Positions 1 to 64,000 of a DNA stretch of 64,000 nt are shown here, piece after piece. The first letter of the stretch is position 1. Each line of letters opens with the position of its first letter. This DNA comes from Tetraselmis striata (taxonomy: Eukaryota; Chlorophyta; Chlorodendrophyceae; Chlorodendrales; Chlorodendraceae): NCBI GenBank assembly GCA_006384855.1, contig VCJN01003009.1, positions 1 through 64,000 on the forward strand. The letters run 5' to 3'. A program made the position numbers and the translations under genes. The notes beneath the pieces are model-generated. The model was not told the origin of the DNA. It made no database searches and saw only the letters and a list, made by a program, of their open reading frames with translations.

Positions 1-199
1 GCAGATCCCTCTCATGCTGCAGCACTACTGGTGGGGGGAGGAGGTGGGGGCCGCTACTCCCCCCATCCCCTTGCCGCGCAGCTAGTCTGCCCATCCCGTA
101 GACGCCTCCTCACTTCAATCGCCACGGCGCATTGCCCATGGCATGCCTCGCTGACCCCCCCCCCCCCCCCCCCCCCCCCCCTCTTACCCCCGTTCCAAG
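1..199 (+). other. 3' part of an intron of the NmrA-like gene
   Basis: This stretch has no open frame continuing the downstream protein. It ends in a 27-base C run (155-181), a short pyrimidine tract and the acceptor CCAAG at 195-199. I read it as the 3' part of an intron whose upstream exons lie outside the window. Confidence 0.55.
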
Positions 200-760
200 G
201 CCTGCATCAAGACAGGGCTGCCCACGACGGCGCTGCGCGGCAACTTCTTCATGAACCACCTGCTGAAGAATGAGCAGGAAAGCATCCGCGAGCACGGCGT
301 GTTCCGCTCCCCGCTGGGCAGCTGCAAGAACTCGTTTGTGTGCACCAACGACATGGCGGAGGCGGCGGTGGTGGTCATGGCGGAGGGGCCCGAGCGCCAC
401 GGCAACAAGTTCTACGACATCACCGGGCCCGAGGCGCACAGCATGCACGACGTGGCCGCCGTCCTGAGCGATGCCATGGGGAAGCGGGTGCGCTACGAGG
501 AGCAGGACATCGCCGAGTTTGAGGCGGACTTTGGGCCCACGCGCGCGGAGTTCTTCGAGTACCTGCGCAACGGCTTCTACACGCGCTGCTCGCCCGACTT
601 TTACAACCTCACCGGCCGCCGGCCCACCTCGTACCGGGAGTACCTCACGACGGCGGGCGCCGCGGGGGAGACGGGGCTGGAGGAGCTCTTCCAGGCCGGT
701 ATGTTCACCAAGGGCGAGGACAAGTTCCGGGGCCTCGCCGGGGTTTCCAAGGCCGACTAA
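200..760 (+). CDS. NmrA-like / atypical SDR NAD(P)-binding protein, C-terminal exon (5' partial)
   Basis: The exon starts after the acceptor at 198-199 and stays open to TAA at 758-760, giving 186 residues; the first ATG (251) is internal. The opening segment ALRGNFFMNHLL matches the RPNFFMEN-type stretch that follows the Rossmann core in NmrA and quinone-oxidoreductase-like SDRs. FVCTNDMAEAAVVVMAEG and FYDITGPEAHSMHDVA are the usual later family motifs: a check of domain boundaries against neighbours, then the substrate-side region. The N-terminal GxxGxxG dinucleotide-binding exon must lie to the left of the window. These proteins act as cytosolic or organellar NAD(P)H-binding redox enzymes or redox sensors; the substrate is unknown. 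The frame is intact and third positions are strongly G/C. It is convergent with the carotenoid oxygenase gene. Confidence 0.8.
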   Translation, partial: ACIKTGLPTTALRGNFFMNHLLKNEQESIREHGVFRSPLGSCKNSFVCTNDMAEAAVVVMAEGPERHGNKFYDITGPEAHSMHDVAAVLSDAMGKRVRYEEQDIAEFEADFGPTRAEFFEYLRNGFYTRCSPDFYNLTGRRPTSYREYLTTAGAAGETGLEELFQAGMFTKGEDKFRGLAGVSKAD

Positions 761-2404
761 CCCCTTCATTTCCTCGACCATGTGCACATGCCACGAACCC
801 CCCCCCCCCCCCCCCCCCCTGCCGCCGCCCATCCCGCAGCGCTACCCGCAATTCTGCTGGCGTAGTTTGCCCGCAGTACATCGCCCCTCGCCTGCGTGAG
901 ATAGAAATAAACAATGCAAGCGAGTAAAGTTTTTCGGGGACACCCCCGGCGAATCACCGTCGACTCTGCCGCATCGTTTCCGCATTATGTTATGGTCGCA
1001 CGGTGTTGTCGGCCTGCACAGCGGCATAGGGATGGCGCAGGGAGCCGACCCGTGGCGGTCCGCAGATCAGCGCGGCGGGCGGCCCCTTGCCCGCGGCCGA
1101 AAGGCACAATGTGGTTGCGGTGTGGCGTGGTCCCTGTGGTGTGTGGCAGAGCCCCATTGCCCCGGTGGCACAACCCTGCCACGGCATGGCTTGAAGGCTG
1201 CCGGTTTGGATGCCACAGTTCCACATGAGCTCTGCCGGGTTGATGGCGCCGACACTTCCGGATCTGCAATGTCCAGAGACGTAGCATGATGGGTGGTTCA
1301 TCTCAAGCATACACCTGCCACATCGGCTGAGGAACGCCCGTCGTTGGGGATGCCTTCCGCTTGTGCTTCACTGGGCGGGATGTTGCGAGTGACACCGCTT
1401 CTTCCGATCTTCCAGAACTGACACGCAGCCGCATCACTGACCGGCACTGTTCGGCTCCGACCACGGCACCGCTGCGCCACCTGCCATCGCTCTCAGTGGG
1501 ATCAGCCGTAGGTCAATGGCAGTGCCGATTCTTCCCACATCATCACTGCAACACAGAACATCGTACTGCTGTTCCCACATGCACGGCAGTGTCTCGTGTT
1601 GCAGGGGCCCGCTGGGGTCCTCATGCTCCTTGGCAACCGCGCTACACTTGACCACTGAATGGTGGACGCTGTGCCTCAGGGAGCTGGCTCGTTTGAGAAG
1701 GCGTGCCGCCCATGCCATCCATCCCCCGGTGCAGCATGGGGATGTCCTCTGATGTCCTCTGGCGCTGGCACATGACGCCGGAGTTTGGCCTCATGCCCGG
1801 ATGCGGTGCCATATTGAGATCTGAATTTGCCCATCCATTCGACGTACGGCGCCGCAGCAAAGCCAGCAAGCATCGGGCGTGAGGTGTGATGCTGTGATGG
1901 GACTCTCCGGCGGACTACATCAGCACTGTGCACAGATAGATGGTTCTTCTGACCAACATCATATGGGTGCCGACGCACCTATCGTAAGAACCCTTTTTAT
2001 TATTATTGTCATTATTAGTATTATTAGTACTACTATTACCGGTATTGTCATTAATTTTATTGTGTTCTAGTATAGAATCCCTACTCTCAAACTGCCGGGC
2101 TTGCTTGCAACCTCCATCACCGGCGTCCACAGCCACGCAACCGGCGACCTGCTACGCGGTGGGCACCCCCCCCCCCCCCCCCCTCTGCCCCTATTTGTTC
2201 TCCGGTAATGCTGCCACATCATCAATCCAGGCCATGGCCAGCCCCGCCATAGTTTTGTCCGCATTTGACCCCTGGCGGGCAGAGCAGATTGCAATGTCCT
2301 TATTGTTCCCGCGTCGGCGCCCGTAGTTGAGCGCCAGATTGCGGTTCCCGCGCATTGGCACCCCAAAAAATGATTTAAAATAAAACTACACTGCGCTGCC
2401 CTGA
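761..2404. other. convergent 3' intergenic region
   Basis: No supported gene. It holds the 3' UTR of the NmrA-like gene with a C run (798-819) and AATAAA at 906-911, an AT-rich ATT-repeat patch near 1996-2060, and another C run near 2166-2182. The short ORFs here have no recognisable motifs. Confidence 0.5.
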
Positions 2405-2414
2405 TTTATTTATT
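2405..2414 (-). terminator. possible poly(A) signal of the carotenoid oxygenase gene
   Basis: On the minus strand this reads as two overlapping AATAAA hexamers, about 155 bases past the stop codon at 2566. The position suits a poly(A) signal. Algal signals vary, so this is inference. Confidence 0.4.
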
Positions 2415-2565
2415 CTCTGCTAAGGATTACACCCCGGCGATTTTCAGCGGGGCAGAGACGGTGGGCAGAGGCATGGCCGTCCTTGATGCTACCGGTGGTA
2501 ATAGCGGGCACTATGGCTAGTACCTCTTGCTCGATGGCTTGAGGTATGTAACAGGGGTAATACGG

Positions 2566-5372
2566 CTACAGCGACGGCTGCCCCTCTGCCGTCTCCGCCG
2601 GGCCGTGGTAGCCGCTGAGCCACTCGCCGTGCAAGCCGTGCGGCATCGGCTCGCGCAGGCGGCACACTGCCACTGGGCCGGCCGTCAGGTCGGCGGCGTC
2701 GAGCACCACAAACTCGCTGGCGCCCTTGGCCGCGTCGAAGCACATCGCCACCAGCCAGCCGTCGTCGGGGCGGTCCGCGCCGTCGCGCGCCACAAAGCGG
2801 GGCTCGCCCACGTAGTACCGCTCGCCGCGGCCCCACAGCTGCGTGGCGCCGGTGGCCATGTCGATGCGCGCCAGCGCCTGCTGCGGCATGTTGAGGGTGG
2901 GGTGGAGCGCGGCGGCGGCGAAGGTGTGCGTCGGCGGGCCGGCGGCGGAGGGCGCGGGCGAGGGGAACTCGAGCGCGCGCTCCGTGACGCGGGTCGCCTC
3001 CGCGGCGCGCGCGCCTTTCCGCAGCACCAGCCGCCAGAGCTCCGACTTGGGCTGCGCCTCGGGCCGCACGTACTCGAAGCCCGCGCCGTGGCCCATGAGG
3101 TCCTGGAAGTCGGGCATCTCGGGGTAGCGCACGCAGTCCACGGTCACGGTGGTGGGCCCCTCGGCCGGCGCGTCCTCGTGCGCCTCCGAGATGTGGAACA
3201 CAAAGCAGGGGTCCAGCGAGAGCACCTCCGGCTCGGAGGCCGGCGCGCTACCGGGTCGCGGGATGAGGTGCACGAGCGTGGGCCGCTCCGGCTCGAAGCG
3301 CACGCACTCCACCGCCGAGCGCGTGCCCATCAGGAACGGCGCCAGCTCCAGCGCCACCGGGTTCTGCACCAGCACGTAGTGCCCCGCCGTGACGCCGAAG
3401 TCGTGCACAAACGCGTAGCCGTCCAGCGCGTACTCGCACCGCTCAAGCACGGCGCCGTCGCCGCCCAGCTCGTAGAAGGTGAAGACGGTGCGCAGGCCGG
3501 GCGCGAGGCCGCGCGCCGCAAGCTTGATGCGGTAGCTGTAGGTGACAGTGCGCCCCGTGGCGGCGCAGGCGTGCGGGTGCGCGGAGAAGGCGTCGCCGCC
3601 CAGCCGCACCCCCTCTGCCAGCGGCGACGCCACGCCAAAGGCGTCCAGCAGCCCGCCCAGCGCGCCGTCCAGGCGGCGCAGCCCCGACGTGAAGGGCAGC
3701 CCCTCCGCCAGCGCGCCGCCCAGCGTGTCCACGCCGTGCGTCTCCAGCGTCGACGCGTCAAAGCGGTACGGCTGGCCCGCCTGGGGGCACACAGCAGCCA
3801 GCGGGGCGCAATTCAATCGGCAGGTCAGCGGCCATCCGGGCACCAGCACTCGCTTGGCCCCGCCCCAGCACAAGGTTGCCTCCCCCCAACCCCCACCCCC
3901 CCCACCCGCCCATATGTGTGCGTCACACACCCGGAACGCATCATTAGATTTGTGGGTCACAAAAATAGGGAACTGTTTGGCACCATCAAGCTGGACATTT
4001 CATGCCGTAGTTGTGGCATATTTTGATGCAATTCCAGATACATACAGACCCCCCTCCGCGTGAGGGATCGAAAGCACTAGCGTAGAGTGAACCCTCAAGC
4101 ATGGTTCCTGTGTTTGTCTACCCATACTTGTTGTTCTATGTCTGTCACGTATATACAAGAGCCCACATAACGTAGGCCTGAATCGGGGCTGCGCCCTACT
4201 ATGTTCTTATCACAACGCCCGCAGCATGACATGACCTGAAATGGTCGCCGTAGCTTGGTAGTCAAGGGGCAGACGCGGATGCGCACCTCGAAGAGCGCCA
4301 GGCATCGGTCCCCCCAGCAGACGATGTTGGTGTTGGCGGCGTTGCGCGGCGCAATCTCCAGAAAGTTGCTCCAGAAGCCGCCCGCCAGGCGCGAGCCAAA
4401 GCTGCCACGGAACAGGCGGCGTCCCGCCTTGCGCTCAGCCACAAATCTGGCGGGAGGCGAAAGGGGGGGAGGAGGGGAGTCAGCTGGATGCACTGCCAAA
4501 GTGGGGTTGAAAGGGTGGTGAGGGGGGGGGCTCACTCTGCCGTCTCGATGAAGCGCGACCTGAAAAAGGCGCGCCCGTCCCGGATGGCGATGCTCATCAC
4601 CAGCCCATCCGCGTCGAAGGGGTGCGCCACCCGGTCCCGGCCGCCTACGTCCAGCTTCCCGGGGCCATTCCTGCATGGTCAGAAAGAGGAAAGGGGGGGG
4701 GGGGGGGGGGGGGGGGGGGGGGCGGGTAGCCTCAAACTTGTGGGGCCATGCTCCCAGCTGGATGCTGGAAACGGCAGAAGAGACCTCGCCATGGGATAAT
4801 CCCGTAGATGGGGCACTGGCAGCGCCCCCAAACATGTCATGCGCCGTAGATACAGCAACCCCCCCCACTCAGCAACCAGAGCTGCCGACTCTTTTTCCGA
4901 GGGGAATACATGGTCATAACGATAATACAATATAAATATCTGGGGCGGTCTCGTAGCTGCCTAGCGGGCCCCACCTGATGTAGGTGCCCTCCAGCTCCGG
5001 CGGCAGCCGACCCGTCACCTCCATCCAATAGCCCTCCGGACAGTCGCAGCCACTGGCGTAGCCCGCCGCCCAGTCCCAGCGCCTCCAGCGCGCCTGTGTG
5101 CCGTCCGGCCCCGCTGTCGGCATGGCGCTCGGCGCGTTCCGCACGCTCGACCCCTCCACCGGATGACCCACCCGCGAGCAGGAGCCAGCTGTCGACGGCG
5201 GAGTAGGGGCCGTCCGAGGGGGCGCTTGCAACGCAGGGCAGGCCAGGCGGCTGGCGGTGGGGCGGGAGGCCGGGGGAATGGGCGCTCCGAAGCCACCACT
5301 GCTCGCGCGGACATGGACGGGTACGGTACGCGGCGCGAACCGCGCGCTGGGGTGCTGCGCCGCGTACGCCAT
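2566..5372 (-). CDS. carotenoid cleavage oxygenase (RPE65/CCD family), four exons
   Basis: Exons on the minus strand are 5372-4975 (ATG), 4670-4536, 4446-4287 and 3780-2566 (stop). All junctions are GT-AG and phases agree, giving about 635 residues. Exon 1 ends ELEGTYIR and joins NGPGKLD in exon 2, restoring the family GTYxRNGPG motif. Exon 3 carries NAANTNIVCWGDRCLALFE and joins AGQPYRFDASTLETHG. The four iron-binding histidines lie in FSAHPH, FVHDFGVT, FHISEAHED and PHGLHGEW. The enzyme cleaves carotenoid or apocarotenoid double bases of the polyene chain with O2 at a non-haem Fe(II) centre. The first 100 or so residues are rich in Ala, Arg, Ser and Pro and could be a plastid-targeting extension. 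Intron 1 contains a 30-base C run on the sense strand close to its acceptor. The third donor is GAG-GTGCGC. Substrate and cleavage position cannot be read from sequence. Confidence 0.88.
4693..4722. repeat. 30-base G run (C on the sense strand) in an intron
   Basis: Uninterrupted G homopolymer in intron 1 of the carotenoid oxygenase gene, about 20 bases upstream of the exon 2 acceptor. It is a clear example of a pattern seen in most introns of this window. Confidence 0.9.
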
Positions 5373-5827
5373 GCCGCTGCGGGGTACGGGCGGACTGTGT
5401 CTCTGTCGCGACTTGAGTTGTCGTAGTTCTGAGCAAAGGGAGGGGAAAGGGGTTCCCGGTCGACGATATACCCCAGCAGTGGAAGTCTACTTGCTTGTGC
5501 CTCGCAGTCCTGGGTGGGCGTCCGCGAGGTGTGGACCCGACGTCGCCCCTGGTGCTGGGTGCTGACTGTTATACGGCAGTCGTTATACGGAGCTCGGCAG
5601 CTGTACCATCCGCCCTGTAATCAACAACATACTTGCGCAGCTGTCACGTGACGGGGAGAGTCGCCCCCTGCGGCGGTTGTCTACGGGCACCCGCCGTATG
5701 CAGGTTTCAAGTTGTGTCTAGTTTTTCCAAAAAGGTCGCGTAGGCTGTTCTACACGGTCAAGAGCCGAAATTGGCAGGATGGTTTAGCGAAAAGCGTGGA
5801 GGGAAAACGGAGTCAGTGGGGGGGCGC
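5373..5827. other. upstream region of the carotenoid oxygenase gene
   Basis: No ORF with recognisable content. It must hold the promoter and 5' UTR of the oxygenase gene and ends at the first terminal repeat of the next mobile element. Confidence 0.4.
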
Positions 5828-6017
5828 TGCGTGTAACGCAGCGAAAACTGGAAGATGGCAGGCTCAGCTGTTATGGCTGCTTTTATGTCTACCCGTGGTG
5901 CATCCCAAAAGGGCGCAACGACAGGTGCCTAGTTCCCGTATCACTGAGCAGCACTTGTAGCCGAAAAGCGGTTTAGGTCAAGGGAGGAAAGTAACCAGAT
6001 AAACTAGTTTAGATCAT
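5828..6017. repeat. 190-bp direct terminal repeat, left copy
   Basis: It begins TGCGTGTAACGCAGCG and ends CTAGTTTAGATCAT. It aligns without gaps to 8767-8956 at about 95% identity by eye. Confidence 0.85.
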
Positions 6018-6093
6018 TTCAAGTTGAGTCTGGTCTTGCCAGTCAAAGCGAACGGAGAGAGCGGTAGATTGACGGAGGAGGTGTAGCGCCAGG

Positions 6094-7312
6094 TCACGAA
6101 GGGGGCACCGTGAAGGCCACCGCTGCGGACTCTTGTTGGACTTGGAAGTGGCGGAGGGGCGCGATGTGACCGAAGAAGAACCAAGCGCCAGGTGAAGGAA
6201 GAGCGTTGGGGTCGATGTAGTCCAGAACGACGTCGAAGTTCGTGGCCCAGCCGCCTTGGTAGCGTATGTGGGACAAGGGGGCTCCGATGGCGTTAGCAGC
6301 AGACGTTGCCCCCTTGCGAAGGCTGTGTGAACTCCGGGAAGTGCCGGCGGGAGGGGCAGCACCGACAAGACGAACGGCTGTAGAGAGCCAGTCCGACATA
6401 GTAGCAGCGGTCCACGATGTGCACTGCTCGCTCGGGGTGATCGCCCAGAAATTGGTCTCGGTCAAGGCAACAGAAACCAGGGGGACAGACTGTACGCAGT
6501 CGATGAAGTGGTGCAGGAGACGTGCAACGCGGGGGTGCTCTGACACTGGAAGGAGCAGCACTCGCATGTCGTCAGGGCCTCGCCGACCGGCTCGACCTTT
6601 CTCACGGTACACATGTAGGGTAATGTTATTATCGTCGACAAAAACATCTCGCACGCGGCAGGATGCGCCAGTAAGTCCCCTGGCAAAGAACATAAAGTTG
6701 AGGACCGAGGCCAGAAGGGCTCGGAAGTTGTACTGGTACCCGTCGGTGGGGACAAACACAATAAACTCAGTCTGCACGCTCGACGAAGCTGTAGGCGACA
6801 TCAACAGGCAGAGGGACTCGCAAAAGGGCAGCCTCCAGACGGCGTTGCCGCAGCATTAGCCCTCGCCGAGCTGCGGTAATAAGGTGCAAGCTGTTCTTGG
6901 CGATCGGGTCGAGGTTATGAAGGTCGGAAATTGTGTTGATCGCTGACAGGTAGGGTTGCAGCGACTTGGCACCAATGTGCCCACGCTCATCAATCCAGGC
7001 AACGTAACGGACAACAGTTGCAGTGGTCGCTTCCAGAGGGATGATGTTCTCGGAGTCGTGGCAGAACTCCGCCAACTAGGAGAGCATGCCAGCGTAGCTC
7101 TTGAGCGTATGAGCGGTGAGAGAGCTGGAGAGAAGGTCGAGCGTCCGTTGTCCTAGCTCGTCTGAGCCAAATGCCTCCTGCAGCCGAGAGCGCAGCCAAG
7201 CAGCCCAAGGGGCGACAGCTTCGGGCTCGTCAATTACGTAGGTGCGGCGCCGGATCGACAGCGCGCCAGATGGGCGGCCACTGGTAGCAAAGTACTTGGC
7301 AGCAGCGGTTAG
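6094..7312 (-). pseudogene. tyrosine recombinase, broken by a stop and a frameshift
   Basis: The catalytic half (6804-6094) has the full set of residues: Arg in FMFFARGLTG, Lys in YREKGR, the HxxR box in SHSLRKGATS, Trp in YQGGWATN and the nucleophile Tyr in VVLDYIDP. The N-terminal SAM-like DNA-binding half is in another frame. It runs from about 7312 (YFATSGRPSGALSIRRR) through SLTAHTLKSYAGML and PYLSAINTI to about 6767. Two lesions separate the parts: an in-frame TAG at 7076-7078 and a one-base frameshift near 6770-6800. Without them it would be one protein of about 400 residues. It would cut and rejoin DNA through a 3' phosphotyrosine intermediate, integrating the element. I am sure of the fold and unsure of the element class. 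Confidence 0.72.
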
Positions 7313-7753
7313 ATTTTCAGCGGGTGGCCGCTAGTTACTGGACGGGTTTGCAGCAACATCAGTACGGGTTCGCGGGGCTAGATTCGGGTATAAGAGGGCC
7401 GCCCCACGCTCGTAGCGCCTGTCACGCGCGTAACATACACGGGCGAAACTTGGTCGTTGCGACCCGGTTGTAACACGCAGTGTAACAACTCGATTCCGCG
7501 TTGATGAGATGGTACGGGAGGCGGATTGTTGAGCCGCCATGTGCAGGTGTGCGGATGGTTGAGCCGCACTCGGTTGTAGCTGTAAGAAGCGGCGCACGGA
7601 GGAAGGTCTAAATGAAGTCGGTACGGTGGGGGTATCAGGTCCTGACACAGGGCGCTTATCCCGCCGGTGAGCTGCCAAGGTCCGCCTTGCGGCGGCCACT
7701 GAAAGGTGACCTCGCAAGGCTCCAGCAGCTCCGGCGAAAGGCGCCCCACACCG
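7313..7753. other. gap between gag-like and recombinase genes of the element
   Basis: Open frames exist but none shows reverse transcriptase, RNase H or methyltransferase motifs. In a full DIRS-like element the polymerase would be here, so this may be a deletion scar. Confidence 0.4.
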
Positions 7754-8646
7754 TCATTCGTGTTGACCTTCGCGACCACGCCCGCGTCTACCACCACGTC
7801 CACGCCCACGACCGCGCCCTGCAGCCGCCGCCATCACTCGTGCAGTGGCGGTGGCCTTGGCGCTGCTGGCGACTGTCGCCTCGAAGAAACGCCGCTCGTA
7901 GTCCCTCACGGGGTCCCCGAGAATCGCAGAGCCCAAATGCTCAGAAGCAGGCTGGAAGTGCTGAGCTCGCAGCACGTCCAGCACACCTTGGTCACCGTGC
8001 ACACGCTTGATCTCATTAAGCCTCCGCAAAAAAAAGGCCAAACGAAAGCGAAACGCCTTGTCGATGGCTTCGGCGTGATTCCGAGCTCGTGCGAGGTAGA
8101 GGGTGAAGTCTTGATTTGCCGCAGGGACATAGGGCATCAGCTCAATCATCGAGAGCTACAATAAGTGCAGTCATGTGGGCGCCGAAACACGTCGACATCC
8201 ATAGATACTCCTTCTGGGCAGGCAGACGCCGGTCGTCCTGCTTGAGATACTTGTTCGTTAGGTCGGTGCTCAGCGGGAAGAGCCCAGACACTCGGCTGAC
8301 CGGTCGAACGGCCTCGTAACCAGACTCTGCTCGTTGCATTGGCTTTGGCACCGCGAGGTAGTCATCTTCGTCACTCACGGATTTTGCTCCGACACGGCCG
8401 CTCTGGGCTAGCTAGCTCTAGCAAGTCGGGGCGCTCTGCAGCTCCTCCGCTGCCTGTCGGCTGTCCCGCAATGCGCTGCCCGGCGCCTTAACCATGTGCT
8501 CCGTCTCCATCAACAACACGATCACGAGCCGTCAGTTGGGCCACCGTTGTTGCAAGCTCACGCATCAGTGTAGATTGGGCCTTCGCGTCTGCATGAAGCG
8601 ACTCGAGCGTCGGCCTACTGACGGCGGGTTCTTCTCCATCTGACAT
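7754..8646 (-). pseudogene. gag-like protein of the recombinase element, frameshifted
   Basis: Three minus-strand frames give one continuous story. An N-terminal acidic/helical part starts at ATG 8646 (MSDGEEPAVSRPTLE). A middle part begins MSDEDDYLAVPKP (ATG 8378) and ends at 8142. The C-terminal part 8149-7754 starts MIELMPYVPAANQD. The middle and last frames overlap by a few bases at 8142-8149, consistent with a one-base shift. The last part has a helical region (AIDKAFRFRLAFFLRRLNEI) and ends in repeated GR dipeptides, as nucleic-acid-binding tails of gag proteins do. I recognise the organisation rather than a specific family. Confidence 0.45.
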
Positions 8647-8766
8647 AGTAACCCACGGACGTACGGATGAGAATATCACACTCGGGTGGTGAGCCGGGTG
8701 TGGTCTTGAACAACCTTGCTGGGGTAACCTTGCTAGCATTAGATTACGAGACAGTTTTAACATCGA

Positions 8767-8956
8767 TGCGTGTAACGCAGCGAAAACTGGAAGATGGCAG
8801 GCTCAGCTGTTATGGCTGCTTTTATGTCTACCCGTGCGGCATCCCAAAAGGGTGCAACGACAGGTGCCTAGTTCCCGTACCACTGAGCAACACCTGTAGC
8901 CGAAAAGCGGTTTAGGTAAAGGGAGGAAAGTAACCCCATAAACTAGTTTAGATCAT
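8767..8956. repeat. 190-bp direct terminal repeat, right copy
   Basis: Ungapped partner of 5828-6017. It lies 5' of the gag-like ORF on the coding (minus) strand. Confidence 0.85.
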
Positions 8957-9083
8957 ACTGGTAGCCGGGTTCTGTAGTAGTACGAGGACGATGTATATAG
9001 GGCTATGGTGTAACCCTGACAACTTTCCTCTACTGTCGTCCGATGGAGCGCACAAGGGAGTCAATACCTCAGGGTGCTGTACC

Positions 9084-9425
9084 AGGCATCTTTCGCGGAT
9101 GTGGCGAACGAACGTGATAGTTCACGTTATATCGTTCGGACATTAGGCGAGTGAAGTAAGCAGGTAAGTACAACGGCACTTACCTGCCAAGCCCCCGCAC
9201 CGCTAACCCCGCACCCGGCATGGACACAGATATCCGAAACCCGGGGCGGAGATAGCAGTGAGGTTTATAACCATCACCGCCGCCGGGAATCGAACACTGA
9301 GCCAACCGCATACGAAGCGAACGACATAACGGGGTACTCGTCTAACCACAAAGGCATCTTTCGCGGATGTGGCGAACGAACGTGATAGTTCACGTTATAT
9401 CGTTCGGACATTAGGCGAGTGAAGT
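9084..9425. mobile_element. 342-bp element with exact 74-bp terminal direct repeats
   Basis: The repeats 9084-9157 and 9352-9425 are identical. Each contains an inverted repeat (CGAACGAACGTGA ... TCACGT..TCGTTCG) that can fold into a hairpin. The octamer GCTGTACC lies directly before the left copy (9076-9083) and directly after the right copy (9426-9433), as a target duplication would. The interior carries, on the minus strand, a tRNA-like pair of promoter boxes (TGGTTAGACGAG and GTTCGATTCC). It resembles a TRIM or a tRNA-derived SINE-like unit. No protein is encoded. Confidence 0.5.
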
Positions 9426-9433
9426 GCTGTACC

Positions 9434-10744
9434 AGGTATCTGCGAGACTTCGATGAAGTCGGTATTACCTACGGCGGGTAGTGGGCAGTAAGGATTATAG
9501 GCCGGCCGGTCGTCGATTACCGGCCGACTTCTCGTCGGTCCCCGCGGCGACCCGGCGTCAAGCAGTGAGTCCTGCTCAAGGATTAGCGACTACATGTAGT
9601 GAGCCGCTAGGCTTTTTCCTTCCCCAGTGCTTTCCGTGCATTCTCTTGCACTATATCCCTGTAACCAACCAACAGTGTGTAGGTGGTGTTCGAAGGAAGC
9701 CCGTGCATTTGGTGTGCATCCTCCCGTGTGCGCTACATTCGGGCCGCCGGCCCGTGTGCAATGTGGTGCCCGGCAGCAGCGTCGACCATTGGCCCGTGAA
9801 GCTGTGTGCAGTGTCCGTTTGCGGGGGGTGTAGTGGAGAGCTGGCGAACCTCTCGCACCGGCTCGGGCGTTCCACCCGTCCCTTCGTGGTGCTTTTCTCG
9901 CGCAGTAACAGCGGAGGGCCCTGGAGAAGCTGGGGGAGTTGTCGTTGTTGTGCGCAATGGAGTTGCTGCTGTGGAACACCGCGCCTAACATTCAGCAGGT
10001 AGTGAAGTGGTTGCCTCTGTGCCTCTGTGCCCCGGGGAGAGGGGTGTTGCCTGGCAGTGGTCCGGATTACGGTTGGGATTCCGCATGTGTTACGGGTGAC
10101 CGAGGCCGGGACATATGCGGGTGTTGGGTTGGGGAGTGGGAGGCCCGCGTTCCCTAGCCAGGGTTGGATATGCTTTTCTGTGTACTCAACCGTGAATTAC
10201 CTGCCGTATCTTGTTCGTGACGAGGTGTGGTTGCTCGTTTAAAATGGCGACGAGGTCGTTAGTCGGGACGGCGGCGACCGCCCAACGGGCCAGGGCTGCC
10301 ATCTGGCTATAACTCAAGCAGGTGCTGCAGGAGCGTATGTATCCCGAATGTGTCGGGTCGCGGCTGGAACGGGTGTGTGTGCGGAAGGTTGCGGGGGGGG
10401 GGGGGGGGGGGGGCTTTGCCCAGCCCGCCCCCGGTCAGTTTGACTCTGTGGGTCCGAGTGTGGGGGCGTGGTACGGCCAGCGGTGCCACGCGGAGCCGCG
10501 GGGCCGTGCGGTTGGGGGGGGGGGGGGGGGGGGGGGGAGGGGCGGGGCTTCCCGGCTCCGTACGCCGCAGGCCCCTACTGGCGGTACTTTTGTGAGTGCG
10601 GGCACGATCGCCAGTGAGGGTGTTGTGGCGGGCGAGCCGCGGTATCAGCATCGGCTGGGGAGCACCCCGGAGCGGTAGTTGCACTCGTATGAGTCTTCTG
10701 CGATTGGTTAGTGTTTATTTTGGTGCAGGCAGTGCCTTTCTACC
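9434..10744. other. no recognisable gene
   Basis: ORFs on both strands are short or featureless. Two long G runs (10390-10412 and 10514-10538) suggest introns or UTR of a minus-strand transcript if they follow the pattern seen elsewhere here. I see nothing else. Confidence 0.35.
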
Positions 10745-11095
10745 GCCTCACCACTGGGCAGAGCTAGAATCGTCTCCCGGGAGTGCGAACAAGGGCGCCA
10801 TGCCGGCACACTTGCACCTCTTGCCTGCGGCATTCCCTGCGTTGCTCGGCATTGCTGGTCCATTGGAGCGAGGCGGTGCGGGGGGGGATTTGCGCCTCCC
10901 CAGCAAGCGCCTTAGAAGGCTGGGCTTTGGCTTTGGCGGTATCCGGCCGCCCACCGGATCTTCTCTGCGTTTGCAGAGGATGGAGGGGATGGATGATAGT
11001 GTAAAGGCTGTGCGCGCAGTCATGGGAGGGGCTCCCATCGTGTATGCTGCCCGCAAAGCGCTTACCAAACCAGCCAGCTCCCCACAGTTGCTCAT
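10745..11095 (-). pseudogene. remnant of cysteine-repeat (EsV-1-7-like) gene, locus copy 1
   Basis: The minus strand opens with MSNCGELAGL followed by a GTAAGC donor-like site. It later reads KRCKCAGMAPLFALPG, which matches the first cysteine repeat of the longer relatives at 20.9-22.0 and 32.0-33.2 kb. The remaining repeats are missing in this copy. The flanking sequence, including the segment reading PALTKPASSP on the other strand, is also conserved in copy 2. I take it as a truncated pseudogene. Confidence 0.45.
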
Positions 11096-11231
11096 CTCCC
11101 ACTCCCCGCCTTGACGCCTCTAATACAGTGGCGTCTTGAGCAAGGTATGACCCTAGACTTTTGTCTTATTTAATGCAGGGCGCGCGGTGAGAGTGAAGAG
11201 GAGAGGGGGTCTAGATACTGTATCATGCTCC

Positions 11232-11603
11232 AGTTGCGAGCAGCGCGGGTTCGTACCATGATTGGACCGTAATTGCCACGGGCACACTGTCACAAGTCAC
11301 ATGCGGCGACGGCATGATAAAACATCAACCCCGGGTGCGCCGGCACAGCGTCTGCAGCGAGTCGATACAGCTTCACGACTCATGATCTTCAGCAGTGACC
11401 GGCCAGTGCATGATACATGCGGCTCCTACGAGCAAGGCATGCTCCTCCTACGAGCAGCGCGGCTTTATGACTGGACCATAATTGACACGGGCACATTGTC
11501 ACAAGTTACAGGCGACGATGGCATGATAAAACATCAACCTTTGATGCACCGTCACAGCGTCTGCATTGAGTCTATACAGCTTCACGACTCGTGATCTTCG
11601 GGA
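11232..11603. repeat. two copies of a ~155-bp module in the 3' flank of ankyrin-kinase gene 1
   Basis: The segments near 11232-11390 and 11452-11603 share CACGGGCACA.TGTCACAAGT, GCATGATAAAACATCAACC and CAGCTTCACGACTC. A single copy lies at about 22146-22300 and a partial one near 35480-35580, each just downstream of an ankyrin-kinase stop codon. It is therefore part of the triplicated unit. Confidence 0.6.
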
Positions 11604-11653
11604 GGAACCGGCCAGCGCATGATACATGCGGCTCTCCGTCGCTGCGCGGAACC

Positions 11654-14600
11654 TCACTGGATGGCGCAGCCTCGGCTGGCAGCCGGTGCAGGCCTCGCAA
11701 CAGCCTCCATGATCTCCTTCTTCTGCTGCTGCAGTTGCTCCCGCAGCTCCTTCTCATACTGCTGCTGTTGCCGGTGCAGCCGCTCCTCCACCGAGGCTCC
11801 GCCAGCTTGCGGCGCAGCAGACGTGGAAGCCCCCGCGCCGGCACCGGGCGGAGCTGCGGCATCCTCGTGTGCTGCCACCTGGGGCACGGCGCCCGGCAGC
11901 AGCTCCGCCTCTTCGTGCGGGGCGCGTCGCTGCTGCCGCCCTCCGGCATTGCCTCCCGCATCCGCCTTGAGCCGCCGAATCTCAGCCAGAAGCGCCTCCT
12001 TCTCTGCCTCCGCCTCCGCCTTCATCTTCGCCATCTCCGCCTCCATCAACGCCGCCTTCACGCTGCCGAGGTGCTCCATGGGCTGCTCGCTGGCCTTGCC
12101 CGCCAGGCAGGCGGCGCCCTTCGCCCTGAACAGCGCCACGTTCCCCGGCTTCACCCACTCCGTGCAGCCGTCCTTCGGGCTCGTCTCCTTCTGCAGGCCC
12201 AGCTTGTGCGGCTCCCGCCAGCCCGGGTGCTTCTCATCCAGCAGGGCCGCCAGCTGCGCCGCGGAGCGCTCCAGCACCAGCGCCTCGTTCTCGTTTGCCT
12301 TCAGCTTGGGCCCCTCTGCCGCACTCTTTGCCTCGTCCAGCAGCCCCTCCGCCTTGGCGCCGATGCCCTCCAGCGCGCTCTCCACGTCGCCACGCTCCAT
12401 GTCGAACGTCTGGCTCAGCACGTCCAGGCCCTCCTGCTGCAGCGTGCCCAGGCTGCTCGTCATCTCCTGCAGGAAGCCGCCCAAGTCCGGCACCAGGATG
12501 CCCGCCAAGCGGCCGGCCAGCGCAGCGGCCTTCAGCACTGTCGCGGCGACCTTCAGATACGGCACCGCCTTGACCAGAAGCTCCTTTGGGCATTCCAGGA
12601 TGAAGCCCTTGCCGTCGTTGGTGGCCGCTCGGGTCATGTCCACCTGGGATCAATGCAGACAGGGGTGTTTTGTGCGCAAGATGGTCAGCGCAACAACAAG
12701 AGAGGGTGGGGGGGGGGGGGGGGGCATTTACTTATAACCCGGAATGGCAACATTGACATCCTTGCAGCACCGCTACGGCGGCGGTTTCGAAGGCAGCAAC
12801 TACAGACTGCCCTGATTCGGCAGCTGCCCCGTTGCCGTCCTCAAGTGAAATACCGAGGCATTTCATAGGACCACGCGGAGGTCCATGATGGAACTCCCCC
12901 AACTACAAGTGCCGACGCACATTCAAGGACGGAAAGTGTAAGAATGTGCCCTGCTCTTTTGCGCTTCACTTCGGGCACCGGGTTACAACATCGCTTGTAA
13001 GGCCCCGCCCCGGCAGGTATGACCCTGAAGCTGTAGATCATCGGAGGATAGGCCATGCGTGACTGTATGGTACTGGTACGAGTACATGTGCCGTTTCATT
13101 TCTCGTGTTGATGTGCGACCACAACAAACTCGTAATAATCACCTACAAGAATAATGAATAACCATTTATAAGCACAATTTGTCGCCGCGCAATTTTCATG
13201 GCAAACGTTGTCGTTCTTCAAAGTGCACCGGCGCTCACAAAATGCCATCAATATAACCCGGCTAAGACCACAAAGAGGTCTGCCCTTCTAACCGCCAGTC
13301 CGGCAACACGCGCTGGAGTAGTAGGGGCATGCCAAAGATAACAATACGCAAATCGGCACTCACCGGGTCCACAAAGAAGACCGCCACCTGGTTGGTCATC
13401 CATGTCTTGGGGTTGAGCGTGCCGAGCACGCCGCCTTGTGGCTGGTGGGGCAGCAGCAGCACCAGGGTGGGCACGCTCTTGGCGCCGTGGCTCAGCAGCG
13501 TGGTCATCATGCGCCCCAGCACGCTCAGCTGCTCCACCACGTGGTCCAACTTGACGTGCAAGCCCTCATTGCTCTGCTGTATCTGCTTCAGCGTCGCGTC
13601 GTCCAGTGTCTTGCTGTCCAGGAAGGGGTGCTCCAGCACGCTGGCCATGCCGTAGGGGAAGTTCGCACGGCGCTGCCCCGGGTCCTTCACCAGCAGCTTC
13701 TCCACCAGGTCGTAGAGGGCCATCTTGTCCGGCTGCCCCTTCGTCGCACGCAGCCGGCGCAGGTAGTGTCTGGCCGTGCCCTCGTCCCAGTCCGCCAGCC
13801 GCTGCAGGTCCTCCGGGTCGGCGATGTCATCCGTGTGGTCGTCCATGTGCCAGAGGCTGCTGCCGCTGCCCAGGTGGAACAGCGTGACGCCAAAGCCCCA
13901 GAGGTCCTGCGCCTCATCAGCAGTGAGCTGCTCCATGATGGGGCCCACCACGTGCTCAGAGCGGCGCTCCTCTGCCGCAGCTTTGTCGCACTCGATCAGT
14001 AGCTTGGCCACCTCCGGGGCGCAGTGTGCGCTGCTGGGGCGCTTGTTGCCAAGGGGCTTCCCGATCTGGGCGGAGGGCAGAAGCAGCAGTGGCGGAGTCA
14101 GCGGGCAAAGCGGCCGGGTGGGAATGGAGACTCCGAGAGTGGGGACTGGAGTACATGGGAGCAACCAACAGCGAAAGGGAGGGGGCAAACGGTTCAACAT
14201 GCCACTGCACGGATCAGAAGAGTCCTAGACGGTGGAGCAGGACAGCATGGACACACCAAGATGGCACGCGGTCCGGATGGTACATACCGGGACCAGACCC
14301 CACGGGAGAGGGGGGGGGGGGGGGGGGGCAGCCCATGCGGGGCAGTGAATGCTTCGTGACAGTGCGCTGAGTATTCCGGAGCAGCGGCATCGGCGAGGCG
14401 CACCTCGGCAGCCACGTCAAGGTCGATCAGCTTGTAGGTGTCCCCACTGCGCATCACGTTGAGCGGCTTGATGTCGCCGTGGACGATGTCGCTCTTGTGC
14501 AGGTGGTCCAGGGCGTTGGCCAGGTTGGTAGCGATGAAGCGCACCAGCGGCCAGTCGTCCCCAGCTGCGGCGCGGTCGTGTGTGATGGCGCTGCTGAGGC

Positions 14601-16926
14601 TGCGCTCTGCCTGCTGCATCACCAAGCAGAAGCAGTACTTGCTGTACTGGGCGTCGCGCCCAAAGTCCTTCCGCAAGTGCACCTCGACCCCGGGGGCCTC
14701 CGTGCGCAGCCGCTCCTCGACGCCCGCCGCCCCAGAGACCTCGGCAGCGAGGTGCACCCGCAGCACGTTGACCACAAAGTCACCGCTGAGGTGGCGCTGC
14801 TGCCGGAGCGCCACCTCTCGCAGGAAGGAGTCGCCCTGCCGCATTAGCTTCAGCGCCACCAGTTGCTCCCCGGCGTGCATATCCTCCGCCAGCAGCACCG
14901 TGCAGGTGGCGGAGCGGTGCGCCACAGTAAGCACCCGGTACCGGCCCAGGAAGGCCAACGCGGCGTCCATCCCTTGACGGCATTCGCCGCATGCCTGCCA
15001 GTATGCGCTGCGGCCGTCCAGCGTCCAGCCATGCGCCAGCTCTTGGCGCGCCTCCACCGCCTGGCGGACGCCCTCAGCTGCCCCTTTCAGTGACACTATA
15101 CCTTGCCAGGCGGCGAGCGCGTCCGGGGTGGCGGCCACGTTTGGCGAGCAAAAAGCAGTAGTCATTGCCACAAGGACCTCTGGCATTGACCCTGCAGCAA
15201 ACTGATGCGGCAGCTGCTGCTTGGAATCAGGTTCGGTCACCGCTGCCGGGTGCGCCGCCAGCAGCGTCTCCACCACCTCCACCGGCGCCTTGTTCAGAAC
15301 TGCCCGGTGCAGCGGCAGGTTGCCATTCCCGTCCTTCTCCTTGGCGCCGGCCGGGTGCGCCGCCAGCAGCGCCTCCACCACCTCCACCGGCGCCTGGTTC
15401 CCAGCTGCCAGGTGCAGCGGCAGGTGGCCATCACGGTCCTTCTCCGCCGCGCCGGCCTGGTGCGCCGCCAGCAGCGCCTCCACCACCTCCACCGGCGCCT
15501 TACTCCCAGCTGCATAGTGCAGCGGCAGCCTGCCACGACTGTCCTTCTCCGCCGCGCCGGCCTGGTGCGCCGCCAGCAGCGCCTTCACCAGCTGCACCGG
15601 CGCCTTGTTCTCAGCTGCCCGGTGCAGCGGCAGCCTGCCATAATCGTCCTTCTCCGCCGCGCCGGCCTGGTGCGCCGCCAGCAGCGCCTCCACCACCTCC
15701 ACCGGCGCCTTGTTCGCAGCTGCCAGGTGCAGCGGCAGGTTGCCATCACGGTCCTTCTCCGCCGCGCCGGCCGGGTGCGCCGCCAGCAGCGCCTCCACCA
15801 CCTCCACCGGCGCCTTGTTCGCAGCTGCCAGGTGCAGTGGCAGCTCGCCACGGCTATTCATCTCCGCCGCGCCGGCCTGGTGCGCCGCCAGCAGCGCCTC
15901 CACCACCTCCACAGGCGCCTGGTACCTAGCTGCCAGGTGCAGTGGCAGGTCGCCATACTTGTCCTTCTCCGCCGCGCCGGCCTGGTGCGCCGCCAGCAGC
16001 GCCTCCACCACCTCCACCGGCGCCTGAAATGTAGCTGCCCAGTGCAGCGGCAGTTTGTCATCACTGTCCTTCTCCTTGGCGCCGGCCTGGTGCGCCGCCA
16101 GCACCGCCTCCACCACCTCCACCGGCGCCTGTTTCGCAGCTGCCCAGTGCAGCGGCAGCTTGCCACCACTGTCCCTCTCCGCCGCGCCGGCCGGGTGCGC
16201 CGCCAGCAGCGCCTCCACCACCTCCACCGGCGCCTGGTTCGCAGCTGCCCCGTGCAGCGGCAGCCTGCCATCACCCCCTTTCCTGTCCTTCTCCGCCGCG
16301 CCGGCCGGGTGCGCCGCCAGCAGCGCCTCCACCACCTCCACCGGCGCCTGGTACCCAGCTGCCCAGTGCAGTGGCAGTCTGCCATTCCCGTCCTTCTCCA
16401 CCGGCGCCTTGTCCTCAGCTGTCCAGTGCAGCAGCAGCCTGTCATAACTGTCCTTCTCCGCCGCGCCGGCCTGGTGCGCCGCCAGCAGCGCCTCCACCAC
16501 CTCCACCGGCGCCTGGTACCCAGCTGCCAGGTGCAGCGGCAGCCTGCCATAGCTGTCCTTCTTCTTGGCGCTGGCCTGGTGCGCCGCCAGCAGCGCCTCC
16601 ACGACCTCCACTGGCGCCTGGTACCCAACTGCCAGGTGCAGCGGCAGGTTGCCACCATTGTCCCTCTTCTTGGCGCCGGCCTGGTGCGCCGCCAGCAGCG
16701 CCTCCACGACCTCCACCGGTGCCTGCTTCTCAGCTGCCCAGTGCAGCGGCAGTCTGCCACCACTGTCCTTCTCCGCCGCGCCGGCCTGGTGCGCCGCCAG
16801 CAGCGCCTCCAATACCTCCACCGGCGCCTGCTTCCCAGCTGCCAGGTGCAGCAGCAGGTAGCCATCACTGTCCTTTTTCGCCGCCGCTTGCGGGTCTGTG
16901 TGGCAGCACCTGCCGCCAGTCCGCAT
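11654..16926 (-). CDS. ankyrin-kinase protein, paralogue 1 (16 ankyrin repeats; N-terminal frame lesion)
   Basis: Three exons on the minus strand: 16926-14404, 14065-13364 and 12643-11654, with GT-AG junctions in phase 0 and about 1,404 residues. Exon A carries about 16 repeats of 35 residues. It continues into a kinase N-lobe with LVALKLMR (ATP-binding Lys), LREVALR (helix C Glu), HGDIKPLNVM (catalytic Asp) and LIDLD in place of DFG. Exon B gives the C-lobe with CAPEV and DLWGFGVTLF. Exon C starts VDMTRAATNDGKG, has AGRLAGILVPDLGGF, and ends in a Gln-rich coiled coil. The paralogues start at an ATG equivalent to 16975. Here 8 bp are missing after codon 26, so that start reaches a stop at codon 37. 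The downstream ATG at 16926 would bypass it and omit the usual N-terminus. One ankyrin repeat is truncated and another has three extra residues. Probably a serine/threonine signalling kinase, possibly becoming a pseudogene. Confidence 0.75.
15240..16890 (-). repeat. ankyrin array 1, 105-bp tandem units (~16)
   Basis: Units of 35 codons follow the pattern D-x-x-G-x-LPLHxAAxxxAPVEV VEALLAAH. Array limits are approximate. The unit near 16390-16450 is truncated (APVEKDGNG) and the one near 16270 carries an insertion (DRKGGDG). Confidence 0.9.
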
Positions 16927-17217
16927 CTCCACTCCACGTCCCGCACTCTTCCACCCATCTTCCGTCGCCTGCCATGGTCACCGCCTAGGTTCGCCCAGCC
17001 ACGTCTCCCCCTCCTGCTGCTCCTCAAGCCCCCCACAACGGTCCCGCCGATCACCAGCCACGCCGGTGTGAGTGTGTTGCACAGCTCCGCCGCCCGCACA
17101 CGGGGGCGCTGTGTCGTGGTTGGGGGTGTGTGCTTTCCCTGTGAACCAGTGGTGGCAGTGCTCTGATGCCCCGGTGACTCGGGTAAGTTACGGCGGCCCA
17201 GAGGATGCTGCTCTTCA

Positions 17218-17714
17218 TCTGGGTGCATTCAGGAGACTATCTCCCACCACGGTGAAAATCTGGGAAACTGTAAGTGGGGCACGTCGCGGCGGCGGCGCAG
17301 AAGCGCATGCCGCATGCCGCGAGTGATAATTTATATATTCGTCAGTGATCGAGCGCGCGGTGCGCCCCGCGCCGTAATCGTGCTGCACGCCCGCCACCGT
17401 GTGCTGCCGACTACTGTATTCAGACTTCCCACGCCGCCCGTGTGACCAAACCTAATGCGGCCAGAGGCGACGATGGGTAACGATGCGCGGACTGATGTTA
17501 ACGGCGACGGCGGTATTTGCCGAGCGATAGATAGTAGTCCAGTAATGCCAGCCCTCTCGCCACTTCCCGACCTCCTGCCCCTACTTACCCTAAAAGCCGC
17601 CGAGGAGCCGTCGTTTACCTGCCTGTATTGTGTGTACGTCCACCTGCCAGGACTCAACGCAGCGACTCCCAGGAGGCCAAGCCCTTCCACTTCGCCGTCA
17701 CCACGGGCACGAGG
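17218..17714 (+). pseudogene. UTP15-like WD40 gene fragment, locus copy 1 (two exon remnants)
   Basis: The first remnant reads HLGAFRRLSPTTVKIWE and ends at a GTAAGT donor (17270). The second (17651-17714) reads SDSQEAKPFHFAVTTGTR and ends at GTGGGA followed by a long C run. The second motif matches the first WD40 strand of UTP15, a U3 snoRNP/small-subunit processome protein, where xFAVTxGTRV is characteristic. It lies head to head with ankyrin-kinase gene 1. No complete gene can be assembled. Confidence 0.45.
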
Positions 17715-17920
17715 GTGGGATACCCCCCCCCCCCCCCCCCCCCCCCGCCTCCCTCCGCGCCTTCGATCTGTTTACCTTCACGCCCCCCCTCTGCCCCCCC
17801 CAGGGTGAGGGGTGGGGGCTGGGCAAAGACATCCTACAACATTGCAGCTCAGGCTGGTGGCACGGCAAGGGGGGGAGTGGGGAGGTCAAGGCAGGAGAGC
17901 CGTGTTCTCCGTTCGTTCAC

Positions 17921-17999
17921 TCCCTCAGCAAGGCGGAATGTTGTTGCGTAACACAGCATATTTCTTCATTGTGAACTTTATAATGCAAAATAGAACCAA

Positions 18000-18041
<42 letters not shown>

Positions 18042-18045
18042 CTGT
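17921..18045 (+). repeat. (GT)n-containing spacer repeat, copy a
   Basis: Shares TTCTTCATTGTGAACTTTAT and then a (TG)n tract (18004-18040) with copies near 19468, 34297, 44103 and 45625; a related tract lies at 30134. No coding content. Confidence 0.75.
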
Positions 18046-18504
18046 TACTGTCTTTGGTACTCTGCAAGTCAGCAACGGGTGATAGGCCGCCGGGCATTCA
18101 GGTGCCATCAGCCTGACCCGCAGGTTGGGGAGCGCCCTGTGGTTGCGCTCCGCTGTATCTGCGATGCTGATGGGAGTCGGAGTCTTGCCCCCCCCCCCCC
18201 CCCCCCCCCCACCACCGGCTGGCTTCCTTTCGAGTACTAAGCTACCCCTGAAGCAGGCTGTTCAGTCGCTGTTTATTGCCGGCAGAGATAACAGGACTAA
18301 GTTACGATTTGCGAGTGGTTCATCAAGTGCGAATCGAAAACTGTAGTGATGTCTGATGGGCCAAAGCAAGACATCCTGGATATGAGCTGTTGTATGTTGG
18401 CCTGTCGCAATGCACATGAATTCCGCTCCCACTATTTATTCCGTCACATCAGTGTGTTTAAACTTGATTATATTATGTGTGTAATTCATCGCACCGAGCC
18501 GTCG

Positions 18505-18890
18505 TCATTTGGAGTAGCTGCTTGTAGAGGTGGATGCGCGCCGCTGTTTTGCGCCCTCTTCTACATCCTCGCGCGCAGGGTGGCCGGTTTTCGAATCACA
18601 AAGCATCCTCACATGATATCGCGGATAACTATGATAGTGTACCTTGATAAAGCAAGTGTGTATCTCTCCTACATACCGAGGTGACCATTCTGCCAGTGTC
18701 CTCTGGTATATACGGGTGCCAACACGCCTCAAAGAAAGGGCCTTGTTATAAGCCTGAAGATTGGCTCGCATGCAAGTCGTAGGAACATTCGCTCCTTAGT
18801 TAGTTGCTCTATAGTTGCGTCTGGAATAGGCCTCTGGCAGGTAGGGCACATTCTTATCCGCAGTGCTTTTGTTACCGCGCCGACACCCGT
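18505..18890 (-). pseudogene. exon-like fragment with a CPTCQRPIP motif, copy 1
   Basis: The minus strand reads RIRMCPTCQRPIPDATIEQL and, in a shifted frame, YVGEIHTCFIKVHYHSY. The first motif resembles the second half of a RING finger (CPxCxxPI). A close copy is at 31291-31640 and partial copies lie at 20470-20560 and 35300-35390. No complete zinc-binding domain can be read, so I call it a fragment. Confidence 0.3.
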
Positions 18891-19193
18891 AGAAGGACTG
18901 ACAGCGGCGCAGCTCCAGCCGGTGATGCAAACCTGCCAAGTTTGGTAGCGGGTGTATCTGGGGAAAGCGAAGGGATGAGGGGGAGGGGGGGACTGCAGGC
19001 TGAGGTGTCCAGCCCTGCGCTTCCACTTACGACCACACTCACACACACATCGTCTCCATCTTGTTGCTGCCTTTTCCACGGCATCGCAGCTAAGACATGT
19101 GGGGCCGGGAAGGTGATGTAGGGACGGGGGGTGCAGGCTGAGGTTTGGTGATGGTGGTGGTATACAACAGCCAGTTGCAGCTTTACAGCCAAA

Positions 19194-19390
19194 GTGCAGC
19201 TTCGTGCGCTTCCAGGACCAAGCGCGCGGCGGCAGCCTGCGCCCAGGCCGGCGGCAAGCTGCTGGCCGCAGCCGGCGAGGCGGGCGTGATGCAGCCGTAT
19301 GACTGCGCCAGCCACCGGAAGCCCTGCCACGTCACTCGCATCTCGCCCTGCACGGCGCACGCCCTATCTGGCGGCGATGTCGACATCACG
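19194..19390 (+). pseudogene. UTP15-like WD40 exon fragment (third blade region), copy A
   Basis: One frame reads SFVRFQDQARGGSLR. After a one-base shift the next reads GGKLLAAAGEAGVMQPYD, then CHVTRISPCTAHALSGGD. The order (RFxD, GKLLxAxGExG, VxxxxFSP, LSGGDD) is that of UTP15 directly after its first WD40 strand. The frameshift and a shortened stretch before CHVTR show that it is not functional. Confidence 0.5.
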
Positions 19391-19947
19391 CGAGCCCCCC
19401 CTCAGGAGCCCCCTCCCATCCATCTGCCTTTGGGCACGTCCTCCGCATTTCATTCAGTCATCGATTCATTCACTCCCCCATTGCACCGGAATGTTGCCGC
19501 GCAACACAATATGTTTCTTCATTGTGAACTTTATAATGCAAAGATAAAACCAATGACTGGTGTGTGTGTGTGTGCGCGCGCGCGCGTGTGTGTGTGTGTT
19601 TGTGCCTCTGAGTCTTTGGTACTTTGAAAGTCAGCAACGGGTAATAGATACCATTAAGAAAGAAAATGTATGGACAACCATCTGATGCACTGGACCAGTT
19701 GGGTGGGGCTATTCGCTGCTGGTGAGCACACCCACTTCACGACACCCTCACAAAGCACAGCGCCACCGCTACATTTGAGCTCGCTATATACCGCTGTTTC
19801 TAATCCCACGACTGCGAAGAGAGGGTGAAACACTGTTTATCAGAATACACCGCAAATACAGCATGCACGAATCTCCGACGCGGTTGCGCAACGCAGAAGA
19901 TTATTCGCTGTGCGTGTGAACCAACAGCGACTGTAATGTGGCGCTAC

Positions 19948-20169
19948 TCACCTGAGGGTGCAGGCGGGCAGCTGTGAAGGCCATCTTTTCTTGGGGTGAG
20001 GGGCTTGGACCGGACGAGACGGCACGCAGCGGGTCCTGCCGGCTCTGCACGAGTAGCGCAGGCTCGTGAAGTTCTCAGAGGGCTGCCAGCCGGCCGTGCT
20101 GCCCAGGGAAGCAAGTCGTAACGGAATCTGCATAATGGTATCACTGTCCTTGCCACGCGGCGGCGGCAT
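19948..20169 (-). other. unidentified exon-like fragment (GWQPSENF), copy A
   Basis: The minus strand is open from 20169 and reads STAGWQPSENFTSLRYSCRA. A good donor (CAG-GTGAGT) lies near its 3' end at about 19950. Copies are at 34776-34997, 30486-30740 and 44730-44880, the last two more decayed. I do not recognise the protein. Confidence 0.3.
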
Positions 20170-20638
20170 GTGTGTGCCCCAATCGGTCAGCCTGCCCGCG
20201 GCGCGGATGTGCTGCCGCCGGACGCACTACTGTAGAAATGGCCATGATCACCGCACCGGGTGAACGAAAGGCCGCCCGGCAGAGATGCCATCACCATCAG
20301 CCTGGTCTAGGGATCGCGCGCCACTGCTGCATCTGCGCTGATGGGAGTCAGAGCCTCGCTGTGCCCCCCCCCCCCCCCCCCTCCCTCAACACACACCCAC
20401 CCACCTTACTCCCGGCTGGCCTCCTATCGAGTACGCAGCCGCCCCATTCGCTGTGTGTCTTGGCTAGTTGCGCTGTAAATATTTTCGTCCGGATGAGACC
20501 TTTGACAGGTAGGGCATATTCTTATCCGCAGTGCTTTTATTACTGTGCCGACACCCGTAGCGACGTCGCGTGAATGAGAATAACAGTTTGCTGCAGGCCG
20601 ATAGCGACGAAAAGGCGTGTGCTTTAGCTGCAACGGCT

Positions 20639-20944
20639 GATGAACGGCTGATGTGCATGTACAGGTGATCAGGGTTGAGCATCGCGGAACATCGCTGATA
20701 TGTCTTGACTGGAGGAGGAGGGAGGAGGGGGGGGGGGGGGGGAGGGGCATACGAATGTGATGGTTTGTCGCGCCCGGTATTGTGACGATCATCGTTGCAT
20801 TGCCCAGTCGACAAAAGGACGCAGCATCGCAGCAGCAGTGCCCGCCCGCCAGAGACGGTGCTACGCGATCCACATCGGACTGCGCCTTTCACTTTTGCAA
20901 ATGCACTTGTTTCTATGCGTTATGGCACCCTACTGCCAGCCGCA
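20639..20944. other. spacer between duplicated segments
   Basis: Contains a G-rich run at 20726-20742 and no gene that I can support. Confidence 0.4.
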
Positions 20945-21990
20945 TCGGTCACGGTGGGGCAGGAGGCGCACCACTGCGGAGTGCGAGACTTGGGGAGCCC
21001 AGAGGAGGGCTGCCTTCGACCGCAATCGCCAGTAGGTTCACGGCGTTGTCTGGCTTGGATGGGAACATGAAGCACCACTGTCCAGCGGTGCGCCTCTCGC
21101 CGGGGAGCCCGAAGGAAGAGACCCTCTCGTCACACTCGCACCTCTGGGAAATCACATTCACGCTGCGCTGGCCGGCTTGGTGGGGCAGGAGGCGCACCAC
21201 TGTGCAAACCAAGGCCCTTGTCCACGAAGGCCCATGCTAGGCTGGCTCCGGCCACAGTCGCACCTCTTGTGCATCGCATTGCCTGTGGTGCCCGCGTTGG
21301 AGGGGTGCAACGCACACCGTGTAGCACTCGGACGTTCTCCGGGTGGATGCCACTGGCCGCAGCCGCACCTCTTGCCTCACCACATACTCTGCGCCGTCTG
21401 GCTGGGTGGGGCAGGATGCGCACCACCGCGCAGAGCAGAGCCCCTTTCCAGGCAGGCCAATGCAGGGCTCACTCCTGCCGCACTCGCACATCTTGGTCAC
21501 CATATTCATAGCGCTGTCTGGCTTTGATAGGCAGAAGGCACATCACCGAGCAGAGCTCCGCTCCTCGCCAGGGAGCCCCAGGGTGGGCTGCCTCTTGCCG
21601 CACTCGCACTTCCTGGTCGCCACTCTCTCTGCATCGTCCGCCTTGGTGGGGCAGGAGGCCACCGCCGCGCAGAGATATAATCGTCTCCAGGGAGTACAAA
21701 CAAGGGCGTCTTGCCGCCACACTCGCACCTCTTGCACGCGGCATTCCCTGCGCCGCCTGGTGCTGCTGGTCCATTGGAGCGAGGCGGTGCTGAGGGGATT
21801 CGCCCTCCCCTGCAAGCGCCATGGAAGGCTGGCTCAGGCTCTGGCTCTGACAGTATCCGGTCGCCCACCGGACCTTCTCTGCGATGCGTTTGCTGAGGAT
21901 GGAGCGGCTGGATGATAATGTAAAGGCTGTGCACGCAGTGATGGGAGGGGCTCATGTTTATGCTGCCCCCAAAGCGCTTACCAAACCAGC
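20945..21990 (-). pseudogene. cysteine-repeat (EsV-1-7-like) gene, locus copy 2, decayed
   Basis: About eight degenerate repeats on the minus strand, for example KCECGKRQPTLGLPG then ARWC..CPTK, and MCECGRSEPCIGLPGKG then CASCPTQPDGAEYV. The spacing is C-x-C-G, about 19 residues, C-x2-C-P, about 13 residues, next repeat. This resembles EsV-1-7 repeats, found in brown algal and other algal proteins and thought to bind zinc, although those use C-x4-C and C-x2-H. The repeats sit in different frames with stops between them, so no long product is possible. The N-terminal exon (near 22010) is conserved with copy 1. Confidence 0.5.
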
Positions 21991-22352
21991 CAGCTCCCCA
22001 CATTTGCTCATCTCTCACTCCATGCCCCGGCGCCTCAAGTAAAAGGGCATCTTGAGCAGGGCATGTCCCCAGACGCTTGCCCTACTAAATGCAGGGCGTG
22101 CGGTGAGGGGAGGGGGGGGCTAGCTACTGTGGCATGCTCCACTTGCGAGCAGCGCGGCTTTGTACCAAGACTGGAGCATGATTGCCACGGGCACATTGTC
22201 ACAAGTTACATGCGGCGACGCAGGATAAAACATCAACCCTCGGTGCGCCGTCACAGCGCCTGCACCGAGTTCATGCAGCTTCACGACTCATGATCTTCGG
22301 GAGGAACCGGCCAGCGCATGATACATGCGGCTCTCCTTCGCTGCGACGAACC

Positions 22353-25300
22353 TCACTGGATGGCGAAGACTCCGCTGGCAGCTGGTTTAGCCTTGGCAAC
22401 AGCCTCCATGATCCCTTTGTTCTTCTGCTGCAGTTGTTCCTGCAGCTCCCGCAGCTCCTTCTGATACTGCTGCTGTTGACGGTGCAGCTGCTCCTCCACC
22501 GAGGCTCCGCCAACTTGCGGCGCAGCAGACGTGGAAGCCCCCACGCCTTTGTGCGGGGCGCGTCGCTGCTGCCGCCCTCCGGTGTTGCCTTCCGCATCCG
22601 CCTTGAGCTGCCGATTCTCAGCCAGAAGCGCCAAATTCTCTGCCTCCACCTTCATCTTCGCCATCTCCGCCTCCATCAACGCCGCCTCCACGCTGCCGAG
22701 GTGCTCCGCGGGCTGCTCGCTGGCCTTGCCCGCCAGGCAGGCGGCGCCCTTCGCCCTGAAGTCCGCCACGTTCTCCGGCTTCACCCACTCCGTGCAGCCG
22801 TCCTTCGGGCTCGTCTCCTTCTGCAGGCCCAGCTTGTGCGGCTCCCGCCAGCCCGGGTGCTTCTCATCCAGCAGGGCCGCCAGCTGTGCCGCGGAGCGCT
22901 CCAGCACCAGCGCCTCGTTCTCGTTCGCCTTGAGCTCGGGCCGCTCCGCCGCACTCTCCGCCTCGTCCAGCAGCCCCTCCGCCTTGGCGCCGATGCCCTC
23001 CAGCGCGCTCTCCACGTCGCCGCGCTGCATGTCGAAAGTCTGGCTCAGCACGTCCAGGCCCTCCTGCTGCAGCGTGTCCAGGCTGCTCGTCATCTCCTGC
23101 AGGAAGCCGCCCAAGTCCGGCACCAGGATGCCCGCCAAGCGGCCGGCCAGCGCAGCGGCCTTCAGCACTGTCGCGGCGACCTTCAGATACGGCACCGCCT
23201 TGACCAGAACCTCCTTTGGGCATGCCAGGATGAAGCCCTTGCCGTCGTTGGTGGCCGCTCGGGTCATGTCCACCTGGGATCAATGCAGACAGGGGCGATT
23301 AGTCCGCAAGATGGCCAGCGCAGCAAGGGGGGGGGGGGGGGGGTGTTTGCTTGGAACTCCCCCCACCCACCCGGGTGCACGTGAATGGCAACATTGATAT
23401 CCTTGCAGCAATCCCGCTACGGACTGCTCTCACTCGGCAACTGCCCCATCACAGTCCTTTTCCTTGAAATACCGGGGCGTTCCATGAGACCAAGCAGAGG
23501 TCCATGGTGGAACTTCCCCGACTACGGATGCCGGCGCACGCTGAAGGACGCAATTTGTAAGACCCCGATGCCCTGCCTATTTGCGTTTCACTTCGGGCAC
23601 CGGCTTACAAGACCGTTTGTAAGAACCCGCCCGGATTGATATGGCTGTGAGGCTGTAAGGGGTATAGGCCATGCCTGACTGCTTAGTACGACAACATGCG
23701 TTGTTTCATTTCTCCTGTATAGGTGTAATCTGCGTGCCATGACCATAATGTACTGGTAATGATTAACCCCAAATGCCTCACTTATGATAACTTTGCCGGC
23801 ACCCCAAGTTTCATGGCAATATTGGCGTACTTCAAAGCGTGTCGGCCCTGGCTGCGTTTTCACCGTCTATAACGAACTGCCATCATCGCAACCCGGCACA
23901 GACCGCTAAAGCTCGGCCCATTCCACCAACACGCGGGCGAGTAGTAGGGGCATGCCAAACAGATCAATACGCAGAACAGCCCTCACCGGGTCCACAAAGA
24001 AGACCGCCACCTGGTTGGTCATCCATGTCTTGGGGTTGAGCTTGCTCAGCACGCCGCCTTGCGGCTGGTGGGGCAGCAGCAGCACCAGGGTGGGCACGCT
24101 CTTGGCGCCGTGGCTCAGCAGCGTGGTCATCATGCGCCCCAGCACGCTCAGCTGCCCCACGACGTGGTCCATCTTGACGTGCAAGCCCTCATTGCTCTGC
24201 TGTATCTGCTTCAGCGTCGCGTCGTCCAGTGCCTTGCTGTCCAGGAAGGGGTGCTCCAGCACGCTGGCCATGCCGTAGGGGAAGTTTGCACGGCGCTGCC
24301 CCGGGTCCTTCACCAGCAGCTTCTCCACCAGGTCGAAGAGGGCCAGCTTGTCCGGCTGCCCCTTCGTCGCACGCAGCCGGCGCAGGTAGTGTCTGGCAGT
24401 GCCTTCCTCCCAGTCCGCCAGCCGCTGCAGGTCCTCCGGGTTGGCGATGTCATCCGTGTGGTCGTCCATGTGCCAGAGGCTGCTGCCGCTGCCCAGGTGG
24501 AACAGCGTGACGCCAAAGCCCCAGAGGTCCTGCGCCTCATCCGCAGTGAGCTGCTCCATGATGGGGCCCACCACGTGCTCAGAGCGGCGCTCCTCCGCCG
24601 CAGCTTTGTCGCACTCGATCAGTAGCTTGGCCACCTCCGGGGCGCAGTGTGCGCTGCTGGGGCGCTTGTTGCCAAGGGGCTTCCCGATCTGGGCGGAGGG
24701 CAGAAGCAGCAGTGGCAGAGTCAGTGGGCAAAGTGATCTCGTGGGAATTGAGACTCCGAGAGTGGGGGCTGGGGTACATAGGAGCAATCCACAGCGAAAG
24801 GGAGGGGCAAACGGTTCAACATGCCACTGCACGGATCAGAAGAGGGCCGAGACGGTGGAGCAGGACAACGTGGAAGCACTAAACCGGAAAGTTTAACAGC
24901 TTGGTAAAAGCCTACAAACACTGGATGTTTCTCTGACCTAGCTGGGCTGTTGACTTGGTCAGCACCTGGAATAGGCTGTGCAGTGCGTGTTTGGGTGCCG
25001 CAGTCAATTTGTCGTCTCCTCATCGGCGCCGATTGAGTATGGGAATAGCATACAAAGGGAGAGATCAAGTGTATAGACGTAATATAAGAAACTAAACCTG
25101 AAAGTGTGGCGGAAGTACTTGCAATACGTCGATATGAGTGCATATTTTGGGGAAGTATGTGCTACTAGGAGACGCTGATGTCAATGGCGACGGTATCTTG
25201 AGAAAACTGCAGTGTGTGTGCTGAGGTTAATTGACCGGACGCGATTCCAAACTCAGCCGGTATTACTCCAGGCTGCTCAAGTCTTCCAGGCATGTGGTAA

Positions 25301-28300
25301 GAGGAGGTCCCAACAACATCCCGTGTATACATGGAATTGAGCCCGCTCTCCATGTTGCCACTCAGGAGGTGAGGTGCGTTTGGTATTGGCAAGTGTCTAG
25401 TGAATATGGGTAAGTACCAATAGACCACGATACAAAAACTCCGCACCGTCCGACCAAACATGGCACGCGGCCCGGATGGTACATACCGTGACCAAACCCC
25501 AGGGGATAGGAGGGGGGGGGAGGGGGAGGGGGGGGCGGGAGAAGGGACAGCCCATGCGGAGAAGTGAATGCTTCGTGACAATGCGCTGAGCATTCCGGGG
25601 CATCGGCATCGGCGAGGCGCACCTCGGAAGCCACGTCCAGGTCGATCAGCTTGTAGGTGTCGCCACTGCGCATCACGTTGAGCGGCTTGATGTCGCCGTG
25701 GACGATGTCGCTCTTGTGGAGGTGATCCAGGGCGTTGGCCAGGTTGGTAGAGATGAAGCGCACCAGCGCCCAGTCGTCCCCAGCTGCGGCGCGGTCGTGC
25801 GTGATGGCGCTGCTGAGGCTGCGCTCTGCCTGCGGCATCACCAAGCAGAAGCAGTACTTGCTGTACTGGGCGTTGCGCCCAAAGTCCTTCCGCAAGTGCA
25901 CCTCCACCCCAGGGGCCTCCGTGCGCAGCCGCTGCTCGATGCCCGCCGCGCCAGAGACCTCGGCAGCGAGGTGCACCCGCAGCACGTTGACCACAAAGTC
26001 ACTGCTGAGCTGGTGCTGCTGCCGGAGCGCCACCTCGCGCAGGAAGGAGTCGCCCTGCCGCATCAGCTTCAGCGCCACCAGCTGCCCGCCCGCGTGCGTA
26101 TCCTCCGCCAGCAGCACCGTGCACGTGGCGGAGCGGTGCGCCACAGTAAGCACCCGGTACCGGCCCAGGAAGGCCAGCGCGTCGTCCATCCCTTGACGGC
26201 ATTCGCCGCATGCCTGCCAGTATGCGCTGCGGCCGTCCAGCGTCCAGCCATGCGCCAGCTCTTGGCGCGCCTCCACCGCCCGGCGGACGCCCTCAGCTGC
26301 CTCTTTCAGGGACACGATGTCGTGCCAGGCAGTGAGCGCATCCGGGGTGGCGGCCACGTTTGGCGAGCCAAACGCAGCAACCATTGCCAGAAGGACCGCC
26401 ATTGACGACGATGCAAACTGATGCGGCAGCTGCTCCTCAGAATCAGGTTCTGTCACCGCTGCCGGATGTGACGTCACCAGCGCCTCCACCACCTCCACCG
26501 GCGCCTTGTTCGCAGCTGCCCGGTGCAGCGGCAGGTTGCCCTTCCCGTCCTTCTCCTTGGCGCCGGGCTGGTGCGCCGCCAGCAGCAGCTCCACCACCTC
26601 CACTGGCGCCTTGTTCGCAGCTGCCCGGTGCAGCGGCAGGTTGCCCTTCCCGTCCTTCTCCTTGGCGCCGGGCTGGTGCGCCGCCAGCAGCGCCTCCACC
26701 ACCTCCACCGGCGCCTGCTTCCGAGCTGCCAGGTGCAGCGGCAGCCTGCCATCACTGTCCTTCTCCGCCGCCCCGGCCTGGTGCGCCCGCAGCAGCGCCT
26801 CCACCACCTCCACCGGCGCCTTGTTCATGGTGGCCAGGTGCAGCGGCCCGCCAATCCAATGTTTCTCCTTGGCGCCGGCCGGGTGCGCCGCCAACAGCGC
26901 CTCCACCACCTCCACCGGCGCCTGGGTCGAAGCTGCCCCGTGCAGCGGCAGGTAGTCAAACCTGCCCTTCTCCGCCGCGCCGGCCTGGTGCGCCGCCAGC
27001 AGCGCCTCCACCACCTCCACCGGCGCCTGGTTCTCAGCTGCCCGGTGCAGCGGCAGGCTGCCACCACTGTCCTTCTCCGCCGCGCCGGCCGGGTGCTCCG
27101 CCAGCAGCGCCTCCACCACCTCCACCGATGCCTGATTCTCAGCTGCCCAGTGCAGCGGCAGCTTGCGATAACTGTCCTTCTCCGCCGCGCCGGCCTGGTG
27201 CGCCGCCAGCAGCGCCTCCACCACCTCCACCGGCACCTTGTTCCCAGCTGCCAGGTGCAGCGGCAGTCTGCCATCACTGTCCTTCTTCTTGGCGCCGGCC
27301 TGGTGCGCTTCCAGCAGCGCCTCCACCACCTCCACCGGCGCCTGGTTCCCAGCTGCCCGGTGCAGCGGCAGCCTGCCCTTCCTGTCCTTCTCCTTGGCGC
27401 CGGGCTGGTGCGCCGCCAGCAGCGCCTCCACCACCTCCACCGGCGCCTGCTTCTCAGCTGCCCCGTGCAGCGGCAGCTTGCCATCACTGTCCTTCTCCGC
27501 CGCGCCGGCCGGGTGCGCCGCCAGCAGCGCCTCCACCACATCCACCGGCGCCTTGTTCATGGTGGCCAGGTGCAGCGGCAGCCTGCCATCACTGCCCTTC
27601 TTCGCCGCGCCGGCCTGGTGCGCCGCCAGCAGCGCCTCCACCACCTCCACCGGCGCCTTGTTCACAGCTGCCCGGTGCAGCGGCAGGCTGCCACCACTGT
27701 CCTTCTCCGCCGCGCCGGCCGGGTGCGCCGCCAGCAGCGCCTCCACCACCTCCACCGGCGCCTGGTTCCCAGCTGCCCGGTGCAGCGGCAGCCTGCCATC
27801 ACTGTCCTTCTCCGCCGCGCCGGCCTGATGTGCCGCCAGCAGCGCCTCCACCACCTCCACCGGCGCCTTGTTCACAGCTGCCAAGTGCAGCGGCAGGTTG
27901 CCATACTTGTCCTTCTCCGCCGCGCCGGCCTGGTGCGCCGCCAGCAGCGCCTCCACCACCTCCACCGGCGCCTGCTTCTCAACTGCCCAGTGCAGCGGCA
28001 GTCTGCCATACCTGTCCTTCTCCGCCGCGCCGGCCTGATGTGCCGCCAGCAGCGCCTCCACCACCTCCACCGGCGCCTGCTTCTCAACTGCCCAGTGCAG
28101 CGGCAGTCTGCCATACCTGTCCTTCTCCTTGGCGCCGGGCTGGTGTGCCGCCAGCAGCGCCTCCACCACCTCCACCGGCGCCTTGTTCACAGCTGCCCGG
28201 TGCAGCGGCAGCCAGCCATCACTGTCCTTCTCCGCCGCGCCGGCCTGGTGCGCCGCCAACAGCGCCTCCACCACCTCCACCGGCGCCTGGTTCCCAGCTG

Positions 28301-29177
28301 CCAGGTGCAGCGGCAGCCTGCCATCACTGTCCTTCTCCGACGCGCCGGCCGGGTGCTCCGCCAGCAGCGCCTCCACCACCTCCACCGGCGCCTGGTTCCC
28401 AGCTGCCCGGTGCAGCGGCAGCCTGCCGTTCCTGTCCTTCTCCTTGGCGCCGGGCTGGTGCGCCGCCAGCAGCGTCTCCACCACCTCCACCGGCGCCTGC
28501 TTCTCAGCTGCCCCGTGCAGCGGCAGCTTGCCATCACTGTCCTTCTCCGCCGCGCCGGCCGGGTGCTCCGCCAGCAGCGCCTCCACCACCTCCACCGGCG
28601 CCTTGTTCATGGTGGCCAGGTGCAGCGGCAGCCTGCCATCACTGCCCTTCTCCGCCGCGCCGGCCTGGTACGCCGCCAGCAGCGCCTCCACCACCTCCAC
28701 CGGCGCCTGGTTCTCAGCTGCCCGGTGCAGCGGCAGGCTGCCATAGCTGTCCTTCTCCGCCGCGCCGGCCGGGTGCGCCGCCAGCAGCGCCTCCACCACC
28801 TCCACCGGCGCCTTGTTCTGGACAGCGCAGTGCAGCGGCAGCTTGCCATTGCCGTCCTTCTCCGCCGCGCCGGCCTGGTGCGCCGCCAGCAGCGCCTCCA
28901 CCACCTCCACCGGCGCCTTGTTCATGGCGGCGAGGTACAGCGGCAGCCTGCCAATACTGTCCTTCTCCGCCGCGCCGGCCTGGTGCGCCGCCAGCAGCGC
29001 CTCCACCACCTCCACCGGCGCCTGGGTCGCAGCTGCCCAGTGCAGCGGCAGCCTGCCATCACTGTCCTTCTTCGCCGCCGCTTGCGGGTCCGCCTCTAGG
29101 TGTGGCAGCACCTGTCGCCAGTCCGCCTCTCCACTCCACTTCTCGCACTCTTCCACCCATCTTGGGTCGTCCCCCAT
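22353..29177 (-). CDS. ankyrin-kinase protein, paralogue 2 (25 ankyrin repeats)
   Basis: Exons 29177-25623, 24688-23987 and 23273-22353 join in phase 0 with GT-AG ends to give about 1,725 residues. The start ATG 29177 gives MGDDPRWVEECEKWSGEADW, matching paralogue 3 from residue 4 on; an upstream GTG-initiated extension looks like 5' UTR. Kinase landmarks are intact: LVALKLMR, LREVALRQQ, HGDIKPLNVM, LIDLDVASE, and CAPEV and DLWGFGVTLF in exon B. Exon C has the same FILACPKEV and AGRLAGILVPDLG region, then a coiled coil about 22 residues shorter than in paralogues 1 and 3. Intron 1 is 934 bp because of an insertion; intron 2 is 713 bp. One ankyrin unit has 34 residues (HWIGGPLHLATMNK). Likely a cytosolic protein kinase whose ankyrin array binds partners; ligand and substrate unknown. 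Confidence 0.85.
24867..25456. other. ~590-bp insertion in intron 1 of ankyrin-kinase paralogue 2
   Basis: Introns 1 of paralogues 1 and 3 are 338 and 334 bp. Paralogue 2 shares their flanks (GAGACGGTGGAGCAGGACA on the left, CATGGCACGCGG on the right) but has extra, relatively AT-rich sequence between them. I see no clear inverted repeats, target duplication or ORF. Confidence 0.55.
26455..29080 (-). repeat. ankyrin array 2, 105-bp tandem units (25)
   Basis: Units 4-8 and 14-18, counted from the N-terminus, match in their variable residues (for example GSDGRLPLHLATMNK then DSDGKLPLHGAAEKQ). This gives a 1,050-bp higher-order period. Confidence 0.9.
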
Positions 29178-29418
29178 GGCCACCACCTGGGGGCACCCAG
29201 CCACCTTACTCCCACTCCTGCTGCTCCTTAAGGCCCCCTACAATGGCCCGGATGACCACCAGCCACGGCGGTGGAAGTGTGTTGCACAGCCCCTCCCGCG
29301 AAACGGGTGCGCGGTGTCGTGGATGAGGGTGAGTGCTTTCCCTGTGAACAGGTGGTGGAGACGCTCAGATGCTCCGGTGATTCGGGTAACTTACGGCGGC
29401 CCAGAGGATGCTGCTCTT

Positions 29419-29975
29419 CACCTGGGTGCGTTCAGGAGACTAGCTCCCACCACGGTGAAAGGCTACTGGAAACAATAAGTAGGACACGTCGCGGCGGCGG
29501 CGCAGAAGCGCATGCCGCATGCCGCCCGCGTGATAATTCGTCAGTGATCGTGCGCGCGGTGCGCCCCGCGCCGTAATCGTGCTGCCCGCCCGCCACCGAC
29601 AGCAAGACATGCCCCGTGAAACCAAACCCCTCACACCAAGACATGCGCTGCCGACGTTTCAGACTTCTCACGCCGGCCGTGTGACCAAACCTTATGTACC
29701 CCTGCTGACGATTGTGGCGACGACGGGTGACGATGCCCGCTCCGGCGTCGTTGGCGACGACGACGGTATTTGCCGAGCGATAAATAGGAGCCCAGTAACG
29801 GCAGCCCTCTCGCACCCCAGTAAGTCCCCGACCTCCTGCCCGTACGTACCCTAAAAGCCGCCGAGGAGCTGTCGTTTACAAGACTGTACTGCGTGTACGT
29901 CCACCTGCCAGGACTCAACGCAGCGACTCCCAAGAGCCCAAGCCCTTCCACTTCGCCGTCACCACGGGCTCGCGG
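29419..29975 (+). pseudogene. UTP15-like WD40 gene fragment, locus copy 2
   Basis: The first remnant reads HLGAFRRLAPTTVKGYWKQ; the donor is ATAAGT here instead of GTAAGT in the other copies. The second (29912-29975) reads SDSQEPKPFHFAVTTGSR before GTGGGA and a C run. It has the same layout as copies 1 and 3, head to head with ankyrin-kinase gene 2. Confidence 0.45.
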
Positions 29976-30119
29976 GTGGGATACCCCCCCCCCCCCCCCC
30001 CCCCCGCCCCCTCCCCAGGGTGAGGGGTGGGGCTGGGCAAAGGCCTACAACAGGGCAGCTCAGGCTGGTAGCACGGCAATTGGGGGGAGGGGGGGGAGGG
30101 GGGGCGGGGTCGAGGCACG

Positions 30120-31290
30120 AGAGCCGTGTTCTCCGTGTGTGTGTGTGTGTGTGCCTGTACCAACGGTTGATAGATACCATTAAGAATATAATGTATAAAC
30201 CACCATCAGATGCACTGAACTAGCTGGGTGGGGGCATTTGCTGCTGTTGAGCACACCCGCATCAGGACACTCACACAAAGCACAGCGCCACCAATGCATT
30301 TGGGCGCGCTGTGGGCCGCTGTGGTTTCTGACGTCATGGCAAAAAGAAAGGGAACAACCACGTTAATCAGGATACACCGCGAACACAGCATGGAACAATC
30401 TCGGACTCCGTGGCGCATGCTTAGCAAAGCAGCAGACTAGACACCGTGACCCATGAACCCAGTAGCGCCTGCAATGTGACGCTACTCGCCCGAGGCAAAG
30501 GTGGGCAGCTGGGAAGGGCATTCCTTCTTGGGGTGAGGAGGCTCGGACTGATTAAGATGGCATGCAGCGGGCCGCCCTGCCAGCACTGCACGAGAAGCAC
30601 GGGTTCGTGAACTGCTGAGAAGGCTGCCAGCCGGCCGTGCTGCGCAGGGAAGCGAGTTGCAACGGATTCTGAATACTGTTATCACTGTCCTTGCCACGCG
30701 GCGGCGGCGGCAGCGTGTGTTTTGCCCCAAAGTGTGTTTCCCCGGCCGGATGCGCGGACCTGCTGTCCCCGGACGCGCTACTGTAGAAATGGCGGGTCAA
30801 GGTCAACCGGGTGGAAGGCCGCCCAGCATTCGGATGCCATCAGCCTGCTTCCGTGGGCTAGGGAGCGCCCTGTGGTTGTGCTCCACTGTAATTGCGCTGA
30901 TGGGAGTCGGATCCTTGCCGTCCCCCATCCCCCCACCCCCACCACCCCTGGCTGGCTTCCTTTCGAGTACCAAGCTGCTCCAGGGGGGGGGGGGGAGCAG
31001 GGTGTGCAGTCGCTGTTTAAAGGCAACAGAGATAACAGGACTAAGTTTTCGATTCGCGAGTGGTGTATCAAGTGCGAATCGAAAACTGTAGTTATGTCTG
31101 ATGGGCCAAAGCAAGACATCCTGGATATGAGCTGTTGTATGTTGGCCTGTCGTAATGTACATGAATCCCGCTCTCACTATTTCTTCCGTCACATCAGTGT
31201 GTTTAAACTTGATTATATTATGTAATTCATCGCACCGAGCCGTCGTCAGTTGGAGTAGCTGAGACTTGTAGAGGTGGATGCGCGCCGCTG
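30120..31290. other. spacer of locus copy 2
   Basis: Holds a (GT)n tract (30134-30153), a decayed copy of the GWQPSENF-type fragment on the minus strand (about 30486-30740), a G run (30985-30996), and the segment ATGTCTGATGGGCCAAAGCA shared with 18350. No intact gene. Confidence 0.45.
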
Positions 31291-31640
31291 TTATGCGCCC
31301 TCTTCTACATCCTCGCGCGCGGGGTGGCCGGTCTTTGAATCACAAAGCGTCCTCACATGATATCGCGGATAAATACGATAGTCTACCTTGACAAAACAGG
31401 TGTGTATCTCTCCTACATACCGAGGTGAACATTCTGCCGGCGTCCTCTGGTATCTATGGGTGACGACACGCCTATCAGAAAGGGCCTTGTTGTAAGCCTG
31501 AAAATGGGCTCGCATGCAATTCGTAGGAACATTCGCTCCTTAGTTAGTTGCTCTATAGTTGCGTCTGGAATAGGCCTCTGGCAGGTAGGGCACATTCTTA
31601 TCCGCAGTGCTTTTGTTACCGCGCCGACTACTGTAGCAGC
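31291..31640 (-). pseudogene. exon-like fragment with a CPTCQRPIP motif, copy 2
   Basis: Close relative of 18505-18890 with the same order RIRMCPTCQRPIP and then, in another frame, YVGEIHTCFVKVDYRIY. It is a fragment only. Confidence 0.3.
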
Positions 31641-31959
31641 GCCGTGCACTGATATATCGTGACTTGAAGAGGAAGGGAGGGGGGGCAAGAGGATGTGATG
31701 GTCTGTCACGCCCCGTAGTGTGGTAATCATCGTTGTATTGCCCAGCCGAGAAAGGGGCCGGCGTCGCAGCAGTACCCGCCCGCCAAAGACGGTGCTACGC
31801 GATCCACATCGGACTGCGCCGTTCACATTTGAACATGCATGACCTGTTTCTAAGCGTTATGGCACCCTACTGCCAGCCGCATCGGTCATGGAGGGCACAC
31901 GGTACCGGCGCCTTCCGGACTCTGGTCCGTGCCAAGAGCTTCGGAACGTCCTTGGGGAT

Positions 31960-33150
31960 GTCAGCCCGCGTGTTTGCGCTTTCTCGGCACAGTACACTTT
32001 CCTTGGACTTGGTGGGGCAGCAGGCGCACCATCGTGCCGGGGTGCGGCCCTCCCCGGAAAGGTAGAGCGTGGGGTGCCTCTGGCCGCACTGGAACTTCCT
32101 GTTGGTCCGGCATGTTCACTGCGGTGTCCAGTTTGGTGGGGCAGGAGGTGCACCACCGCGGAGTGTGAGACCCGGGGAGCCCAGAGGAGGGCTGCCTCTG
32201 CCCGCACTCGCACTTTTTACCAGTAGGTTCATGGCGTTGTCTGGCTTTGGATGGGCACATGGAGCACCACTGTGCAGCGGTGCACCTCTCGCCAGGGAAC
32301 CCGAAGCCGGCCTGCCTCTTGCCTCACTCGCACCTCTTGTCCACCACATTCGCTGCGCTGTCCGGCTTGATAAGGCAGGAGTCGCACCACCGCGCAGCGC
32401 TGCACCGCTCTCCAGGGGCCCCGGGGAGGGGACCCTCTTGCCACACTGACACCTCTTGCGCACCACATCCACCGCATCGTCCGGCTTGGTGGGGCAGGAG
32501 GCGCATCACCGAACTGAGTCGCGCCCCTCACTACGGCTGCACGGTTGCCGCTTGCCGCACGCGCACTTCCTGCCGCCCAAGTTCACTGCGCTGCCCGGCT
32601 TGGTGGGGCAGGAGGCGCACCACCGTGCAGAGCAGGGCCCCTGTTCAGGAAGGCCCATGCTAGGCTGGCTCCGGCCGCAGTCGCGCCCCCTGTTGTGCAT
32701 CACATCCCCTGTGGTGCCCGGGTTGGAGGGGTGCAATGCACACTGCGCAGCACTCGGACGCTCTCCGGGTGGATGCCACTGGCCGCAGCCGCATCTCTTG
32801 CCTCACCACATACTCTGCGCCGTCCGGCTGGGTGGGGCAGAATGCGCAGCACCGCGCTGTGGTGCACACCTTTCCAGGCAGGCCAATACATGGCTCACTC
32901 CTGCCGCACGCGTACGTCTTGGTCACCATATACATAGCGTTGTTGGGCTTTGATGGGCAGGAGGCACACCATCGAGCAGAGCTCCGCTCCTCGCCATGGA
33001 GCCCCACGGTGGGCTGCCTCTTGCGGCCTTGGCACCTCCTGGTCGCCACTCTCACTGCCTCGTGCGGCTTGGTGGGGCAAAATGCGCAGCACCGGGCAGA
33101 GCTAGAATCGTCTCCAGGGAGTCCAAACAAGGGCATCTTGCCGCTACGCT
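31960..33150 (-). pseudogene. cysteine-repeat (EsV-1-7-like) gene, locus copy 3, decayed
   Basis: The longest open part (33196-32660, minus) holds four repeats in one frame: SGKMPLFGLPG..CAFCPTK, GRKRQPTVGLHG..CASCPSK, ACGRSEPCIGLPG..CAFCPTQ and a fourth. Further repeats follow in other frames, such as DCGRSQPSMGLP..CASCPTK and KCECGQRQPSSGLPG. I count roughly nine. Frame breaks show decay. Unlike the other two copies it is separated from its ankyrin-kinase gene by the inserted 1.7-kb duplicated block. Confidence 0.5.
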
Positions 33151-33725
33151 GGCAACTCTTGCCCAAGCCCTCCCACTTGGCCGTCACCACGGGCACGCGG
33201 GTCGGGAGTATAGGCCGAGGCCGGAGAGCGTCCCATTCCTAGCGGTTGAGTGGGGTCGAGGGGTGGGGGGCGGAGATGAGCCTTGTTTGAGCCGCTCCTC
33301 CTACCTTAACATGCACACACAGGTATGTCTCCTCGCAAACCTAGGGGCGGGTGGTGGGGGTGAGGAAAGTGGCCCTACGGCATCATGGCTCAGGTTGCTG
33401 TTGTTGGCGCGCCAGCGGTGGTTGCTTGCTGGGCGCGCAAAGACGAGGGGGCGGATGAGACGGATGGAGGAGCTACAGATGACGAAGGCAGGTCATTGTC
33501 CCGTCTCGCTGTCAGCGCTTGATTCTGTGAGGGAGCAGCAGCATGAGGGCTGATACGCGCCTGCTTGGATCTCACCCCCCCCCGCCCCCCCCCCCCCCCC
33601 CCCCCCCCGGCTTGACCACTACCACCGCCACACCGTTGCTGCCTCTTCCACCCGTTCCACCACCACGACCTCCACCGACCCCAAAGGCCTCGTTGAAGCA
33701 GCGGTGGGCTTGCGGCTGGATGAAG
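33151..33725. other. spacer with UTP15-like exon scrap and a long C run
   Basis: At about 33163-33206 the plus strand reads AKPSHLAVTTGTRVG, a fifth copy of the UTP15-like exon end. A C run at 33575-33608 is interrupted once by G. No intact gene. Confidence 0.45.
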
Positions 33726-34026
33726 GGTCTGACAGCGGTGCAGCTCCAGCCAGTGATGCTATCCTGCCAATTTTGGTAGCGGGTGTATCTGGGGAAAGCG
33801 AAGGGATGAGGGGGAGGGGGGGACTGCAGGCTGAGGTGTCCAGCCCTGCGCTTCCACTTACGACCACACTCACACACACATCGTCTCCATCTTGTTGCTG
33901 CCTTTTCCACGGCATCGCAGCTAAGACATGTGGGGCCGGGAAGGTGATGTAGGGACGGGGGGTGCAGGCTGAGGTTTGGTGATGGTGGTGGTATACAACA
34001 GCCAGTTGCAGCTTTACAGCCAAAGT

Positions 34027-34223
34027 GCAGCTTCGTGCGCTTCCAGGACCAAGCGCGCGGCGGCAGCCTGCGCCCAGGCCGGCGGCAAGCTGCTGGCCGC
34101 AGCCGGCGAGGCGGGCGTGATGCAGCCGTATGACTGCGCCAGCCACCGGAAGCCCTGCCACGTCACTCGCATCTCGCCCTGCACGGCGCACGCCCTATCT
34201 GGCGGCGATGTCGACATCACGCG
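34027..34223 (+). pseudogene. UTP15-like WD40 exon fragment, copy B
   Basis: Same content and same frameshift as 19194-19390, so the lesion predates the duplication. Confidence 0.5.
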
Positions 34224-34775
34224 AGCCCCCCCTCAGGAGCCCCCTCCCATCCATCTGCCTTTGGGCACGTCCTCCGCATTTCATTCAGTCATCGATTCAT
34301 TCACTCCCCCATTGCACCGGAATGTTGCCGCGCAACACAATATGTTTCTTCATTGTGAACTTTATAATGCGATAAAACCAATGACTGGTGTGTGTGTGTG
34401 TGCGCGCGCGCGCGTGTGTGTGTGTGTTTGTGCCTCTGAGTCTTTGGTACTTTGAAAGTCAGCAACGGGTAATAGATACCATTAAGAAAGAAAATGTATG
34501 GACAACCATCTGATGCACTGGACCAGTTGGGTGGGGCTATTCGCTGCTGGTGAGCACACCCACTTCACGACACCCTCACAAAGCACAGCGCCACCGCTAC
34601 ATTTGAGCTCGCTACATACCGCTGTTTCTAATCCCACGACTGCGAAGAGAGGGTGAAACATTGTTTATCAGAATACACCGCAAATACAGCATGCACGAAT
34701 CTCCGACGCGGTTGCGCAACGCAGAAGATTATTTGCTGTGCGTGTGAACCAACAGCGACTGTAATGTGGCGCTAC

Positions 34776-34997
34776 TCACCTGAGGGTGCAGGCGGGCAGC
34801 TGTGAAGGCCATCTTTTCTTGGGGTGAGGGGCTTGGACCGGAAGAGACGGCACGCAGCGGGTCCTGCCGGCTCTGCACGAGTAGCGCAGGCTCGTGAAGT
34901 TCTCAGAGGCCTGCCAGCCGGCCGTGCTGCCCAGGGAAGCAAGTCGTAACGGAATCTGCATAATGGTATCACTGTCCTTGCCACGCGGCGGCGGCAT
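34776..34997 (-). other. unidentified exon-like fragment (GWQ.SENF), copy B
   Basis: Nearly identical to 19948-20169; reads STAGWQASENFTSLRYSCRA on the minus strand and ends at the same donor-like site. Function unknown. Confidence 0.3.
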
Positions 34998-35617
34998 GTG
35001 TGTGCCCCAATCGGTCAGCCTGCCCGCGGCGCGGATGTGCTGCCGCCGGACGCACTACTGTAGAAATGGCCATGATCACCGCACCGGGTGAACGAAAGGC
35101 CGCCCGGCAGAGATGCCATCACCATCAGCCTGGTCTAGGGATCGCGTGCCACTGCTGCATCTGCGCTGATGGGAGTCAGAGCCTCGCTGTGCCCCCCCCC
35201 CCCCCCCCCCTCCCTCAACACACACCCACCCACCTTACTCCCGGCTGGCCTCCTATCGAGTACGCAGCCGCCCCATTCGCTGTGTGTCTTGGCTAGTTGC
35301 GCTGTAAATATTTTCGTCCGGATGAGACCTTTGACAGGTAGGGCATATTCTTATCCGCAGTGCTTTTATTACTGCGCCGACACCCGCAGCGACGCCGCGT
35401 GAATGAGAATAACAGTTTGCTGCAGGCCGATAGCGACGGAAAGGCGCGTGCTTCAGCTGCAACGGCTACATGTTGCTACAGCTACAAGTTACATGCGGCG
35501 ACAGCATGAGAAAACATGAACATACTTCGGCGCGCCGTCACAGGGCGTGCACCAAGCAAGTGGTGTCTTCGGGAGGGACTGGCCAGCATGTGTGGCTCTC
35601 TGTCGCTGCGCGGAACC

Positions 35618-38600
35618 TCACTGGATGGCGCAGCGTCCGCTGGCAGCTGGTGTAGCCTTTGCGATGGCTGCCTCCATAATCTCCTTATTCTGCTGTAGTT
35701 TTTCCTGCAGCTCTTGCAGCTCCTTCTCATACTGCTGCTGTTGACGGTGCAGCCGCTCCTCCACCGAGGCTCCGCCAGCTTGCGGCGCAGCAGACGTGGA
35801 AGCCCCCGCACCGGCACCGGGCGGAGCTGCGGTATCCTCGTGTGCTGCCGCCTGGGGCACGGCGCCCGGCAGCAGCTCCGCCTCCTCATGCGGGGCGCGT
35901 CGCTGCTGCCGCCCTCCGGTGTCGCCTTCCGCATCCGCCTTGAGCTGCCGAATCTCAGCCAGAAGCGCCAAATTCTCTGCCTCCGCCTTCATCTTCGCTA
36001 TCTCCGCCTCCATCAACGCCGCCTCCACGCTGCCGAGGTGCTCCGCGGGCTGCTCGCTGGCCTTGCCCGCCAGGCAGGCGGCGCCCTTCGCCCTGAACAC
36101 CGCCACGTTCTCCGGCTTTACCCACTCCGTGCAGCCGTCCTTCGGGCTCGTCACCGGCTTTAGGCCCAGCTTGTGCGGCTCCCGCCAGCCCGGGTGCTTC
36201 TCGTCCAGCAGGGCCGCCAACTGGGCCGCGGAGCGCTCCAGCACCAGCGCCTCGTTCTCGTTCGCCTTCAGCTTGGGCCCCTCCGCCGCACTCTTCGCCT
36301 CGTCCAGCAGCCCCTCCGCCTTGGCGCCGATGCCCTCCAGCGCGCTCTCCACGTCGCCACGCTCCATGTCGAACGTCTGGCTCAGCACGTCCAGGCCCTC
36401 CTGCTGCAGCGTGCCCAGGCTGCTCGTCATCTCCTGCAGGAAGCCGCCCAAGTCCGGCACCAGGATGCCCGCCAAGCGGCCGGCCAGCGCAGCGGCCTTC
36501 AGCACTGTCGCGGCGACCTTCAGATACGGCACCGCCTTGACCAGAAGCTCCTTTGGGCATTCCAGGATGAAGCCCTTGCCGTCGTTGGTGGCCGCTCGGG
36601 TCATGTCCACCTGGGATCAATGCAGACGGGGACGCTTAGTCCGCAAGATGGTCAGCGCGGCAGGAAGGAAGGGGGGGGGGGGGGGGGGGGGGACATTTGT
36701 TTATAATCCTCCCCCCTAACCTGGGCAGACAGAAATGGCAGCATTGACGGCAGCACCGCTACTGCGGCGGTTTTGAAGGCAGCGATTCCACTACAGACTG
36801 CTCTAATTCGGCAGCTGCCCCCGTTGCCGTCCTCAAGTGAAATACCGGGGCAGTTCATAAGACCAAGCGGAGGTCCATGATGGAACTCCCCCGACTACGG
36901 GTGCCGACGCACATTCAAGGACGGAAAGTGTAAGAATGTGCCCTGCCATTTTGCGTTTCACTTCGGGCACCGGGTTACAAGATCGCTTGTAAGGCCCCGC
37001 CCCGGCAGGTATGACCCTGAAGCTGTAGATCATCGGAGGATAGGCCATGCGTGACGGCTTGGTACTGGTACGCGTTCATGCGCCGTTTCATTTCTCGCGG
37101 TGATGTGCGACCACAACAAATTCGTAATAATCACCTACAAGAATACTAAATAATCATTTATAAGGACGATGTGTCGCCGCGCAATTTTCATGGCGAGTAT
37201 TGTCGTTCTTCAAAGTACACCGGCGCTCACAGCGGATCGCTGTCTAACAAACTGCCGTCATCACAACCCGGCACAGGCCACAAAGAGGTCTGCCCTTCTA
37301 ACCGCCAGTCCGGCAACACGCGCTGGAGTAGCAGGGACATGCCAAAGAGGTCAACACGCAGATCGGCACTCACCGGGTCCACAAAGAAGACCGCCACCTG
37401 GTTGGTCATCCATGTCTTGGGGTTGAGCTTGCCGAGCACGCCGCCTTGCGGCTGGTGGGGCAGCAGCAGCACCAGGGTGGGCACGCTCTTGGCGCCGTGG
37501 CTCAGCAGCGTGGTCATCATGCGCCCCAGCACGCTCAGCTGCTCCACCACGTGGTCCATCTTGACGTGCAAGCCCTCATTGCTCTGCTGTATCTGCTTCA
37601 GCGTCGCGTCGTCCAGTGTCTTTCTGCCCAGGAAGGGGTGCTTCAGCACGCTGGCCATGCCGTAGGGGAAGTTTGCACGGCGCTGCCCCGGGTCCTTCAC
37701 CAGCAGCTTCTCCACCAGGTCGAAGAGGGCCATCTTGTCCGGCTGCCCCTCCGTCGCACACAGCCGGCGCAGGTAGCGTCCGGCCGTGCCCTCGTCCCAG
37801 TCCGCCAGCCGCTGCAGGTCCTCCGGGTTGGCGATGTCATCCGTGTGGTCGTCCATGTGCCAGAGGCTGCTGCCGCTGCCCAGGTGGAACAGCGTGACGC
37901 CAAAGCCCCAGAGGTCCTGCGCCTCATCAGCAGTGAGCTGCTCCATGATGGGGCCCACAACGTGCTCAGCCCGGCGCTCCTCCGCCGCAGCTTTGTCGCA
38001 CTCAATCAGGAGCTTGGCCACCTCCGGGGCGCAGTGTGCGCTGCTGGGGCGCTTGTTGCCAAGGGGCTTCCCGATCTGGGCGGAGGGCAGAAGCAGCAGT
38101 GGCGGAGTCAGTGGGCCAAGCGGCCGGGTGGGAATGGAGACTCCGACAGTGGGGACTAGAGTACATGGGAGCAAGGGAGGGGGGAAATGCCGCATCATGC
38201 CACGGAAGAGGGCCGAGACGGTGGAGCAGGACAGCATGGAAACACCAAGATGGCACGCGGTCCGGATGGTACATACCGGGACCAGACCCCACGGGAGAGG
38301 GGAGAGGAGGGGGGGGGGGGGGGGGGGGGGGGGGCAGCCCATGCGGGGCAGTGAATGCTTTGTGACAGTGTGGCGAGCATTCCGGAGCAGCGGCATCGGC
38401 GAGGCGCACCTCGGCAGCCACGTCAAGGTCGATCAGCTTGTAGGTGTCGCCACTGCGCATCACGTTGAGCGGCTTGATGTCGCCGTGGACGATGTCGCTC
38501 TTGTGGAGGTGGTCCAGGGCGTTGGCCAGGTTGGTGGCGATGAAGCGCACCAGCGGCCAGTCGTCCCCGGCTGCGGCGCGGTCGTGTGTGATGGCGCTGC

Positions 38601-41600
38601 TGAGGCTGCGCTCTGCCTGCGGCATCACCACGCAGAAGCAGTACTTGCTGTACTGGGCGTCGCGACCAAAGTTCTTCCGCAAGTGCACCTCGACCCCTGG
38701 GGCCTCCGTGCGCAGCCGCTCCTCGATGCCCGCCACGCCAGAGACCTCGGCAGCGAGGTGCACCCGTAGCACGTTGACCACAAAGTCACCGCTGAGGTGG
38801 CGCTGCTGCCGGAGCACCACCTCTCGCAGGAAGGAGTCGCCCTGCCGCATCAGCTTCAGCGCCACCAGCTTCCCGCCGGCGTGCATATCCTCCGCCAGCA
38901 GCACCGTGCAGGTGGCGGAGCGGTGCGCCACAGTAAGCACCAGGTACCGGCCCAGGAAGGCCAACGCATCGTCCATCGCTTGACGGCATTCGCCGCATGC
39001 CTGCTGGTATGCGCTGCGCCCGTCCAGCGTCCAGCCATGCGCCAGCTCTTGGCGCGCCTCCACCGCCTGGCGAACGCCCTCAGCTGCCGCTTTCAGTGAC
39101 ACGATGTTGTGCCAGGCGGCGAGCGCGACAGGGGTGGCGGCCACATTTGGCGAGCCAAACGCAGTAATCACTGCCACAAAGACCTCTGGCCACAAAGACG
39201 ATGCGGCTAACTGATGCGGCAGCTGCTGTTCGGAATCAGGAACGGTCACCGCTGCCGGATGTGCCGCCAGCAGCGCCTCCACCACCTCCACCGGCGCCGT
39301 GTGCGCAGCTGCCAAGTGCAGCGGCAGCCTGCCACCACTGTCCTTCTCCGCCGCGCCGGCCGGGTGCGCCGCCAGCAGCGCCTCCACCACCTCCACCGGC
39401 GCCTGGCTCAAAGCTGCCCAGTGCAGCGGCAGCTTGCCATCACTGTCCTTCTCCGTCGCGCCGGCCTGGTGCGCCGCCAGCAGCGCCTCCACCACCTCCA
39501 CCGGCGCCTGATTCCGAGCTGCCCAGTGCAGCGGCAGGTTGCCATCACTGTCCTTCTCCGCAGCGCCGGCCTGGTGCGCCGACAGCAGCGCCTCCACCAC
39601 CTCCGCCGGCGCCTTGCCCACAGCTGCCCAGTGCAGCGGCAGGTTGCCATCACTGTCCTTCTCCGCCGCGCCGGCCTGGTGCGCCGCCAGCAGCGCCTCC
39701 ACCACCTCCACCGGCGCCTTGTTCTGAACAGCCCAGTACAGCGGCAGCTCGCCATCACGGTCCTTCTCCGCCGCACCGGCCGGGTGGACCGCCAGCAGCG
39801 CCTCCACCACCGCCACCGGCGCCTTGTTCTCAGCTGCCCAGTGCAGCGGCAGGTTGCCATCACTGCCCTTCTCCGCCGCGCCGGCCGGGTGCGCCGCCAG
39901 CAGCGCCTGCACCACCTCCGCCGGCGCCTGCTTCCAAGCTGCCAGGTGCAGCGGCAGGTTGCCATCACTGCCCTTCTCCGCCGCGCCGGCCGGGTGCGCC
40001 GCCAGCAGCGCCTCCACCACCTCCACCGGCGCCTGGGTCGCAGCTGCCCGGTGCAGCGGCAGCCTGCCATCACTGTCCTTCTCCGCCGCGCCGGCCTGGT
40101 GCGCCGCCAGCAGCGCCTCCACCACCTCCACCGGCGCCTGCTTCTCAGCTGCCCAGTGCAGCGGCAGCCTGCCAACGCTGTCCTTCTCCGCCGCGCCGGC
40201 CGGGTGCGCCGCCAGCACCGCCTCCACCACCTCCACCGGCGCCTGGTTCCCAGCTGCCAAGTGCAGCGGCAGGTTGCCATTCCTGTCCTTCTCCGCCGCG
40301 CCGGCCTGGTGCACCGCCAGCAGCGCCTCCACCACCTCCACCGGCGCCTGATTCTCCACTGCCAGGTGCAGCGGCAGCCCGCCATACCAGGCCTTCTCCA
40401 CCGCGCCGGCCGGGTGCGCCGCCAGCAGCGCCTCCACCACCTCCACCGGCGCCTGGTTCGCAGATGCAAAGTGCAGCGGCAGCCTGTGATACTCGTCCTT
40501 CTCTGCCGCGCCGGCCTGGTGCGCCGCCAGCAGCGCCTCCACCACCTCCACCGGCGCCTTGTTCGCAGCTGCCCAGTGCAGCGGCAGCCTGCCATCACTG
40601 TCCTTCTCCGCCGCGCCGGCCTGGTGCGCCGCCAGCAGCGCCTCCACCACCTCCACCGGCGCCTTGTTCGCAGCTGCCCAGTGCAGCGGCAGCCTGCCAT
40701 CACTGTCCTTCTCCGCCGCGCCGGCCTGGTGCGCCCGCAGCAGCGCCTCCACCACCTCCACAGGCGCCTGTCTCGTAGCTGCCCGGTGCAGCGGCAGCCT
40801 GCCGTACTCGTCCTTCTCCGCCGCGCCGACCTGGTGCGCCGCCAGCAGCGCCTCCACCACCGCCACCGGCGCCTTGTTCTCAGCTGCCCAGTGCAGCGGC
40901 AGGTTGCCATCACTGCCCTTCTCCGCCGCGCCGGCCGGGTGCGCCGCCAGCAGCGCCTCCACCACCTCCACCGGCGCCTGGTTCCCAGCTGCCAGGTGCA
41001 GCGGCAGGTCGCCATCACTGTCCTTCTCCGCCGCGCCGGCCTGGTGCGCCGCCAGCAGCGCCCCCACCACCTCCACCGGCGCCTGGTTCTCAGCTGCCCA
41101 GTGCAGCGGCAGCTTGCCATCACTGTCCTTCTCCGTCGCGCCGGCCTGGTGCGCCGCCAGCAGCGCCTCCACCACCTCCACCGGCGCCTGATTCTCAGCT
41201 GCCAGGTGCAGCGGCAGGTTGCCATGCCTGTCCTTCTCCGCCGCGCCGGCCTGATGCGCCGCCAGCAGCGCCTGCACCGCCTCCACCGGCGCCTGATTCT
41301 GCATTGCCCGGTGCAGCGGCAGCCTGCCATCACCGTCCTTCTCCGCCGCGCCGGCCTGATGCGCCGCCAGCAGCGCCTCCACCACCTCCACCGGCGCCTG
41401 ATTCTGCATTGCCAGGCGCAGCGGCAGCTTGCCATGCCTGTCCTTCTCCGCCGCGCCGGCCTGATGCGCCGCCAGCAGTGCCTCCACCACCTCCACCGGC
41501 GCCTTGTTCTCCACTGCCCAGTGCAGCGGCAGGCTGCCATACCAGGCCTTCTCCACCGCGCCGGCCGGGTGCGCCGCCAGCAGCGCCTCCACCACCTCCA

Positions 41601-43128
41601 CCGGCGCCTTGTTCTGAACAGCCCGGTGCAGCGGCAGCCTGTGATACTCGTCCTTCTCCGCCGCGCCGGCCTCGTGCGCCGCCAGCAGCGCCTCCACCAC
41701 CTCCACCGGCGCCTGGGTCGCAGCCGCATAGTGCAGTGGCAGTCTCCCATCACTGTCCTTCTCCGCCGCGCCGGCCTGGTGCGCCGCCAGCAGCGCCTCC
41801 ACCACCTCCACCGGCGCCTGGGTCGCAGCTGCCCAGTGCAGTGGCAGTCTCCCATCACTGCCCTTCTCCGCCGCGCCGCCCTGGTGCGCCGCCAGCAGCG
41901 CCTCCACCACCTCCACCGGCGCCTGATTCTCAGCTGCCAGGTGCAGCGGCAGGCTGCCATCACTGTCCTTCTCCGTCGCGCCGGCCTGGTGCGCCGCCAG
42001 CAGCGCCTCCACCACCTCCACCGGCGCCTGGTTCTCAGCTGCCCAGTGCAGCGGCAGGAAACCCTTACTGGTCTTTTTCTCTGCGCCGGACTGATGCGCC
42101 GCCAGCAGCGCCTCCACCACCTCCACCGGCGCCTTGTTCGCAGCTGCCAGGTGCAGCGGCAGCAAGCCATACCTGCCCTTCTCCGCCGCGCCGCCCTGGT
42201 GCGCCGCCAGCAGCGCCTCCACCACCTCCACCGGCGCCTGTTTTTTAGCTGCCCAGTGTAGCGGCAGCTTGTCATCACTGTCCTTCTCCGCCGCGCCGGC
42301 CTGGTGCGCCGCCAGCAGCGCCTCCACCACCTCCACCGGCGCCTTGTTCGCAGCTGCCCAGTGCAGCGGCAGTCTCCCATCACTGTCCTTCTCCGCCGCG
42401 CCGGCCTGGTGCGCCGCCAGCAGCGCCTCCACCACCTCCACCGGCGCCTGCTTCACAGCTGCATAGTGCAGCGGCAGCCTGCCATCACTGTCCTTCTCCG
42501 CCGCGCCGGCCTGGTGCGACGCCAGCAGCGCCTCCACCACCTCCACCGGCGCCTGGGTCGCAGCTGCCCGGTGCAGCGGCAGCCTGCCACCATTGTCCTT
42601 CTCCGCCGCGCCGGCCTGGTGCGCCGCCAGCAGCGCCTCCACCACCTCCACCGGAGCCTGCTTCTCAACTGCCAGGTGCAGCGGCAGGTTGCCATCACTG
42701 TCCTTCTCCGCCGCGCCGGCCTGGTGCGCCGCCAGCAGCGCCTCCACCACCTCCACCGGCGCCTGGTTCTCAGCTGCCAGATGCAGCGGCAGCCTGCCAT
42801 CACTGTCCTTCTCCTCGGCGCCGGCCTGGTGCGCCGCCAGCAGCGCCTCCACCACCTCCACCGGCGCCTTGTTCTGAACAGCGCAGTGCAGCGGCAGCCT
42901 GCCATTCCTGTCCTTCTCCTTGGCGCCGGCCTGGTGCGCCGCCACCAGCGCCTCCACCACCTCCACCGGCGCCTGCTCTCCAGCTGCCCAGTGCAGCGGC
43001 AGCCTGCCATCACTGTCCTTCTCCGCCGCCTCTTGCGGGTCTGCCTCGAGGTGTGGCAGCACCTGCCGCCAGTCCGCTTCGCCATTCCACTTCCCGCACT
43101 TTTCCACCCATCTTTGGTCGCCCGCCAT
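35618..43128 (-). CDS. ankyrin-kinase protein, paralogue 3 (36 ankyrin repeats)
   Basis: Exons 43128-38410, 38075-37374 and 36610-35618 join in phase 0 (introns 334 and 763 bp) to give about 2,137 residues, the largest paralogue. The start MAGDQRWVEKCGKWNGEADW is followed by 36 complete 35-residue ankyrin units. A linker ending PDSEQQLPHQ then leads to the kinase domain: LVALKLMR, LREVVLRQQ, HGDIKPLNVM, LIDLDVAAE, then CAPEV, DLWGFGVTLF and LLVKDPGQRRA from exon B. Exon C carries AGRLAGILVPDLGGF and a Gln-rich coiled coil (EERLHRQQQQYEKELQELQE). All kinase residues needed for catalysis are present, with DLD replacing DFG. The AGRLAG segment after the kinase recurs, from memory, in algal and oomycete kinase and ROCO-like proteins. 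No signal peptide or membrane span was seen. Confidence 0.88.
38309..38334. repeat. 26-base G run (C on the sense strand) in intron 1 of ankyrin-kinase 3
   Basis: Lies about 75-100 bases downstream of the donor. Equivalent runs sit at 14310-14328 and around 25512-25537 in the other paralogues. Confidence 0.9.
39246..43025 (-). repeat. ankyrin array 3, 105-bp tandem units (36)
   Basis: 3,780 bp equals 36 exact units. The consensus runs DSDGRLPLHWAA, a short variable stretch ending NQ or NK, then APVEVVEALLAAHQAGAAEK. Variation concentrates at unit positions 1-5 and 10-15. Pairs such as DEYHRLPLH + AWYG recur at units 14-15 and 25-26, and APVAVV at units 21 and 31. Confidence 0.92.
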
Positions 43129-43389
43129 GGCCACCACCTGGGGGCACCAGGCACCCCCCCCCTCCCCCCCCTCCTGCTGCTCCTTAAGCCCCCTACCACG
43201 CCCCGGGAGGCCACCAGCCACGGCGGTGGGAGTGTGTTGCACAGCCCCACCCCCGCACACGGGCGCGCGGTGTCGTGGTTGGGGGTGAGTGCTTTCCCTG
43301 TGAACCGGTGGTGGCAGTGCTCTGATGAGCTCAGACCCTCAGATGCTCCGGTGACTCGGGTAAGTTACGGCATCCCAGAGGATGCTGCT

Positions 43390-43944
43390 CTTCACCTGGG
43401 TGCATTTTCTCAGGAGACTAGCTCCCACCACGGTGAAAGGCTACTACTGGAAACAGTAAGTGGGGCACGGCGCGCCGGCGGCCCAGAAGCGCATGCCGCA
43501 TGCCGCCCGCGTCATAATTTCGTCAGTGATCGAGCGCGCGGTGCGCCCCGCGCCGTATTCGTGCTGCCCGCCCGCCACCGACAGCAAGACATGCCCCGTG
43601 AAACCAAATCCCTCACACCAAGACAAGCCGACGTTTCAGACTTCTCACGCCGGCCGTGTGACCAAACCTTATGTACCCCTGCGACCGATTGTGGCGACGA
43701 CGGGTGACGGTTCCCGCTCCGGCGTCGTTGGCGACGACGACGGTATTTGCCGAGCGATAGAGACGAGGCCAGGAAGGGCAGCCCTCTCGCCACTCCCCGA
43801 CCTCCTGCCCCTACGTACCCTAAAAGCCGCCGAGGAACTGTCGTTTACTTGACTGTACTGCGTGTACGTCCACCTGCCAGGACTCAACGCAGCGACTCCC
43901 AAGAGCCCAAGCCCTTCCACTTCGCCGTCACCACGGGCACGCGG
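43390..43944 (+). pseudogene. UTP15-like WD40 gene fragment, locus copy 3
   Basis: The first remnant reads LRRLAPTTVKGYYWKQ up to a GTAAGT donor (43456). The second (43881-43944) reads SDSQEPKPFHFAVTTGTR before GTGGGA. It begins about 260 bp from the ankyrin-kinase ATG in head-to-head orientation, as in the other two locus copies. Confidence 0.45.
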
Positions 43945-44102
43945 GTGGGATACCCTCCCCCCGCCCCCTCCCCAGGGTGAGGGGTGGGGCTGGGCAAAGG
44001 CCTCCTACAACAGGGCAGCTCAGGCTGGTAGCACGGCAATGGGGGGGCGGGGGGGGGGGGGGGGGGGGGGGGTAGGTCGTGGCACGAGAGCCGTGTTCTC
44101 CG

Positions 44103-44200
44103 TTCGTTCACTCCCTCAGCAAAGCGGAATGTTGTCGCGCAACACAGCATATTTCTTCATTGTGAACTTTATAATGCAAAGATAGAACCAATGGTCAATG

Positions 44201-44240
<40 letters not shown>

Positions 44241-44250
44241 CTGTACCAAC
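44103..44250 (+). repeat. (GT)n-containing spacer repeat, copy d
   Basis: Shares TTCTTCATTGTGAACTTTAT and a (TG)n tract (44203-44239) with the other copies. A 24-base G run lies just before it (44049-44072). Confidence 0.75.
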
Positions 44251-45367
44251 GGTTGATAGATACCATTAAGAATATGATGTATAAACCACCATCAGGTGCA
44301 CTGAACTAGCTGGGTGGGGCCATTTGCTGCTGGTGAGCACACCCACGTGACGACACTCTCACAAAACACAGCGCCACCAATGCATTTGGGCGCGCTATGG
44401 GCCGCTGTGGGCCGCTGTTTCTGACCTCGTGGCGAAGAAAGGGAACAACCACGTTTATCAGGATAATCGTGAGCATGGAACACAGCATGGAACAATCTCC
44501 GGCTCGGTGGAGCAAAGCAGTTTGTTTAGTTTAGTTTAGTTTAGCATTTGGGCGCGCTACAGAACCCACTGTTTCTGACCCCGTGGCAAAGAGAAAGGGA
44601 ACAACCACGTTTATCAGGATACACCGCGAACACAGCATGGAACAATCTCGGACTCCGTGGCGCAAAGCAGCATACTAAACGCCGTGACCCATGAACCCAG
44701 TAGCGCCTGCTATGTGACGCTACTCACCTGAGGGTGTAGGTGGGCAGCTGGGAAGGGCATTCTTTCTTGGGGTGAGGAGGCTCGGACTGATTAAGATGGC
44801 ATGCAGCGGGCCGCCCTGCCAGCACTGCACGAGTAGCGCCGGTTCGTGAACTGCTGAGAGGGCTGCCAGCCGGCCGATGCTTCCTAACTACTGTAGAAAT
44901 GGCGGTTCGGGTCGGCGCCCCGGGTGGAAGGCTGCCCGGCATTTGGATGCCATCAGCCTGACCCCCTGGGCTGGGGAGCGCCCTGTGGTCGCGCTCCACT
45001 GTAATTGCGCTGATGGGAGTCGGATCCTTGCCGGTCAGGTGGTCTGGTCAGGTGGTGGTGTATGTGTTCACAGGGGGGAAGGGGGGGGAGAGTGGGAAGC
45101 GGGGGGGGGGGGGGGGGGGGGGCATAATGCCTGTCTGACCAGCCCGGCAATGCCAGGACGACCACTGCCTCCCTCGAGGCGACTGCGCACTATTATTTAG
45201 ATTTCATTTTTGCTTTATGGCTTGCCGCCATTACGCATACCCTCCTTCACCCCCTACACTAGCGACTTCCGCTTGAAGGCGTCTGATGGCCTGTCACCCT
45301 GGTTGATAATCGCGAGACTGACTGCCGCCGCCCGGGCTCCTGGCTGCTCTCCGCCTGCCCTCCGCAG
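44251..45367. other. spacer of locus copy 3
   Basis: Holds a local duplication of a GGGCGCGCTA..CCGCTGTTTCTGACC..CGTGGC segment, four TTTAG units at 44525-44544, a decayed GWQPSENF-type fragment on the minus strand (about 44730-44880) and a G run (45101-45122). No intact gene. Confidence 0.45.
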
Positions 45368-45439
45368 GTGGGCGCCGTCTCGTGCATCGACTTCCAGGAA
45401 GCCAAGCCCTTCCACTTTGCCGTCACCACTGGCACGCGG
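45368..45439 (+). pseudogene. best-preserved UTP15-like first WD40 exon
   Basis: After an acceptor (TCCGCAG) it reads VGAVSCIDFQEAKPFHFAVT and TGTR, then the donor GTGGGA and a C run. The other copies have lost VGAVSCIDF. This fits a WD40 strand with the UTP15-type FAVTxGTR signature. No neighbouring exon in frame was found, so it is an orphan exon. Confidence 0.5.
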
Positions 45440-46219
45440 GTGGGATACCCCCCCCCCCCCCCCCCCCTCCGACCCTTTGTATGTTTACCTTCACCACCTC
45501 CCCCGCCCCCTCCCCAGGGTGAGGGGTGCGGCTTGGCAAATGCCGCCTACAACATTGCAGCTCAGGCTGGTGGCACGGCAAGGGGGGGGGAGTGGGTAGG
45601 TCGAGGCACGAGAGTGTTCTCCGTTCGTTCACTCCCTCAGCACTGGGGAATGTTGTTGCGCAACTCAACATATTTGTTCATTGTGAACTTTATAATGCAA
45701 AGGTAGAACCAAGCACATGTGTGTGTGTGTGTGTGCCTTTGGTGTCTTTGGTGCTCCGTAATGCGTAAAACCCCCTCCCCTCCCCCCTCTCCCCCAAACC
45801 ACCACCTCCTAAGGGTGAGTGGTGGGGCTGGGTAAATGGCTCCTACAACAATGTGACCCAGTTTGACAGCAGTGACATGCCAACAGCAAGGGGGGGGGGG
45901 GGGGGGGACCTGCACGCTGGGGTCTGTCAAAGAGTAGATATGTGCACCGTCAGGGTCCAAGGAGGGGGGGCATAGCTTTATCAGCCAACGAATGCGCAGA
46001 CATGCTTTTGTCCAAACCAAATAGAAAGTCCAAAAAGAACTGAAGGAAACTCAAGCTCAGCCCAATGGCCGCCCAGTCCACAAATTAATAAAGTGACGTG
46101 GACATTGCGAGGGAATAAATCTGTTCAAACATAACAAAAATGCGGATTCATGTTGTGTTAGATTATCATATGAGTACGCCTGAATGTCGATCACCGGCGC
46201 AAGCAATGAGTTTTGCCAT
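45440..46219. other. spacer with (GT)n block and G run
   Basis: Contains the (GT)n-block relative at about 45625-45740 and a G run near 45890-45907. AT content rises after 46000, where the style of sequence changes toward the next gene. No gene seen. Confidence 0.45.
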
Positions 46220-47317
46220 TCAAACGGCATGTGCAGACACCGCATGCCCATCTGCAGGTGCAATCAGGCAAAACTGAGCATTCGCGCAAGGGGTATAGCT
46301 GACGTTCCCTAACCCATCCATGGGGCCGCGAATCTTCTCGCAAATTGCGTCTCCAATCTCGGCAGGCAAGTTGCTTCCACCAATGGCCGGTACAACTTGG
46401 TAGTCACAATACTTGTTCACCATCAGCTTCTCAAGGTCGCTTGTTAGCCTACAGTCCGTTCTATCGTCAGGCCAAAACTCCAGGTCGGTATCAATCATCT
46501 CTTTGTGGATTCTGCACATATCAATCCATCGCCGTACGTTTTGGGAAACCTGGCGGACCGCCAGACGCATCCTTTTTTTCACGTTGGATTTTGCCTCACA
46601 AATGATGACGACCTCCTTACCAGCTGCATTGCAACCTTCAGGGGCCGTTCCGGCGACCACGGCATCGACATCGCCACACCATGCATCCTCGTCAATCTGG
46701 AAATTATACCCTATACATACAATTTTTCCGTCGACCAGCCACCTCCGAATAGCCTCAGCCACGTCTGCCTCGATAGCATTGGAATGCATTTTTCCATTCT
46801 CTTTCAGCTTCGCGGTGCTGCCTGAAAGTGCTTTAAGGGCAGCTTCTGTGCGGTGATCCATTTTTGCAACAGCATTCTTGAGCTCCTGTACGGCTGCTAA
46901 GAGAGTAGCTTCTTGCCAAGGCGACGCAACTTCGACTCTCTGCTGTGTACTTGGCTCAAAGTTGGCCATGCTCTCTGTGAGGTAATTCCTGGAAATGTCA
47001 TAGCCCAGACGCACACGAAGCCACGGCATGGATTTAAGGCACTGAAGAATGTGACGGAAGTCGTCCCTATTTGCGTGTGCCATACGATTGTCAGCCAAGT
47101 CCAGATACAAGTCTCCGCGACGCCCCTGGGCAGCTTGCGTCTTCAGCTTGGTGAAGAGGGCTTTGACCGTGTTTGGATCGATTGCCAAACCACTGAGGCT
47201 CACAAAGCTGACTGCAGGATCTCGCATGGCTGCCTCAACCTGGCTGCATAGGTCGTCCAGGGGCACATGGATGGGCCGGCCATCTGGGCCGCGCCGCCAA
47301 CCTCCCAGTGATGCCAT
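46220..47317 (-). CDS. putative PD-(D/E)XK nuclease with leucine-rich N-terminal part
   Basis: I choose the ATG at 47317 (MASLGGWRRGPDGRP, 365 residues). The frame stays open to an ATG at 47482, but that extension contains a splice-acceptor-like TTTCAG just before the chosen start. Residues 1-130 show a leucine-rich pattern (VSFVSLSGLAIDPNTVKALF, LYLDLADNRMAH). A helical, coiled-coil-like stretch follows (AVQELKNAVAKMDHRTEAAL). Then comes a restriction-endonuclease-like core with GDVDAVVAG (Asp about residue 218) and VVIICEAKSN (Glu and Lys about 241-243), the D...ExK triad spaced as in PD-(D/E)XK enzymes. Codon use is less G/C-biased than in the neighbours, which may mean recent arrival. It could be a Crinkler-like effector, a mobile-element protein or a DNA repair nuclease; sequence does not decide. 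Confidence 0.55.
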   Translation of the reverse strand: MASLGGWRRGPDGRPIHVPLDDLCSQVEAAMRDPAVSFVSLSGLAIDPNTVKALFTKLKTQAAQGRRGDLYLDLADNRMAHANRDDFRHILQCLKSMPWLRVRLGYDISRNYLTESMANFEPSTQQRVEVASPWQEATLLAAVQELKNAVAKMDHRTEAALKALSGSTAKLKENGKMHSNAIEADVAEAIRRWLVDGKIVCIGYNFQIDEDAWCGDVDAVVAGTAPEGCNAAGKEVVIICEAKSNVKKRMRLAVRQVSQNVRRWIDMCRIHKEMIDTDLEFWPDDRTDCRLTSDLEKLMVNKYCDYQVVPAIGGSNLPAEIGDAICEKIRGPMDGLGNVSYTPCANAQFCLIAPADGHAVSAHAV

Positions 47318-47482
47318 AATCGTGTCCGCTCGTGCTGCCACTACACCTGAAAGACACAGCAAACGTGACACGTCATGGAAACCATTGCGTGAAAACTTTA
47401 GAATGGAATTATAAGAATGTACTCCTCTTGGCGACTCGTAACGACAGCAAACGACGTCAAGAAAGCTATCCCGATCCTTCAT

Positions 47483-47979
47483 AGAGCACCTCCTTCATCG
47501 GAGAAACCTTTAGAAGCCCGAAAATGCTGGTATAATAGCCGCTCCAGCTTTTTACTCTCTCTCTCAGAATTCATGGGACACCCACAATAAACGAGTGTAA
47601 GGAGCAATGTTACCCAATTGGCCACACAAGCAATTGGCCATAAAAATAGGCTTTCACGCCACAACTTTGTAAAGAATAAAATTTGCCCACAAACCCTATA
47701 CCCTCGGAATCCTCAGCTCCTCAGGTTTCGCTGGGTGGTCGCAGATCTGAAAACGGATGTTTGACCGCCCGGTGGTGAACAGCGGAAGGCGCGATGGCAA
47801 CATATTTGAGTTCAAAATCGACAGATAAATAAGGACTCGCGCCACCAGTCCAACCTCTCCGTCGACCACCGACACCCTGCAGCCACCCCAACACCCTTAA
47901 GGCGTGTGTAGGGCACCCTGGCTCGTCTCGTACCGGCCCGATCGGCGTATGGCGTGCCGAGCAGCGCGCGCTGTACGGT
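47483..47979. other. no recognisable gene
   Basis: AT-richer intergenic stretch upstream of the nuclease gene, likely holding its promoter. No further structure seen. Confidence 0.4.
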
Positions 47980-48629
47980 GTGAGTTTTTTGCTATTTTTG
48001 CTGCCGTTACTCGCGCTCGTCGCTGTCGGGCGCCGTAAGCACGCTGCCGCCAAGACTCGTGCTCGCACCCAGGCCAAGGCCTCAGCAAAGGCCAGGGTCG
48101 CTCGGCAGCCGGCCGACCATGGCCGTGTACAGTATAAAATCTGGGAGGAGGAGCACATGGAGTGTGGTAGCCCTAAATTCAAAGGCTGGCCTGGGCAAGG
48201 CAAAAGAGGAGGTGAAGCGACTGCAATTGTAGCGTCGGGCATGCAAGTTGAAGTGGAGGAGGAGGAAGACGAGGAGGAGAAGGTTGAGGTGGCAGAGGTG
48301 CAGGAGGAGGGCGAGGAGGGCACTGACGAGGTCTTAGACGAAAAGCAAGGCGGCGCCGCAGGTTGCCTCCTGTCGATCCCGCCGTCTCTTTTCAGGCAGC
48401 ACATTCAAGCGTGGGCTTAGCCAAGCGTGCCATCGACACAGCACGCCCAAAAGCAGTCAGGGCAGCGACCTCGGCACTTCAGGCTGCAGCGAGGGAGGCG
48501 TTCTGCAAGGCTGCGAAAGGCAAGGCTACTAGACGTCGTGGTGCAGCTGTGGGCATACCTCGGGATGAAAACCCTGCGAGAGCTCCGCTCCAGGACGTCA
48601 CCAACCGCGCGCTGGCCGCCGATGCCTAG
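47980..48629 (+). CDS. hypothetical Lys/Ala/Glu-rich protein fragment, possibly frameshifted
   Basis: Frame 47980-48420 has no ATG start near its beginning (first in-frame ATG about 48156). It reads AKASAKARVARQ and then a strongly acidic stretch (VEEEEDEEEKVEVAEVQEE). Frame 48363-48629 continues the style with SVGLAKRAIDTARPKAVRAA and ends PLQDVTNRALAADA. A one-base shift near 48360 would join them. A 34-base GT...AG segment also lies there but is short for an intron. Family unknown. It is probably an exon of a decayed gene. Confidence 0.25.
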
Positions 48630-48992
48630 CCTTGACCGGTACTCAGAAGGCCGGCCCCCGCAGCCTAGACGTCGCAAGAAGCTTGTGGGCTGTAAAAATT
48701 GCTTAAGGTGGCTGTCACGGTTGCCCGGCGACGTGGATGGGCGAGATGCGTTCTCGCTGGGGACTGCCGATGTGGACTGCTGTGGACTGCCAAACGCTTT
48801 CAGTATTTTTTTTTCGATGCACGACCCACCCATCTGCGATCGGCTGGCGCGTAGCCATCCGGTGGTCAATTTAACCCGTACGACTCACTGCAGATAGCCC
48901 TGAAGATTCGACATCCGTGGTCAAAGCTAGCATCATGCCAAAGCTCGGCGGCCAGGTACGGGCTAATATGGATACTGTAGATTTGTCCTTGT

Positions 48993-49322
48993 TGTTGGCT
49001 ACTCAGCCCTGTCTAGCCCTGCTTTGCCAAACCCTACACCTGACAGTTACATCACCATAGTCATCAAGTCAGGTGACCGTTCGGGGACCTACCCGGCGGT
49101 TCCCTTCCCTCATAGGGGGGCAACGCTTCGCAGTTGTAGTAGTTTTACTTAGAGACCCTGGAGGCACCGGCCAACTACCCGCATCCAGCTGGAGTACGGG
49201 CGAGTCTGACCGAGGTGTGACCGTTCAGTCGCACGACCCAGACATATAGATAGTCCGGAACTCCGCAAATGTAACCATTCCTTCTTTCTCTGTTTCCAGT
49301 TCCCGAGGCATCCCTTTATCAG
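48993..49322 (+). repeat. 5' LTR of the copia element
   Basis: Begins TGTTGGCTA and ends ATCA. It aligns along its length with 58780-59094, apart from about 15 extra bases near 49075. A TATA-like ATATAGATAG lies near 49244. Confidence 0.85.
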
Positions 49323-49847
49323 GCTATGGGCCCTTTCACTTAGTAGACTTCCTCGACATTTTTTCTTTGCACTACCTCGGCCGCTCTGGCTGCTTGCCAG
49401 CGAGCGAGCCGACCTTAAAAACAGCTCGGAACTGATTGACCTTCCTTCCCCCTTACCTCTCGCTTAGACGCCCACTTCAACACCCTTGTGTCGACAACGC
49501 CTTCAGACGTCGTACCTATTTTCTGCCCCTTTGTGTCTGCCTCGGCCTCAACGCCTTTGGACTTCTTCTTGCTTATCCTCTACAAGCTTGCGTTCGTCAC
49601 CATCTCAGCTCGCTAAAATTAAAAAATTGTGCAACATCATCGTCGACCTCTTCCTGTTATCATATTTACTGCCGCCGGCAAGTTGCCTTTCAACCTTTCA
49701 ACCCTTTCAGCTTTCAACCCTTTCGACCATTTCAACCGACGGACGCCTTTCAACCCTTTCAGCCATCAAACCTTTTCAGCTGGACGCCTTCCATCCCGTT
49801 CAAACCTTTCAGCCGGACGCCTTTCAACCCAGTGTTTCTTCTAGAAC
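49323..49847 (+). other. 5' leader of the copia element with pyrimidine-rich repeats
   Basis: Between LTR and gag. From about 49685 to 49835 it holds many copies of TTTCAACC and TTTCAGC. I could not identify a convincing tRNA primer-binding site after the LTR. Confidence 0.55.
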
Positions 49848-50498
49848 ATGACCTCAGCGACCTCCGGCGCGTCCTCTGCCGTCTTGTTTGAGGAGAGCGG
49901 CATGCAACGTGTCGAGCCACAACGCGCTCCCAAACTTGCGGACCGGGCCAGCATTGAAGATTTCATCACATGGCGCGAGTCTTTTATATCATGGGCTGCC
50001 AGAAACGGCCTCGCTGAGGCACTGGCCGGGAGCGGGGGCAACCTGCGTCAAAATCTTCTCTTCGAGTGCGTGGAGGCAGCCGTTCGACAAAATCCTCTTG
50101 CCACTGCGGAGGCCAATTATTGTACCCCTTTTGACAACGATGTCCTCGCTATCGACAACCACCATGGCGCGGCTGCGTGGGGCGCGGTGTTAAATCTGTT
50201 TCAGCAACACAAGCATAGGCACGTGAAAACGGTAATGGACGGCTTGCGACGTGATCAGCTCGCGCATGAAGACCTAGGCGCTTGCATGTATCGCATGGAG
50301 ACTATGCGCCGTACCTTGCGTACCACCTTGGAGACGGAGCTTACGGACGATGACTTCATGGATCTATATTTTGTTCCCGGTATCCACGAGCGCTATGAGA
50401 AACTGCGGGACGACTTGGAGGAGCTACATACGGGCAGACGGCATCCATTGCGACTACGAAGCGCTTCGCCGCAAAGTCATGATCAAGGCTCTTCGTGA
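49848..50498 (+). CDS. copia gag-like protein
   Basis: Open for 216 residues from MTSATSGASSAVLF. It has the usual gag helical region (IEDFITWRESFISWAARNGL; AAWGAVLNLFQQHKHRHVKT; LGACMYRMETMRRTLRT). In a shifted frame, about 100 bases past its stop, a CCHC-knuckle-like segment reads CSRYGRARHTYST, with key Cys and Gly replaced. Gag would form the nucleocapsid-like particle. The position after the leader and before the methyltransferase fixes the assignment. Confidence 0.65.
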   Translation: MTSATSGASSAVLFEESGMQRVEPQRAPKLADRASIEDFITWRESFISWAARNGLAEALAGSGGNLRQNLLFECVEAAVRQNPLATAEANYCTPFDNDVLAIDNHHGAAAWGAVLNLFQQHKHRHVKTVMDGLRRDQLAHEDLGACMYRMETMRRTLRTTLETELTDDDFMDLYFVPGIHERYEKLRDDLEELHTGRRHPLRLRSASPQSHDQGSS

Positions 50499-50808
50499 AG
50501 CCGCCAGGCGTCCGTCGTTGTCACCGCACGTGCGTTGAATTCCCTCGCGCTCCTGCTCCCGTCACCCCACCACCAGTGGCGATGTCGGCGTCGCTCCCCA
50601 CCCAGTCCCGCCCCCACCGTGAATGCAGTCGCTATGGTCGTGCCCGTCACACATACAGCACCGTATCGCTGGCAAACGCGGCACGTCAACGGCTCCAGGC
50701 TCCTTGATTCCCCGCCGGCGGAGAAATCTGCGTGGCTTGCCAGCGGTGGCCTTCGCACTCGGGAGCACAGCAGGAGCACGCCCGGACCCTAATAAGTCCT
50801 AGCCGCCC

Positions 50809-52428
50809 GTGTTGCATGGCGGGCGGCCCACCGGTGCTATCGCCAGCGTCCCTCCCATCGTGGAGTTGCCTAGGGACGGTTTCGTCTGCATGGCTCACGC
50901 CTCCGCTATTCCACTTTCCCTTCCAGTCTGCGACGGATTCAATGTGCCCTCTTTTACCGTCGTCGAGTCTTCACCTACTGAGCCCCCGCAGGGACGACGC
51001 AGTTGCCCCGCCTCGGCCGGGTGTGACGGATTCGATGATGAACAGCTCGATGTGATGGATGGAACGTGTACCGGCGGGGTGGGCGCTGAGCGTGCCACCT
51101 CAACTAGATGTGGTGACCTGAATGATACCATGGCCGCGCGGAGTGGCGGCATTGATCTGGCTGGGCGCGGCAGTCAACACGCCACATGTGCTCTACGTGG
51201 ATCTGCCTCACCACTCATCGATTACACCAATTGTGGGCGCCGTTGCTCTCTCTACACCGATGCCCCGTCTGCCGTTGGTCCACTCCGCCCATGTGCCCAT
51301 TCATCACGTTGCATGTATGCCCTTAATGGCGCGTCACCGCCGTTGGAGCGCTCCGCCATTGACCATCACTCATGGGTCACGGGCCCTGCGACTACGGATG
51401 GCTGCGCCACGACCATGAACATGTGTACGCCATCCACATTAGCTTTCACAACAATCGCTCCACCCTTGGCGTCCGCCCCAGAGCTCCCGTCCCTTCAGAC
51501 CGTGGGCCTGGTTCCCCTTCCTCATGCTTCCGTCATTAACCATCTCCTCGGGCTATGCTGCGGTGGGACGCTCTCTCTGCTCGACGGCATGCTGACGGCA
51601 GGCTTTGTGGTCACTAGGGTGACGCTTTGTGGACTTAGTCCCGTGCGAAGACGTTGGGCCGCGGACCGTCTTCGGATGCTGTCCGCCGAGTATCCGACCC
51701 AGCTCCGCGAGGACGCCTTTCATGATGAGGCGTTATCCTATACGCCGCAGGACGTGACCTTAATCACTGAGGATGTGCTTGCGGGCATGCCTCCGGTCAC
51801 CGTGGTTGCTGCGGGGCCCTGCTGTGAGCCTTCGTCTAGTGTTGGCTCCGGTCGCGGGTGGGAGGATGTGCGCAGCGGCGTTATGGCAGCCGTCATTCGT
51901 ATTGTACGGTATATGGCGGAGGCGCAGTCTGCCTCAGTTTCCTACTTAACAGAAAATGCGCCGGGACCGCTGAAGTGTCCAGAGCTTATCCTCTCTCTCG
52001 GCGAGCCTCTCATCGTAAACGCGTTGGATTGTGGTTCGTCGCATGCCCGGCGTACACTCATGTGGACCAACGCCGCCCCTTATAGCTCTCTCATGGACCA
52101 CTACGCCGCTCAACGTCACTCGGCGCCGCCACTGGCGGCGGTGATGTCATCGCACGGCATGTCGCCCGAATGGACATGCACTCGCCCGGACCAACGTCAC
52201 CTTCCTAAACTGGTCGCGTCAGCGGGAAGCTATGCCTTTCGTCCTCGGTCGGACGGATCTCCTGGTGCAAGAATGCTGATGCATCTTGGGCAGATGGAGG
52301 AACCGGATGCCCTAGTGCGCGCTCTTGTCATGGGATTCCCTAGGAACGCGGTGTTCTGCACATCTATCCCCGAGGATGAGTTGTGTGCAACCCTTGGAGG
52401 CTGCGTGGACCGCAACCTTGCAATCTAG
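50809..52428 (+). CDS. cytosine-5 DNA methyltransferase-like domain inside the copia polyprotein
   Basis: A 539-residue open frame without an early ATG (bounded upstream by TAG 50797-50799), so probably part of a polyprotein. The first 240 residues are low in recognisable content. Residues about 246 on show C5-MTase order: motif I LLGLCCGG with TAGFVVTRV after it; a linker ending TPQDVTLI; motif IV VVAAGPCCEPSS, where the catalytic Cys would be residue 338 or 339 and the usual PCQ is altered; motif VI ENA (about 382); motif VIII GSSHARRTLMWTN; a late KLVASAGSYAFR; ALVMGFPRN; and motif X-like LGGCVDRNLA. The fold would move methyl groups from AdoMet to cytosine. It ends at a TAG, after which the same frame continues into the protease. 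It is the longest intact frame of the element. Confidence 0.72.
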   Translation: MLHGGRPTGAIASVPPIVELPRDGFVCMAHASAIPLSLPVCDGFNVPSFTVVESSPTEPPQGRRSCPASAGCDGFDDEQLDVMDGTCTGGVGAERATSTRCGDLNDTMAARSGGIDLAGRGSQHATCALRGSASPLIDYTNCGRRCSLYTDAPSAVGPLRPCAHSSRCMYALNGASPPLERSAIDHHSWVTGPATTDGCATTMNMCTPSTLAFTTIAPPLASAPELPSLQTVGLVPLPHASVINHLLGLCCGGTLSLLDGMLTAGFVVTRVTLCGLSPVRRRWAADRLRMLSAEYPTQLREDAFHDEALSYTPQDVTLITEDVLAGMPPVTVVAAGPCCEPSSSVGSGRGWEDVRSGVMAAVIRIVRYMAEAQSASVSYLTENAPGPLKCPELILSLGEPLIVNALDCGSSHARRTLMWTNAAPYSSLMDHYAAQRHSAPPLAAVMSSHGMSPEWTCTRPDQRHLPKLVASAGSYAFRPRSDGSPGARMLMHLGQMEEPDALVRALVMGFPRNAVFCTSIPEDELCATLGGCVDRNLAI

Positions 52429-52440
52429 TTCTTCCGGGCT

Positions 52441-53277
52441 GTGGCCGCCTGTCTTTGCACATCCATGCCCTGCACGGCTCTACCCGCATGCGCAATTCTT
52501 CCCAACACCGTACCTCCCAGTCCTCATCTATTCCTGCTGGATAGTGGCGCGTCGTGGCATGTCGCTGGCCGGCGTCATTGCTTCTATACTTACACGCCAC
52601 CGGCGACCTCGAACCAGTTTCGCCTCGGCGGCCCGTGCGCAACAGTTTACGGCGTGGGTACCTTACATGTTATTTACACATCTACCGCCGGTCAACCAGT
52701 CATCTCCATTTTGCGGAATGTGCTCCACGCTACCGGCCTTCTCACCGCCGCTCTTCCGCACGTTGTGGAGTTCCTTTTCAGCCAGAGCGCAGCGCAGTCC
52801 TCCGGCGCGACTTTCTACTTCGGCCCTAGCGCTTTCACCATGACTCTCCCTTCCGGTGCAGATGTCAGTGTGGAACGCCTGCACGATGTTGGGCTCTACG
52901 CGCTGCACGCTGTCGTGACCCCTTCTGCCCATGTGCCCCAAGCTAGTGCTCACCCACTCTCCTCCCCCGTGCCGGTGGCGGCGGCCGCTGTCGGCCGTAC
53001 GGGGGGATTTACTGGCTCTCGTGCCTAGGCTGCTCTCCTCCATGCGCGAATGGGTCACACCCATCATGACGGCATCTTGCGAACCGCCAAACTGGTGCCC
53101 AATCTCCTCTATGTTGTTGGTGCCCCACCGTTCTGCGAGGTGTGCGCACTCGTCAAGTCCACCGTCGCTGCAGTTCCTCGCAGCGTTAGCTCGCGCTTTG
53201 AGCATGAACCATTCGCCGTGCTCAACCTCGACATATGGGGACCATGGCTCCGTCGCTCCACGGCCGCCGGTGAATGA
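52441..53277 (+). pseudogene. copia aspartic protease and pre-integrase region
   Basis: Same reading frame as the methyltransferase ORF, separated from it by TAG 52426-52428. FLLDSGASWHV is the retropepsin DSGA motif followed by copia-type His. A second in-frame TAG at 53026-53028 is followed by ARMGHTHHDGILRTA, then FCEVCALVKS (the GAG-pre-integrase H..H..C..C zinc site) and VLNLDIWGPW with the first integrase Asp. The frame ends at TGA 53275. The three stops make it inactive unless bypassed. Confidence 0.7.
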
Positions 53278-53327
53278 TTGGCGCCAACTGCTGACGCACG
53301 AATGTTCACCTGGCGGGCAGTCTAGTT

Positions 53328-54317
53328 ATGCAGTCCGAGGCGGCAAGTGCAGTAGATCGTTTCTTGGCTTTTGCACGCCGCAAGGGGTTCAAGGGGTTCA
53401 CTGTCCGCCAGATCGGCGTTGACCGCGCTGATGTGTTCATGTGCTCTACTCTTGAGAAGAGCTGCATAGACAATAATGTGGATATGCAGACATGCGACAG
53501 CTATAGCCCTCATCAAAACGCGCGCGCGGAGCGCCCTTGGCGAACCCTGGCCTGCATTGCCAAATGCCAACTGCTTTATGCCGGTCTACCCCTTCGTTTC
53601 CGGGAGCTCTCTTGGTACCACGCAGTTTACATCCTTAATCGCAAGTGGAGCGCCGGACCCGCCAATATTCCGTTGCTCGCTGCTGGTCAAGAGGTAGACC
53701 TCTCCGGCCTGCGGGTCTTCGGCTGCCCGGCCTACGTGCACCTCGACCGTACGCTTCGCCGAAAGGCGGACGTGGCGGCATGGAAAGGTATATACGTGGG
53801 CCAGTCGCCTAATTCTCCTAAATGGCAGGTGTATAACCCCACCACCGGCGGGATCTCGGTGACACGCAGTGCGGTGTTCTGCGAGAGCTGGCGGCAGGGC
53901 CACACCTTTCCATTCGGTATCCAGTCCTTCCTTAGCGAGCCCTTGTTGGAGTCGCCAGCGCTCTCTGTTGACGACGACGACGACCATGCGCACCCTCCCG
54001 CATACATTCCCACCGGAGTTATCAACCCCTCCGTGGACCTTCCAATATCGCCTGCCTCTCCGCGTCCCTGCTCTGTAGACGACGACGACCATACCCCCGG
54101 ACCGCAGCCGGTCCTTGCCCAGCTGCCCTCCTCACTGGCCTCACCCTCGTCAACTCTCCTCTCTGCGGAGACGATCCCACTACTCTCCCTTGAATCATCT
54201 CCAAGCCCTTCCGCCCCGGCATCCTCTACCGCTACCCCCACGTCGCCCCTGCAGCGTGGTTCTTCCCTGCCTCCCGCGCGCTATCCCGTCCACGGTCAGC
54301 TCCCACGCTGTGGCTGA
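53328..54317 (+). pseudogene. copia integrase core, C-terminal part
   Basis: In a new frame after a shift near 53275-53330. SYSPHQNARAERPWRTL contains the catalytic Glu, and later VFGCPAYVHLDRTLRRKADV and GIYVGQ are copia integrase landmarks. The second catalytic Asp region is degraded (GVDRADVFMCST). A low-complexity Ser/Pro/Asp linker follows to the stop at 54315. The integrase would insert the cDNA copy. Confidence 0.7.
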
Positions 54318-54689
54318 TTCTTCCTCTAGCAACTACGGCGGCGACAATCCTGCCGCGGACGTCCGCCGGCTGCCAGCGCCGCCATCTTCCCCGCCACTAT
54401 TGCGTCGCAGCACCCGCGTCCGTTTCAGCACCGCCGATGATTCCTACGTCTACTATGGGACCACTAACTAAGTCCTCATGCCCGTTTGCCCCGGCTGCCA
54501 TCGTGAATTCAGTTTCGCTTCCCCCCGCCCTCGCTCAGCACGACATCCCGTGCAACGCCGGTGTGCCAACCGCCCTCTTGGCGTGCGCGACACCTCGGCC
54601 TGACAACGCAGGCCGGGACTTTCAACTCCATTGTTCAGCCCATACCTCCGGCTTTTGCCTGGCAGCCTCAGCACCTCGCCATTCCCCTA

Positions 54690-55692
54690 GTGGAGATCCA
54701 CCTCCCGACCCGCGCATGTATGACGAAGCAATGCGCTGTCCCTACGCAGGCTGCTGAGTGGCAGGCTGCCGTTGCAGCATAAAATGCTGCCCTTCTCGCC
54801 AAACAGACGTGGAAAGTGTGTCCACTCCCTGCCGGGCATCAAGCGCTCGGTACCCGGTAGGCCTTTCGGACCAAATTCTTAAAGTTGGAATGGGTCTATT
54901 GACAAGCACAAGGCTCGCTCGTAGTTTTGGGCAATCATCAACGCCCCAGCATCGACTTTGACAGCACCAAGCTGCATGCGCATGTGGTCTCTTTTGTCTC
55001 CATTCGCATGCTGCTCGCCCTGGCTGTCCACTTTCGTCGCCGCATCTACAATATGGACGTCACCACCGCGTTTCTCAATGCCAAGGTCACTAAGGAAATT
55101 TACATCAAGCTTCCCCGCGGCATGGAGGAATGTTTTGAGAGTGGCGAACCTATGGTGGGTGGACTCCTCCGCGCCCTCTACGGCCTCCGCCAATCACCCG
55201 GCCTTTGGCTTAAAGAGCTAGCCAATTATCTCAAGCGCGATAATTTTCGACAATGCACATCGGATGGGTGTGTGTATGTACAACGCGTTGGCACCGACGG
55301 GGACTTCGCAGTTGTCGCAATCTACGTTGATGACATCATCATCCTCGAGGCGGCGGATCCCTCGTGGTACCCGGCGTTCAAGACTCGTTTGCTGGCGGAG
55401 TTCGACTGCACCGACGCTGGCCGTTGCACCTGGCTCATGATGGGGATGTGCCTCGACTGGGACGACGATGACGGGTCCGTTATTCTTCATCAAACTAAAT
55501 ATTTTCATGACGTCCTCGCCACCTTCGGCATGACAGATTGCAAACCGCAGAGCCTACCGTGTCGCGTGGACACCCGCCTCTCAGCCACTGCAGGCACTCT
55601 CCTCCCAACCGATCAAGTATCTCTGCACAAAGCAACTGGTGGGCAGCCTTATGTGGCTCTCTGTATATACCCGCCCGGATATCACTGCGACA
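54690..55692 (+). pseudogene. copia reverse transcriptase (RVT_2)
   Basis: The N-terminal part is spread over frames (MYDEAMRCPYAGC, then QTWKVCPLPAGHQALGTRW). The core 54927-55692 is open: YNMDVTTAFLNAKV, LLRALYGLRQSPGLW and AIYVDDIII hold the polymerase Asp residues. It runs into the RNase H region and is cut at 55697 by the nested element. Confidence 0.75.
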
Positions 55693-55898
55693 GTCACTGT
55701 GACAATTATACGAGTACGATATACTACGAGTTAGTACATGTGTGTACTAGTACAATGTGTACCTGAGACTACGAGTATATGTACTGTATAATGCTGCCGT
55801 GACAATTATACGAGTACGATATACTACGAGTTAGTACCTGTGTGTACTAGTACAATGTGTACCTGAGACTACGAGTATATTTACTGTATAATGCTGCC

Positions 55899-56035
55899 GT
55901 GTGGTAAGCGTTGTGCTTCGGAGCCGGATTGATACCGCCTCAATTGTTACAAGGCGCCAGCATCCTGATGTAAGGTTCACCAGTTCGAACCCCGCTGATG
56001 TCGAGAATTGAATTCTCGCAGGGGGGGGCGGAATG
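55899..56035 (+). repeat. possible tRNA-derived SINE-like segment
   Basis: Between two module copies lies a unique stretch with GTGGTAAGCGTTGTGCTTCGG and, about 70 bases on, CCAGTTCGAACCCC. The latter resembles the T-loop/B-box of a tRNA promoter. Stem pairing is poor, so it is not a tRNA gene. Confidence 0.35.
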
Positions 56036-56140
56036 TAGTGTGACAATTATACGAGTACGATATACTATGAGTTAGTACCTGTGTGTACTAGTACAATGTG
56101 TACCTGAGACTACGAGTATATGTACTGTATAATGCTGCCG

Positions 56141-56540
56141 TGACAATTATACGAGTACGATATACTACGAGTTAGTACCTGTGTGTACTAGTACAATGTG
56201 TACTTGAGACTACGAGTATATTTACTGTATAATGCTGCCGTGTGGTAAGCGTTGTGTTAACAACAATTGTTCTATGCTGAAAAACACTGTAGCCTCTCGC
56301 CTCCGAAACCAGTGCGACAGTCTCAGCCGGATAGAGACTGCAAGGACAAACAAAGGTGGTGTGCAGTGGTGGTGCAGAGGCGAGAGGCTACAGTGTTTTT
56401 CAGCATAGAACAATTGTTGTTAACACAACGCTTACCACACGGCAGCATTATACAGTAAATATACTCGTAGTCTCAGGTACACATTGTACTAGTACACACA
56501 GGTACTAACTCGTAGTATATCGTACTCGTATAATTGTCAC
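56141..56540. repeat. long inverted repeat (foldback) with ~75-base loop
   Basis: Left arm 56141-56302 and right arm about 56379-56540 are almost perfect inverse copies (TGACAATTATACGAG ... AGCCTCTCGCC). The arms are about 160 bp. Confidence 0.85.
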
Positions 56541-56550
56541 GGCAGCATTA

Positions 56551-57972
56551 GCGAGTAAAATTCCGATTTCGCGCAGTTAAGGACCTTAATGGGGCTTGCG
56601 GATAGGGCATTGGCATGATGGCTACCGAACCGGGCTAGCCTGAAAGTTCAGCTCCCAAGGTGTCCGGGGATGGTCGGATGGCCCCTGGGGCCGACCGATA
56701 GACCCAAAAATGACGATACCTAATTAAGAAGGTCAAGACCTGAATTTTCCTGGACTGATCATAATTTCGCGCACCGCCCCGCGGGGCTACAGTCGCTAGC
56801 ACTCTTGCACACTCACCAGCAGCCGACGCCCCAAACCCCAACCTCACCGCCCATCCGGAGCGCCCCCGTATTCACACACGGCCCTGGACTGCAAGCAGGT
56901 GTCGGAACTAGCAACCATACCTCAGTGGGCCGGTGGATGGTGCGTGTGGGCGTGAGCGGCGGTGTGCATCGACAAGAGGGGCGGGGTGGGGTGTCGTTGT
57001 TGCAAGGTGACTCACTGTTGAACTCGATGTGCTGCTGCCCTCGCCTCCTTCTCAGCTGCCTTCTTTGCTACGAACCTCTCGCGAGCTAGCTGTAGAGACT
57101 GCGTTGATCTCCATGAGCAGCCACTTGACCTGACAGTGGTTGAGCGATAACCCGTTTGCGTGCTGCTGCAGGATCCTCTGGACCACCTCCTCCTCCTCTT
57201 GCCTGGACAGTACGGGTGCTCTGCCGGCGTTGGAACATCGCATGCCGCTCTCGGAGTGGAAATAGCCTCGAAGGGTAGCCTCAGGTATGCCCCACTTCTT
57301 GGCCGTTGCCCTCAAGTTGAACGTCTTGCCATTCTTGAAATCAGCTGCGGCTGTGAGCTCAGCCATCGCGCACTCCATGCAGTGATCGTCCCAGGTGCGG
57401 TAGCGGAGGGCGGTTCAGGGACAGGAGCTTGGTAGCCGCGCCTGCACGGGCCTTGATCGCGACGAGGACGAGTAGCGGAGCGAGAAGAAGGACGACGAAA
57501 GCGGACTGCCATAGGGAGGCGAGCGAGTAATAGTGAGGAAAACCGCTGGCGACAGCGCCCAGCGCTGCTGCCGGTAGTCGCGCCATCGCGCGCGTAGTCA
57601 CGTCGAGAAAGTGATGCTCCGGCGACTCCGACCCCGCAGCCGACAATGCAAGGACCAGGGTGGGGTCCCTTGACGTGGGTGGGGGCTGTCGACCGCTTGC
57701 GGGCGCTGAGAAGGTCGGTGCGAGTGCGCAGCGAGTTAACATCTGTCGTCCCGCGCGATTGAAACTGTTGACCTTCGCATCTTTCGGCCCTTCCCGCGAC
57801 TCGCACATTAAAAATTGCCAATGCAACCCCATATGATTCTGAAAGCTCTTGAGCTGAGCTTTCAGAATCGTATTATGTTTCATTGGAGATTCTTAACAGT
57901 TTTTGAGAGAATCCAGCTTTTTAACAAAAGTGCGCGAAGTTTGTGTTGCGCGAAATTGTGGTCAGTACTCGC
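56551..57972 (-). mobile_element. TA-flanked DNA transposon remnant (pogo/Tc1-like) inside the foldback element
   Basis: Ends GCGAGTA...TACTCGC with imperfect inner terminal repeats (ATTTCGCGCA on the left, TGCGCGAAAT on the right). It is flanked by TA at 56549-56550 and 57973-57974. Removing it restores the ~100-bp module. It encodes a psq/CENP-B-type protein but no DDE domain. Confidence 0.65.
57052..57378 (-). CDS. psq/CENP-B-type DNA-binding protein of a pogo-like element
   Basis: 108 residues from ATG 57378. The N-terminal half reads FNLRATAKKWGIPEATLRGY, a psq-type helix-turn-helix as in pogo and Tigger transposases. The next part, GRAPVLSRQEEEEVVQRIL, is the start of a CENP-B-type second DNA-binding domain. 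The expected DDE catalytic region is absent, so it is a truncated transposase or a domesticated-like DNA binder. A different frame at its end continues as coiled coil (RFVAKKAAEKEARAAA), suggesting a frameshift or splice there. Confidence 0.6.
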   Translation of the reverse strand: MECAMAELTAAADFKNGKTFNLRATAKKWGIPEATLRGYFHSESGMRCSNAGRAPVLSRQEEEEVVQRILQQHANGLSLNHCQVKWLLMEINAVSTASSREVRSKEGS

Positions 57973-58065
57973 TATACAGTACATATACTCGTAGTCTCAG
58001 GTACACATTGTACTAGTACACACAGGTACTAACTCGTAGTATACCGTACTCGTATAATTGTCACA

Positions 58066-58705
58066 GTCACCAAGCTATGTTCTTACAATCACAAACCCAC
58101 AGACCAGCATTTGCTGGCAGCTAAGGGCGTGCTCCGCTACCTCGCCGGTTCCGCTACCCTTGGTCTACACTATACTCAGACCACAGCCCAATCCTTCATC
58201 CCGTAGTTGTTCGCAGTTGACTCCGACTGCTGGGCAAGGGAGGCCGACGACCGTCGCTCTACATCCGGCCATGTCGGATGTCTCTCGGGATCTGCTTTCT
58301 GTTTGGGCTCCCACAAGCAGGCCACTACCGCTCTCTCTTCATGCGAAGCGGAATATGTCTCCGCGTCTGAAGCTAGACGCGTCATTATGTTCTCTCGCCA
58401 GTTTTTGTGCAAGGTTCTCGGACCGGCTGCCTTGGAGGACCATCCCGTCACTCTATAGTCCGACAATGAAGGCTCCCTTTGCAATCTGCGTCAACTCTCT
58501 GTGGGCCGGAAGTTGCGGCATGCATGACGACATCCGATATCACTACGTTCGTGAATTGGTCGCGTCTCGAGCCATTCACGTGGAGTATGTGCAGTCTACA
58601 TACAACCTTGCCGATATGTTCACCAAGGCTATTCCAAACACGAGGTTCTGCCAGTTGCGGGCCCGCTTCATGCGTGACCACCGTGCCCATCCCCAACTCC
58701 CCTAG
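58066..58705 (+). pseudogene. copia RNase H, resuming after the nested element
   Basis: AAKGVLRYLAGSATLGLHYT and DDRRSTSGHVGCLSGSAF with ALSSCEAEYVSASEA are copia RNase H landmarks. The C-terminal part, VRELVASRAIHVEYVQSTYN and LADMFTKAIP, lies in another frame after a shift near 58460. There is also a TAG near 58204. Not functional. Confidence 0.75.
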
Positions 58706-58779
58706 GCGCTATTTCGTCTTCACCCCGTGTGTTCCCCACCATCAAGCTCTTTCCACCGGTGTTTGGTTTGTGGGGGGGT

Positions 58780-59094
58780 TGTTGGCTAGTCAGCCCTGTC
58801 TAGCCCTGCTTTGCCAAACCCTACACCTGACAGTTACATCACTATAGTCATCAAGTCAGGGGACCCGGCGGTTCCCCTCCCTCATAGGGGGGGCGACGCT
58901 TTGCAGTTCTAGTAGTTCCACTTAGAGGCCCTAAAGGTACCGGCCAACTACCCGCATCCAACTGGAGTACGAGCGAGTTTAATCGAGGTGTGACCGTTCA
59001 GTCGCACGACGTGGACATATAAATAGTCCGGAATTCCGGAACTGTAATCATTCCTTCCTTCTCTGTTTCCAGTTCCTGAGCCATCCCTTCATCA
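58780..59094 (+). repeat. 3' LTR of the copia element
   Basis: Partner of 48993-49322. A TATA-like ATATAAATAG at 59016-59025 is better preserved than in the 5' LTR. Confidence 0.85.
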
Positions 59095-59198
59095 TAGTCA
59101 ACACAAATACCCGGGGCCTCACAAGGAACACAGCACACCGGTGTCCCACGCTGCACTTGCCCAGTACGCGCCATTTCCTCACGAGCAAGCCAACCATG

Positions 59199-59249
<51 letters not shown>

Positions 59250-59335
59250 ACAAACACACGCGCCTCCAGGCAGCACGCCGGCGCTGAACCGGCGCCCAAG
59301 AACCTTATTCCCAACCACATATCCCCGGCCCGGGG
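59095..59335. other. spacer with (CA)n microsatellite
   Basis: Contains (CA)n at about 59205-59252. No gene seen. Confidence 0.6.
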
Positions 59336-59475
59336 GGTCATCATACTTTCAGTCGGGCCCAAAAAGCATCTAATAAACTTTCCCGCGGGACGCTCATACC
59401 TTCCCGCAACCCGTCCGTACTTTCCCGCGACCCGCCCAATCATTACCGCGACACGCCCAAACATTACCGCGCTCA
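59336..59475 (+). repeat. left TIR with subterminal motif array
   Basis: Includes ACTTTCCCGCG at several positions and CATTACCGCG twice; inverse partner 62942-63087. Confidence 0.75.
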
Positions 59476-59520
59476 CAGCCAGCAATCCTGCCTCCCCAGG
59501 CTGCCCTTAGCGACCCCACT

Positions 59521-60200
59521 GCGGCGTCTTAGTCAAGATGGGAGAGGCACACGTGGTCCCGGAGGGCCGGCGACGGCAGCGGCTGCGAGTGCGGCGGGCG
59601 ATGGCGCGGGTGCGGGCTGCCGCTGTTCGAGTGGGACACGTCAGCCGACCCGACGCCAAAGACCCCGGCAGGATCCCGCCAAGCCACCGCAGCCCACGGC
59701 GCGAGGCGAATGTCGTTGATACCCGCTCAAGCAGCATCTCAGCGCTCAGCTCCACTGTGTAGGGGGCGTGATGGGAGCGGAGCATGCGGGCAGCAGGGGG
59801 CGCCGGTGCAGCGGCGGCATAGTGGCGTCCGATGGAAGCTATAGATGGCTGCTCAGCAGACGCGCGTGGAGACGAGCTTAGCTATCAGGCGCGCGGCAGG
59901 GACTGACAACAGACAGGCTGTATGCATCCCTGCATGCCATGTGCATGGATGCAGCTTCTACGGTGTAAGGATTCCATGCGTCCAGCTACCGTCTCCCAGG
60001 GCGCGGCTGCACAGGGCAGCGATACCGTTCTGCTAGGGCACACTAAGCGCGGGATCAGCTCTTGTGGCATCTGCCGCTGCATGCCGTGCTGCCCGTACCG
60101 CCCCTAGCTGGGCATGCCCTGCATCTGCTGCGCCTGCATACCCATGCGAACCATGATGCGCGGCAGCTCGGTATCCGACATGCAGCCGGTCATCACCTGG
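59521..60200 (-). other. possible additional 3' exons in the TIR element
   Basis: The minus strand from about 60195 reads VMTGCMSDTELPRIMVRMGM and then QAQQMQGMPS before TAG. It continues in frame with GRYGQHGMQRQMPQELIPR. The Met/Gln-rich style looks like coding sequence, perhaps further exons of the neighbouring gene, but I cannot connect it. Nothing else is supported here. Confidence 0.3.
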
Positions 60201-62678
60201 TCATGAATGGCTGCATCCCAAACAATCATATTTAAAATAGGCTTTTTCTGTTTTCAGCTCAGCACATTTATTGATAATTAGCTCAACCATGCAATGCAGC
60301 GTTCCGGCGCTCTGCCATGCGCTCCTCCACCTCATGAGCTGCCTTGAGTACTCTTGAGTGGTGCCACTCTCGTGGTGCTCCAGGAGACCTTGCTGCAGCT
60401 CCAACTCCTTCTCCGCCTCCTCATGCTTCTTCTGCACCCGCTCCACCGCGGAAGCCTTAGCGGCAATGCCGGTGTCGTACTCTGCGCGGGGTGCATTAAG
60501 GTGCGAGGCCCACTTGTCGCCGAGCTCAGCCTTGGAGATTGTCCGCAGCGCTGCACGCGGTGGGGCATCTTGGCGGGAGTAGATAAAGGTCTAAGCCGCA
60601 CAGAAACATGACAGTTAGCATCCGCATATATGCATGTCACAGCACCACTCATGGCGAGCGAGACCAACCTTCAAAGCTGCCATGGAGCGGAGCGACTTCA
60701 ACACCTAGGCAACATCGCCGTTGGCCTTCCTCAGGCTGGCCTCAAGGTCAGCATCAGCTGCCTCGACCTCTGCACGCTGATTGCGGCTGACCTTGAGCTC
60801 TTTCTCAGCCTTATGTTTGCTTTGCAATGCTTTCTTTTCAGCCGCAGTTGCAGCCTGCGTGTGGCAGTGCAATGAATCAAGAGCATGAGCAAGCTATCAA
60901 TGGGAATGCTTGTGCTACATGGTCTGAACCACGTACTGCAATCAGGATTGCTCATCATGTGGATGGCGGAAATGTTAGGGCGGCTGCTACGGCTCTACTT
61001 TCAATTGCGCATCACATAATTCATGATGTAATGATATTCACTGCTAGCAGCCAGGAAGGGGGGCTCATCAGCACCTTGACTTTCTCCTTCAAATCATCAA
61101 CCTCTTCTTTCGCATCGGCGATGGCATTCTCAAGTTCCTCTTCAAGCTCCTTGTCCTGCAGACACAGCATATACAATTTCAGCATCGCATCATTACAATA
61201 GGGCAGCCATCATCCGCTGCATCGGATTCAGGCAGGCGGCGCACCGCCGGGCGATCCCCAAAATCCTTGTCAGTAATGAGCGCTCCCCGCCGGGACATGG
61301 AGCTTGTCATCCGCCGGGAATGCCCTGCCTGGGTGCGATAGGCAAGTGGATCGTTGAACAAGCCTTCCAAGGCTCGCCGCGCAGCCGCCGAAACCAGGGT
61401 CACCCGCTCCTTAGCCGCTTTGGGGTCAAAGACATCAGGGGCGGAAGGGCGGCTGCCACTCGCCCCTCCCGATGCTGGCATTCTGCCAGTGGCTGCTTGG
61501 CCGTTGCTGCCTGAACGCTGGACCCATGCCTTGTACCAATTATCCATGTTTGTGTCCTTGGTGTAGGGGCGACCACACACATCCTGCAACCCTAACTCAA
61601 TGAATACAGCTCTGGCCATCTTCTTGATCTCTCGATGATGCAGAGGCTCATCCCGCAGAATCATTGTGCTGACGACATCAGCCATGAACTTTTCTGCCTC
61701 AGGGCAGAGTGGAGGCCTGCCCGGGGCTCGGATGCCCTCGCCGGTTTGGATGACTTGCTTGTATCTGCGGTGTTCCTGGTCCTTTGGCTTTGACCAATAG
61801 TGCTTTATGGTCTCAAACTTGATGGGCGCCGCAGGCACAGGCCACGTCTTGAGACCAGGCCCTTTTTCCAAGCTGCCGTCCTTCTCCTGCTGACGCAGCT
61901 TTGCTTGGGTGACACCTCCGGCAGCCATCACGGCATCAATTGATGTACATGCAGCAGCCGAGCCGCGCATTGTCAGCTCTTCAGCCTTCTCGAGCATGGA
62001 CATCACCAGAGTCAGATTCTTGGTGTTGACCCTGTTGTACACCCGAGTCCTGCTGGGTGCCTGTAATATTGCCAAGGATTCATGATTCAATACATATAGA
62101 ATCATAGTCGGTGTAATGCAGCAAGTGCATACATAAGTATTACTGCATGCATAAGATTACTGTAGCACTACCACACACACCGTCCGGCTGCCAAGCATAT
62201 ATATGTATATACTACATCATTTGAACTGTCACAAGCACTCGTAGTTGTGTCACTCCCAAGTTCATCGGGCCATGTATGCAGTGACAATCATATGTACATA
62301 TACATACATACATATATATACCTTGTTCTGCGACACATGTTAGCGGCTTAGCACTTCCTACATGTAGTGTTATGGTGCTGTATTTCCTGTATTTTCTATG
62401 TTATTGCCTTCTATGTTAGCAGGGACGCAGACAGGCGACGTGGATGGAACAAACGCGAGCTGGCTAAGCTAATAGTAGGCAGAACTGCGACGCGCTTGCA
62501 GTGTGCCGAGCCGGACGTCAATCAAGCAGGACAAATAAACAGAACAGCGCGGTCCGAATGGTCGCCCCACCTGCTTCTGCTGCCTGGTCTTCTTCTTCCT
62601 GACGCCACCGAACTGACCGCCACGAGCTCCGGTCGTGCCGCCCGTCGTCAACCTACTGCAACCACTGCCCCTCGCCAT
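60201..62678 (-). CDS. coiled-coil gene carried by the TIR element (5+ exons, with a premature stop)
   Basis: Exons on the minus strand: 62678-62571 (MARGSGCSRLTTGGTTGARG...), 62060-61197, 61155-61075, 60854-60669 and 60590 to about 60201. All junctions are GT-AG and phase 0. Exon 2 has LVMSMLEKAEELTMRGSAAA, a CENP-B-like stretch (APGRPPLCPEAEKFM, then TNMDNWYKAWVQRSG) and a basic C-terminal part. Exons 3-5 are coiled coil (DKELEEELENAIADAKEEVD; AEKKALQSKHKAEKELK; EEAEKELELQQGLLEHHE). A TAG at 60705-60707 interrupts exon 4, where the frame otherwise continues to its donor. The intron after exon 2 would be only 41 bases, so exon 2 may instead run on to a stop at 61179. The end of exon 5 may be frameshifted (HEVEERMAERR reads in another frame). 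Could be a DNA-binding transposon protein or a captured host gene. Confidence 0.5.
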
Positions 62679-62941
62679 CACGACTGCCTAATACCTGGGA
62701 TCGCACACCACGGCGGGGACGAGTATATAAGAACGTGGCAGTATGACAGACGATGAGCCGACCATATATGGCACTATTATCAGGGAGCGACGCTGTTGGC
62801 ACAGAGGCGCGTCGGGAAGCGCCTACCCCGCGAGCCAGGCCGTCGATGAGAGCTTCACAGCGCACCAAGCTGATCCTGGCCGCAAAGCTCGACTATATGT
62901 GGGGGCGGAGGGGAGCTCACGCGGCGACCTGTGTGACTTGA

Positions 62942-63087
62942 TGTGAGCGCGGTAATGTATGGCGGGTCGCGGTAATGTTTGGGCGGGTCGCGGGAAAGTA
63001 TGGAGTATGGAGCTCCCGCGGGAAAGTTTGGTCGATCCGAGGTGTCGATTTTACGGTGTTAAGGGCCCGCGGGAAAGTATGATGACC
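62942..63087 (-). repeat. right TIR with subterminal motif array
   Basis: Inverse partner of 59336-59475, with CGCGGTAATG twice and CGCGGGAAAGT three times. Confidence 0.75.
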
Positions 63088-63094
63088 CCCGGGG

Positions 63095-64000
63095 ATAACT
63101 CTCTAGAAAACCAGGATAAGCAGGGGAGGGATACGCAGGGAAGGTATGTGCGATACGGTGGCGGGTTGGCGAGATAGTGGTACAGGCAGCGAGCACGGTG
63201 GAGTGCGCCCTGCTACTGTAGGAGTGGGCTCACCTGGGCGCTGTCAGGAGGGGGTTGCGGCGCTGCCCGAGGGCGCAGCGTGTTCTCAGATCTACCGCGC
63301 GGGCGCGACAATCCTGCGCCAATCCGGGGGCGCGAGGCACCGGAGCGCCCCGCGATCGCGCGGTAGCTAAAACCCTGAAAAACCCGCTAAAGGTATACGA
63401 GGCGCTTCGCGAAGTGTTCCGATCTCTCGTATTAATCTGCATACGAGGTTCCGATAAACAATCGTATCACAAAAAACCCTCAGGGTTCGCGAGCGGTACG
63501 TGAGACCGAGAAACTGCGATTCCGCGATCGTCAGTGCTTTCAAAGTAGTACACGATCGCGGTATGACGTGGACGCGGAATGGGTATACAGTAATGAGCTT
63601 TAGGTTAGACCCTTGGAATTACCGACGGAACTCACTGGATTGAAAACCCAGGATAATGATCTAAACGTGTTTATGGGGTTTCCTAACGGACTATAGCTGT
63701 CCTAGTGCGACCCGTACGGTCTGTAGTGATTTCAAGCCGTTACCATCAGGTTTTGGTACGGGCCGCCCCATCGCCCGCGAGCCCTGCGCTTCCGGCCGGG
63801 GAGCCACTTAGGACAGCCACCAGCAGCTCGTCTGCCATCTTCTAGCTCGCTGCCTTCGGCAGCGGCTTCGCGTACTTGTGCGCGCGAGGGTCACTGAGGC
63901 TGAACAAGTCCGCGCCGAGGTTCATCCACCCGGTAGTGAGTCGTCGTGCCGCGCACATGCGTTACAACATCAGGCAGCGACAGACAGCCCCTCGGTAGTG
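63095..64000. other. unassigned right end
   Basis: No gene supported. On the minus strand near 63920-63840 a short frame reads MNLGADLFSLSDPRAHKYAK, followed by a second beginning MADELLVAVLSGSPAG. They may be the start of a gene or element running leftward, but neither is long enough to call. Confidence 0.3.

Follow-up and report, generated by a model that had tools for sequence, protein, structure and literature searches.

Copia retrotransposons of the green alga Tetraselmis striata carry a cytosine-5 methyltransferase domain of predicted DNMT3-type fold between gag and protease

Why a transposon should carry an enzyme that usually silences it is the question raised by a locus of the chlorophyte Tetraselmis striata. 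The locus lies in a stretch of 64,000 nucleotides (contig VCJN01003009.1, positions 1 to 64,000, assembly GCA_006384855.1; here called the window), for which an initial annotation made from the letters alone had proposed a copia element with a C5 DNA methyltransferase (DNMT) domain. The question can be put to the test in this host because near-identical uninterrupted insertions, Copia elements without the domain and a DNMT-bearing Gypsy-type family coexist in one genome.

The element at 48993..59094 is one old, broken copy of a Ty1/copia LTR retrotransposon family of Tetraselmis, and its features are collected in Table 1. Its integrase lies upstream of a Copia-type reverse transcriptase (RVT_2), it is bounded by direct LTRs, and Pfam analysis of its frames gave Pol_BBD, the integrase SH3-like domain and RVT_2 in Copia order, which bears out the superfamily first proposed. 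The frame at 50809-52428 sits, as had been read, between gag and protease, and its C-terminal 301 residues constitute the methyltransferase domain. The two LTRs were 86% identical with gaps counted (K2P divergence 0.10; 29 of 309 ungapped sites differ), and the internal pieces were 82-89% identical in DNA to an uninterrupted sibling element, L045. While the polyprotein of L045 occupies a single frame, that of the window copy is scattered over several, and a copy so broken is itself unable to act. A search for a target duplication of the window copy gave none that was convincing, no tRNA gene was found in the window, and Pfam reported no family on the frame at 58058-58705. The sequence 3' of the 5' LTR resembles the copia half-tRNA initiator-Met primer site, with ATGGGCCC presumably pairing with the initiator tRNA-Met anticodon arm. 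With respect to the nested insertion, internal 100-bp direct and inverted repeats were observed, together with a 5-bp flanking duplication seen by eye. On its minus strand lies a frame of 108 aa that weakly matches a helix-turn-helix domain (BrkDBD, E 0.024). Elsewhere in the window, at 15245-16884, 26478-29078 and 39263-43029, GC-rich stretches contain long tandem arrays of a 105-bp unit, in up to 36 copies, which by its look is probably ankyrin-like.

Table 1. Features of the Copia element in the window and of its methyltransferase domain.
Feature	Position	Strand	Basis or remark
5' LTR	48993..49321	+	matches LTRs of sibling element L045
putative primer-binding site	49322..49333	+	adjoins 5' LTR; stretch ends ATGGGCCC; similar stretches in siblings
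gag region	49788..50783	+	tblastn, 67% identity to L045 polyprotein residues 10-341; frameshifted relative to next piece
frame with gag end, linker, DNMT, protease and pre-integrase	50428..53244	+	tblastn, 76% identity, L045 residues 225-1158
C5 cytosine methyltransferase domain, DNMT3-type predicted fold	51523..52425	+	profiles, fold, siblings
DNMT motif I	near 51544	+	computed place
DNMT catalytic Cys (motif IV)	51823-51825	+	computed place
DNMT motif VI Glu-Asn	51952-51957	+	computed place
DNMT motif VIII	near 52045-52071	+	computed place
DNMT motif X	near 52330-52347	+	computed place
Copia protease region (Pol_BBD)	52531..52740	+	Pfam E 3.3e-8
integrase region	53238..54275	+	SH3-like domain ~53685-53888, Pfam E 1.4e-18; aligned to L045
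short third-frame piece before reverse transcriptase	54467..54748	+	L045 polyprotein residues 1549-1642
Copia reverse transcriptase	54750..55697	+	Pfam RVT_2 E 6e-37; ended by nested insertion
nested insertion, foreign to element	55698..58064		inverted terminal repeats ~98 bp; 2.37 kb, after reverse transcriptase
polyprotein C-terminal (RNase H) part	58065..58674	+	tblastn, up to L045 residue 2152; RNase H by position
3' LTR	58780..59094	+	repeat comparison with 5' LTR; L045 comparison

Under the usual naming of C5 methyltransferase motifs, motifs I, IV (PC), VI (EN), VIII and X are present in the window domain in the order first described. The catalytic Cys and the Glu-Asn of motif VI were invariant in all rows of three alignments (5, 30 and 14 rows), in the first of which the subfamilies are only 30-47% identical to the first row. 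The window domain alone scored below the Pfam cut-off for C5 methylases, and a PDB search with its sequence alone gave no match. Single-sequence searches did not suffice, and the identity of the domain as a C5 methyltransferase was settled because profiles, predicted fold and siblings agree. Structure prediction, one of the checks suggested at the outset, returned the DNMT3 catalytic fold with DNMT3A as the best structural match. By sequence, the five-domain profile was nearest to HaeIII, then to DNMT2 and HhaI and only then to DNMT3A, and identity in the structural alignments was 22% with HaeIII versus 14% with DNMT3A. Motif I precedes the other four motifs, and the circular rearrangement of DRM is absent; no known DNMT3 companion domain was reported by Pfam in four Copia polyproteins.

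The absence of further copies had been set beforehand as the result that would count against the reading, and the opposite was found. A domain search of the host assembly gave 133 matches, which collapse by contig and position to at least 127 loci, these counts being lower bounds since 131 of 466 candidates were scored. Window-like copies (subfamily S1) accounted for at least 36 loci at 53-100% identity, S2 for at least 37 at 35-38%, and S3, S4 and others for at least 54 at 29-35%; at least 26 of the 127 loci lie within open frames no shorter than 1900 aa. The nearest sibling, 98% identical and on contig C30, was rejected as an independent insertion because its flank is common with that of the window copy, and some loci may consequently be allelic duplicates, as a DNMT2 gene on C2482 with a twin pair of matches on C1546 also indicates. 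Eight whole elements, two per subfamily S1-S4, were picked among the long-frame loci. All eight had one uninterrupted frame (2130-2299 aa), direct LTRs of 98.5-100% identity and a 5-bp target duplication, each of different sequence; some relatives are young and uninterrupted, and the elements have been mobile recently. A Pfam scan of four polyproteins, one per subfamily, gave the order CCHC, DNMT, protease, pre-integrase, integrase, SH3, RVT_2, with some domains below cut-off. The DNMT was reported in all four (in S4 below cut-off) and Pol_BBD in three; gag_pre-integrase, integrase, SH3 and RVT_2 were found in all four, the first two partly below cut-off (rve exceeded it in one of the four), and the CCHC zinc knuckle was above cut-off in one, weak in two more and visible by eye in all four. 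The order of gag, methyltransferase and protease is that of the window copy in the four scanned siblings. As in the elements of PMC5890265, the DNMT lies inside the retrotransposon coding frame in many copies. A T. striata gene model, P0001, was identical to L045 across its first 204 residues. With so many relatives in the genome, some of them intact and recently inserted, the association of DNMT and Copia looks like a standing partnership and not an accident.

Selection was measured in S1 only, where 24 loci were examined and copies covering at least 90% of a domain were kept. Pooled over young pairs, omega was 0.35 for the DNMT (20 copies, 153 pairs) and 0.31 for the protease/pre-integrase region (19 copies, 136 pairs); the linker that precedes the DNMT gave 0.76 (15 copies, 78 pairs). 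When the two old copies (window and C30) were compared with young S1 copies, the values were 0.35, 0.34 and 0.48, respectively. A stop codon was present in one of 20 DNMT frames, the catalytic Cys was retained at 23 of the 24 loci, and the Glu-Asn of motif VI likewise at 23, with the full ENV at 20. The DNMT domain is under purifying selection in the subfamily of the window copy and, as its omega is near that of the protease and below that of the linker, is kept about as strictly as the protease. Purifying selection was also the mark used in PMC5890265; the yardstick here is the protease/pre-integrase region and not the reverse transcriptase.

To place the domain among its relatives, the five-domain profile was compared with approximately 5.8 billion proteins, of which 60 were returned. 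Gene models of Tetraselmis made up 23 of these, and ten, with E 1e-21 or better, were environmental proteins of unknown origin; the other 27 matched less well (E 1.6e-8 to 1e-5), and several of them are named as bacterial methylases. In two environmental proteins, P0018 and P0020, the DNMT is followed by a Copia protease domain (PF22936, precomputed), and in P0023 a CCHC knuckle was seen by eye ahead of it. A starred clade (97/94) unites these three and P0032 with S3 and S4. Because environmental relatives share both the fusion and the clade, the gag-DNMT-protease arrangement is most likely older than this species. A search with the DNMT-protease part of a 2299-aa polyprotein returned only five proteins, all from Tetraselmis, and among IMG/VR viral contigs 21 stretches fitted a pattern but none was a relative. 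In a DNMT tree of 25 rows and 249 columns, which leaves out P0036, P0037 and one host methylase of an earlier set, a branch (92/94, not starred) separated all retroelement DNMTs together with DNMT3A, the single and long-branched DNMT3 reference, from the other rows; the twelve retroelement rows (80/79) and the nine Copia-like rows (76/75) were not starred either. The earlier 28-row tree gave 91.7/93 for the split of DNMT3A plus retroelements and 86.5/90 for that of the retroelements (SH-aLRT first), and in it the nine Copia-like rows were not on one side. Both trees were built from sequences other than those of SymbioDIRS and KnitGypsy. In a tree of Copia reverse transcriptases, unrooted because a PDB search yielded no outgroup, S3 grouped with S4 and S1 with S2, with the DNMT-less family between them. 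As this grouping is consistent with the pairing of the DNMTs, one capture before S1-S4 and the environmental relatives split would be the simplest reading.

With respect to function, the explanation that we favor, at somewhat better than even confidence in all of its parts jointly, is that a DNMT3-type C5 enzyme within the Copia polyprotein is packaged and methylates the cDNA or fresh insertion of its own element. The DNMT would be synthesised within the Gag-Pol precursor, enter the virus-like particle alongside protease, integrase and reverse transcriptase, and be freed by the protease; its place on the gag side of the protease points to such packaging. It would then methylate cytosines of the new double-stranded cDNA or the fresh insertion, and the copy would arrive at the chromosome marked as methylated, which could protect it or alter how the host reads it. 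Self-methylation of cDNA, which the initial annotation had also suggested, is discussed in PMC5890265. Base composition was neutral to negative with respect to self-methylation at CpG. The observed/expected ratio of CpG was 0.96-0.97 in S1, 0.81-0.89 in S2-S4 and 0.89 in DNMT-less Copia, compared with 0.96 for the flanking DNA of the nine elements taken together and 0.78-0.95 in six 8-kb blocks of the window; the window element gave 1.01 and 0.84 in its two pieces. No DNMT-linked footprint was evident in these ratios, S1 being close to the flanks, and S2-S4 below the flanks but close to DNMT-less Copia and the window blocks. No clear excess of CpG-to-TpG change was seen in the old window copy either (C-to-T at 33 of 358 CpG sites versus 74 of 949 elsewhere; G-to-A at 20 of 358 versus 44 of 715). 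The absence of a footprint is weak evidence because the active SymbioDIRS elements described in PMC5890265 are not CpG-depleted either, while SymbioLINE elements are. Methylation may be brief, lie outside CpG or be absent.

That the enzyme acts instead on host DNA, changing chromatin at insertion sites or repressing rival elements or host defence genes, appears unlikely to us, though it is the alternative that survives best. The number of loci and of long open frames given above is in its favor, and such effects on the host are discussed for Symbiodinium (PMC5890265). When the host assembly was queried with human DNMT3A, none of the 48 matches (best E 0.002) was convincing as a native DNMT3 gene, a weak result as this six-frame search is insensitive to exon-rich genes. 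Against action on the host stand the lack of a CpG footprint and the position of the domain ahead of the protease, where packaging is expected. The 48 matches comprised three Copia DNMT loci, five copies of a repeated stand-alone methylase and 40 occurrences of a stretch common to a Gypsy-type element, 35 of which were confirmed by a separate search with an internal stretch.

This Gypsy-type element (L061:1814-8756; C1687:59000-68000) was uncovered with the DNMT3A query, and one internal stretch of it gave 40 scored matches of 74 candidates at 98-100% identity; the two sets of matches together amount to approximately 45 loci of the host assembly. It has Gypsy-type reverse transcriptase, RNase H, integrase and a PHD finger, and its termini are 62-65-bp inverted repeats; no direct repeat was found in 9 kb. 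Its DNMT3-like domain is split over two overlapping frames, with motif I, by eye, near the close of one frame and the remaining motifs near the beginning of the next. Programmed frameshifting inside the domain would fit, as the stretch in which the two frames overlap is common to the 40 scored copies. A C-terminal stretch was methyltransferase-like by eye, with a predicted fold of pLDDT only 39. The stand-alone C5 methyltransferase gene (~325 aa) was repeated at eight or more places (L001-L006, L008, L058), with EQS and not ENV as motif VI in the seven copies whose frame was inspected, and is probably likewise a mobile gene or one of viral origin. On contig C2009 (L055), an uninterrupted methyltransferase frame of 630 aa looks bacterial and is presumably a contaminant or a transferred gene.

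We consider it improbable that the domain is a non-catalytic passenger or a merely structural or nucleic-acid-binding extension of gag. Copia elements without it thrive in the same genome: among the best 150 of 897 candidate reverse transcriptase matches, a list that favours well-scoring reverse transcriptases, 53 were assigned to a DNMT-less family with frames of ~1561 aa by frame length (1529-1585). In the member examined (L047, C2281:6500-13500), the domain is absent from a 1561-aa frame, the LTRs are 98.6% identical and a 5-bp duplication is present. The abundance of this family, of which several copies often lie on one contig, indicates that the DNMT is not needed for Copia mobility or success in this host. 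The motifs also depart from the usual form, motif VI of the window copy being ENA with ENV lost and the proline preceding the catalytic Cys being replaced in S1, where PPC is usual for motif IV. Against a passenger domain stand the low omega of the DNMT in S1 and the invariance of the catalytic Cys and Glu-Asn across five such diverged domains.

Slightly lower again we place methylation of RNA, either the genomic RNA of the element or its tRNA primer, in place of DNA. Proximity to gag and its zinc knuckle would bring the domain to RNA, the profile also matches DNMT2, a tRNA methyltransferase, and for SymbioLINE, whose domain methylated no DNA in yeast, methylation of RNA is considered in PMC5890265. 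We give still less weight to the proposal that in Tetraselmis the place of the native DNMT3 has been taken by a transposon-borne DNMT3 lineage with a long history in the Copia elements of several algae, a proposal which counts the DNMT of the Gypsy-type element as a relative of the Copia lineage; if it were true, the only de novo cytosine methyltransferases of DNMT3 type in this host would be made by transposons. That a fragment of some host or bacterial methylase landed by chance in a single Copia copy, or that the sequence was misread, would agree with the low Pfam score that the window copy obtains by itself. This reading is refuted by the siblings, in which the domain occupies the same position within single frames of four diverged Copia subfamilies; in environmental relatives it is joined to the protease or to a CCHC knuckle. 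We accord it next to no probability.

That retrotransposons of dinoflagellates and charophytes have captured DNMTs, as the initial annotation stated, is right in outline, but the carriers that de Mendoza et al. describe (2018, PMC5890265) belong to the LINE, DIRS and Gypsy groups and not to Copia, and Symbiodinium Copia appears there without any DNMT domain. According to that report, two SymbioDIRS-Dnmt3 domains showed de novo CG methylation when expressed in yeast; the SymbioLINE and KnitGypsy domains gave none, a result its authors call inconclusive. A single sentence in PMC12344493 (2025) places DNMT3 in 'LTR Copia and DIRS families' but credits this to the 2018 streptophyte and dinoflagellate report, which describes Gypsy and not Copia, and the name Tetraselmis is absent from its main text. 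In PMC6338049, Gypsy and DIRS retrotransposons are listed as carriers of C5 (DCM) methylases; green algae appear there as one of the host groups of elements with DAM or DCM, adenine and cytosine methylases not being separated, and the word 'copia' does not occur in the text. DNMT5a and DNMT6 are described in Tetraselmis in passages of PMC9998398 that make no mention of retrotransposons. In the open-licence literature, supplements aside, no report of Copia-borne DNMTs from Tetraselmis or another chlorophyte was found. As far as found, what is new is Copia as the carrying superfamily, the place of the domain within the polyprotein and a host group without a previous C5 case.

The domain resembles the catalytic domain of animal DNMT3A and DNMT3B in fold, these being the best structural match, and in motif order, with only ~14% identity across aligned residues. 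Like SymbioDIRS-Dnmt3 and SymbioLINE-Dnmt, the Tetraselmis elements are present in very many copies in one algal genome, are under purifying selection and have DNMT-less relatives alongside, although those are DIRS and LINE elements of a dinoflagellate and not Copia (PMC5890265). KnitGypsy-Dnmt3 of the charophyte Klebsormidium nitens, compared by description, is likewise an LTR-type element of the green lineage; its polyprotein, too, includes a DNMT3-type domain that is intronless, unrearranged and under purifying selection. KnitGypsy has a Gypsy coding region, DIRS-like repeats and the DNMT in its Pol ORF, and much alike is the Gypsy-type family of Tetraselmis, whose inverted repeats are reminiscent of it; the element studied here has a Copia coding region, ordinary direct LTRs, the DNMT before the protease and a chlorophyte host (PMC5890265). 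With Ty1/copia (Pseudoviridae) it shares LTRs, 5-bp duplications, the protease-integrase-reverse transcriptase order and RVT_2, differing in the extra methyltransferase domain and long linker between CCHC and protease. With these elements, Copia becomes a further superfamily known to have captured DNMTs and, so far as found, the chlorophytes a further host group.
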